Positions 1-34,815 of a stretch of DNA of 34,815 bases are shown here, piece by piece. The DNA is from Streptomyces sp. NRRL B-1347 (lineage in GTDB: Bacteria > Actinomycetota > Actinomycetes > Streptomycetales > Streptomycetaceae), in assembly GCF_000720325.1 (NCBI RefSeq), contig NZ_JOJM01000078.1, positions 1 through 34,815 of the forward strand. The letters run 5' to 3'. The notes beneath the pieces were generated by a model. It searched no databases. It was not told the origin of the DNA and was given only the letters and a program-made list of their open reading frames with translations. The first letter of the stretch is position 1; each line of letters starts with the position of its first letter. A program made the position numbers and the translations under genes.

Positions 1-94
1 CCATGCGCGGCAGCCCCTGGACACCCACCACCTCCTGAAACCCCGGGCCACCCGGCGATCCAGCATGCCCACCAGCCCCCACAGACCTAACCAG

Positions 95-235
95 TTACAA
101 CGTCATTACGTTGGCCGTGGAAAGGGCGGGTCCGTCGAAGACGACGGTGCGCACGAGAAGGGACGCTCCGGCCGCTACCGCCCCCCACTTGAGGCCGGCG
201 AGGATCGCCTTTCTGGCGGCGGCTGCTCCACGCAT
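95..235 (-). CDS. small single-helix membrane protein, unknown function
   Basis: A 46-residue frame with an AGGAAGG ribosome-binding site about six bases before the ATG. The product starts with a basic, alanine-rich segment (MRGAAAARKA), followed by one hydrophobic stretch at about residues 11-34 that could form a membrane helix or an uncleaved signal anchor, and a short polar tail. I recognise no family. It lies just downstream of the broken minus-strand frame at 258-592 and may have formed a unit with it. The strong ribosome-binding site and high GC at third positions argue that it is real; the small size and the decayed surroundings argue for caution. Confidence 0.45.
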   Translation of the reverse strand: MRGAAAARKAILAGLKWGAVAAGASLLVRTVVFDGPALSTANVMTL

Positions 236-257
236 GGCCGGTCCTTCCTGCGGGACG

Positions 258-592
258 CTATTTCTTGCATGAACACTGTTTCGCGCGATACACCGGCGAG
301 TAGGCCCACTTGACTTCGACCTTGCACTTCTTGCCTGCCGCCCTGACGAAGACGTTGCCCAGGTGGACGAGGCCATACCCGGACACGGCAAGGCAGAGGC
401 CCTTGGCCTTGTCGCTCGGGATAAGCGGCGTGACGACCCGGGCGTCGGTGAAGGCGCGCGAGTGGGACCTGGGCCAGGCAGGCCGACCCGCATCGTGGTC
501 CAGTAGGCCGTGGCGAAGGCCTCTCATCGGCCGCGCCGCTCGCTCGGGTACGGCGGATGCCCAGTAGATGCCGCCGAAGTAGCGGGTCGACT
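258..592 (-). pseudogene. unidentified protein, C-terminal part, probably frameshifted
   Basis: An open frame follows a stop near 593 and ends at 258. Its last 60 residues look like real protein (segments DARVVTPLIPSDKAKGLCLA and GYGLVHLGNVFV), with a lysine/cysteine-rich end (KQCSCKK). There is no convincing start with a ribosome-binding site. Around 480-560 a second frame reads more like protein (AFATAYWTTMRVGLPG), so a frameshift near 470 is likely. Three cysteines near the end could form a disulfide if the protein is exported. I do not recognise the family. Confidence 0.3.
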
Positions 593-765
593 ACGCTGAC
601 TGGAAGTTCCACGGAAGGAACACGGGCCAGAAGGGCATCATCACCCCCTACGTGGCCACAGGGCAGAAGGGTTCGCGCAAACACAAGGGACGCGGCTCAT
701 GTCTGGCACGAGACAACGGAACGCTGCCCCCGAGCCGCGGCGCCTCGCTCCCGGGGACCAGGTAA
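583..765 (+). pseudogene. 3' fragment of an unidentified gene
   Basis: From the stop at 580-582 a plus-strand frame runs to a TAA at 763-765 and a terminator hairpin follows at 795-826. The first 35 codons have the G/C-rich third positions of a real Streptomyces gene and read like protein (DYADWKFHGRNTGQ, GIITPYVATGQKGS). No start codon with a ribosome-binding site is present, so this looks like the tail of a gene whose front has been lost. It overlaps the opposite-strand frame at 258-592 by about ten bases. No function can be assigned. Confidence 0.3.
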
Positions 766-794
766 GGCCGCACCAGCCGGCAGACGCACGCAAG

Positions 795-826
795 AAGGCC
801 CCGCAGCAAGAAGGCTGCGGGACCTT
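795..826 (+). terminator. hairpin terminator
   Basis: AAGG-C-CCCGCAGC pairs with GCTGCGGG-A-CCTT around a six-base loop, with a single mismatch. It lies 30 bases after the plus-strand stop at 765, which supports an originally transcribed gene there. From 830 to 1185 I see no complete gene. A plus-strand frame through about 985-1170 has protein-like stretches (VVYFTRPIDHGN, LLIAWLVREALD) but no start and no recognisable family. Confidence 0.55.
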
Positions 827-1185
827 CCTCAAGATGACAGCCGCGCGGGGCGTCCGCAGCGGCAACCATGCTCAGACTTGAGGGCGCCTACTGCGGTCGG
901 CGCACCTGGGAGAACCAGCAGGAGTTCGCCCGCGTTGCCGCGCCTGGCTTCGGTGCCGACCGAGGAATGTGCACGTGGCGCGGAACTGGCCCGGGCAGTC
1001 GTGTACTTCACCAGACCGATAGACCACGGGAACGCATCCCGGCATGACCTTGTCGTCACGTACGCGTTGCTCATCGCCTGGCTGGTCCGCGAGGCGCTGG
1101 ATGCCCCGTCCTGGCGACCTCTCCAGCGAGCTGCGCTGGACCGGGTTTCCGGCCCAGACCGGCGGGTGACGCCCCGTGGCCCTCC

Positions 1186-2070
1186 TCAACCGGGCAGTGC
1201 GTCCTCAAGCTGGGTCAGCTCCTGCGTACTCAGCTTGAGGTCCGTGGCTCGGGCCGAGTCGGTGATGGAGACCGGGCGGCTGGCGCCCGGTACGGGGATC
1301 ACCGCGGGGGAGCGGGCGAGCAGCCAGGCCAGGGCGATCTGCTGCGGGCTGACGCCGCGGTCGTCCGCGATGCGGTGGAAGGCGGTGGCGGCCGAGGTGG
1401 GGCCGGAGGGGCCGTCGAGGGAGCTGCGTGAGATGCCGCCCAGCGGGCTCCAGGGCAGAAACGCCAGCCCCAGTTCTGTGCTCAGCCGCAGGGTTGCCTC
1501 GCTGTCGCGCACAGCTGGCGAGTACTGATTCTGCACGGAGACGAGTCCGTCGCCGAGGATCGCATGCGCTTCGCGGATCTGGTGGGTGGTGACGTTGGAG
1601 ATGCCGGCGGCGCGGATCGTGCCGGCGTCGAGCAGGTCGCGCAGGGCGCCGACAGACTCAGCCCAGGGCACGGAGGGGTCCGGCTTGTGCAGCTGGTACA
1701 GGCCGATCGCGGCGACACCCAGGCGCTTGGCGGACGTCTCGGCAGCGTGCTTCAGATGTTCCGGGGTGGCGGTGACGGTCCAGCTGCCGTCGCCGGGGCG
1801 GCCGCGGCCGCCCTTGGTGGCGACCAGCACGCCGGAGGTGTCGCCGCCGTAGCGGGCCAGGGCTCGGGCGATCAGCAGCTCGTTGTGGCCGGCCTCGTCG
1901 GCGTGCCAGTGGTAGCTGTCGGCGGTGTCGAGGAGTGTGACACCGGCGTCGAGGGCGGCGTGGATGGTGGCGACGGCCCGCGCCTCGTCCGGGCGGTGCT
2001 CGATGGACAGGGGCATGGCGCCCAGGCCGATGGCGCTGACGGTGGTGTCTGCGATGGTGCGGTATCGCAT
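1186..2070 (-). CDS. aldo/keto reductase
   Basis: A 294-residue (beta/alpha)8-barrel oxidoreductase of the aldo/keto reductase family, expected to reduce aldehydes or ketones with NADPH in the cytoplasm. The catalytic tetrad is visible: Asp48 and Tyr53 in LLDTADSY, Lys86 in LVATKGG and His128 in YQLHKPDP. The C-terminal cofactor-binding part has the usual PVPGASRP motif. The start at 2070 is chosen because the AKR core (RTIADTTVSAIGLGAMPL) begins immediately; the frame stays open upstream but overlaps the preceding gene. It starts 14 bases after the stop of the epimerase-like gene, so the two are probably one transcript divergent from the LysR regulator, its likely controller. The substrate is unknown. 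Confidence 0.9.
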   Translation of the reverse strand: MRYRTIADTTVSAIGLGAMPLSIEHRPDEARAVATIHAALDAGVTLLDTADSYHWHADEAGHNELLIARALARYGGDTSGVLVATKGGRGRPGDGSWTVTATPEHLKHAAETSAKRLGVAAIGLYQLHKPDPSVPWAESVGALRDLLDAGTIRAAGISNVTTHQIREAHAILGDGLVSVQNQYSPAVRDSEATLRLSTELGLAFLPWSPLGGISRSSLDGPSGPTSAATAFHRIADDRGVSPQQIALAWLLARSPAVIPVPGASRPVSITDSARATDLKLSTQELTQLEDALPG

Positions 2071-2084
2071 GCTGGCCCTGTTCT

Positions 2085-3020
2085 TCAGGCGGTGGACGGT
2101 TCGGTGGTGAGGGCCTCGGCGACGGCGCCGGGCAGCCACTCGGTGGTGCGGGAGAAGGCGAAGCCCAGGTCTTTCGCGCGGGCGTTGCTCATGGCGTAGT
2201 GGCGGTCGAACGAGAACGGCGACGCCTGCCCGCCTGCGGGGACGGTCCGGTAGACGGGCGTCCGGCCGATCTGCGTGGCGACGAGCGTGGTGAGGTCGCG
2301 TACGTCGAGCGGGCCGTCGGAGCAGGCATTGAGCGGTCCGGTGAAATCCGCTGTGGTCGCCCACAGCAGCAGGTCGGCCAGCTCTTCGTAGTGGATGAAG
2401 ACCGTGGGCAGCGCGTGCGCGTGCACGGTGATCTCTTCTCCGCGGGTGACCCGCTCGGTGTAGTGCGCGAGCCGGCCGGTGAACTCCTGCGCGCCACCGC
2501 CGAGCACGTGGGCGCTGCGGACGCTGGTGAAGGCGAACAGGCCTTCTTGCGCAAGGACGGCCTCCGCCTGGCGCTTGCCCTCGGCGTAGTGGGCCTCCAG
2601 GTACGCGTCGTCATGCCAGGGAAGGTCCATGGCCACCCGCCAGGCGGCCGGGTCCACGGTCTCCTCCGGCACCGGCGTGCCTGCCGGGGTCGACAGCAGG
2701 GCGGCGGTCGCCGGGTCGTAGACCTCGATCGTGGACGTCATGACGTAGCGCCGGGTGCGGTCGGCGAAGGCGCGGGCGGCGATGGCGGCCTGCACCGGCG
2801 TGTAGCAGACCTGATCCACCACGACGTCGAAGGTGCGTGAGCCGAGTGCGGCCGTCAGGGCCGGCTCGTCGTCGCGGTCGACGACGAGGTGCTCGACGTC
2901 GGCGGGCGGCCGAGTGGAGCCGCGGTTGATCACAGTGACCTGGTGACCGGCCGTCAGTAGGCGTTTGACCAGGAGCTTTCCGAAGTATCGGCTTCCGCCG
3001 ATGACGCAGCTCTTTTGCAT
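2085..3020 (-). CDS. NAD-dependent epimerase/dehydratase-family reductase
   Basis: A 311-residue extended short-chain dehydrogenase/reductase. A Rossmann nucleotide-binding loop sits at the N-terminus (VIGGSRYFGKLLVKRL), followed by a second strand ending in NRGS, typical of NAD(P) binding. The start at 3020 is preferred over an in-frame one at 3047 because the Rossmann strand follows at once and GAGGG lies just upstream. The usual YxxxK catalytic pair is not obvious: the region ending EAHYAEGKRQAE has a Tyr-x-x-x-Lys (YAEGK) that fits. Family members act on nucleotide sugars or act as small-molecule reductases. It is first in a two-gene unit with the aldo/keto reductase and divergent from the LysR gene. 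The substrate cannot be read from the sequence. Confidence 0.85.
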   Translation of the reverse strand: MQKSCVIGGSRYFGKLLVKRLLTAGHQVTVINRGSTRPPADVEHLVVDRDDEPALTAALGSRTFDVVVDQVCYTPVQAAIAARAFADRTRRYVMTSTIEVYDPATAALLSTPAGTPVPEETVDPAAWRVAMDLPWHDDAYLEAHYAEGKRQAEAVLAQEGLFAFTSVRSAHVLGGGAQEFTGRLAHYTERVTRGEEITVHAHALPTVFIHYEELADLLLWATTADFTGPLNACSDGPLDVRDLTTLVATQIGRTPVYRTVPAGGQASPFSFDRHYAMSNARAKDLGFAFSRTTEWLPGAVAEALTTEPSTA

Positions 3021-3062
3021 GCCCTCACTGTGTACGCCTACGGTCATCAGAAGAAGTGCCGA

Positions 3063-3082
3063 CTTACTGAGTACGTATTAAG
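3063..3082. promoter_or_regulatory. candidate LysR operator between divergent genes
   Basis: The 70-base gap between the epimerase-like gene and the LysR gene contains an imperfect dyad, CTTA at 3063 and TAAG at 3079-3082 with a TACGTA core, in which 14 of 20 positions are symmetric. The 3' arm overlaps the AAGGA ribosome-binding site of the LysR gene. LysR proteins typically bind such a site beside their own gene and control the divergent one. The role here is inferred from position and symmetry. Confidence 0.4.
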
Positions 3083-3090
3083 GAAAACTG

Positions 3091-4005
3091 TTGATAGATG
3101 TGCAGCGGCTCCGCGTCCTGCGGGCGGTGGCGGAGCACGGCAGCTTCAATCGGGCGGCCACCGCCCTGCACCTCACACCGTCGGCCGTCTCCCAGCACGT
3201 GGCCGCCCTGGAACGCAGCCTGGGTGCCCAGGTCGTCGCCCGCAGCACCCGCGGCGTCACCCTCACCCCGGCAGGTCAGATCATGGTCGGGGCCGCCGAG
3301 TCCGTTGCCGCCGAGCTCGAACACGCCCAACAGCGGGTCGACCAGCTCAACACCGGCCGCGTACAACTCACCGTCGCCACCTTCACCAGTGGCGGCCGGC
3401 TGTTGCTGCCCGGCGCCCTCGCCCGGCTCATGCCCGCTCATCCCCGCACCGTGCTCCACGTACGGGAGGGCGAGCCCGAGGACACCCTGCCCCTCGTCCG
3501 CCAGGGCGCCGTGGACGTCGCGCTCGCCTATCACTTCGACGGCCCTCTCCCGGTCGGGCCGGGCTCCACCTCCAGCCTCGAATGGACCCCGCTGCTGGAA
3601 GACCCCCTGCACGTCGTCCTGCCGCAGGGGCATCGCCTCGCCCGCCGCGGCGCGCTCGACCTCACCGAGCTGGCAGCGGAGCCGTGGGTGCTCGGCTGCC
3701 TCAAGACCGAGTCCTACCTACGCCGCTTCGCCGAGCGCGCCGGATTCGCGCCGGAGGTTCGCGGGACCACCACCGACTACTTCTTCGCCCGCTCGCTCGT
3801 CGCTGCGGGCATGGGAATCTCCCTGATCCCCTCCATTGCCCTCACCCCGGCAATCCCGGGCCTGTGCACCGTCCCGGTCACACCGCCAGGGCCGATCCGG
3901 CACATCGGTGTCGCTACGATCAGCAACCGGGACCGGCCCCATGTCGCGACGCTCATCGAAGCCCTCCGTGCGCAGGCGATGCGGCAGCACCACACCTTGC
4001 CGTGA
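3091..4005 (+). CDS. LysR-family transcriptional regulator
   Basis: A 304-residue regulator. The N-terminal winged helix-turn-helix covers about residues 4-62, with the characteristic FNRAATALHLTPSAVSQHVAALE segment split across helices 2 and 3. A linker helix and a periplasmic-binding-protein-like effector domain follow (about 90-295). The start is TTG at 3091, six to seven bases after AAGGA at 3080-3084; an in-frame GTG at 3100 is the alternative but would cut into the first helix. It is transcribed divergently from the SDR and aldo/keto reductase genes, the classical arrangement for a LysR activator and its target operon. The inducer is unknown. Confidence 0.9.
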   Translation: MIDVQRLRVLRAVAEHGSFNRAATALHLTPSAVSQHVAALERSLGAQVVARSTRGVTLTPAGQIMVGAAESVAAELEHAQQRVDQLNTGRVQLTVATFTSGGRLLLPGALARLMPAHPRTVLHVREGEPEDTLPLVRQGAVDVALAYHFDGPLPVGPGSTSSLEWTPLLEDPLHVVLPQGHRLARRGALDLTELAAEPWVLGCLKTESYLRRFAERAGFAPEVRGTTTDYFFARSLVAAGMGISLIPSIALTPAIPGLCTVPVTPPGPIRHIGVATISNRDRPHVATLIEALRAQAMRQHHTLP

Positions 4006-4166
4006 CCGACCACGAGCGTCTCGGGTACCAGCGGCGGCGAGGCCAGCCCCGGTCCGCAGGCCGCGGACGGAAGCACTCCAAGAGCCGCGCTCACACCCCC
4101 AGCCTTCGTGGACACGGGTGCCGACGCCGCCGCGGTCCCGCCACCGCACCGGCGCCCTGCAAACGG

Positions 4167-4198
4167 TGAAGGCCCCCTCCGCGCGGAGGGGGCCTTCA
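4167..4198 (+). terminator. strong hairpin terminator
   Basis: A perfect 16-base inverted repeat (TGAAGGCCCCCTCCGC and its complement) with no unpaired loop. It lies 160 bases after the LysR stop and is the best candidate for ending that transcript. The rest of 4006-4430 holds no gene I can support. Confidence 0.75.
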
Positions 4199-4430
4199 TG
4201 TGGAGCGCCCGGCAGGCCTTGCACCTACATTTCCCATCGGATGATGGGCGTCTTTCCTTGGACCACAGACGCGTGACTCCCGTGCCCTGCACCGGAGTTA
4301 CGTCAAGATCATACACCGGCTGAGGGGTGGCTCGGCGCCACCCGGAGCAGGACTCGGGGGTCGGCTACCGCTCCGTCGGTGGCGTCCGGTCGCTGTCGGC
4401 GGGGTGCTGCCGAGACTGCCCTGGGGCAGT

Positions 4431-4714
4431 CTCGGCTACGCCGTGGGCGGCGCACACTGCGGCCGCCGCCCGGCCCTGCGAGTGGTGCGGTTGAGGGCCG
4501 ACTACGCCCATCGGGACCTCGGGCTGCGGCAGGTGGTGCCGCAGATCGAGACAACACGCCCAGCGTCGCCGTCGCCGAGGCCGCCGGCTTCCGGGTGGCG
4601 GCCGACGAGCCGGAAGAGGTCGAAGGGAATGGGCGGGCGCCGCTGCACCCCGCTGACCTGGGGCACCGCGTGCCGAAGGAATCGGGGGGCGAAGGCTCAA
4701 CTGGTACCGAATGA
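4431..4714 (+). pseudogene. GNAT N-acetyltransferase, decayed C-terminal half
   Basis: Two adjacent frames together read as the second half of a GNAT acetyltransferase. The first frame gives LGYAV, then a degraded acetyl-CoA-binding segment, then LRADYAHRDLGLRQVVPQIE. Near 4550 the reading shifts, and the other frame continues with DNTPSVAVAEAAGFRVA, the typical GNAT C-terminal motif (asparagine, then alanine-glutamate-alanine-glycine-phenylalanine). The acetyl-CoA loop no longer has its normal Q/RxxGxG/A pattern and no start is visible. The stop is at 4712-4714. The assignment rests on the characteristic C-terminal motif and the preceding helix. Confidence 0.6.
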
Positions 4715-4868
4715 GGCAGATATCCAGCTTCGATGCTCACCATGTGTGATCACGGAGCCCACCAGTGGGGATTCGGGATGCCCAGCCCCTTGTGATCCCG
4801 TACCCGCCACCGAGGAATTCCTGAGGGCCGCCCGCGCACTCAAGTAATAGGACTTATGGAGAGTTTCC

Positions 4869-7571
4869 GTGAGATGTTCCATGCGCGGTGCGTCGAATCG
4901 TACGCTCATCTCTATGAGCGCCATTGTGAACGTCCTCGATTTCGAGGCGGTACCCGGCACGGATTGCTCTGATGCGTTCCAGCGCGCCGTCGACTCGCTG
5001 CACCCCCAACTCGGTGGCACCGTGAAGGTGCCGGGCAGCAGCCTCCCTTACAAATTCTCCCGTTCGGTGCTGGTCGACCGGCACAATGTGCGGATCGTCG
5101 GCGAGGGGCCGTCGGCCACCGTGCTGCAGGGCACGGCGTACACCCCGCCGCTGATCTTCGGGGTGGCGCGGCAGCCGTTGGGGCGGCAGGTGAGTGACGG
5201 GCACTGGGCCGATCTCTTCGGGCTGCTCGACACCAAGGCCGCCCCGAGCGCGGGGAAGTGCTGGGGGTTTCGGACACGGGTCCCCTCGCCGGTGGAAGGG
5301 CAGCCGCCCAGCGACGCGACCCTGACGTTTCCCTGTTCGCCCTTTCAGTTCGGGCCGCGGAAGGGCAACTACTGGACCGGTGTCAGAAAGCTGACGCTGG
5401 ATTTCGTGGTGCGCAATGACCAGATGCCCTGGGCCGGGCAGCCGCTTTTCGGAATGGTCGACGCCTATCACCACCCGTGCCCCTTCTTCGCCCAGGTGTC
5501 GGTGCTCCCCGGTGAGCCCCGCGTGCTGTTCGTGTTCCGGACGACGGACGGACTGACCCGGGAGATCCGGGTGCCCTTCGACAGCACGAGGGACGTGCTG
5601 CGCTGCTCGCTCCAGATCGACCTGGACGCGGCCACCGTGGCGGCCTGGACGGACCGGGTCCAGGTCGCACCCGACCTGGCCATGATCAACGACGGCTGGG
5701 GGGAGCGCACGCTGGCGTTCACGCCCAACTGGTACGCACCGTTCAACATGGGGCAGGTGAGCCTCCTGTCGAGCGGCTGGGGCACCGGTGAGTACGGCCT
5801 CCCCAACAACACCGGAGCTCCCGTTCCCCTCACCTTCGGCGCGCTCAGGTTCTCCGACGTGCTGCGCTACCGGGACCTGGGCCCCGGCACCCCGTCCGAC
5901 CCGCACCCCCAGCAGGACGACCACGGCCCGGTCAGCGACCGGACGTTCCTGACCGACGAGGCCGGCGTCTTCGGCGTGCTGCCCATGAACCAGGCCGTGC
6001 ACAAGAGTGACGGACAAGTCCCCGACCTGCACGCGCGCTACCAGACGAGCGGGCTGACGGGGTACGGGCTGTTCATGCCGGTCGGCCCCCGGGACACGTA
6101 CGACGGGAACAGGGTCGAGAAGCTGACGGTCAACTCGTTCGCGGCCCCCGGCCTGCCGGGTGCCGACTACGGCCAGGTGATCGGGTTGGGATCGGTGGTC
6201 GCCTTCTCGCTCGACGACACCAAGATCTGGTTCGGGGCCCAGGGGCTCAGCTCCTACCACCTCGACGCCAACTACCCGGTGGAGCTGACAGCCAGCGAAT
6301 TCAACTACCAGTCGGACTGCGCGATCTACTGCTGGTTCCAGATGAGCCGGGGCCACAATCTCAGGATCGGGCGCTTCGGGCGGTCGGCGTTCAAGGCATT
6401 GCGCTCGGGAGTCGCCTACCGCAACGTGTTCGTCGCCGGCGTCGAGACCGCCGTCTCGGTCGTCAGGCTCTTCGAGTGCGGGTCCGCGCAACTCGACAAC
6501 TGGAGCTTCGACTTCGAGGGCTCGGGCCCCAGCGACAGCTACGTATGGGCCAGCCTTCAAGACGACGTCGGGGGAACCCAGCTGGTCATCCGGGACTGCG
6601 TGGGGGTCCACGGCAGCGCTCGGACGGCCGCGGTCCGGCTGGACAGCCACGAACGCGGCGCGGGGCTCAACGACTCACGCCGGCGCTCCGGCTGGTGCAC
6701 GATCGAGCGATCGTTCAACACCTACCTCGACTCCGGCATGCAGGCAGTGGTGGCGGTCGACGGGCCGGTGTGGCGCGGACTGTACGGGGGCGTGCTGCGG
6801 CCGTACCCACCGCTGGTCGTCAACACGGCCACCCCGGGCGCGTCGGCCAGGATCGGTACGGACTCGGTGCCGCCGCCGCGGTCCGCGCCGCCCCTGCTCC
6901 CCGCAGGCGCCGACGATCCCGTCCTGGAGCTCGACGGCCTGATCGGCTACTACCGTGCGGACGCCTCACCACGGCCGGTCGACCCGAAGCAGCCCCTCGT
7001 GGACGGATCACCCGTGCCCCGGCTGGTCGACCTGAGCCCCGCCCACCACGACGGCAACGCGGTCGGCAACCTCGCCCTCTACGAGACCCCGGTGATCAAC
7101 GGGTTGCCTGCCCTGCGCTTCGCCGGTGGCTGGTACCAGTTCCCCACGCTGCGCGGCACCACCGGCGCCGCGACCGTCTTCCTGGTCGGCAAGCGGCTGC
7201 CCGCGTTCGACACGGGCCCGAACCGCATCGACTCGCTCCACACCTACGGCTCGGGCTGGCTCCTGAGCGAAAGCCTGCGCATTCTCAGCGCGGAATCCAC
7301 TACCGAATGGGCCGTCTACGCCGTCCGCTGCACCAGCGGCCCCAGGCGCGTGCTCCAGAGCTTCGTCAACGGCTACTCCTACGAGGTACGCAGGCGAGAC
7401 GCAGTGCGCCCGGTCACCTGGGAGGCCCCGGTGCTGGGCAGCCGCGACGACGGCAAGGACGTCTTCCAAGGGCTGCTGGGCACCGCGATCGTCTGCGACG
7501 CGGCGCTGAGCGACCGCACGATCTCCGACACGTGCCGGTACCTGCTGCACAGGTACCAGATCCCCGTGTAG
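4869..7571 (+). CDS. large right-handed beta-helix (pectate-lyase-like) protein with lectin-like domain
   Basis: A 900-residue protein. Residues about 15-75 contain the N-terminal motif of the pectate-lyase/tailspike superfamily (VLDFEAVPGTDCSDAFQRAV, then GGTVKVPG), which caps a right-handed beta-helix. About 160-330 appears to be an inserted beta-rich, lectin-like domain; the helix resumes at about 410-640; the final 210 residues (LDGLIGYYRADASP to the end) resemble a concanavalin/LamG fold. The start is GTG at 4869 with GGAG eight bases upstream; MSAIVNV at 4914 has no ribosome-binding site. No signal peptide or membrane segment is seen, which is odd for a polysaccharide-binding protein. 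It may degrade or bind a glycan; catalytic residues cannot be assigned. It stands alone, without transport or carbohydrate genes around it. Confidence 0.75.
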   Translation: MRCSMRGASNRTLISMSAIVNVLDFEAVPGTDCSDAFQRAVDSLHPQLGGTVKVPGSSLPYKFSRSVLVDRHNVRIVGEGPSATVLQGTAYTPPLIFGVARQPLGRQVSDGHWADLFGLLDTKAAPSAGKCWGFRTRVPSPVEGQPPSDATLTFPCSPFQFGPRKGNYWTGVRKLTLDFVVRNDQMPWAGQPLFGMVDAYHHPCPFFAQVSVLPGEPRVLFVFRTTDGLTREIRVPFDSTRDVLRCSLQIDLDAATVAAWTDRVQVAPDLAMINDGWGERTLAFTPNWYAPFNMGQVSLLSSGWGTGEYGLPNNTGAPVPLTFGALRFSDVLRYRDLGPGTPSDPHPQQDDHGPVSDRTFLTDEAGVFGVLPMNQAVHKSDGQVPDLHARYQTSGLTGYGLFMPVGPRDTYDGNRVEKLTVNSFAAPGLPGADYGQVIGLGSVVAFSLDDTKIWFGAQGLSSYHLDANYPVELTASEFNYQSDCAIYCWFQMSRGHNLRIGRFGRSAFKALRSGVAYRNVFVAGVETAVSVVRLFECGSAQLDNWSFDFEGSGPSDSYVWASLQDDVGGTQLVIRDCVGVHGSARTAAVRLDSHERGAGLNDSRRRSGWCTIERSFNTYLDSGMQAVVAVDGPVWRGLYGGVLRPYPPLVVNTATPGASARIGTDSVPPPRSAPPLLPAGADDPVLELDGLIGYYRADASPRPVDPKQPLVDGSPVPRLVDLSPAHHDGNAVGNLALYETPVINGLPALRFAGGWYQFPTLRGTTGAATVFLVGKRLPAFDTGPNRIDSLHTYGSGWLLSESLRILSAESTTEWAVYAVRCTSGPRRVLQSFVNGYSYEVRRRDAVRPVTWEAPVLGSRDDGKDVFQGLLGTAIVCDAALSDRTISDTCRYLLHRYQIPV

Positions 7572-7823
7572 GGGCGCGCCCTCCTGCGCCGCCACGCCCC
7601 GCAGGATCGGCCTACGTCACCGGCATGGGTTGCGTCGGACAGGGCGGCGTGTACGCCTGTGCCGAGCACCGGAACGGCGGGCCCTCCCAGGCGCTCGTCG
7701 AGCCGGACCTCGGGCCGACGGCGTGTGACCTGCCCGGCATGAATCAGCTGGCGCACGACATCCGCGCTCGAGCGGGCCCGCACGCCGGAGCCCGCTCCCT
7801 CACCAAACTCACGAGCTTGCCTG

Positions 7824-8371
7824 AGCGACCCCGATTCCCGGCTGATCCATGGCAAGCATGGCGGTTACCTGCAGGGATACAACATCCAGATCGCCTGCGC
7901 CCGGCGTCAGCTTCTCTTGGCCATCGACGTCCACGACAGCCTCTCGGACAGGACAGTTCTCGTGCCGATGGTGCGCAAGATCCAGCACAACCACCGGGAC
8001 GCTGATCTCTCCGGAGAGATCCGACTCTTCCTCGCTGACAACGGATACGCCTCCGCCTTCGAGGCTCTCGCCGATCTTCCGTTGCTGGTCTCGGTGACCA
8101 GCGGCGCCCACCAGGCCGGATTCCGGGCCAAACGCCGGCAGGCACCTGCCGGTCAGCTGGCCATGGCGGCCCGCCTCGTGCCCCTCACCGGGAAGGAGCA
8201 TTACCGGAGACGCAGTCGCTCGTCGAGCCGGGATTCGCCCAGCTCTTCCAGCGCTTCGGCCGCTATCTGAACTACCGGAGCCGTACGGCGGTGGACGCCG
8301 AGGTCAAGCCCTTCGGCACGGTCCACAACCTCAACAAGCTCTTCAGCGACAGACCCCGAGGGCGCTCTTGA
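7824..8371 (+). pseudogene. IS1182-type transposase, C-terminal fragment with frameshift
   Basis: The frame from about 7824 reads SDPDSRLIHGKHGGYLQGYN, the conserved central motif of IS1182/IS5-type DDE transposases, and continues through LLAIDVHDSLSDRTVLVP and the second acidic motif LFLADNGYAS. Near 8210 the reading shifts, and the third frame continues LVEPGFAQLFQRFGRYLN to TVHNLNKLF, ending at a TGA at 8369-8371. The N-terminal half and terminal repeats are absent, so the element is dead. It marks the beginning of a graveyard of gene pieces extending to 9266. From 7572 to 7823 I see no gene. Confidence 0.75.
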
Positions 8372-8399
8372 CCTTCGGGGGCGACGAGTCGTGCGACAG

Positions 8400-8628
8400 C
8401 CTCAGCACTGCCCGGCCCGTGCAGGTGTACAGGCGAGCGCTGCGCCTGGCCGTGACAGCACAGCAGCCGCACGAGGAAGCCCTGGCCCTGCAGGTACTCG
8501 CCACCACACTCGCACCGACCGACCCACACACAGCTCAGCGATACCGGGAGCGGGCAGCCGGAATCCTCGCTCAGCTCGGCGTGTCCGGCCGGATGGCCAG
8601 ACCACGCCTGCGCCCGGCAGGCTGGTAG
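8400..8628 (+). pseudogene. TPR-type protein, C-terminal fragment
   Basis: The frame VYRRALRLAVTAQQPHEEAL, then LATTLAPTDPHTAQRYRE, to the stop at 8626-8628 looks like the last tetratricopeptide-type helices of an actinobacterial TPR regulator. It is joined almost directly to the end of the transposase fragment and has no start of its own. Probably a deletion product. The parent gene's function is unknown. Confidence 0.45.
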
Positions 8629-8689
8629 AAACGCCCGATACCTGACCTGGCGTGTTCTGGCCTGGATGCGCGGTTTGGCGAGCTGGCCA

Positions 8690-9158
8690 GTGCGTCCACG
8701 AGCAGCCCGTGGCCGCTCAGTTCGGTCTGGATGCCCCATCCCGAGCCTGGTACGACAGCGGCAACCTGGAGCTTCGGGCCCGTGTCCGCGCGCCATGCTG
8801 CCGTACTACTACGGCCCGCTGGAAGGCGCGGTCGTCCTGGGGCGAGAGGCCCGGCTGCTCTCCCGGGGGCGCCAGACTCCGACGGCAGCTTTCGCAGCTG
8901 CGGCAGAAGCCCGTGCCCTCGCCTGCCAAGGCAACGCGGCCGCTGCGGAAGCCGCCATCGCCGCCGCCCAGCGCATGTACGAACACTGCCATCACGGAGA
9001 CCAGGACGATGCGTTCGCCTTCCCCGAGCGGCGGCTTAACCTGTACCTGAGTGGCGCCTACACGGCCCTGGGGCGCAGCAGCCAGGCCCGCAATGCGCAG
9101 GAGCAGGCACTCGCCCTGTACCCGGCCCGGACGGGGATCGACCCCGCCCTGCTCCAGT
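8690..9158 (+). pseudogene. TPR/helical-repeat regulator, internal fragment
   Basis: The frame from about 8795 (MLPYYYGPLEGAVVLGREAR) through TAAFAAAAEARALACQGNAA and LYLSGAYTALGRSSQARN to DPALLQL matches the alpha-helical repeat region of the large Streptomyces helix-turn-helix/TPR regulators. Slightly upstream another frame contributes a related piece (WYDSGNLE), so it carries at least one frameshift. Such regulators often sit beside graspetide maturase genes. The fragment breaks off at about 9157, exactly where the ATP-grasp tail begins, pointing to a deletion that fused the two. Confidence 0.5.
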
Positions 9159-9266
9159 TACGAGGCGAACCCGAATGGACAGTTCGCCTGGTTTCCCTCC
9201 TCCATCACCCAACGGCTCGTCTGTGCCGTCGCCGACCAACTGCAATGCGCAGGAGAACCCTCGTGA
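9159..9266 (+). pseudogene. ATP-grasp peptide maturase, C-terminal tail only
   Basis: The last 35 codons before the methyltransferase read YEANPNGQFAWFPSSI to a TGA at 9264-9266. Glu-x-Asn-Pro-Asn-Gly is the metal- and ATP-binding signature at the very end of ATP-grasp peptide ligases, the enzymes that make ester or amide cross-links in graspetides (microviridin-like peptides; TgmB type). The stop overlaps the GTG of the methyltransferase by four bases (GTGA), the tight coupling expected between maturase and methyltransferase genes. Everything before this tail, including any precursor-peptide gene, is replaced by the TPR fragment. The family assignment is inferred from motif plus neighbour. 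Confidence 0.6.
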
Positions 9267-10405
9267 CCACCGACACCACGGCGCTGCGCCGCAGCCTGGC
9301 CGATGAGATCCACGCCGCCAACCCGACGCTCGCACCCCAGTGGCGCACCGCCCTCGCGGCTGTTCCCCGCGAGGTCTTCACCGGCACCGCGTTCTACCGG
9401 AACACCGGCACTGACTGGGAACCGCTGCACCGCGCTGCGGTCGGCGAAGAGGAGTGGCTGCGCCTGGTCCACACCGACCGCACACTCGTGACCCAGGTGG
9501 ACGGCGTTGATGCAGCCGCCGCGACCGGTCCCGTCACCGGCAGTCCCACCTCGTCGGCAACCCTGCCCTCCCTCGTGGTGCGCACGCTCCAGGTTGCTGG
9601 GCTGCGCGGGCAGGAGAAGGCCCTGGAGGTAGGCACCGGCACCGGATACTCCACCGCGATCCTGTGCCACCGCCTCGGAGAGGACCGTGTGGTCAGCGTC
9701 GAGTACGACCCAGGCCTGGCCGCGAGCGCGGCCACCCACCTCAAAGAGGCAAGGTACGCGCCGACGCTCGTCACGGGAGACGGCCTTCAGCAGCACCCGG
9801 AGGCGGACAACTGCGACGCCGTCGTCGCCACCTGCGCCGTGCGCTACATCCCGCGCTCCTGGATGTGGCAGCTCGCGGACCACGGCTCTATCACCACCAC
9901 CATCAGCGGCTGGATGCTCGCCTCCGGCCTGATCCGTCTCACACTCGACGACACCGGTGCCGCACACGGCCGCTTCACCGCCGACGAGATCTCCTACATG
10001 CTCGCCCGCCCGCACGAGAGGCCACCCAGCCCACCATTCCTGCGCCAGAACGGCGAGACCCGCCCAGCGAGCCTGGACCCCGCCCTGCTGGAGCAGTGGG
10101 CCGGACGCTTCGTCGCGCAACTCGCGGCACCCTCCGCCGAGCTGATGCACACCAGTACCGGGCCAGTACTGCGAGACGTGGCCACCGGATCGCAAGCCTG
10201 GGCCGAACAAGACGGCAGCGGCTGGCAAGTCCACCAGCACGGGCCACTGCGCCTGTGGGACAGAGTGGAAGAAGCGCTGCAGACCTGGCAGGAAGCCGGA
10301 GCTCCTCCCTTGACCGCATTCGGGATGACGGTCTCAGACACTGCCGAGGAGCAGGTCGTATGGCTGGAGTCCCCTGAGGGTCCACGCTGGCACCTACCCG
10401 TGTGA
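9263..10405 (+). CDS. graspetide-associated (TgmC-type) protein methyltransferase
   Basis: A 380-residue SAM-dependent methyltransferase related to protein-L-isoaspartate O-methyltransferases. Motif I is LEVGTGTGYS at residues 121-130; the upstream VTQVDG (about 76-81) and TGSPTSSATLPSLV segment are typical of the group annotated as methyltransferase of the ATP-grasp peptide maturase system. A C-terminal extension of about 150 residues follows the Rossmann domain. The GTG start has GGAG about seven bases upstream and overlaps the stop of the ATP-grasp tail. In complete clusters this enzyme methylates aspartate side chains of a cross-linked peptide, which can lead to isoaspartate. Precursor and maturase are missing here, so it is an intact orphan. 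Confidence 0.8.
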   Translation: MTTDTTALRRSLADEIHAANPTLAPQWRTALAAVPREVFTGTAFYRNTGTDWEPLHRAAVGEEEWLRLVHTDRTLVTQVDGVDAAAATGPVTGSPTSSATLPSLVVRTLQVAGLRGQEKALEVGTGTGYSTAILCHRLGEDRVVSVEYDPGLAASAATHLKEARYAPTLVTGDGLQQHPEADNCDAVVATCAVRYIPRSWMWQLADHGSITTTISGWMLASGLIRLTLDDTGAAHGRFTADEISYMLARPHERPPSPPFLRQNGETRPASLDPALLEQWAGRFVAQLAAPSAELMHTSTGPVLRDVATGSQAWAEQDGSGWQVHQHGPLRLWDRVEEALQTWQEAGAPPLTAFGMTVSDTAEEQVVWLESPEGPRWHLPV

Positions 10406-11248
10406 GGCGTCTCGACGCCTTTGGTGATCCGCCCTGCTCGCGAGGCCCGGCGCCAGCCACGTTCCCCTGTTCGACGAGGCAGAGGCCGTGCCATCAGCCA
10501 GCCACCGCGCCGAGCCGACACAGGCCACCAGGGTGGGCTGCACCGATGTCAGGTGGAGCGATGCCGTGACGGGCGTGCCGTCGAGCAGTACTTGCCCCAT
10601 GTGGGGTCGTTACGCTGATACAGCCGGTTAGCCCCGGTCTCCAGCCTGGCCCGGCCATGGTCGGTTGACTTTGGTGCCGACGGGCTCGCCTGGCCGGACC
10701 GGGACGGCTGGAGACTGAGCGGCGGCATGACCCCAGCAACTTCAGGCCGGTGATTTCACCGGTGTGGACACTCTTTGTTCGCATTGCTCTGGCTGGGGCG
10801 TCGTACGGCTTCACTCGTGGGGGCGGTGGGCGACGGGGCGCACGGCGGGGGCGCCGCCTGCGACGTCGATCACTCAACACTCCAAGGGTTTCTTCGTCTG
10901 CTGGCGGCACACAATGTGCAGCCCTTCTGGCCTACAGGGAATGGGCTGATTTCTGGCTGGGCGTTGAGTAGGTCCGAGACTGGTCCGGAGTTGGTCCGAT
11001 ACTGGTCCGGATCATCGGCCTTGGCGGAACTGGCTTCGGTTACGTTGCCGGGGGAAATCCGGCTTCGGCGCCTCGATTAAGGGCAACGTTGGAACGTCGC
11101 CGTTCATGCGGGGATGCTGCGATCCAACGTGCTTAGCGGTCAGGTTCGTTCAGAACATCTCCGATCGTGTGCAGAGCACCTGAGGGGATGGGGGTGCCAT
11201 CGAGAAACAAGAGGCTGCCCATCCACCGGTACGCTCCAACTCATCAAG
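10406..11248. other. gene-poor stretch
   Basis: No gene can be supported here. A minus-strand frame from 10600 to 10394 has G/C-rich third positions and protein-like text (TASLHLTSVQPTLVACVGSA), but it has no ribosome-binding site, family match or neighbour support. A plus-strand frame around 10775-11080 likewise has protein-like patches (LQGFLRLLAAHNVQPFWP) without a recognisable domain. The one clear structure is the four-copy direct repeat at 10971-11014, listed separately. Confidence 0.4.
10971..11014. repeat. four tandem 11-bp direct repeats (GGTCCG core)
   Basis: GGTCCG begins at 10971, 10982, 10993 and 11004, so the copies are spaced exactly 11 bases, one helical turn. The units are GGTCCGAGACT, GGTCCGGAGTT, GGTCCGATACT and GGTCCGGATCA. 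The period is not a multiple of three, so it is not a coding repeat. Direct heptamers at 11-bp spacing are how SARP regulators recognise promoters, normally 8 bases from a -10 box. I see no clear -10 box at that distance on either strand, so the role is open. Confidence 0.7.
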
Positions 11249-11483
11249 TCACGGAGCTACCGGCTTCGGGTCCAGATACGGATGCGTGGGCAGGTGGAAT
11301 TCCCGTCGGAGAGCGGCCTGAGCGGCGAGAAACCCGCATATACCGTGCACGCCGGGGCCGGGGCACCGATGTCGCCTCCGGGATATTTGGGGTTGTGCGT
11401 TTCGTACTCGGCTGCCCGAATCCCACGCGCTGCGATGAGGGTGTCGGCGAAGCCGGGTGCGTACCGCTCGATGCGGCGGGTGC
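11249..11483 (-). pseudogene. FAD-dependent (phytoene-dehydrogenase-like) oxidoreductase, C-terminal remnant
   Basis: On the minus strand one frame reads RIERYAPGFADTLIAARGI and NPKYPGGDIGAP, the C-terminal part of phytoene-dehydrogenase-like FAD oxidoreductases. Another frame then continues with PGPGVHGICGFLAAQAALRR, the final FAD-binding motif of the same family (normally PPGxGVHGMCG). The stretch usually between these two blocks is missing and the reading shifts, so there has been a deletion plus frameshift. The N-terminal dinucleotide-binding domain is absent. The fragment ends abruptly at about 11483, where an unrelated fragment on the other strand begins. Confidence 0.6.
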
Positions 11484-11640
11484 AGTGGTGAACCTGACCG
11501 CGGACACACCGGGCCGGGCCCGGGATGCCGCGGCCTGCGTGGCCGAGCACGGCGTCGGCTACCTGGACGGCGCGATCATGACGCCGACGATGACCATCGG
11601 CACTCCGGCCGCGGTGTCCTTGACTGTCACCTGGTCGCCT
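11482..11640 (+). pseudogene. NAD(P)-binding imine-reductase/6PGDH-like enzyme, short fragment
   Basis: The frame VVNLTADTPGRARDAAACVA, then GVGYLDGAIMTPTMTIGTPA, is the segment joining the NAD(P)-binding domain to the substrate site in beta-hydroxyacid-dehydrogenase/imine-reductase proteins; YLDGAIM is a near-diagnostic motif. It has no upstream Rossmann domain and becomes unrecognisable after about 11640, where the continuation may lie in another frame. It abuts the oxidoreductase remnant head to head, so two broken genes have been joined here. From 11640 to 11950 I see no further gene. Confidence 0.55.
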
Positions 11641-11955
11641 TCGGCGGCGTCGGTGGTGAGACAGCCGACCGCGCCGTTGCGGACCTGGAACCGGCCTGCC
11701 GCCGGCCGCATGGAAGTTCCGACGCTGTTTGGCCTCACCGTGTGTCCCGCTCGTTCCGGTTCGCCACCGTCCGCGGCAACGCGATGTCCGCGCCCATCGG
11801 CTTCACCTGTACCGACGCCGACCGACCGCGAGCCCGCCCCCGTCGGCGACGCCCGGAGCGCCCGCGCGGGTGGGGATGTAACGCCCGAGTCCTCTCCGTC
11901 CAAGAACAGTCGTACGCAGCATTGGTGATGATTGATCAGGGTGTCGAGGAGAGTG

Positions 11956-12672
11956 ATGGGGAGCGAGAGCAGGAGCAGAGGTGGGCCGCCCGGGGGTGGG
12001 CTGCGGGATCCGCAGGCGTTCGAGGAGTTCTACCGGCGGCACGTGGACGCCGTGACGCGGTTCGTGGCGCGGCGGGTGAGTGATCCGCACACCGTCGCGG
12101 ATCTCACCGCCGATGTCTTCCTCGCGGTGGTCGACTCGGCCGACGGGTACCGGCCCGGGCGCGGGAGCGAGGCGGCCTGGCTGTTCGGCATAGGCCGCAA
12201 TGTCGTGCGCGCCGAGTACCGGCGCAGTGCGCGGCAGGCCGGACTGGGCGCGCGGATCGCGGGGCGGCGGCTGCTCGACGACGACGACATCGCGCGGCTG
12301 GAGGAGAAGCTCGACGCCGAGCGGGGCGGACGGCGGGCTCTTGAGCTGCTCGCCGATCTGCCCGAGAGCGAGCGCGCCGTGCTCGAACTCGTCGCCGTGG
12401 ACCAGCTGACCGTCAGCGAGGCGGCGGCGGCCCTGGGGACCACCCAGGTCGCCGCCCGCGTACGGCTGCACCGCGCGCGCAGAAAGCTGCGCGGCGCCGA
12501 CGAACTCGCGGGGGAGCAGCGGGAGTTCCGGCAGGACGAGCACCACAAGCTGGTCGCGCGCAGGCGGCAGGACGAACGCACGCGGCAGGGCGAACGCACA
12601 GGGCACGCCGAGCACGCGCGGCAGGCCGAGTCACGTACCACCACGATCGCTTACGCGGGGGGAGAGTCATGA
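11956..12672 (+). CDS. ECF-type RNA polymerase sigma factor
   Basis: A 238-residue sigma factor. Region 2 spans about residues 17-90 (FEEFYRRHVDAVTRFVARR, then TADVFL and AWLFGIGRNVVR); region 4 spans about 128-180 (LADLPESERAVLEL, then the helix-turn-helix VSEAAAALGTTQVAARVRLH). The ATG at 11956 follows GAGGAG by four bases; the adjacent GTG at 11953 is possible, and an upstream TTG at 11932 lacks a ribosome-binding site. Unusually, about 55 residues follow region 4, a charged, repetitive tail rich in Arg, Gln, Glu and His. The stop overlaps the ATG of the next gene (ATGA), so the two are translationally coupled, as sigma factors usually are with their anti-sigma proteins. Confidence 0.92.
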   Translation: MGSESRSRGGPPGGGLRDPQAFEEFYRRHVDAVTRFVARRVSDPHTVADLTADVFLAVVDSADGYRPGRGSEAAWLFGIGRNVVRAEYRRSARQAGLGARIAGRRLLDDDDIARLEEKLDAERGGRRALELLADLPESERAVLELVAVDQLTVSEAAAALGTTQVAARVRLHRARRKLRGADELAGEQREFRQDEHHKLVARRRQDERTRQGERTGHAEHARQAESRTTTIAYAGGES

Positions 12673-13340
12673 GCACCCAGACATTCGAGGACCGGCTGCT
12701 GGAAGAACTGCAGCGCGAGGCACGGCTCCAGAGCGCCGGGGCAGCCTCGCGGCCCGCTGTGGTGCCGGTGCGCCGACGGCTGGTGACGCCGGTGCGGGCC
12801 GGTGCGGTCCTGGCGGCCTGCGCGGCGGCGACCGTGACGGCGATCGTCGTGCCGGGGGGCGAAGGGGGTTCGTCGGCGTATGCCGTGGAGCGGCTCTCCG
12901 GCGGCCAGGTGCGTGTCACCGTCAACGATCTGACGCTCGACATCAGCGAGCAGGACGCCCTGGCCGACAAGCTGCGCGCGGCCGGGGTCCGGGTGTCGGT
13001 GGACGAGCTGCCCAAGGGCAAGGTCTGCAAGATGCCGCGGGGCAAGATGATCGGCAACACCGCCATCAGCCTCCTCAACGCCCAGCGTTACGACAAGGAC
13101 GACAGCGCCGCCGACGGGCGCGAGGAAACGAAGCCCGACCCGGCCGAGATGCGCGAGGGCAAGCCCGGCGGACCGTACGCCAAGGTGTGGAAGCTGGTCT
13201 TCCACCGGGGCGACACCATGGTGATGGAGCGCGGCACCGGGTTCTACTCCGGCAACGACATGGCCTTCACGAGCTTCTACGGCATCCGGGGCAAAGCAGC
13301 ACCCTGCGAGCCGGTCCCGAGCCTGCAGGGCAGCAACTGA
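12669..13340 (+). CDS. membrane-anchored partner of the ECF sigma factor (putative anti-sigma protein)
   Basis: A 223-residue protein with a short cytoplasmic N-terminus (about 1-38), one membrane helix (about 39-58, GAVLAACAAATVTAIVV) and an extracytoplasmic domain of about 160 residues. The topology and four-base overlap with the sigma gene fit an anti-sigma factor or a CU044_5270-like partner. The N-terminal part has no zinc-binding His-x3-Cys-x2-Cys motif, so it is not a classical ZAS anti-sigma protein. The outer domain has two cysteines (in KVCKMP and APCEP) that could pair or sense oxidation. The anti-sigma role is inferred from gene order; the outer domain is not a family I can name. 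Confidence 0.7.
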   Translation: MSTQTFEDRLLEELQREARLQSAGAASRPAVVPVRRRLVTPVRAGAVLAACAAATVTAIVVPGGEGGSSAYAVERLSGGQVRVTVNDLTLDISEQDALADKLRAAGVRVSVDELPKGKVCKMPRGKMIGNTAISLLNAQRYDKDDSAADGREETKPDPAEMREGKPGGPYAKVWKLVFHRGDTMVMERGTGFYSGNDMAFTSFYGIRGKAAPCEPVPSLQGSN

Positions 13341-13347
13341 CGGAATC

Positions 13348-13394
13348 GCCGCGCCGCTCCCGTCCGCTGCAGGACCGGGCGGGAGCGGCGCGGC
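13348..13394 (+). terminator. GC-rich hairpin terminator
   Basis: A perfect 15-base stem (GCCGCGCCGCTCCCG at 13348-13362 and its complement at 13380-13394) with a 17-base loop starts seven bases after the stop of the sigma-partner gene. It is a typical Streptomyces terminator without a T-tract. Confidence 0.8.
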
Positions 13395-13430
13395 CCTCCG
13401 CGTGGCGAGCGGGGATCTTCCTGGCCGAAT

Positions 13431-13490
13431 CCTTCCGGACCCTTCCGGACCCTTCCGGACTCTTCCGGACCTGTTCGGACCCGTCCGGAC
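13431..13490. repeat. six tandem copies of a 10-bp repeat
   Basis: Six consecutive 10-base units, all ending in GGAC: the first three are identical (CCTTCCGGAC), then TCTTCCGGAC, CTGTTCGGAC and CCGTCCGGAC. The gradual divergence suggests slippage expansion. It lies between the sigma operon terminator and the convergent tautomerase-like gene, in a gap with no gene (13395-13616). Confidence 0.85.
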
Positions 13491-13616
13491 CCGCGTGGCG
13501 CCGGACACCGGGTGGGCCGGTCGGCAGCGGGAGACCGTGGCGCGTGGCGGCACCTGCCTGGTGAGTGTGCGTCGAACGCTGGGGTCCGGGAAACGACGTC
13601 GGCGGGCGTGAGTGGT

Positions 13617-13970
13617 TCAGTCTCCCTGGGACCAGGCGGCGGTCGGCAGTGACAGGTAGACGCCGAAGTCGGCGGCGAGCCCGGTTGCGGCGTGGATGCC
13701 CGCGTGCAGGGCATCCACGCGCTCCTGGCGGTTGGCTTCCCTGCTGGTGGTCCACTTCGACTTGACCTCGATCACCACCGCAAGGCCGCTGCGGTCCAGC
13801 GGGCTCAGCGGTCGGAAGCGGATCTCGACGTCCCCGGGTTGCAGATCGCCGTCGTACGGCTCCTCGGGACACTCCACGGCCAGGGACACCAAGTGCGGCA
13901 GTACCGAGCCGAGTTCGCGCAGATGGGGCTCGGGCACCGTGGGTGCGTAGGTCACTTCGACAAGAGGCAT
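13617..13970 (-). CDS. tautomerase-superfamily-like protein
   Basis: With a start at 13970 the product has 117 residues and begins Met-Pro (MPLVEVTYAPTVPE). A proline directly after the initiator methionine is the catalytic base of the 4-oxalocrotonate tautomerase/MIF superfamily and becomes the N-terminal residue. The beta-strand/helix pattern and length (about 115, like 5-carboxymethyl-2-hydroxymuconate isomerase) also fit. An in-frame GTG at 13979 would add three residues and block the proline; neither start has a well-spaced ribosome-binding site (GAGG abuts the ATG). The substrate is unknown. It converges on the sigma operon and lies downstream of the helicase pair, separated by about 120 bases. 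Confidence 0.55.
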   Translation of the reverse strand: MPLVEVTYAPTVPEPHLRELGSVLPHLVSLAVECPEEPYDGDLQPGDVEIRFRPLSPLDRSGLAVVIEVKSKWTTSREANRQERVDALHAGIHAATGLAADFGVYLSLPTAAWSQGD

Positions 13971-14092
13971 CCTCGACACCCTAGACGGAGACCAGGCAGA
14001 ACTCGCAGCCAGGGAAGACCCTGATCACCGTACAACGGCCGGGCGGCCGACCGATCGGTTCGCGGAGCCCGATGGAAGTCGGCCTGACCGGT

Positions 14093-14485
14093 TCAGTGGT
14101 GGCCGGGCCGCTGGCCTTGGCCCGCTTCCCGCTCCCCTTCCGACCGTTCCGTGCGCTGGCCCTTGCGGCGGGGGGACAGGGTGCGGGGGTCGACCGCTTC
14201 CGCGGGGGCTCCCTTGGCGTAAAGGCCGGTGGGGGCCGTGTCGCGGTCGTGGGGGAGGAGCCAGAAGACGCGGCGGCGGAACGTGCCCGAGGCGCGGGAC
14301 GGCTGCGCTGCGGGGGCGAGGCGGGCGTAGCCGACCATGCGGCCGTCGCGGTGGTAGGCGGGTTTGCCGCGCCGGGTGGGGAGCCGGTCCAGGCTCTGGC
14401 GTACGTAATCGAGTTCTTCGATGTCTTCCAGCCACACGAGTTCGGCCTCGTAGGCGATCTCTTCCCTCGCGATCAGGGCACTCAT
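14093..14485 (-). CDS. small protein coupled to the plasmid/phage helicase gene, unknown function
   Basis: A 130-residue product starting MSALIAREEIAYEAEL; its ATG overlaps the stop of the helicase gene by four bases (ATGA), so it is translated with it. The first 90 residues look folded, with YHRDGRMVGYAR and FRRRVFWLLPHDRDTA segments; the last 40 are Arg/Glu/Gly-rich and probably disordered. I do not recognise a named family. Coupling to a replication-type helicase suggests a role in the same mobile element or phage satellite. Confidence 0.65.
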   Translation of the reverse strand: MSALIAREEIAYEAELVWLEDIEELDYVRQSLDRLPTRRGKPAYHRDGRMVGYARLAPAAQPSRASGTFRRRVFWLLPHDRDTAPTGLYAKGAPAEAVDPRTLSPRRKGQRTERSEGEREAGQGQRPGHH

Positions 14486-15888
14486 GCTGTCTCCTCGTCG
14501 GCGAGCAGCCCGATGCCGGGATAGTGCTTGCGCTGGCTGGACAGGACCATGTCCTTGGGAGAGGGGAGGCCGACCGTCTCGCGCACGCGGGCGGCGAAGG
14601 CGCGGGACGACACCGGCGGCACCCCCTCAGCGCGGCTCCACGCCCGGTACGCGCCGTGGAGCCGGGTCTGTTCCACCCTCGCCCCGGCCCGCACCACGCA
14701 GGCCTCGGTGAGGAAGCGTCCGATGTGATCCTCGGTCTCCGCGTACGCGGTGGTGGCGATACGGACGCGTTCGGTGCCGGTGAGGTCCTTCTCGCCGCCG
14801 AGGTAGCGGCGGGCGCCGTCGATGAGCCAGTTGAGGATGCCGGGGCCCTCCTCGGTCACCAGGTGGTCGGCGAGGTTGTCGGTCCGGCGCTCGTCGGAGA
14901 CGACGCGTTCGAAGGGGATCAGGCGCATGCGGCGCCAGAACGCGAAGCCGCCGGTGCCCACTTCGGGGCGGTGGTTGCCGAGGAGCCACAGCTTGTGCGT
15001 CGGCTGGAAGCTGAAGAAGTCCTGCCGCATGCGGCGCGCCTTGATGCGGTCACCACCGGTGAGCAACTTGACGCGGGCCTCGTCGAAGCGGTCGCCCGGC
15101 TTGATCTCCGAGCAGACGACGACGCGGCGGCCGTGGAGTTCGGCCAGGTCGGTGGGGTGACCCTCGTAGGGCCGGGCCATCAGGAAGCCGGGCGGGGCCG
15201 CGTCCGCGTAGTCACCAAGGAGCTGGATCAGGACGTCCAGGAGGACGGACTTGCCGTTCCTGCCGGAGCCGAACAGGAACGGCAGCACCTGGCCGCCCAC
15301 ATCGCCGGTGACGGAGTACCCCAACAGCAACTGCAGGTACGCGATGGTCTCCGTGCCTTCGGTGTCGTCCCCGAAGGTGTCCGTCAGGAACCGGTCCCAG
15401 CGGGGCGTGGGCGTCCGCCGCGGCGCCACCGACGTGGAGCGGGAGTGGAAGTCCACGGCGGGATCCGGCGCGTGGACGAGGCCGGTGCGCAGATCGACGA
15501 TGCCCTCGGGCGTGCACAGGGTGTACGGGTCGGCGTCCAGCACGGCGGCGCTCAACACCATGCCCGGGGCGGACTTAGCCTGGGCGAGCATGGCGTTCAT
15601 GCCGGTGGTGGACAGCGCCCTGCGCCGGTGCCGGCGCAGGGCCGCGCCGGAGTGGACGCCGCTCGGGTCGTCGTCGGGGATGCTCTCCGCCAGGTCGCCC
15701 GCCGCCCACAGCACGGCGGAGTCCTCGTCGGCCCGCCAGCGGTGCCGGTCCCAGCGGTACCAGCCGAGGCCCGGCACGTGCCGGTAGGTGTCGGCGTACC
15801 GCTCGACGAACAGCTTCGCGTTGCCGCGGTCGGAGAGGCTGTCGGGCAGCGGCCGCACGGCGACATCGGGCGCGCTCACGTCACGCAC
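14482..15888 (-). CDS. phage/plasmid primase-helicase of the P4/D5 family, helicase part
   Basis: A 468-residue protein resembling the C-terminal two thirds of P4-type primase-helicases. The D5_N-like region covers about residues 20-170; an SF3-like ATPase follows with Walker A GSGRNGKS at about 207-214, then a Walker-B-like VVVCSEI and the sensor motif LWLLGNHRPEV near 290-300; a winged helix-like end follows. No archaeo-eukaryotic primase or prim-pol domain precedes it; full-length relatives have 700-900 residues. The start is GTG at 15888 with no good ribosome-binding site, and an internal GTG follows four codons later. It probably loads at a replication origin of a plasmid, integrative element or phage satellite. 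No integrase, excisionase or transfer gene is nearby. Confidence 0.82.
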   Translation of the reverse strand: MRDVSAPDVAVRPLPDSLSDRGNAKLFVERYADTYRHVPGLGWYRWDRHRWRADEDSAVLWAAGDLAESIPDDDPSGVHSGAALRRHRRRALSTTGMNAMLAQAKSAPGMVLSAAVLDADPYTLCTPEGIVDLRTGLVHAPDPAVDFHSRSTSVAPRRTPTPRWDRFLTDTFGDDTEGTETIAYLQLLLGYSVTGDVGGQVLPFLFGSGRNGKSVLLDVLIQLLGDYADAAPPGFLMARPYEGHPTDLAELHGRRVVVCSEIKPGDRFDEARVKLLTGGDRIKARRMRQDFFSFQPTHKLWLLGNHRPEVGTGGFAFWRRMRLIPFERVVSDERRTDNLADHLVTEEGPGILNWLIDGARRYLGGEKDLTGTERVRIATTAYAETEDHIGRFLTEACVVRAGARVEQTRLHGAYRAWSRAEGVPPVSSRAFAARVRETVGLPSPKDMVLSSQRKHYPGIGLLADEETA

Positions 15889-15921
15889 ACGGGCGAGCGC
15901 TGTCCTGTACCCGGACCTTGC

Positions 15922-15948
15922 GTCGCTTCGGTCGCTTCAGTCGCTGCC
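15922..15948. repeat. three 9-bp direct repeats upstream of the helicase gene
   Basis: GTCGCTTCG, GTCGCTTCA and GTCGCTGCC lie end to end 34-60 bases before the helicase start. Short iterated sites next to a replication protein can be iterons or regulator sites, but three copies of a 9-mer is weak evidence. The period of nine also fits coding repetition on the opposite strand, though no gene is supported there. Confidence 0.45.
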
Positions 15949-16002
15949 ATCGGTCGCCGCGCACCGGGTCGCCGTGTCGCGGGCCGATGTGGTCCGTCCG
16001 GT

Positions 16003-16821
16003 TCAACACACGCGGGCGGCGGCGACCCGGAACCCCGGCGTCGCGCCCCTCGCCTCGGTGGCGTGGCCAGCCGTGCCGCCCACCTCGACGGCGTCCGACT
16101 GGGCCCGGATGGACCGCTGGAGGCGCTGCAGCGGCACCGAGGGCTCCAGGCCCAACTCGCAGACGAGCGTGGTGTGCAGCTGCTGATAGGCGCGCAGGGC
16201 TTCGCCGCGCCGCCCCGAGCGGTGCAGCGCCAGCATGAACTGGGCGTGCAGTCCCTCGTGTGTACGGTGGCGGCCGAGGCGCAGGTCGGCCTCGATGCGC
16301 TGGTCGAGGGCGAACAGGCGGGCCTCTTCGAGCCGTTCGACCTCCATGGTGATCAGGCTGCCCGCCTGGATGTCGGCGAGGGCCCCCTCGCCGGACCATA
16401 GGGCGAGGGCTTCGCGCAGCTTGTGGGTCGCGCCTTGGTAGTCCTCGGCGTCCATGGCGTGGAACCCGGTAGCGGCCCGGCGCTCGAAATCCCGGAAGTC
16501 GACGCTGCCGCCGCCCGTCTGGAGCCGGTAGCCCCCGGGCAGGGTGACCAGGACGTCCTTGGCGCCTTCGCGGCCGCTGCCCTCGCGGGCGAGTGCCTCA
16601 CCGATGAGGTCGCGCAGTTGCAGTACGTACGTCTGGAGCGTCGCACGGGCGCTGCGGGGCGGCTTGTGGCCCCACAGCTCTGCCGTCAGCGTCGACACGG
16701 GGACCATCTGGTCGGCGTGCAGCGCGAGCAGGGCCAGCACCTGTCGCGGCTTCGGCGCGGAAGGGGCGACGGAGTGTCCGGCTACGCGCACTGACATCGA
16801 ACCCAGAACCTGGATGTCCAT
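16003..16821 (-). CDS. SARP-family transcriptional activator
   Basis: A 272-residue Streptomyces antibiotic regulatory protein. An OmpR-like winged helix covers about residues 12-95 (PKPRQVLALLALHADQMVPV, LWGHKPPRSARATLQTYVLQ); the bacterial transcriptional activation domain follows at about 100-245, ending in the typical YQQLHTTLVCELGLEPS. There is no ATPase or TPR extension, so it is the small SARP type (ActII-ORF4, RedD). The ATG at 16821 follows GGGAG by about six bases. Such proteins bind direct heptamers at 11-bp spacing and switch on biosynthetic operons. Its promoter contains a hormone-receptor-type operator, and it lies 500 bases from the hormone oxidase gene, so it is a likely output of that system. 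Its target cluster is not visible here. Confidence 0.9.
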   Translation of the reverse strand: MDIQVLGSMSVRVAGHSVAPSAPKPRQVLALLALHADQMVPVSTLTAELWGHKPPRSARATLQTYVLQLRDLIGEALAREGSGREGAKDVLVTLPGGYRLQTGGGSVDFRDFERRAATGFHAMDAEDYQGATHKLREALALWSGEGALADIQAGSLITMEVERLEEARLFALDQRIEADLRLGRHRTHEGLHAQFMLALHRSGRRGEALRAYQQLHTTLVCELGLEPSVPLQRLQRSIRAQSDAVEVGGTAGHATEARGATPGFRVAAARVC

Positions 16822-16915
16822 TCTGCTCCCCCTAGACGAGCGCAAGATGGGTTGCCCGTGGCTCACCATGTCCGCCGGCGCTGGGCACTGCGGCACGTCT
16901 CACACGAACCACTCC

Positions 16916-16945
16916 ATAAAAAACCCGCACGGTCGGTTTTGTCAA
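16916..16945 (-). promoter_or_regulatory. SARP promoter with embedded ARE-like operator
   Basis: Reading the minus strand, a consensus -35 TTGACA (16945-16940) is followed after 18 bases by TTTTAT (16921-16916) as -10. The spacer holds AAAACCGACC and GCGGGTTTTT, an imperfect inverted repeat resembling the autoregulatory elements (AAACC...GGTTT type) bound by gamma-butyrolactone receptors. A repressor bound there would cover the whole promoter. The predicted leader is about 90 bases. Between here and 17170 other short dyads occur, for example AGTTCC-TTG-GGAACT at 16994-17008. Confidence 0.6.
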
Positions 16946-17172
16946 TGAGGGAACTTCTAGCCGCGACGGCTATTTTTCCAAGTTTGCCTGGAAAGTTCCT
17001 TGGGAACTGCTCGGTAGGCACGCCAGAAGCGCTGCAAGTCGCCTCGATCTGCCGCTGCGGGACGGTCGTGGGGAATGAGAAGGCGACTGTCCGGTCTCAT
17101 ATGAGGAAGCGGAGAGGCGCGGGGACACGGAGTCGGGGCTCAGGGCCGCCGCGGCCGCGGTGTGAACCGCGG

Positions 17173-17213
17173 CCGACCGGTGCCTGTCGCGTACAGCGAG
17201 AGGCACCGGTCGG
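17173..17213 (-). terminator. hairpin terminator after the acyl-CoA oxidase gene
   Basis: CCGACCGGTGCCT (17173-17185) pairs perfectly with AGGCACCGGTCGG (17201-17213) around a 15-base loop. It lies 120 bases beyond the stop of the leftward acyl-CoA oxidase gene and would keep that transcript out of the SARP promoter region. Confidence 0.7.
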
Positions 17214-17333
17214 CTGGTCACGCCTTTGAGATGCGAGGGGAGCTGAGGGGAGCCGAGGGATGCGAGAGCTACTAGAGGTGCGAGTGCTGCGAGAGAGCCG
17301 ACGGGCCGAGGGCCTGTCACGCGTCCTACGCGG

Positions 17334-19241
17334 TCATATGGGCTCGGCCGCACCGATCGGCTCGACCGCTGCCAGGCAGTGGTCCACGTGCGTCGCGTCG
17401 CCGTGGACGAGCGGGATCCCGGCGAGGACGCTCTCGGGGATGTCGAAGGCGTCCACCAAGGTCCGGAGGTGGGGCGCGAGTTCGCCGATGAGGTGCTCGA
17501 CCGACGCGGAGAGCGCCCGGACCTGGTCGACCGTCATGCGCTGCTCGGCGAGCAGGTCACCGCTGCTCTTGGTGAGCTCCTTGAGCAGGAACAGGCGGCA
17601 CAGGCCGACCAGCGGCGGATGCGCCGCGGTGCCTTCGGCCCGTTCTGCCGCGGCCAGGAAGGCGTCGGCGGCCTTCCGGCGGGCGTGGGCCTCGACGAGC
17701 TCCAGGGCGTAGGGCGAGGCGGCGTTCCACCGGGCCAGCGGGTCCCCGGACTGGCCCTGTCGCAGGGCGTCGCGGGTTCGGGCCTGCCAGATCGTCTCGG
17801 CGTCGCACAGCAGGTCCCGCAGGAACGCCAGGTCGCTCAGGTGCCGGTCGGCGGGGTCCGTGCCGGGCGCGGAGTGCGGGGGCACCTCGTGACCGAAGAT
17901 CATCTCGGCGGCGGCCTTGAGCCAGATCACCAGGTTGTCGCCCTCGGCGGTGATGGTCCCTTCCAGGTCCGTGACCAGCTCGGACAGGCGGTTGGCGGCG
18001 AACAGGCCGCGGGCGCCGCAGCGTTCGCGGCACTCGGTGGCGATGGCGCGCGCCTGCCAGGTGTTCCAGCCCTTGGTGACGGCGACCTGGCGCTCGGCCT
18101 CCGCCCGCTCCTGCGGGGTGTGCTCCACCCAGCGGGCAACCGTGGCCCGGTGCAGGAACGTCATGGCGTAGGTGGTGGCGGTGGCGCAGAGGAGGCGGCC
18201 GTGGTGACTGCGGTGGGCGGCCAGGGGGACGCGCGTGCCGGCCTTGGGGCCGCTGATGTGCCGGTTGTAGGCGAAGCGCGTCGCGATGGCGAGGGACGTG
18301 CGCGAGACGCCGATGGCGGCGGCGCTCATGCAGAGCTTGCCCGTGGTGACCCGGGCGATGGAGTGCAGGAACCGCTTGCGCCGGTTGCCCAGGTCGCTGC
18401 GGAGCTGTCCTTCGGGGGTCAGCCGCCCGTGATCGGCCTCGAGGAGGGCCGTGCGCGGCAGCGACACGTGGTTGAAGGAGGTGAGGCAGTGGTCGACCGG
18501 GCTGCCCAGGCGCGGCGGCAGCGGGCGCACGGTGATGCCGGGCAGGGGGCCCATGTCGTCGCTGAGCGGCGTGAGGAACAGGAAGACGCCGTGGTCCTCG
18601 CCGTCGACGAGCAGGCGGGCCGCGACCACCGCGGACTTGGGGCCGCCGACGGCGCTGGTGTTCGCCATGAACTTCTGGGCACCGGTGTGCGGGGTGTGCA
18701 GGACGAATCCGCCGGTCGCCCGGTCCAGGACGGCGGTGGTCCGCAGGGCCGCCGCGTCGTTGCCGTGCTCGAGTTCCGTGCACAGAAACGTTCCTGTGCG
18801 GTCCAGGCTGGTGTAGCGGGACACGTCCCGCCGGTGGGTGTCGTGGTCGAGGAGGCTGCCGAGGAAGAGGTTGTAGTGGATCCCGGCGAGCGTGGTCAGG
18901 CCGCTGTCGACCACGCCGGTCCACTCGTGCAGGGCGGCGAGCCTGCGGGCGTCGAGGGCCAGTTCCTCGGGGTTGGCCAGGGTGTCGTTCACCAGGTGCA
19001 GCCGCTGGTAGGAGAGTGCCGCCCGCTCGCCGTAGGGCAGCTCGGGGCGCGGGGCGAACGCCGCGCCGGAGATGAGCTCGCGCCAGGGAGCGTGGACCTG
19101 CTCCCGGTCGTGCCGGTCGAAGAGCAGGCCGGTCAGTTCGGTGACTGTCGGATCGAGGGCGGGCCGATCGGTCGCGCGGTCGGATCTCTGGGTCTGGGTC
19201 GGCCGCGCCGTCCCACGGGAGTCCTTCTCAGACGTCAACAA
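17334..19241 (-). CDS. aco: acyl-CoA oxidase of the avenolide (Aco) type
   Basis: A flavoprotein of about 635 residues in the acyl-CoA oxidase family. The FAD/substrate part has TGTFLCTELEHG and the AQKFMANTSAVGGP segment; the C-terminal oxidase domain contains TAEGDNLVIWLKAAAE near residue 434, whose glutamate fits the catalytic base of acyl-CoA oxidases. In S. avermitilis the homologue Aco introduces the double bond that leads to the butenolide ring of avenolide; the same role is inferred here from the adjacent divergent hormone receptor and P450 remnant. The start is uncertain: TTG at 19241 or 19238, 10-13 bases after GGGGAGG; an ATG at 19325 would overlap the promoter and operator. Its promoter carries an ARE-like site, so the receptor probably represses it. 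Confidence 0.85.
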   Translation of the reverse strand: MLTSEKDSRGTARPTQTQRSDRATDRPALDPTVTELTGLLFDRHDREQVHAPWRELISGAAFAPRPELPYGERAALSYQRLHLVNDTLANPEELALDARRLAALHEWTGVVDSGLTTLAGIHYNLFLGSLLDHDTHRRDVSRYTSLDRTGTFLCTELEHGNDAAALRTTAVLDRATGGFVLHTPHTGAQKFMANTSAVGGPKSAVVAARLLVDGEDHGVFLFLTPLSDDMGPLPGITVRPLPPRLGSPVDHCLTSFNHVSLPRTALLEADHGRLTPEGQLRSDLGNRRKRFLHSIARVTTGKLCMSAAAIGVSRTSLAIATRFAYNRHISGPKAGTRVPLAAHRSHHGRLLCATATTYAMTFLHRATVARWVEHTPQERAEAERQVAVTKGWNTWQARAIATECRERCGARGLFAANRLSELVTDLEGTITAEGDNLVIWLKAAAEMIFGHEVPPHSAPGTDPADRHLSDLAFLRDLLCDAETIWQARTRDALRQGQSGDPLARWNAASPYALELVEAHARRKAADAFLAAAERAEGTAAHPPLVGLCRLFLLKELTKSSGDLLAEQRMTVDQVRALSASVEHLIGELAPHLRTLVDAFDIPESVLAGIPLVHGDATHVDHCLAAVEPIGAAEPI

Positions 19242-19295
19242 GGTTAGGGGACCTCCCCCGTCGATGGGGGCCCCGGAGTCAGGGGCCCAACTCGT

Positions 19296-19325
19296 AAGAT
19301 ACGTACCAACCGGTCTGCTTCTCAA
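19296..19325 (-). promoter_or_regulatory. aco promoter with ARE-like operator 1
   Basis: On the minus strand TTGAGA (19325-19320) and TATCTT (19301-19296) form a -35/-10 pair with an 18-base spacer. The spacer contains AGACCGGTTGGTACGTA, an ARE-type dyad around ACCGGT. The position is ideal for repression of the acyl-CoA oxidase gene by the divergently encoded receptor. It matches the layout of receptor-controlled promoters in known butyrolactone and avenolide loci; binding itself is inferred. Confidence 0.6.
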
Positions 19326-19418
19326 GGCCCTTTCCTGTAACGGCAGTTGCTATTGGGAACGTGCGATGTCTCACGGGATGCACAGGAAGGCGCAGAGCTG
19401 GCGACCGCCCCTTGCGCG

Positions 19419-19442
19419 AGAAACCGACTAACCGGTCTTTTG
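19419..19442. promoter_or_regulatory. ARE-like operator 2
   Basis: AGAAACCGACTAACCGGTCTTT contains the AACCGGT core and AT-rich flanks seen in receptor operators. It lies midway between the divergent aco and receptor genes, with no obvious promoter of its own, and could act with the outer two sites. Confidence 0.4.
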
Positions 19443-19545
19443 GGCTGTTGCCGCTCCCGGCCGGGGGTGTCGCCACTGGGTGATGGAGGGTCGTGATCGA
19501 TCGTGGTCCGTAGGGGTTCGAGAAGGCGGGGGACGTTGGCGATGG

Positions 19546-19573
19546 TAGAATACGAACCTTGCGGTTTGTTTAG
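19546..19573 (+). promoter_or_regulatory. receptor promoter -10 overlapped by ARE-like operator 3
   Basis: TAGAAT at 19546-19551 is a good -10 box for the receptor gene. It overlaps ATACGAACC-TTGC-GGTTTGTTT, the best of the three ARE-like dyads (arms AACC and GGTT, AT-rich ends). This would give autorepression, standard for receptors of this family. I could not place a convincing -35 box at the normal distance. Confidence 0.6.
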
Positions 19574-19600
19574 TGCAAGTAGTTCGGGGCGGAGGTGTGA

Positions 19601-20290
19601 ATGATGGTCCGACAGGAACGAGCTGTCAGGACGCGGCAGAAGATCCTGGTGGCCGCGGCCGAAGTGTTCGACCGGGTCGGGTACGACGCGGCCACGATCT
19701 CTGAGATCCTCAAGCGCTCCGGCGTGACCAAAGGTGCCCTGTACTTCCACTTCGCGTCCAAGGAAGAGCTCGCCCAGGCGGTCCTCGCCAATCAGATGAC
19801 CGCGCTGCGCGTGCCGGAGCAGGACCTGATCATGCAGGAGGGGCTCGACGCCTCCCTGCTCCTGGCTCATCTGCTGTATCTGCACGAGCCGATGGTGCGC
19901 GGCAGCGTGCGCCTCACCGTCGAGCAAGGCGCCCTGCAGAGCGTCCTGGATCGCCGGGTCCCCATGCAGGCGTGGATCAGCCACAACACCGCCCTGCTGG
20001 CCCGGGCCAAGGCCGCCGGTGAGCTCCTGCCGCACGTCGACGTCGACGTCGCCGCGCGGATGTTCATCGGGGCGTTCACCGGTGCCCAGGTCCTTTCGAA
20101 GATCATGACGGACCACGCAGACATCGTCGAAAGTGCGACGGAGGTGCTCCAGCACCTCCTGGCGTCGATCATGGTTCCGGGAGTCCTCGTCCGCATGGAC
20201 TTCTCCCGGGGCCGGGCGGCGCGTGTGTACGAGGCCGCCATGGCACTCCATCAGGAACAGGAAGAGCCCGAGCCCGCACACGTCGGGTGA
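19601..20290 (+). CDS. hormone receptor, TetR-family repressor of the ArpA/AvaR1 type
   Basis: A 229-residue repressor. The N-terminal helix-turn-helix (about residues 10-55) reads RQERAVRTRQKILVAAAEVF and ISEILKRSGVTKGALYFHF, with GALYFHF strongly characteristic of the gamma-butyrolactone/avenolide receptors (ArpA, ScbR, AvaR1). The ligand domain follows, with a conserved tryptophan in QAWISHN as in ArpA-like receptors. GGAGG at 19591-19595 is five bases from the ATG at 19601 and eight from a second ATG at 19604; either may be used. It is divergent from the acyl-CoA oxidase gene and followed by a P450 remnant, the order of avaR1 in S. avermitilis. It should repress its own gene, aco and perhaps the SARP until hormone binds. 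It is intact although the P450 step is lost. Confidence 0.92.
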   Translation: MMVRQERAVRTRQKILVAAAEVFDRVGYDAATISEILKRSGVTKGALYFHFASKEELAQAVLANQMTALRVPEQDLIMQEGLDASLLLAHLLYLHEPMVRGSVRLTVEQGALQSVLDRRVPMQAWISHNTALLARAKAAGELLPHVDVDVAARMFIGAFTGAQVLSKIMTDHADIVESATEVLQHLLASIMVPGVLVRMDFSRGRAARVYEAAMALHQEQEEPEPAHVG

Positions 20291-20291
20291 G

Positions 20292-20316
20292 GTTGGCTGA
20301 CGCACCATCAGCCAAC
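20292..20316 (+). terminator. hairpin terminator after the receptor gene
   Basis: GTTGGCTGA and TCAGCCAAC form a perfect 9-base stem with a 7-base loop, starting two bases after the receptor stop codon. Confidence 0.65.
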
Positions 20317-20411
20317 AGGGGAGAGGGCGGACAGGGTCCTCGTGCGCACGTTCTGGAACGCGGCTCATGGCGAACCGAACGGAGTGCGTGCACTGATGGG
20401 AAGGGCACGCA

Positions 20412-20706
20412 CTGTGCCCTTACGCCCTGGCCGTCGCCGGCGGTGACCTCGCGGGGGAAGCGGCACCGCTCAGCGAGCAGGGGCCCGCGGTCGAGATGGA
20501 ACTGCCCGGTGGCGTCGTCGCCTGGGCGGTCGTCCGCGCGGAGTACGTGGAGCGCTGCCTGGCCGACCCGCGTGTCTCACGGGACGCGAAGCAGCACTGG
20601 CCCGCCCTCGCCGAAGGACGGACAGCGCAGGACTGGCCGCTGTACCCCTAGGTCGCCGACACGAACATGCTGACCTCGTAGGGCAAGGACCACACGCGGC
20701 CTGACC
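20412..20706 (+). pseudogene. cytochrome P450 (Cyp17-like), N-terminal remnant
   Basis: The frame from about 20412 reads [20 protein letters not shown], then [36 protein letters not shown] and QDWPLYP, the N-terminus of an actinobacterial P450. A TAG then follows at the position where relatives have tryptophan (PLYPW), the frame continues VADTNMLTS to a second TAG, and the sequence GKDHTR, from the start of the conserved HTRLRR motif, closes the recognisable part. Nothing after about 20706 resembles a P450: the I-helix, ExxR and heme-cysteine regions are missing. There is also an in-frame TGA before the first recognisable residue. In S. avermitilis the P450 beside avaR1 (cyp17) hydroxylates the avenolide precursor; this is its likely dead counterpart. 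Confidence 0.72.
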
Positions 20707-20780
20707 GCCCGCGCCCCGGCTGCGCCACCGGGCGCCGCCGGGGCAGCGTAACGCCGAAGGCACCCACTCCGATCCAGCCT

Positions 20781-20818
20781 CCCGCGGGACCACCGCCACC
20801 GTGCTGTGGTCCCGCGGG
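20781..20818 (-). terminator. hairpin terminator
   Basis: CCCGCGGGACCAC and its complement GTGGTCCCGCGGG form a 13-base stem around a 12-base loop. It lies at the end of the leftward second-receptor pseudogene and probably served its transcript; it would also work for the P450 remnant from the other side. Confidence 0.6.
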
Positions 20819-21500
20819 GCGCCGCCCGGCTCGGTCGTGCCTGCTTCGTATGCTGTGTCGGCGCGGCCCGGTGACAGGGTGTCCAGAGTGGCGAGTGCCT
20901 CAGCCGTGACCAAGGACGGCAGCAGCAGACGCCAGAACCGGTCGAGCACATCGGCCGAGAGCCACTGCGGATCCGTGCGCCCGAGCATCTCGAACCCGAC
21001 GGTCGCGGCCATGATCGAGGCCACCGCGTCCTCTTCGGCGACATGCTCGGCGAGCAGGTTCTCGGCGGCCGTGTCGGTGATCATTCGCTGGACGCAGCGG
21101 TACCACTCGCCGCGCAGCGTCAGATTGGTGCCGTCGCTCGTCTCGCAGCTCAGGTGATACCCGGCGCGGGCCACCACGTCATCGCACAGCCGCTCGGCCA
21201 GCGCCCGCGAGGTGCCGATGAGCCGTTGCAGGGCGTTGTCGGCCGCCTGCTGTGGCTTCGGCCGCAGTGCGGCGCAGCGTCGTGGCCGCCGTGGTCTCCA
21301 CCGTGCCGGCGACCGCCGCCTTATTCTCGAAGTGGAAGTGCAGCGCGCCGGGGCTGACCCCGGCGTTGGAACTGATCTCCGCCAGCCTGGTCTTGGGCGT
21401 AGCCGCACTGCTCGAAGGCCTCGGCGGCCGTTTGGGCGGGCGCCTGACGGGTCCGGACGACGCAGTGCGCAGGTCGCCCGTGTGTCGGCGCTCGTGCAGG
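20819..21500 (-). pseudogene. second TetR hormone-receptor homologue, frameshifted
   Basis: Three minus-strand frames combine into one receptor-like protein. The first gives VRTRQAPAQTAAEAFEQCGY (positions near 21480-21410), the second KTRLAEISSNAGVSPGALHF plus HFENKAAVAGTVE, and the third continues from PKPQQAADNALQRLIGTSRA through GEWYRCVQRM to FEMLGRTDPQWLSADVLDRF. Thus at least two frameshifts (near 21400 and 21265) interrupt it. GALHFHF marks it as a butyrolactone-receptor homologue, perhaps a pseudo-receptor such as AvaR2 or ScbR2. The ligand-domain frame alone is open for over 200 codons, but without the DNA-binding domain it cannot work as a repressor. The frame runs past the hairpin at 20781, so the original stop has also been lost. 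Confidence 0.7.
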
Positions 21501-21624
21501 CAGGGCCGGAGGGCCCCGGTCGACCGGGGCGGATCAATCCGGTCCTGTGGATGCAGAGAAACAGACTTAACGGTATGGTTTCCCGGATGGGTGCGCTCGG
21601 TGGGATCTGAGCCGCTACCGACCG

Positions 21625-21646
21625 GGCTGAGCGCTGCCGCTCAGCC
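21625..21646. terminator. short hairpin
   Basis: GGCTGAGCG-CTGC-CGCTCAGCC, a perfect 9-base stem with a 4-base loop. It separates the receptor pseudogene from the DedA gene. Between here and 21920 I see no gene. Confidence 0.5.
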
Positions 21647-21921
21647 GTCCCAAGGCGCGCCGCCCGCGTGGGGCACGGGGGCGGCATCCCTGCCTGCTGG
21701 AGCCCGTCATGATTGGAAGGAGCGGGTCCGGTGTGTGAGTCGGCTGTGTCCCATCGTTCCCCTCCGTCACGGCAGGGCCCGTCCGTCCGTCCACGGTGGT
21801 GGCGCGTGCGCGGCGGTCCGGTCTTCTGCCCCGCGAGGGTGTGGTTTTCTTCGGGGTCCGGCTGCGGTCGGCTTGAAGAAGGTCGGTGGTTTCCCTCGTA
21901 GTGGCGCTGATCTGCACTTTC

Positions 21922-21927
21922 TAGGGT
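21922..21927 (+). promoter_or_regulatory. -10 box of the dedA-like gene
   Basis: TAGGGT is a common Streptomyces -10 hexamer. It lies about 63 bases before the ATG of the DedA-family gene. The -35 region is weak (TAGTGG, 17 bases upstream). Confidence 0.4.
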
Positions 21928-21989
21928 TGAGAGCAGTCAGCGGGGCGGCTCGACCGCCTCTTCCGCTTCCTGCCCACCCGAGGTGTTCT

Positions 21990-22664
21990 ATGCAGTCCGC
22001 GACCGCGACCCTGGCCCTGTCCGAAGCGCCCGCCGGCGGCATCGCCGGGTGGGCCGCCGACCTCGTCGACAAGATGGGCGGTGTGGGAGCCGGAGCGGCC
22101 ATCGCTCTGGAGAACCTGTTCCCGCCCCTGCCCAGCGAGGTGATCCTGCCGCTGACCGGTTTCGCCGCCGGTCAGGGCGTGCTCAGCCTCGCCTCCGCCC
22201 TGTTCTGGACCACGCTCGGCTCCGTGGTCGGCGCGGTCGCGCTGTACTGGATCGGCGCGCTGATCGGCCGGGAGCGGATGTACGCGATCTGGGCCAAGCT
22301 GCCGCTGGTGAAGGTCGCCGACCTGGAGCGGACGGAGGCCTGGTTCGCCAAGCACGGCACCAAGGCGGTGTTCTTCGGCCGCATGGTGCCGATCTTCCGC
22401 AGCCTGATCTCGGTGCCCGCCGGCATCGAGCGGATGCGGATGCCGATGTTCCTCGCGCTGACCGCCGCGGGCAGCTTCATCTGGAACGCGATCCTCGTGA
22501 TGGCCGGCTACTGGCTCGGCGACCAGTGGGAGCTGGTCGAGAACTACGTGGGCGTGCTGTCGAAGGTCGTCCTGCTGCTCGTCGTGGTCGCCGTGATCAC
22601 GTTCGCCGTACGGCGCATGAACAAGGCGCGGGCCGGCCGCGCCGCCCAACACCGGAGGTCGTGA
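21990..22664 (+). CDS. DedA-family membrane protein
   Basis: A 224-residue integral membrane protein. The family signature is present: an N-terminal re-entrant segment with ENLFPPLPSEVILPLTGFAA (about residues 38-57), then FFGRMVPIFRSLISVPAG (about 130-147), where the arginines and prolines form the conserved core. Four to five membrane helices are visible, with a basic C-terminus. DedA/SNARE-associated proteins act as lipid scramblases or flippases, for example for undecaprenyl phosphate, and support membrane homeostasis. GAGG lies six bases before the ATG. It ends just before a strong terminator, so it is not cotranscribed by design with the kinase downstream. Confidence 0.9.
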   Translation: MQSATATLALSEAPAGGIAGWAADLVDKMGGVGAGAAIALENLFPPLPSEVILPLTGFAAGQGVLSLASALFWTTLGSVVGAVALYWIGALIGRERMYAIWAKLPLVKVADLERTEAWFAKHGTKAVFFGRMVPIFRSLISVPAGIERMRMPMFLALTAAGSFIWNAILVMAGYWLGDQWELVENYVGVLSKVVLLLVVVAVITFAVRRMNKARAGRAAQHRRS

Positions 22665-22686
22665 ATGACCGTCGAACCCGTCACGA

Positions 22687-22722
22687 CGCCTGACGCGCCG
22701 GCCCTGCCCGGCGCGTCAGGCG
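22687..22722 (+). terminator. strong hairpin terminator after dedA
   Basis: CGCCTGACGCGCCGG and CCGGCGCGTCAGGCG make a perfect 15-base stem with a 6-base loop, 23 bases after the dedA stop. It lies inside what would be coding sequence if the kinase started at 22665, which argues for the later kinase start. Confidence 0.8.
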
Positions 22723-22818
22723 CGTCCACCGTGCGGGGGGCACCCGCCGCGTACGACGTGCCCGCCGGGGGTCGGGACACCACCTCCGCGAGGCCCGCCT
22801 CCGCCGTACCGGGCGATG

Positions 22819-22857
22819 TTGTCAGGGCGAGCGCCCCGCCCTTAGGGTCGGGCACCG
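22819..22857 (+). promoter_or_regulatory. kinase promoter, probably leaderless transcript
   Basis: TTGTCA (22819-22824) and TAGGGT (22843-22848) are separated by 18 bases, and the GTG start at 22857 follows the -10 box after eight bases. That puts the transcription start at or next to the start codon, so the mRNA would have no leader, which is common in Streptomyces. Confidence 0.65.
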
Positions 22858-24053
22858 TGCCAGAGGACCCGTCCTACGCCGAGGCCCTCGCCCGGGCCAT
22901 GAACCCGCAGGGCGTGGGGTCCGAGCCGGAGGCGCCCGCGCCCTTCGGCCGCAGGGCGGCCGGGCTGCTCCTCGGCATCGCCACCAGCTTCCTCGCCCTC
23001 CTGTACTTCCTGACCGCGGGCCTCGGGCTCGGCGTGGCCCTGCTGTGGCCGCGCACCCGGCCCGGCGCCCTGAGGCTGCTGCGGGCCGGGGCCGGGCGCC
23101 TGACCGCGATCGAGCGGTGGCGGCGCTCGGCGTTCTTCGCCGACACCTACCCCTCCGAGCACGACGCCCGCAAGGACCTGCCCTACCTCGCGTCCCGCAT
23201 CGCGATGGGGCCGGTCAGCGCCGCCGTGGTCGGACTGCTCGGCGTCGGCGTGGTGCTCGCGGGGCTGCTCGCGTACGGAGCGGTGCGCGGCACCATAAGC
23301 GCGGGCGAACTCCTCGGGCAGGTGCTGCTCGGCAGCGCGCTGCTCTTCCTCGACGTCCAGGGCCTCGTCTCGCTGGCCGGGCTCGACGAGCGGCTCGCCC
23401 GGCGCTGCTTCGGCCCCTCCGACCGCGAACTCCTCGAACGGCGCGTCCTCGAACTCGCCGCGAGCCGCGCCGGCATCGTCCAGGTCGTCGACGTCGAGCG
23501 CCGCCGCATCGAGCGCGACCTGCACGACGGCGTCCAGCAGCGCCTGGTGGCGCTCGCCATGCTGCTCGGCCGCGCCAACCGCAACCCCGACAAGGCCGCC
23601 GAACTCCTCCAGCAGGCCCACATCGAATCGCGGGAAGTCCTCGGCGAACTGCGCGAAGTGGCCTGGCGCGCCTATCCGTCGGCGCTCGACAGCCTCGGCC
23701 TCGAAGAGGCGCTCGCCGGAGTGGCCGAGCGGTGCAGCATCCCGCTCCACATCGACTTCCGGCTCACCGAGAAGCTGCCCCAGAGCACCGAGACGGCCAC
23801 CTACTTCGTCGTCTCCGAATCCGTGACGAACGCCGCGAAGCACTCCGGTGCCGACCGCATCGACGTCAGCGTCGGCCGGGACCGCGGCAAGGTCGTCATC
23901 CAGGTCCGCGACAACGGCCGCGGCGGTGCGGACCCGGAGGGCAGCGGCCTGTCCGGGCTGCGCCGCCGGGCCGCCGCGCTCGACGGCGACCTGCACGTCC
24001 ACAGCCCCCTGGGCGGACCCACCACGATCACTGCGGAGCTCCCGTGCGCATAG
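22857..24053 (+). CDS. NarL-type sensor histidine kinase
   Basis: A 398-residue kinase. Two membrane-helix pairs occupy about residues 40-75 and 115-175 (LLLGIATSFLALLYFLTAGL, then SAAVVGLLGVGVVLAGLL), with little outside the membrane, as in intramembrane-type sensors. The HisKA_3 dimerisation domain has the phosphorylated histidine at residue 223 in ERDLHDGVQQR. The ATPase domain follows, with the N-box SESVTNAAKHS and the G-box DNGRGGADPEGSGLSGL. The start at 22857 is chosen for its promoter and the terminator at 22687-22722; an in-frame ATG at 22665 is the alternative and would add 64 low-complexity residues. The stop overlaps the response-regulator start by ten bases, so the two form one operon. 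The signal is unknown; a cell-envelope stress is a reasonable guess. Confidence 0.9.
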   Translation: MPEDPSYAEALARAMNPQGVGSEPEAPAPFGRRAAGLLLGIATSFLALLYFLTAGLGLGVALLWPRTRPGALRLLRAGAGRLTAIERWRRSAFFADTYPSEHDARKDLPYLASRIAMGPVSAAVVGLLGVGVVLAGLLAYGAVRGTISAGELLGQVLLGSALLFLDVQGLVSLAGLDERLARRCFGPSDRELLERRVLELAASRAGIVQVVDVERRRIERDLHDGVQQRLVALAMLLGRANRNPDKAAELLQQAHIESREVLGELREVAWRAYPSALDSLGLEEALAGVAERCSIPLHIDFRLTEKLPQSTETATYFVVSESVTNAAKHSGADRIDVSVGRDRGKVVIQVRDNGRGGADPEGSGLSGLRRRAAALDGDLHVHSPLGGPTTITAELPCA

Positions 24054-24688
24054 TCCTCGCCGAAGACTCGATCCTGCTGCGCGAAGGGCTCGTGCGGCTG
24101 CTGACCGAGGAAGGCCATGAGGTCGTCGCGGCCGTCGGCGACGGAGTCTCGCTGATAAAGGCCACGGAGGAACACACCCCGGACCTGATCGTCGCGGACA
24201 TCCGGATGCCCCCCACGCACACCGACGAGGGCATCAGGGCCGCCCTGGAGATCCGCACGCGCTGGCCGGAGATCGGCGTGCTCGTGCTCTCCCAGCACGT
24301 GGAGAAGAACTACGCGGCCCAGCTCCTGACCACCGACTCCGCGCGCGTCGGCTACCTCCTGAAGGACCGGGTCGCCCAAGTCGAGGAGTTCCTGGAGTCC
24401 TTGGAGCGCGTGCACGCGGGCGGCGCCGCCATCGACCCCGAAGTCGTCCGCCAGCTCCTGGCCCGTACCACCCACGTCGACCCGCTCGGCAAACTCACCC
24501 GGCGCGAACGCGAGGTCCTCGCCGAGATGGCCCAGGGCCACACCAACGCGGCCATCGCGCAGAAGCTGAGCATCGCCCAGAGCACGGTGGAGAAGAACGC
24601 CAACACGATCTTCGAGAAGCTGGACCTGTCCCACACCACCGGCTACAGCCGCCGGGTCCTGGCCGTGCTGCGGTACTTGGGCTCGTAG
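24044..24688 (+). CDS. NarL/LuxR-type response regulator
   Basis: A 214-residue DNA-binding response regulator. The receiver domain has the acidic pocket (AEDS at 6-9), the phosphorylated Asp52 in VADIRMP and Lys107 in GYLLKDR. The LuxR-type helix-turn-helix covers about residues 147-205 (LTRREREVLAEMAQGHTNAA, STVEKNANTIFEKL). The GTG at 24044 follows GGAG by five bases and overlaps the kinase stop, a clear partner relationship. In this family the sensor phosphorylates the regulator, which then binds promoters as a dimer. No target is obvious from position; the dedA gene upstream is a candidate. Confidence 0.93.
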   Translation: MRIVLAEDSILLREGLVRLLTEEGHEVVAAVGDGVSLIKATEEHTPDLIVADIRMPPTHTDEGIRAALEIRTRWPEIGVLVLSQHVEKNYAAQLLTTDSARVGYLLKDRVAQVEEFLESLERVHAGGAAIDPEVVRQLLARTTHVDPLGKLTRREREVLAEMAQGHTNAAIAQKLSIAQSTVEKNANTIFEKLDLSHTTGYSRRVLAVLRYLGS

Positions 24689-24715
24689 GCTTCCGCGCCC
24701 CACCCGTTCCCGCCC

Positions 24716-24744
24716 GCGCCCGCCCGAGTCGTCCGGGCGGGCGC
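24716..24744 (+). terminator. hairpin terminator of the two-component operon
   Basis: GCGCCCGCCCG and CGGGCGGGCGC form an 11-base stem with a 7-base loop, 28 bases after the response-regulator stop. Confidence 0.7.
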
Positions 24745-24750
24745 ACTCGT

Positions 24751-24788
24751 GCGGTGTGCCCCCGGCCGTCCGGCCGGGGGCACACCGC
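24751..24788. terminator. bidirectional terminator between convergent genes
   Basis: A perfect 17-base stem (GCGGTGTGCCCCCGGCC and its complement) closes on a 4-base loop. It lies between the convergent response-regulator and cyclodeaminase-like genes and should stop transcription from both sides. Confidence 0.85.
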
Positions 24789-24832
24789 GCTGTGGGGGAT
24801 GTGGGGGGATGCGTGGGGGGGCTCGGGTGTCC

Positions 24833-25858
24833 TTACCGGAAGGAGTACGGGTCAAGGGCGTCCGCCGGGAGGTGCTCCAGGTGCACGCGGTCGCCGAGGC
24901 CCGCCTCCTCGGCGAGCTCGATGAGGACGTCGAGGGCGACGTGGTCCTCCAGGGCGAAGCCGGTGGAGTCGAAGACCGTGACGCGCTCGCGCAGGCCTTC
25001 GGTGAGTTCGGGGCGGGCGCACAGGGCCATCAGCTCGGGGCCGAGGTCGTTCTCGGTGAGCTGCTGGCCCTCGCCCTCGCGCAGTGACTGGGCGACGTGG
25101 TCGACGGTGACGAACGCGGACTTCAGCAGCGCCAGCGGCAGCTCGAACTTGCCGATCAGGTCGGCACCGATGGCGTTGATGTGCGCGTGCGGCTTCAGGT
25201 TCTCGCCCCGCAGGACCGGCCCTTCGCCGACACCGACCGACGTGACCGTGCAGATGATGTCCGCGGCGGCCTCCAGCTCGGCCAGGTCCACGACGCGTAC
25301 GTCGATGCCGAGGAACTCCACGCGGTCCGCGAACGACGCGGCGTGCTCCGGGTCGACGTCGTACACGAGGATCTCGTTCAGCGGGAACACGCGGCTGAGG
25401 GCGTGCGCCTGCGTCACCGCCTGGGCGCCGGCGCCCACCAGGCCGAGGACCTCGCTGTCCGCCTTCGCGAGCAGGGAGCTGGCGATCGCGGAGGCGGCAC
25501 CCGTGCGGATCGCGGTCGGCAGGATGCCGTCACTGATCGCCACCAGGCTGCCGGTGACGTCGTCGTACCGGGCGAGCGAGCCGATGATCGTCGGCAGGCG
25601 CCGCTCGTTCGGGTTCGACGGGGTGTACCCCACGGTCTTGATCGTCACCGAGTCGCCCGGCTGGTGGTGGGGCATCCACTCGAGGACCCCGGTGTCGCCG
25701 GGGCACCGCAGGAAGCCTTCCCGTGCGGGCGTGACGCCCGGGCTGTCGGCGGTGAACGCCGCCCGCAGCCTCTCGATCATCAGGTCCATGAGGTGGTCCC
25801 GGCCGCTGTTGCCCACCAGCTTGGCAACATGCTGCTGATTCAGCACCAGGGTTTCCAT
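24833..25858 (-). CDS. ornithine cyclodeaminase / mu-crystallin family enzyme
   Basis: A 341-residue NAD-dependent enzyme. The NAD-binding Rossmann loop is GLVGAGAQAVTQAHAL; the substrate domain has KTVGYTPSNP, with the conserved lysine, and the region ending INAIGADLIGKFEL carries the catalytic aspartate of the family (position near 230). The family includes ornithine cyclodeaminase, lysine cyclodeaminase and SbnB-like synthases that make unusual amino acids for peptide antibiotics and siderophores. The ATG at 25858 follows AAGGGAAG by about five bases; an in-frame start near 25939 lacks support. Given MbtH, NRPS thioesterase and exporter genes nearby, it probably supplied a proline or other non-standard residue to a peptide, but the reaction cannot be told from sequence alone. 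Confidence 0.85.
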   Translation of the reverse strand: METLVLNQQHVAKLVGNSGRDHLMDLMIERLRAAFTADSPGVTPAREGFLRCPGDTGVLEWMPHHQPGDSVTIKTVGYTPSNPNERRLPTIIGSLARYDDVTGSLVAISDGILPTAIRTGAASAIASSLLAKADSEVLGLVGAGAQAVTQAHALSRVFPLNEILVYDVDPEHAASFADRVEFLGIDVRVVDLAELEAAADIICTVTSVGVGEGPVLRGENLKPHAHINAIGADLIGKFELPLALLKSAFVTVDHVAQSLREGEGQQLTENDLGPELMALCARPELTEGLRERVTVFDSTGFALEDHVALDVLIELAEEAGLGDRVHLEHLPADALDPYSFR

Positions 25859-26267
25859 TTTCTTCCCTTCATCGATAACGCGATCTGGCATCTTCTTGTC
25901 ACCTTGCGCGGCGTATTCATCTGTGTTTCTGCGCGACAATGGGGACGCACTCGCTGACGCCGGGAAAGAGCAGGGAAAGGCGCCGTGGCGAGAGCCGGAA
26001 AAGGGGTGGGGAAGGCAGCGTGCGGATTGCTCCCCCCGAGCAGGGCACCGCGCTTCGTCTCGCCAGAAACGTAGCTGGCCGGATTCGAAGCCGTCAAGGT
26101 TTCATCGTATTTGTGTGGCGGGAAGCTTCCAGACCGGACTGGAAGTTTTCTTCAGGGTCCGCATGGGGTTTTTCCCGGGGTATCAGGTGGATTGCTGCCT
26201 GTCCTTTGCCGAACCCCGGAAACTAGCGTGATCCGTGTCGAACCAATCGACTGAGTGGTGACGAGCC
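25859..26267. other. divergent promoter region, no gene
   Basis: This 409-base gap between the cyclodeaminase and MMPL genes is less G/C-rich than its neighbours and contains no credible coding frame. Its only clear element is the near-palindrome at 26126-26145. Confidence 0.5.
26126..26145. promoter_or_regulatory. 20-bp near-palindromic operator candidate
   Basis: CTTCCAG-ACCGGA-CTGGAAG is symmetric except for the two positions flanking the CCGG centre. It lies about 145 bases before the MMPL gene and in the divergent region with the cyclodeaminase-like gene. The size and symmetry suit a dimeric repressor such as TetR or MarR. The regulator is not identifiable. Confidence 0.5.
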
Positions 26268-26288
26268 GTGTACGGAAGGAAAACGGCG

Positions 26289-28820
26289 TTGAGGAAAAAT
26301 CCAGCGACAGTGCGGATCGCACGGTGGAGCGCCAACCACCCGTGGTCAGCGATCGGTCTGTGGACCGCGTTCGTCGTGCTGTGCCTCTTCCTGGGCGGCG
26401 CGGCCGGAACCAACAAGATCAGTGACGACGAGTCGGGCGTCCGTGAATCGGGCCGCGCCGGCAAGATCGTGGCCGACGGCGACTTCGGCGAGCAGCCCGA
26501 GGAAAGCGTCCTGATCACTGCCAAGGAAGGAGGGAAACTCCAGGTCAAGGCCGCACGGGCGGCCGCGACGGACGTCCAGCGGCGGATGAAGAGCCTGGAC
26601 GGCGTCGCCTCGGTCGGCGCGCCCGTCGCCTCCGATGACGGCCTCGCCATGCTGGTGCCCGTCGTCATGAAGGGCGACGCCGAGAACGCCGACCAGCGCA
26701 TCCAGCCGCTGCTCGACCAGAGCGCCGCCGCCGAACAGGCCCACCCGGGCCTGCGCGTCGAACAGGTCGGCACCGGCTCCACCGCCAAGGGACTCACCGA
26801 AACCCTCGGCAAGGACTTCCAGAAGGCCGAGTTCATCAGCCTGCCGATGACCCTGCTCATCCTGCTCGTGGTGTTCGGCGCCCTCATCGCGGCCGGCGTG
26901 CCCGTGGTGCTCGCCCTGTCCGCCGTCGGCGCCGCGATGGGCCTGTCCTCCCTCGCCTCCCACCTGCTGCCCGCCACCAGCGCGATCAGCAACGTGATCC
27001 TGCTGATGGGCATGGCCGTGGGCGTCGACTACTCGCTCTTCTACCTCAAGCGGGAGCGCGAGGAGCGGCAGAAGGGCAAGTCCCACCACGACGCCATCGA
27101 GATCGCCGCCGAGACCTCGGGGCACACCGTCGTGGTCTCCGGCATCACCGTCATGGTGTCCATGGCCGGGCTCTACCTCGCCAACGAGGCGACCTTCGCC
27201 TCCCTCGCCACGGGCTCGATCATCGTCGTCGCGGTCGCCGTGATCGCCTCGCTCACCGTCCTGCCCGCGCTGCTCGCCAAGCTCGGCCGCTGGGTCGACC
27301 GCCCCAAGATCCCCTTCCTGTGGCGGCTGACGATGCGCTCCGGCGAGTCGCGGGTGTGGCCCGCGCTGCTGCGCCCCGCGCTCGGGCGGCCCGCCCTCAC
27401 CCTGGTGCTCTCCGTCGTCGTGCTGCTGCTCGCCGCCCTGCCCGCCCTGGACATGAAGCTCAAGCAGCCCGGCTCCGACGACCTGTCGCGGGACATCCCG
27501 GTGGTCCGCGCCATGGACCGGCTCACCCACTCCTTCCCGAGCAAGGGCACCGTGCACCAGGTCGCGGTGCGGGCCTCCGCCGACCAGGCGGGCGAGGTCA
27601 AGTCCGCGCTGCGCGACCTGGCGCGGCGCGTGGAGAAGGACAAGCTGTTCGCGCACGACCAGGAGCCCAAGCTCCGCGAGTCCGCCGACCACCGCGTCCA
27701 CACCCTCGACATCGGCACGCCGTACACGCCCAAGAGCGACGGCGCCCGCGCATCCCTGGACACCCTGCGCTCCTGGGTGCCGGCGGCCTTCGACGAGGTG
27801 CCCGGCGCGGAGCACGGCGTGACCGGCAAGGTGGCGCAGAGCGTGGACTTCACCGCGCACCTGGAGGAACGCCTGCCGTACGTGATCGGCTTCGTCCTCC
27901 TGCTCACCCTCGTCATGATGGCGGGGATCTTCCGCTCCGCCGCCATCGCCCTGTCCGCGATCGGGCTCAACCTGCTCTCCGCCGCCGCCTCCTTCGGTGT
28001 CCTGGTGGCCGTCTTCCAGCACACCTGGGCGGAGAAGCTGCTCGACTTCCAGTCCAGCGGCGCGGTGGTGTCGTGGCTGCCGCTGTTCCTCTTCGTGGTC
28101 CTGTTCGGCCTGTCGATGGACTACCACGTCTTCGTCGTCAGCCGGATCCGTGAGGCCGCCGAGAGCGGCATGTCCACCAAGGACGCGGTGCGCGACGGCA
28201 TCGTGAAGTCCGCGGGCGTCGTCACCAGCGCGGCCGTCGTCATGGTCGGGGTGTTCTCCATCTTCGGCACGCTGAGCATGGTCGAGTTCAAACAGCTCGG
28301 CGTCGGTCTCGCCGTCGCGATCCTTATCGACGCCGTCGTCATCCGCATCTTCGTCCTGCCCGCCCTGATGACGGTCCTCGGTGACCGCAACTGGTGGCCG
28401 GGCGGCCTGCGCAGCCGCGGCCGGAGCACGGCCGTGCCCGCCCACGCGGGCCGCACCACCGCCACGGCGCGGCAGCCGGTGGCCGCGGGCACCGCCTCCT
28501 ACCCGGGCCAGGCGTCCCACGCGCCCCGGACGGACCACACCGGCTACGCCCGGCGCCGGGCGGACACCCACCAGGACCCGTACGTCCCCCAGCAGGCCCA
28601 GCAGCAGTACGCGCCGCCCTACACCCCCGAGCAGCAGGCGTACTACACCGATCACCCCGACCACTCCGGCTACACCGAGCAGCACCACCGGCACCAGGCC
28701 CCGTACCAGGCGCCCCAGCAGCCCTACCAGCAGCAGCCCGGCCCCTACTGGCCGCAGCAGCCCGCCCAGCACGACCCGCGGAACCAGCCCTACGGCGACC
28801 GCCCCGGACCGGAGTACTGA
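26289..28820 (+). CDS. MMPL-family (RND-type) exporter
   Basis: An 843-residue transporter with two repeats: a first helix, a large outer loop, then five to six helices, each repeated. Family motifs GMAVGVDYSLFYLKREREE and FGLSMDYHVFVVSRIREA, with the proton-relay Asp-Tyr, are intact in both halves. Such proteins export lipids, lipopeptides or antibiotics using the proton gradient. The TTG at 26289 follows GGAAGGA by eight bases; GTG at 26268 is an alternative with a weaker site and would add seven residues. The last 120 or so residues form a Gln/Pro/Tyr-rich, presumably disordered cytoplasmic tail. Divergent from the cyclodeaminase-like gene and next to NRPS remnants, it is a likely product exporter for that lost pathway. 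Confidence 0.92.
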   Translation: MRKNPATVRIARWSANHPWSAIGLWTAFVVLCLFLGGAAGTNKISDDESGVRESGRAGKIVADGDFGEQPEESVLITAKEGGKLQVKAARAAATDVQRRMKSLDGVASVGAPVASDDGLAMLVPVVMKGDAENADQRIQPLLDQSAAAEQAHPGLRVEQVGTGSTAKGLTETLGKDFQKAEFISLPMTLLILLVVFGALIAAGVPVVLALSAVGAAMGLSSLASHLLPATSAISNVILLMGMAVGVDYSLFYLKREREERQKGKSHHDAIEIAAETSGHTVVVSGITVMVSMAGLYLANEATFASLATGSIIVVAVAVIASLTVLPALLAKLGRWVDRPKIPFLWRLTMRSGESRVWPALLRPALGRPALTLVLSVVVLLLAALPALDMKLKQPGSDDLSRDIPVVRAMDRLTHSFPSKGTVHQVAVRASADQAGEVKSALRDLARRVEKDKLFAHDQEPKLRESADHRVHTLDIGTPYTPKSDGARASLDTLRSWVPAAFDEVPGAEHGVTGKVAQSVDFTAHLEERLPYVIGFVLLLTLVMMAGIFRSAAIALSAIGLNLLSAAASFGVLVAVFQHTWAEKLLDFQSSGAVVSWLPLFLFVVLFGLSMDYHVFVVSRIREAAESGMSTKDAVRDGIVKSAGVVTSAAVVMVGVFSIFGTLSMVEFKQLGVGLAVAILIDAVVIRIFVLPALMTVLGDRNWWPGGLRSRGRSTAVPAHAGRTTATARQPVAAGTASYPGQASHAPRTDHTGYARRRADTHQDPYVPQQAQQQYAPPYTPEQQAYYTDHPDHSGYTEQHHRHQAPYQAPQQPYQQQPGPYWPQQPAQHDPRNQPYGDRPGPEY

Positions 28821-28901
28821 CACCCGGTCCCCCTGAGCGGGAGGGAGGGCGGCCTACACCCCCGGAGGCCCCCTCCCTCCCCCCTTGCCCCGCACCCCTG
28901 G

Positions 28902-28946
28902 AAAGCGAAGGGCACCCGGCCGCACAGGCCGGGTGCCCTTCGCTTT
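28902..28946. terminator. very strong bidirectional terminator
   Basis: A perfect 20-base stem (AAAGCGAAGGGCACCCGGCC and its complement) around a 5-base loop, with A and T tracts at the ends. It separates the convergent MMPL and hydrolase genes and ends ten bases before the hydrolase stop. Confidence 0.9.
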
Positions 28947-28955
28947 GCGCGGGGG

Positions 28956-29762
28956 TTACGCGGCCCGCGCGAAGAAGTCCACGATGCTCTTGTTCACCGT
29001 GGCCGGGTCCTCCAGGTAGCCGTAGTGCCCGCAGCCCGCGACGAGTTCGAAGGTCGCGTCGGGCACGGCGTCCGCGACCTCGCGCCCCAGCTGCGGCGGG
29101 GTGACCAGGTCGTCGGCGAAGGCGATCACATGGCAGGGGACCCGGATGCCGCGGTAGGCCGCGAGCCGGTCGTCCAGCTTGCTGATCTCGTACTGGGCCC
29201 GCTGGCCGGGCCCGGGGTGCGCGGACAGCTCGAACAGGTCGAGCCAGTCGGTGAGGCCGCTGTCGTCGTTGAGCGTGCGCGGCGACAGGGACTTCAGGGC
29301 GCGCATCGCGGCCGCGTACCGCGCGGGCAGCCGCACCCCGGAGTCGTACAGCTCGATCTCCGCGAGCGTCATCGCCCGGCGCAGCGCGTCCGTGCGCCCG
29401 CGCGTCGCCATCAGCACCGCCTGCTTGACCAGGTCGGGCCGGGCGAGAGCGAGTTCCTGGGTGACGAAGGCGCCCATAGAGGTGCCCACGACCCGGCACG
29501 GGCCGAGGCCGAGCCGGGTGATCAGGCCGGCGACGTCGCCGACCAGGTCGGCGAGGGTGAAGCCGTCGGCGCACTCCGAGCTGGGCGGGATGCCGCGGTT
29601 GTCGAAGGTGATCACCCGGTATCCCGCGGCGGTCAGATCGGGTACCTGGTGGAGCTCCCACGTCGTGTGGCCGCCCCCTGTGCCCTGGACGAGCACGACC
29701 GGCTCGCCCGATCCCGCCTCCTTGTAGTGGAGCCGGATGCCGTTCACCGCTATGACGGGCAT
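28956..29762 (-). CDS. alpha/beta-fold hydrolase
   Basis: A 268-residue hydrolase. The nucleophile elbow is GTSMGA (Ser95), the acid is Asp217 or Asp218 in FADDLV and the histidine is His246 in GCGHYGY. The oxyanion region VQGTGGG and the cap domain (about 130-200) are typical. GGGAGGGG lies about nine bases before the ATG at 29762. It is the last gene of the leftward group MbtH-hydrolase; 148 bases separate it from MbtH. In peptide antibiotic clusters such enzymes act as tailoring or proofreading esterases. Without the synthetase its substrate cannot be guessed. Confidence 0.88.
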   Translation of the reverse strand: MPVIAVNGIRLHYKEAGSGEPVVLVQGTGGGHTTWELHQVPDLTAAGYRVITFDNRGIPPSSECADGFTLADLVGDVAGLITRLGLGPCRVVGTSMGAFVTQELALARPDLVKQAVLMATRGRTDALRRAMTLAEIELYDSGVRLPARYAAAMRALKSLSPRTLNDDSGLTDWLDLFELSAHPGPGQRAQYEISKLDDRLAAYRGIRVPCHVIAFADDLVTPPQLGREVADAVPDATFELVAGCGHYGYLEDPATVNKSIVDFFARAA

Positions 29763-29910
29763 CGCGTTGCCCCTCCCTTCCTGTCCTGCCTGTTCCGTCG
29801 TCGGTCCTGTGGCCCGGCGCACCGCCGGGCCCACCGGCACGGCCCGCCCACCGGGGGTTCCGGTGGACGGGCCGTGACGGTCCTGCGTCAACTGCCCCAG
29901 GGGGCGGGCC

Positions 29911-30135
29911 TCAGCTCGCCGCGGCGCCCTCCATGGCGTTGACCAGGCTCTTCGGGCGCATGTCGGTCCAGTGCGTCTCGATGTACTCAAGGGCCGTGTC
30001 ACGGGTGGTCTCGGCCAGGGCCGTCTCCCAGCCCGCCGGGACATCGGCGAACGACGGCCACAGGGAGTGCTGGCCCTCGTCGTTCACCAGGACCAGATAC
30101 GTGCCCTCGGGGTCCTCGAAAGGGTTGGTGCTCAT
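29911..30135 (-). CDS. MbtH-family NRPS accessory protein
   Basis: A 74-residue protein with the whole MbtH signature: [20 protein letters not shown], then [13 protein letters not shown] and the end motif [14 protein letters not shown], including the three conserved tryptophans. MbtH proteins bind adenylation domains of nonribosomal peptide synthetases and are needed for their solubility or activity. Its ATG overlaps the stop of the thioesterase fragment by four bases (ATGA), showing that an NRPS gene originally preceded it in the same operon. That NRPS is now only a frameshifted end piece, so MbtH is orphaned here, although it could serve another NRPS in the genome. Confidence 0.95.
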
Positions 30136-30596
30136 TCGGCGACTCCTGCTTCAGAGATTTCAATTCCGGAGGGGGTTTCCAGCCTGTCCGCGAGGACACG
30201 GCCGATACGGGCGACGTGCGAGGCATCCGTCATCAGATTTCCGTGCGTCGATTCTATAGCGTGGACATCGACGTGACCGCCGATGAACGGTTGCCAGAAG
30301 CTGACATTCAGCCGGGATTTACGGTCCTCTGCCGACATGCGGTTCGCGGCGAAGAAAAGGACGTCACCGTCGAAGAAGCCCGGCTTGAACTTCCGCATGA
30401 CCCGGACATTGTTCACGAACACGTCCTTCAGGGCGAGGATGTCCTGTCCGCGACCTGGTCGAGCACCGCCTCGAACACCCGCCGCTGCGCCGCGGCCCCG
30501 TCCGCCACGGCGGAGGCGAGCCGGTCCTTCGCGGTGACCAGCTCGCGCCGCAGATCGTCATCGGTGTACTCGGGGTGCCTGCCGTACGCCTGCATG
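30132..30596 (-). pseudogene. NRPS terminal thioesterase, C-terminal part, frameshifted
   Basis: The frame ending at 30132 reads VFVNNVRVMRKFKPGFFDGD, VLFFAANRMSAEDRKSRLNV and HVDVHAIESTHGNLMTD, the end of a type I thioesterase domain; the His in ESTHGNLM is its catalytic histidine. Upstream, the piece starting MQAYGRHPEYTDDDLRRELV (ATG at 30596, AAGGAG five bases before) is in a different frame, and the two join near 30455, where restoring a single C would give VADQDILALKDVF. So a one-base deletion breaks it. The nucleophile serine half of the domain and all adenylation, condensation and carrier domains are missing. Possibly the original was a much larger synthetase with an internal deletion. 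Confidence 0.65.
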
Positions 30597-30598
30597 GT

Positions 30599-30815
30599 CA
30601 CTCCTTCATCGTGCGCAGCACGTGGTCGACGGTGGCCCCGACGTCCCGGAGGGCGATGACGTGTTCCACCCGCAGGCCGCTCACCTCGTCGAGCAGGCCC
30701 GCGCGCAGGTCGCGCTGGAAGAGGGTGAAGCTGTCCTCGTCCGGCGCCGGGCCGTAGTGCTCCAGCGGGTTGAGCCGGCCGATGCCGCGGCGCCCTGCCC
30801 CGCCCGCGGAACCGC
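30599..30815 (-). pseudogene. unidentified protein, C-terminal fragment
   Basis: A minus-strand frame GIGRLNPLEHYGPAPDEDSF, then FTLFQRDLRAGLLDEVSGLR and ALRDVGATVDHVLRTMKE to the TGA at 30599-30601. It precedes the thioesterase fragment with a 2-base gap and its stop lies within that gene's ribosome-binding region, so it was an upstream partner in the same operon. It has no start, because its front is fused in another frame to a signal-peptide stub (see 30800-30911). I do not recognise the family; it could be part of the peptide pathway. Confidence 0.45.
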
Positions 30816-30911
30816 GGGGGAGGAGGCGCTAGCGGTACCGGCCAGTCCCGCCGTCACCGTGACAACAGCGGCAAGGACCCCAATGCGCCGCCCCAGCTTG
30901 TGATTCGTCAT
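30800..30911 (-). pseudogene. signal-peptide stub of a secreted protein
   Basis: The ATG at 30911 with AAGGGA nine bases upstream begins MTNHKLGRRIGVLAAVVTVT followed by AGLAGTASAS, a textbook Sec signal peptide with an AxA cleavage site. After about ten more residues the sequence changes to the frame-shadow of the fragment at 30599-30815, so the mature protein is missing. This is a deletion junction near 30800. The frame would run to 30681 but its product makes no sense beyond the signal peptide. The remaining gap 30912-31175 shows no gene. Confidence 0.55.
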
Positions 30912-31175
30912 GCCAGCGATCCCTTTCTCTCACCGAGTTGCTGGCCGACTGTAGGCAGAGAAGGTGCACACAGAGCTACGTTCTGTCAACAACCGGCAAC
31001 CGCCCCGCCCCACCTCCCCAAACCAGGCCCCCGGCCTGACCGCAAGCTGCCACCACTCACCGCCACCGAGTCGGCCCGCGACTGCGGAGGAGACGATCCT
31101 GCCCGGGAGGACGGCTGGCTCGACGGGTGCCGAGAAGATGGGTGGCCCGCGCTGGGGCGCTGGGCGGCCGCTGGT

Positions 31176-31553
31176 TCAGGTGGTGGTGGGCCAGGTCCGT
31201 AGCAGTGCGGCGATTCTGCTGGCCGTGCAGGTGGGGTCCAGGAGGAGGTCTTTGAGGGCGGTGGCGTGTTCGCGGGTGGGTTTGACGGTGATTCCGGCGG
31301 CTTCGAGGTACATGACGCCGGTGGCGGCGGCGACGGCGAGGTTGGAGCGTTCCAGCCAGCGGCAGCGGCCCAGGGTGTGGACCAGGGCGGCGGCTTTGGC
31401 GTAGGGGCCGTCGTAGACGGGCTGTTCGAACAGCTCGGCGCGGTGGCGGGCGACGGCTGCGATGGGGACGCCGTAGTCGTCGGGGGCCGGATCGTTGGCC
31501 CCGGCGGCCTCGGTGACGTGCAGGATCCAGGAGACGTCGATGTGCAGCTCCAT
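31176..31553 (-). CDS. Fic/Doc-like toxin with degenerate active site
   Basis: A 125-residue protein of the Streptomyces family annotated as the toxin component of a Fic-type system. The fold pattern of Doc is visible: AAVARHRAELFEQPVYDGPY, then AALVHTLGRC-RWLERSNLAVA and ATGVMYLEAAG. At the place of the Fic motif (HPFxDGNKR) the sequence is CRWLERSNL, so the catalytic His and the nucleotide-binding Gly are missing, though the Asn is kept. The ATG at 31553 overlaps the last base of the antitoxin stop (TGATG), giving tight coupling. Doc modifies elongation factor Tu; whether this degenerate form is active, or acts by binding, is unknown. Confidence 0.7.
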   Translation of the reverse strand: MELHIDVSWILHVTEAAGANDPAPDDYGVPIAAVARHRAELFEQPVYDGPYAKAAALVHTLGRCRWLERSNLAVAAATGVMYLEAAGITVKPTREHATALKDLLLDPTCTASRIAALLRTWPTTT

Positions 31554-31795
31554 CAGGCCGCGTGCGCTCCCCGGGAAGGCTGTGAGGCGGACTGCTCGGC
31601 CTCGTCGAAGACGGCCTGGTGGTCGGCCAGGAACCCGGCGGCCGCGCCCACCGCCCGCGCGCGCAGGCCGCTGGCGTCTTCCTGCACCAGCCGGGCCAGG
31701 TAGTCGCCGATGCTCAAACCCAGGTCGGCGGCCCGCTTCTTCGCCAGGTCCGCGATGTCCTGATCCACGCGTGCGCCCAGTTGTGTCTTCGCCAT
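31553..31795 (-). CDS. ribbon-helix-helix-type antitoxin
   Basis: An 80-residue protein starting MAKTQLGARVDQDIADLAKK. The N-terminal 45 residues fit a ribbon-helix-helix DNA-binding fold (strand TQLGARV, helix DQDIADLAKKRAADLG, turn, second helix IGDYLARLVQE); the C-terminal 35 residues are Ala/Glu-rich and would embrace the toxin. It lies first in the operon, before the toxin, as in type II systems. It should repress its own promoter through the palindromes that overlap its start. No clear ribosome-binding site is seen, so the transcript could have little or no leader. Confidence 0.75.
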   Translation of the reverse strand: MAKTQLGARVDQDIADLAKKRAADLGLSIGDYLARLVQEDASGLRARAVGAAAGFLADHQAVFDEAEQSASQPSRGAHAA

Positions 31796-31820
31796 ACCAT
31801 GTATGGTAACAGTTGTTACC
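31792..31820. promoter_or_regulatory. overlapping palindromes at the antitoxin start (autoregulatory operator)
   Basis: Two perfect dyads overlap here: TACCAT-GT-ATGGTA (31795-31808) and GGTAAC-AGTT-GTTACC (31805-31820); CCATAC-CAT-GTATGG (31792-31806) is a further symmetric register. They cover the start codon of the antitoxin and the region just upstream, the usual operator place for a type II antitoxin repressor. The AT content is clearly higher than in the surrounding DNA. Confidence 0.7.
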
Positions 31821-32115
31821 AAGGTGTCGAGAGGCGCCCGGAGCCACGGTCGCGTCCCCGCACGGGGGCCGGGGCGACTCCCCGACGTCGGCGAACAGTC
31901 GTATCTAGGGCGCGCGCCTTCACCGGAAACTCGTCGAGCAGCGGCAAACGCGGGATGAGACCGTCGGCGGTCTCCCCGCCGAGGTTCATGACGTCGGCCT
32001 GCATCCTTCTCGCACTCTGCCGGAGCTGTTCGAGGACGCGCCATGCGGTGGGTCCGTCGGCCTTGCGCAGCCGGACGCTGTCGGCCAGGGACCCCAGCGT
32101 CAGGCTCACGCTCAA
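31816..32115 (-). CDS. possible small protein or gene remnant, unknown
   Basis: A 99-residue minus-strand frame (TTG at 32115; GTG at 32109 possible) containing protein-like stretches: ADGPTAWRVLEQLRQSARRM, then DVMNLGGETADGLIPRLPLL and DEFPVKARALDTTV. Third positions are G/C-rich. There is no good ribosome-binding site and the end runs into the antitoxin operator. I do not recognise it. It may be the tail of a lost gene. The stretch 32116-32420 holds nothing I can support. Confidence 0.3.
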   Translation of the reverse strand: MSVSLTLGSLADSVRLRKADGPTAWRVLEQLRQSARRMQADVMNLGGETADGLIPRLPLLDEFPVKARALDTTVRRRRGVAPAPVRGRDRGSGRLSTPW

Positions 32116-32445
32116 TGGCGCGAACCCTGTTCCGTGCCGTTGAGCGGCTCGCGGAGACGCCGCGTGCCCGGCACCGCCGCGCCGCGCTCCCAGGCCCCGC
32201 GCAAGGGCTCACAGGAAGGGCGCCAAGGGAAGTCGGAGCCCGCGTGCAGTGGCCGGTGCGGCACAGCTCCAGGCGTGGCCGAGGACCCTCACTGAACCGG
32301 CCCTCCGGGCCCGCCCGAGCAGCGCCGCTCCACTGGCCTGATCGGCCGCAGCGTCATGGGATTTCTCGTTACTCCACCGCGCGGCCGATGAGTTTATGGC
32401 TCCCGGCCGGTCCAAGCTCATGACACCCCAGGAAAGGACACCGCC

Positions 32446-33051
32446 ATGTCGGAGCTTCTCGTCGACTTCATCACCTCCCTCGACGGCTATGCGTCGGGAG
32501 AGGGATGGCCCGGATTCTGGGGCCTGGAGGGCCCGGAGTACCTCGCCTGGCTGGGCGAGCAGCCCGAGGTCACCTACCTGATGGGAGCGAACACCTACCG
32601 CCTGATGTCAGGCTTCGCCGCAGGCGAGATCCCGAGTGGCCAAGACGAGTTCAGGCCCGAAGAAGAGGCGTCCGTCGACGAGCTCACGCAAGCCTCCAAG
32701 GTGGTGTTCTCCTCCTCCCTCAAGGAGCCACTGACCTGGGCCAACTCCACCCTCGTCCGCGACGACGCCGTCGAGACGGTCCGCGCCATGAAGTCGAGCG
32801 GCTCCGGGCTCCTCAGCACGATCGGCAGCCTCAGCCTGTGCCGGTCCCTGCTCCGAACCGGACTCGTCGACCGCTTCCGGGTCGTGATGTTCCCGGTGAT
32901 CACCGGGGCCACGGGCGAAGAACGCATCTACGACGGCTATCCCGACGTTGCCCTCGACATGACCGACCACCGCACCTTCGACGGCCGCATCCAACTCGTC
33001 GAGTACAAGCCCCGCGTGCTCGAGCACCCGCCGCTCCACGCCCCTGCGTGA
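32446..33051 (+). CDS. dihydrofolate-reductase-like (RibD C-terminal family) protein
   Basis: A 201-residue NADPH-type reductase. The N-terminal strand ELLVDFITSLDGYASGEGWP is the hallmark of the RibD_C/dihydrofolate-reductase-like family, followed by YLMGANTYRLM (cofactor/substrate loop), KVVFSSSLKEPLTW and the C-terminal IGSLSLCRSLLRTGLVDRFR with FPVITGATG. AGGAAAGGA lies about nine bases before the ATG. The protein is complete and of typical length. The group reduces pteridine- or flavin-precursor-like compounds, but most members have no known substrate. It stands alone between the toxin-antitoxin region and the insertion sequence. Confidence 0.88.
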   Translation: MSELLVDFITSLDGYASGEGWPGFWGLEGPEYLAWLGEQPEVTYLMGANTYRLMSGFAAGEIPSGQDEFRPEEEASVDELTQASKVVFSSSLKEPLTWANSTLVRDDAVETVRAMKSSGSGLLSTIGSLSLCRSLLRTGLVDRFRVVMFPVITGATGEERIYDGYPDVALDMTDHRTFDGRIQLVEYKPRVLEHPPLHAPA

Positions 33052-33369
33052 CACCACCCCCGCCCGCTGGGCTGGACGGCCGATAGGCCGGCGCCGGCAG
33101 GCTGCGGATGCGCAGGGCGGTAGTCGAGGCCGGGCAGGTCGGGGCGAGGCTGCGGTCGATCGGCGCGCTGCGGAATGTGCCGGGCGACTGTTCGACGGGG
33201 CCGGAGCTCGCCGAGACGCTCGCCGTCGGCTTGGCCCGGCACCAGGACGGACGGGTGCTCGACGGCGGGGGCCGAGTTTTCCCGCTGTGAACCGTGTTGG
33301 CGGAACGTGGAGCTGCTGAGCCTCAAGAGGAAACGACGAAGCCCCCGCCCGGCCAGTTCGGCGGATTCT
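33052..33369. other. intergenic stretch before the insertion sequence
   Basis: No gene is supported. A plus-strand frame of 60 residues (33108-33290) has a protein-like end (AETLAVGLARHQDGRVLDGG) but no ribosome-binding site or family match; it may be a remnant. Confidence 0.35.
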
Positions 33370-33399
33370 AGGGCTCGTCGCAACACGTGGTTGGTCTGA

Positions 33400-34683
33400 T
33401 CAGGCCGCGAGCAGTTTATGCAGGCGCTCGGCTGGGGTTTCCCAGTCGAGCGTTTTGCGTGGGCGGCCGTTGAGCTGGGCGGCGACGGCGTCGAGGTGCT
33501 CACGGCTGTGGAGGGAGAGGTCGGTGCCTTTGGGGAAGTACTGCCGGAGCAGACCGTTCGTGTTCTCGTTCGAGCCGCGCTGCCAGGGGCTGGCGGGGTC
33601 GCAGAAGTAGACCGGAATGTCCGTGGCGACGGTGAAGGAGCCGTGCGAGGCCATCTCGCTCCCCTGGTCCCGGGTCAGGGACCGTTTGAGGTGAGCGGGC
33701 AGCGTCTGTACCGTCTCGATCAGGGCGTCATGGACGCTGGCTGCGGTGTGGTTGGCGGGCAGGTGGAGGAGCATCACGTAGCGGGTGCTGCGCTCGACCA
33801 GGGTGCCGATCGCCGAGCCACTGTTCCTGCCGATGATGAGGTCGCCTTCCCAGTGGCCGGGCACGGCCCGGTCGGCCGCTTCGGCGGGCCGCTCGCTGAT
33901 CATGACCATCGGCTCGGTGAAGCGCGGCTTGCGGCAGTTGGCCTGACGGTGAGGTCTGCGGCGGGCACGTCCGCTGCGCAGGGCGTCGGCCAGCTCGTGG
34001 CGGAGTGCTCCGCGCCCTTGCACGTAGAGCGCCTGGTAGACCGTTTCGTGGACCACGTGCATCTCCGGCCGGTCGGGGAACTGTCTGCGCAGAGCCTGGC
34101 AGATCTGCTCCGGGCTCCACCGCTCGTCCAGGCCCGCCTGGACGGCCGCCCGAAGTTCGGGGTTTCGGCTGATCTTCCGTGGCTTGGGGCGGGGACGGCG
34201 GGACTCGGCACGGGCCTGGGCGGCGAACGGGCGGTAGTGCCACTGACCGCGCGTGCCGTCGGTGCGGTTGCGCCGTATCTCCCGGCTGATCGTGGACGGA
34301 CTGCGGCCCAGCTCGGCGGCGATGGCACGGACGGCTGCCTTCTCCCGCAGCCGGTCGGCGATGTGGATGCGCTCGCGTTCGGAGAGGTAGCGCGAGCGTA
34401 CTTCCGCGGGCACGGGCACCCGCTCACGTGGAGCGGATGCCCGCGGGGTGTAGACGCGTTCCTGGCGCGGACGGGGCCGGGCCTGAGCCGCCGGTGGCCG
34501 AAGCCGCTGCGGGTCCCACCGGCCGTTACGCCACTCCCGGCCGGTGCGCTCGTGCACCCCGACGATCCGGGACGCTTCTCTGTTGCTGTAGCCCGCCTTC
34601 ACGAGCCGGAAGTATTCCTCCCGCTCGGCCTGGAGCTTCCGGGGCCCCTGAGCCGTCCGGACCTTGCGGATCTCGAAGTCCAT
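33400..34683 (-). CDS. IS30-family transposase
   Basis: A 427-residue DDE transposase that appears intact. Two helix-turn-helix segments lie in the N-terminal third (GYSNREASRIVGVHERTGRE at about 25-45 and AVRAIAAELGRSPSTISREI at about 125-145). The catalytic core has the first Asp in GHWEGDLIIG, the second in LTRDQGSEM and the Glu in GSNENTNGLLRQYFPKG, the family signature. The ATG at 34683 follows GGGG by about four bases; an upstream TTG would read through the terminal repeat. A hairpin overlaps the start region. Confidence 0.92.
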   Translation of the reverse strand: MDFEIRKVRTAQGPRKLQAEREEYFRLVKAGYSNREASRIVGVHERTGREWRNGRWDPQRLRPPAAQARPRPRQERVYTPRASAPRERVPVPAEVRSRYLSERERIHIADRLREKAAVRAIAAELGRSPSTISREIRRNRTDGTRGQWHYRPFAAQARAESRRPRPKPRKISRNPELRAAVQAGLDERWSPEQICQALRRQFPDRPEMHVVHETVYQALYVQGRGALRHELADALRSGRARRRPHRQANCRKPRFTEPMVMISERPAEAADRAVPGHWEGDLIIGRNSGSAIGTLVERSTRYVMLLHLPANHTAASVHDALIETVQTLPAHLKRSLTRDQGSEMASHGSFTVATDIPVYFCDPASPWQRGSNENTNGLLRQYFPKGTDLSLHSREHLDAVAAQLNGRPRKTLDWETPAERLHKLLAA

Positions 34684-34684
34684 C

Positions 34685-34705
34685 GCACCCCTTGAACTGG
34701 GGTGC
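34685..34705 (-). promoter_or_regulatory. hairpin over the transposase translation start
   Basis: GCACCCC-TTGAACT-GGGGTGC, a perfect 7-base stem, begins one base beyond the ATG and includes the GGGG ribosome-binding site. In RNA read in from outside the element it would hide the start, a known way for insertion sequences to limit their own transposase; here inferred from structure only. Confidence 0.45.
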
Positions 34706-34716
34706 TGCAACGACCA

Positions 34717-34815
34717 CTACTGATCTTTTCGTAAGTTCGGTGGGTGTTGTGGGTGGATGGTCAGGCCGGTGTGGGTGAGGAAGGACCAGGGCAGTTGCGG
34801 GTTGCGGTTGATGCG
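34717..34815 (-). pseudogene. 3' end of an unidentified reading frame, cut by the window edge
   Basis: From the window edge a minus-strand frame reads RINRNPQLPWSFLTHTGLTI, then HPQHPPNLRKDQ, to a TAG at 34717-34719 that lies within the right terminal repeat of the IS30 element. The gene may therefore be truncated by the insertion and end on a stop codon supplied by it. The family is not recognisable from 32 residues. Confidence 0.35.

Follow-up and report, generated by a model that had tools for sequence, protein, structure and literature searches.

Butenolide-type hormone systems in Streptomyces trigger antibiotic production. We analysed a 34,815-nucleotide stretch of DNA from the soil bacterium Streptomyces sp. 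NRRL B-1347 (hereafter, the window), in which an acyl-CoA oxidase gene (17334–19325, minus strand), a receptor gene (19601–20290, plus strand) and the remnant of a cytochrome P450 gene (20412–20762, plus strand) adjoin in this order. The initial annotation had proposed the order aco–avaR1–cyp17, with a divergent AvaR1-like receptor, together with the family identities; the order was reproduced, and profile searches, tblastn and a tree agreed on the families of oxidase, receptor and P450. Judged from its sequence, the locus encodes a butenolide signalling module of the avenolide type, one of a kind found on Streptomyces linear plasmids. No AfsA-type synthase of a gamma-butyrolactone (AfsA/ScbA) system was found beside the receptor; the one AfsA-domain match in the genome lay on a separate contig (C51) and reached 41.4 bits against ScbA_BarX (cut-off, 200). 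The oxidase, the receptor, a SARP-type activator and three operator-like sites have intact sequences, and two genes, the P450 and a second ScbR-family regulator, are dead.

The receptor gene was intact and encoded a 229 aa AvaR1-like receptor/repressor, which scored 194.7 bits against NCBIfam ScbR_bind_reg (cut-off, 150) and was the sole ScbR-family match in the genome above the cut-off. Its best solved relative was AvaR1 (6wp7, E 2.3e-84). At the ligand-contact residues of AvaR1, taken from the available text of PMC7347384, the window receptor retained Q64, L88, T108, W127, F161, T162 and Q165, and carried S, N and I in place of A85, T131 and V158, all three of which occur in relatives. A pseudo-receptor with a changed pocket, which we defined here by the loss of lactone-contact residues, was not indicated, as Q64, T108, T162 and Q165 were retained. 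T131 of AvaR1 contacts the C10 hydroxyl; co-evolution of the receptor with a missing hydroxyl was nevertheless rejected as the origin of the N, since N was the commonest residue at this position (27 of 49 rows), also where the P450 is intact. The window receptor showed one change at the 44 columns invariant across the other 46, and unique changes were 13:12 relative to L103, a related locus, indicating no rate difference.

The reading frame of the Aco-type oxidase was open across 663 aa, with the true start probably near 19240, as inferred from the annotated gene of Streptomyces sp. NBC_01136, and both Pfam ACOX_C_alpha1 and ACOX were above cut-off. The window copy was the single Aco-type match in the whole genome, and matched oxidases from receptor-bearing loci at 54–65%. 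A Glu residue, which we take to be catalytic, was retained in all 47 oxidases compared. The window oxidase had four changes at the 124 columns invariant across the other 46 (rank, 45 of 47), and with deep outgroups its unique changes outnumbered those of 39 of 43 others, suggesting that some relaxation is possible; relative to L103, its unique changes were 20:22, with no rate difference. Because the P450 loss looks recent, an intact oxidase is weak evidence of continued need. As proof of ongoing use it was rejected as too weak, since the part of the P450 remnant ahead of the first stop shows hardly any decay either.

The Cyp17-type P450 pseudogene covered codons ~6–120 of ~411 (~29% of the gene). 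Searches by tblastn with Cyp17-type P450s matched 20415–20762 at 56–58% identity (query residues 6–121), and a second, separate P450 search matched 20412–20777 at 53% identity, with two in-frame TAG codons. The start codon was lost: a TGA at 20394 was followed by no ATG, GTG or TTG until the conserved CPYAL at 20415. The window yielded no additional P450 sequence at E≤1e-6, indicating that the heme-cysteine region is absent. The death of the gene, claimed earlier from at least two in-frame stops and a missing heme-cysteine region, was thus borne out, as was the early loss of similarity after the first quarter, but the similarity ran about 50 bases beyond the proposed end at 20706. An intact Cyp17-type P450 was sought in the window and only this pseudogene was found; a deletion of 70% of the gene cannot be a base-calling error. 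In the tree, the remnant nested inside the Cyp17 clade. Over the 78 codons 5′ of the first stop, unique changes relative to L103 were 6:7, 11:5 or 9:5, and by this sequence comparison the P450 loss looks recent.

The second ScbR-family regulator (20881–21458, minus strand) was a pseudogene, its three pieces matching the intact NBC_01136 gene at 57, 82 and 63%. Its frameshifts could be base-calling error. An intact gene was rejected, since the long ORF at 20470–21687 had no Pfam match and the homologous pieces lay in three frames.

The SARP-type activator (BTAD plus winged helix; 16003–16896, minus strand) scored 104.8 bits against Pfam BTAD and 28.8 bits against Trans_reg_C, and probably starts at an internal ATG near 16821, inferred by eye from the translation. 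Putative receptor operators (autoregulatory elements, ARE) were located in the oxidase promoter (19299–19320, plus strand), where relatives carry similar sites in comparable positions, and 51 bases 5′ of the start of the receptor gene (19550–19571, plus strand). The operator pattern, allowing at most one mismatch, gave three matches in the 10.23 Mb genome, all within the window; the reversed pattern gave none in the same search. The pattern was built after viewing the promoter sites, and only the ARE-like site 5′ of the SARP (16918–16939, minus strand), the unplanned third match of the genome-wide search, was out of sample. Similar sites with two mismatches lay upstream of the SARPs of two related loci (L104 and L119). 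By pattern, therefore, putative autoregulatory elements are present at both the oxidase and receptor promoters, resembling the receptor sites at the aco and receptor promoters of S. avermitilis described in the available part of PMC5744401.

On the other side of the SARP lay plasmid-type neighbours: a DUF6009 protein (14135–14485, minus strand; 83% over 117 aa to an NBC_01136 plasmid protein) and a P4-family phage/plasmid primase (14482–15888, minus strand; TIGR01613, 281.1 bits, cut-off 108.7), which was 81% to that of NBC_01136, with the homologue's first 45 residues unmatched. The NBC_01136 linear plasmid (NZ_CP108633), which tops the plasmid list for the window oxidase (65.4%), shares the arrangement of oxidase, receptor, P450 and convergent second regulator, with the P4 primase and DUF6009 genes adjoining the module. 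Unlike in the window, its P450 and second regulator are intact, and its primase block is oppositely oriented and includes a primase/polymerase, with parB present; neither of these two companions was found in the window. The window block resembles linear-plasmid loci. Its right flank was similar to chromosomal stretches in two other genomes (G004 and G049); a reading in which a plasmid block had inserted cleanly into a chromosomal cassette was considered but not adopted, as the left flank and the plasmid order of S. xanthii gave no simple junction.

The initial annotation therefore stands for the families, the gene order and the P450 death, but three features had escaped it: the second-regulator pseudogene, the operator at the SARP and the plasmid-type context. 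The second-regulator relic and the operators at the receptor, oxidase and SARP are new in this analysis. The aco–avaR1–cyp17 locus of S. avermitilis (avenolide) likewise has an oxidase, a ScbR-family receptor and a P450 adjoining; unlike it, the window has a dead P450, a dead second regulator and an operator-like site also at the adjacent SARP. In snbX–spbR–snbU of S. pristinaespiralis and orf18*–tylP–orf16* of S. fradiae, the three genes also lie close together; unlike the window P450, snbU and orf16* are intact in nature, and their loss is known from laboratory mutants, according to the available text of PMC7554373.

We searched 392 genomes, of which 55 were receptor-bearing, in a receptor-based survey that is blind to loci without a receptor. 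Both biosynthetic genes were full-length at the locus in 44 of the 55; eight of the remaining 11 retained Q64, T108, W127, F161, T162 and Q165. P450-less loci were outside the view of a published genome survey, whose definition called for a P450 next to the receptor (PMC7347384). One P450-less locus, on contig 22 of G343, a genome from the same genus, retained the oxidase (its end at the contig edge), the receptor and both operators, as in the window. Unlike the window, it had no trace of a P450 and a full-length second regulator (81% to that of NBC_01136); the best P450 match elsewhere in G343 was 50% and was not placed in the tree. L103, with an intact P450, was sister to the G343 locus (support, 1.0), which led us to reject a common origin of the two P450 losses and makes two separate losses simpler; support for the window's position was 0.71. 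Against the P450-bearing sister, unique changes in G343 with three outgroup sets were 48:19, 55:15 and 45:12 for the oxidase, and 6:3, 6:5 and 9:7 for the receptor. In this one pair of loci, the oxidase evolved faster than in the sister and the receptor did not. The same signature was not seen in the window, where oxidase and receptor rates equal those of L103. In G381, a receptor with an intact pocket stood alone. Solo receptors are not all listeners, since the pockets of G080, G188 and G197 are without some contact residues. A broken receptor in G289 was rejected because its one TAG, at query residue 221 of 229, is the ordinary C-terminal end; likewise, oxidase stops in L104, L107/L111, L118 and L130 (query residues 21, 8 and 12, 3 and 655) fell outside the conserved core.

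Taken together, we favour, with confidence a little short of even, an avenolide-type module whose biosynthetic half was recently broken by the P450 loss, turning a sender-receiver into a listener. The receptor dimer would repress its own gene, the oxidase and the SARP, and a butenolide would free it from the operators, allowing the SARP to activate its targets. Without Cyp17, which presumably hydroxylates at C10, the strain would not finish the hydroxylated hormone. The circuit would then be driven mainly by the butenolides of neighbours, with the strain's own unfinished hormone contributing weakly at most, and the locus would represent an early stage in the passage from sender-receiver to pure receiver. 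Of the outcomes raised in the initial annotation, listening gains from the apparently intact pocket, the predicted operators including that of the SARP, and the pattern across the 55 receptor-bearing genomes.

The deoxy-hormone outcome, kept alive by analogy with SrrO, is that the oxidase pathway makes a deoxy-butenolide still releasing the receptor, the P450 being dispensable; we regard it as unlikely. In the available text of PMC7564063, a srrO P450 mutant of S. rochei makes 6′-deoxo-SRBs that are 100-fold weaker on the receptor, with antibiotic levels normal, and S. albus J1074 produces avenolide-like compounds whose activity in S. avermitilis varies (PMC6930871, in the part available). The intact window oxidase and its operator also fit. 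SrrO, however, acts in another pathway, one based on SrrX, an AfsA homologue, and in G343 the oxidase evolves at a higher rate than in the sister that has a P450. Moreover, loss of snbU or orf16* is reported to abolish receptor-ligand activity, with antibiotic output going up, not down, in the snbU mutant and a ligand role of orf16* described as not demonstrated (PMC7554373, as far as its available text goes). That the module is dying along with its plasmid segment and is functionless now seems distinctly unlikely to us. Two module genes are dead, searches of the window turned up neither the primase/polymerase nor parB, and the recency of the P450 death means that the other genes may simply not have decayed yet; against this stand the intact receptor, SARP, oxidase and three operator-like sites, the single receptor change at invariant columns, and G343, where the loss is older and the receptor still evolves at a normal rate. 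Hydroxylation by another P450 of the same genome is weakened and appears very improbable. The genome yields 54 P450-family matches (some genes more than one), and the check for another Cyp17-like P450 came back negative: the nearest two, with 49 and 47% identity to a Cyp17 where no other exceeds 41%, are the closest sisters to the Cyp17 clade but lie outside it, and of the 28 P450s besides the remnant that were placed in the tree, none is a member. The first of the two looks generic: at E≤1e-100, a cut-off loose enough to let in Cyp17s as well, it has matches in 184 of 199 genomes; neither adjoins an Aco-type oxidase, the sole one being in the window.

Extending the listener reading, we tentatively suggest, as something that may hold but is doubtful at present, that Streptomyces butenolide modules repeatedly become listeners, losing the biosynthetic half while an intact receptor and operators stay. 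The window, with a freshly dead P450, G343, with the P450 erased and the oxidase relaxed, and G381, with an intact-pocket receptor alone, could form a series. If so, actinobacteria would have in such loci their own equivalent of LuxR solos. The window locus is a natural experiment on the purpose of the P450 step. If sender-less receivers are common, strains that are silent when grown alone may activate their antibiotic clusters in response to a butenolide from a neighbour, and could be selected from sequence.

The window is contig C78 in full (34,815 bases), one of the 362 contigs that make up the 10.23-Mb genome. The identities given to the oxidase and receptor of the module in the initial annotation were borne out: the oxidase ORF (17334–19325, minus strand) is an open frame of 663 aa with ACOX domains, and the receptor (19601–20290, plus strand) exceeded the NCBIfam ScbR cut-off, with AvaR1 as its top match among solved structures. 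This receptor was the only ScbR-family match above the cut-off in the genome, and it retained the lactone-side contacts of AvaR1 in the list taken from PMC7347384. Genes for a SARP, a P4-type plasmid primase and DUF6009 lie on the far side of the oxidase from the receptor, and a second, convergent ScbR-family gene beyond the P450 remnant is in pieces in three frames. Elsewhere in the window are an ATP-grasp peptide maturase system methyltransferase (8666–10405; TIGR04188, 414.9 bits against a cut-off of 380) and, near the contig end, a transposase-like gene with HTH_38 and an integrase core (33400–34710). On another contig of this genome (L204, G000:C51), a 507-aa ORF (9134–10657) has an AfsA domain confined to its C-terminal part, far under the ScbA/BarX cut-off.

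Downstream of the receptor, on the plus strand, the P450 remnant aligned with residues 6–121 of intact Cyp17-type P450s at 56–58% identity. It had been described as dead, with at least two in-frame stops; we likewise detected two TAGs, and the start codon is missing as well. A tree of 80 sequences placed it within the clade of P450s accompanying Aco-type oxidases. The proposed search for a second Cyp17-like P450 gave none, all 28 further P450s that this genome contributes to the tree falling outside the clade; family membership of the remnant therefore rests on the tree and gene order. The nearest other P450s of the genome are at C5:87801–88991 (49%) and C4:242027–243247 (47%), further matches being at most 41%.

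The oxidase–receptor intergenic region holds two ARE-like sites, namely, candidate receptor operators found by sequence pattern. With at most one mismatch, the ARE pattern matched three times genome-wide, at both intergenic sites and upstream of the SARP gene, while a reversed control pattern gave no match in the whole genome under the same limit. Relatives carried ARE-like sites at comparable positions among the 49 loci scanned, several being weak matches only, and L125 was the sole locus without a match even with three mismatches. The SARPs of relatives were checked for an upstream site in six loci (identity of at least 50%): a similar site was present with two mismatches in L104 and L119, and at three mismatches only in L141, L142, L111 and L107. 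By analogy with AvaR1, from which the direction is borrowed (PMC5744401), the receptor would repress and its ligand would release.

In the joint oxidase–receptor tree, the window clustered (support 0.71) with the linear-plasmid locus of NBC_01136 (L103) and the P450-less locus of G343, these two being sisters (support 1.0). Because L103 has an intact P450, the losses in the window and G343 would most simply be independent. Unique changes of G343 against L103, with three outgroup sets, were 48:19 (p 0.0005), 55:15 and 45:12 for the oxidase and 6:3, 6:5 and 9:7 for the receptor. Those of the window against L103 were 20:22 (oxidase) and 13:12 (receptor), and against G343 19:42 (oxidase). The window was faster than some other P450-bearing loci, with oxidase counts of 45:6 (L110) and 41:16 (L104) and receptor counts of 19:4 and 17:2, respectively; with deep outgroups, its oxidase exceeded 39 of 43 others in unique changes, many of these being kin of the outgroups. 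Against L103, the remnant itself gave 6:7, 11:5 and 9:5 ahead of the first stop, and 6:1, 6:0 and 6:1 past it (23 columns). From these counts, the window P450 looks like a recent death, and that of G343 has vanished.

Oxidase relatives were found in 48 plasmid records, 40 of them from Streptomyces, and five plasmid loci were read with annotation (NBC_01136, NBC_01296, NBC_00464, NBC_01431 and NBC_00335). The order in NBC_01136 is parB, second regulator, P450, receptor, oxidase, DUF6009, P4 primase and primase/polymerase; the module is shared with the window, but the P450 and second regulator are full-length in NBC_01136. Primase genes adjoin the oxidase in NBC_01296 and NBC_00464, and none was found beside it within the stretch read in NBC_01431 and NBC_00335. 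Neither primase/polymerase nor parB was found in the window at E≤1e-6. The 22.0–28.8 kb part of the window is similar to segments of G004 and G049 contigs that are of chromosome size. This block (21984–28820) encodes a DedA/VTT protein, a histidine kinase, a LuxR-type response regulator, an ornithine cyclodeaminase-like protein and an MMPL transporter, and recurs, whole or partial, in G004, G017 and G049.

Within the genus, 392 genomes were searched, and 126 gave an oxidase match at E≤1e-50. Among the best 80 matches, taken as stretches for neighbourhood reading, 43 had an AvaR1-type receptor (window and five plasmid records not counted), and the remaining 37 had no Cyp17-type P450 of at least 50% adjoining the oxidase; L123 (G259) has an oxidase of 63% without receptor or P450 partner.

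Starting from the receptor, matches at E≤1e-55 were detected in 55 of the 392 genomes, and one neighbourhood per genome was read. An oxidase and a Cyp17-type P450, both full-length, lay within the stretch in 44, including G129, with an oxidase identity of only 46%, and G257, with its P450 inverted and displaced by primase genes. In G257 (L228, C3:115000–130000), primase/polymerase, P4 primase and DUF6009 separate the receptor from the inverted full-length Cyp17, which showed 61% identity to that of NBC_01136 and 92% to that of NBC_00335. Of the 11 loci without the full pair, the window and G343, whose oxidase runs into a contig edge, keep the oxidase with the P450 missing or broken; six (G188, G197, G213, G329, G174 and G027) keep the P450 with the oxidase missing or broken, the G213 locus being on a draft contig, with a 50% oxidase encoded on a different one; and G381, G080 and G253 lack both at the locus, with an oxidase or oxidase pieces 26–36 kb distant in G080 and G253. 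The contacts Q64, T108, W127, F161, T162 and Q165 were all retained in the window, G343, G381, G253, G213, G329, G174 and G027, and the full set was not retained in G080, G188 and G197. An operator-like site upstream of the receptor, with at most one mismatch, was present in 9 of the 11 and absent at this limit from G213 and G329. No broken receptor occurred among the 55, as expected anyway from the receptor-based choice, and G289 was discarded as such a case.

Several of these loci are of separate interest. L260 (G381:C1:5800000–5817000) has an AvaR1-type receptor (8093–8749, 66%) with an intact pocket and an operator-like site; its stretch has neither an oxidase nor a P450 match, and the G381 genome has no oxidase match at E≤1e-50. 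L272 (G027), L271 (G174) and L268 (G329) are the mirror case, with a fragmented or shortened oxidase and full-length P450 and receptor. In L265 (G080; Q64R/T108A), L261 (G188; T108A/T162G) and L262 (G197; T108A/T162S), the locus lacks an oxidase and the related receptor has changed contact residues; judged by these substitutions, the three are perhaps pseudo-receptors.

We favour the reading that the module is a listener, which keeps receptor and operators after the loss of hormone synthesis. According to PMC5744401, avenolide needs both aco and cyp17, and according to PMC7554373, extracts of the snbU mutant lost the release of the receptors, yet antibiotic output was raised. The main rival is self-signalling via a deoxy hormone, for which the S. 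rochei srrO mutant offers a precedent, signalling by a deoxo hormone (PMC7564063). A search of titles and abstract openings, in literature mostly excluding subscription journals, gave no report of a P450-less or listener-type butenolide locus. As a listener, the module, judged from its sequence, would still be able to sense and act without the enzyme that its relatives reportedly need for a working ligand.
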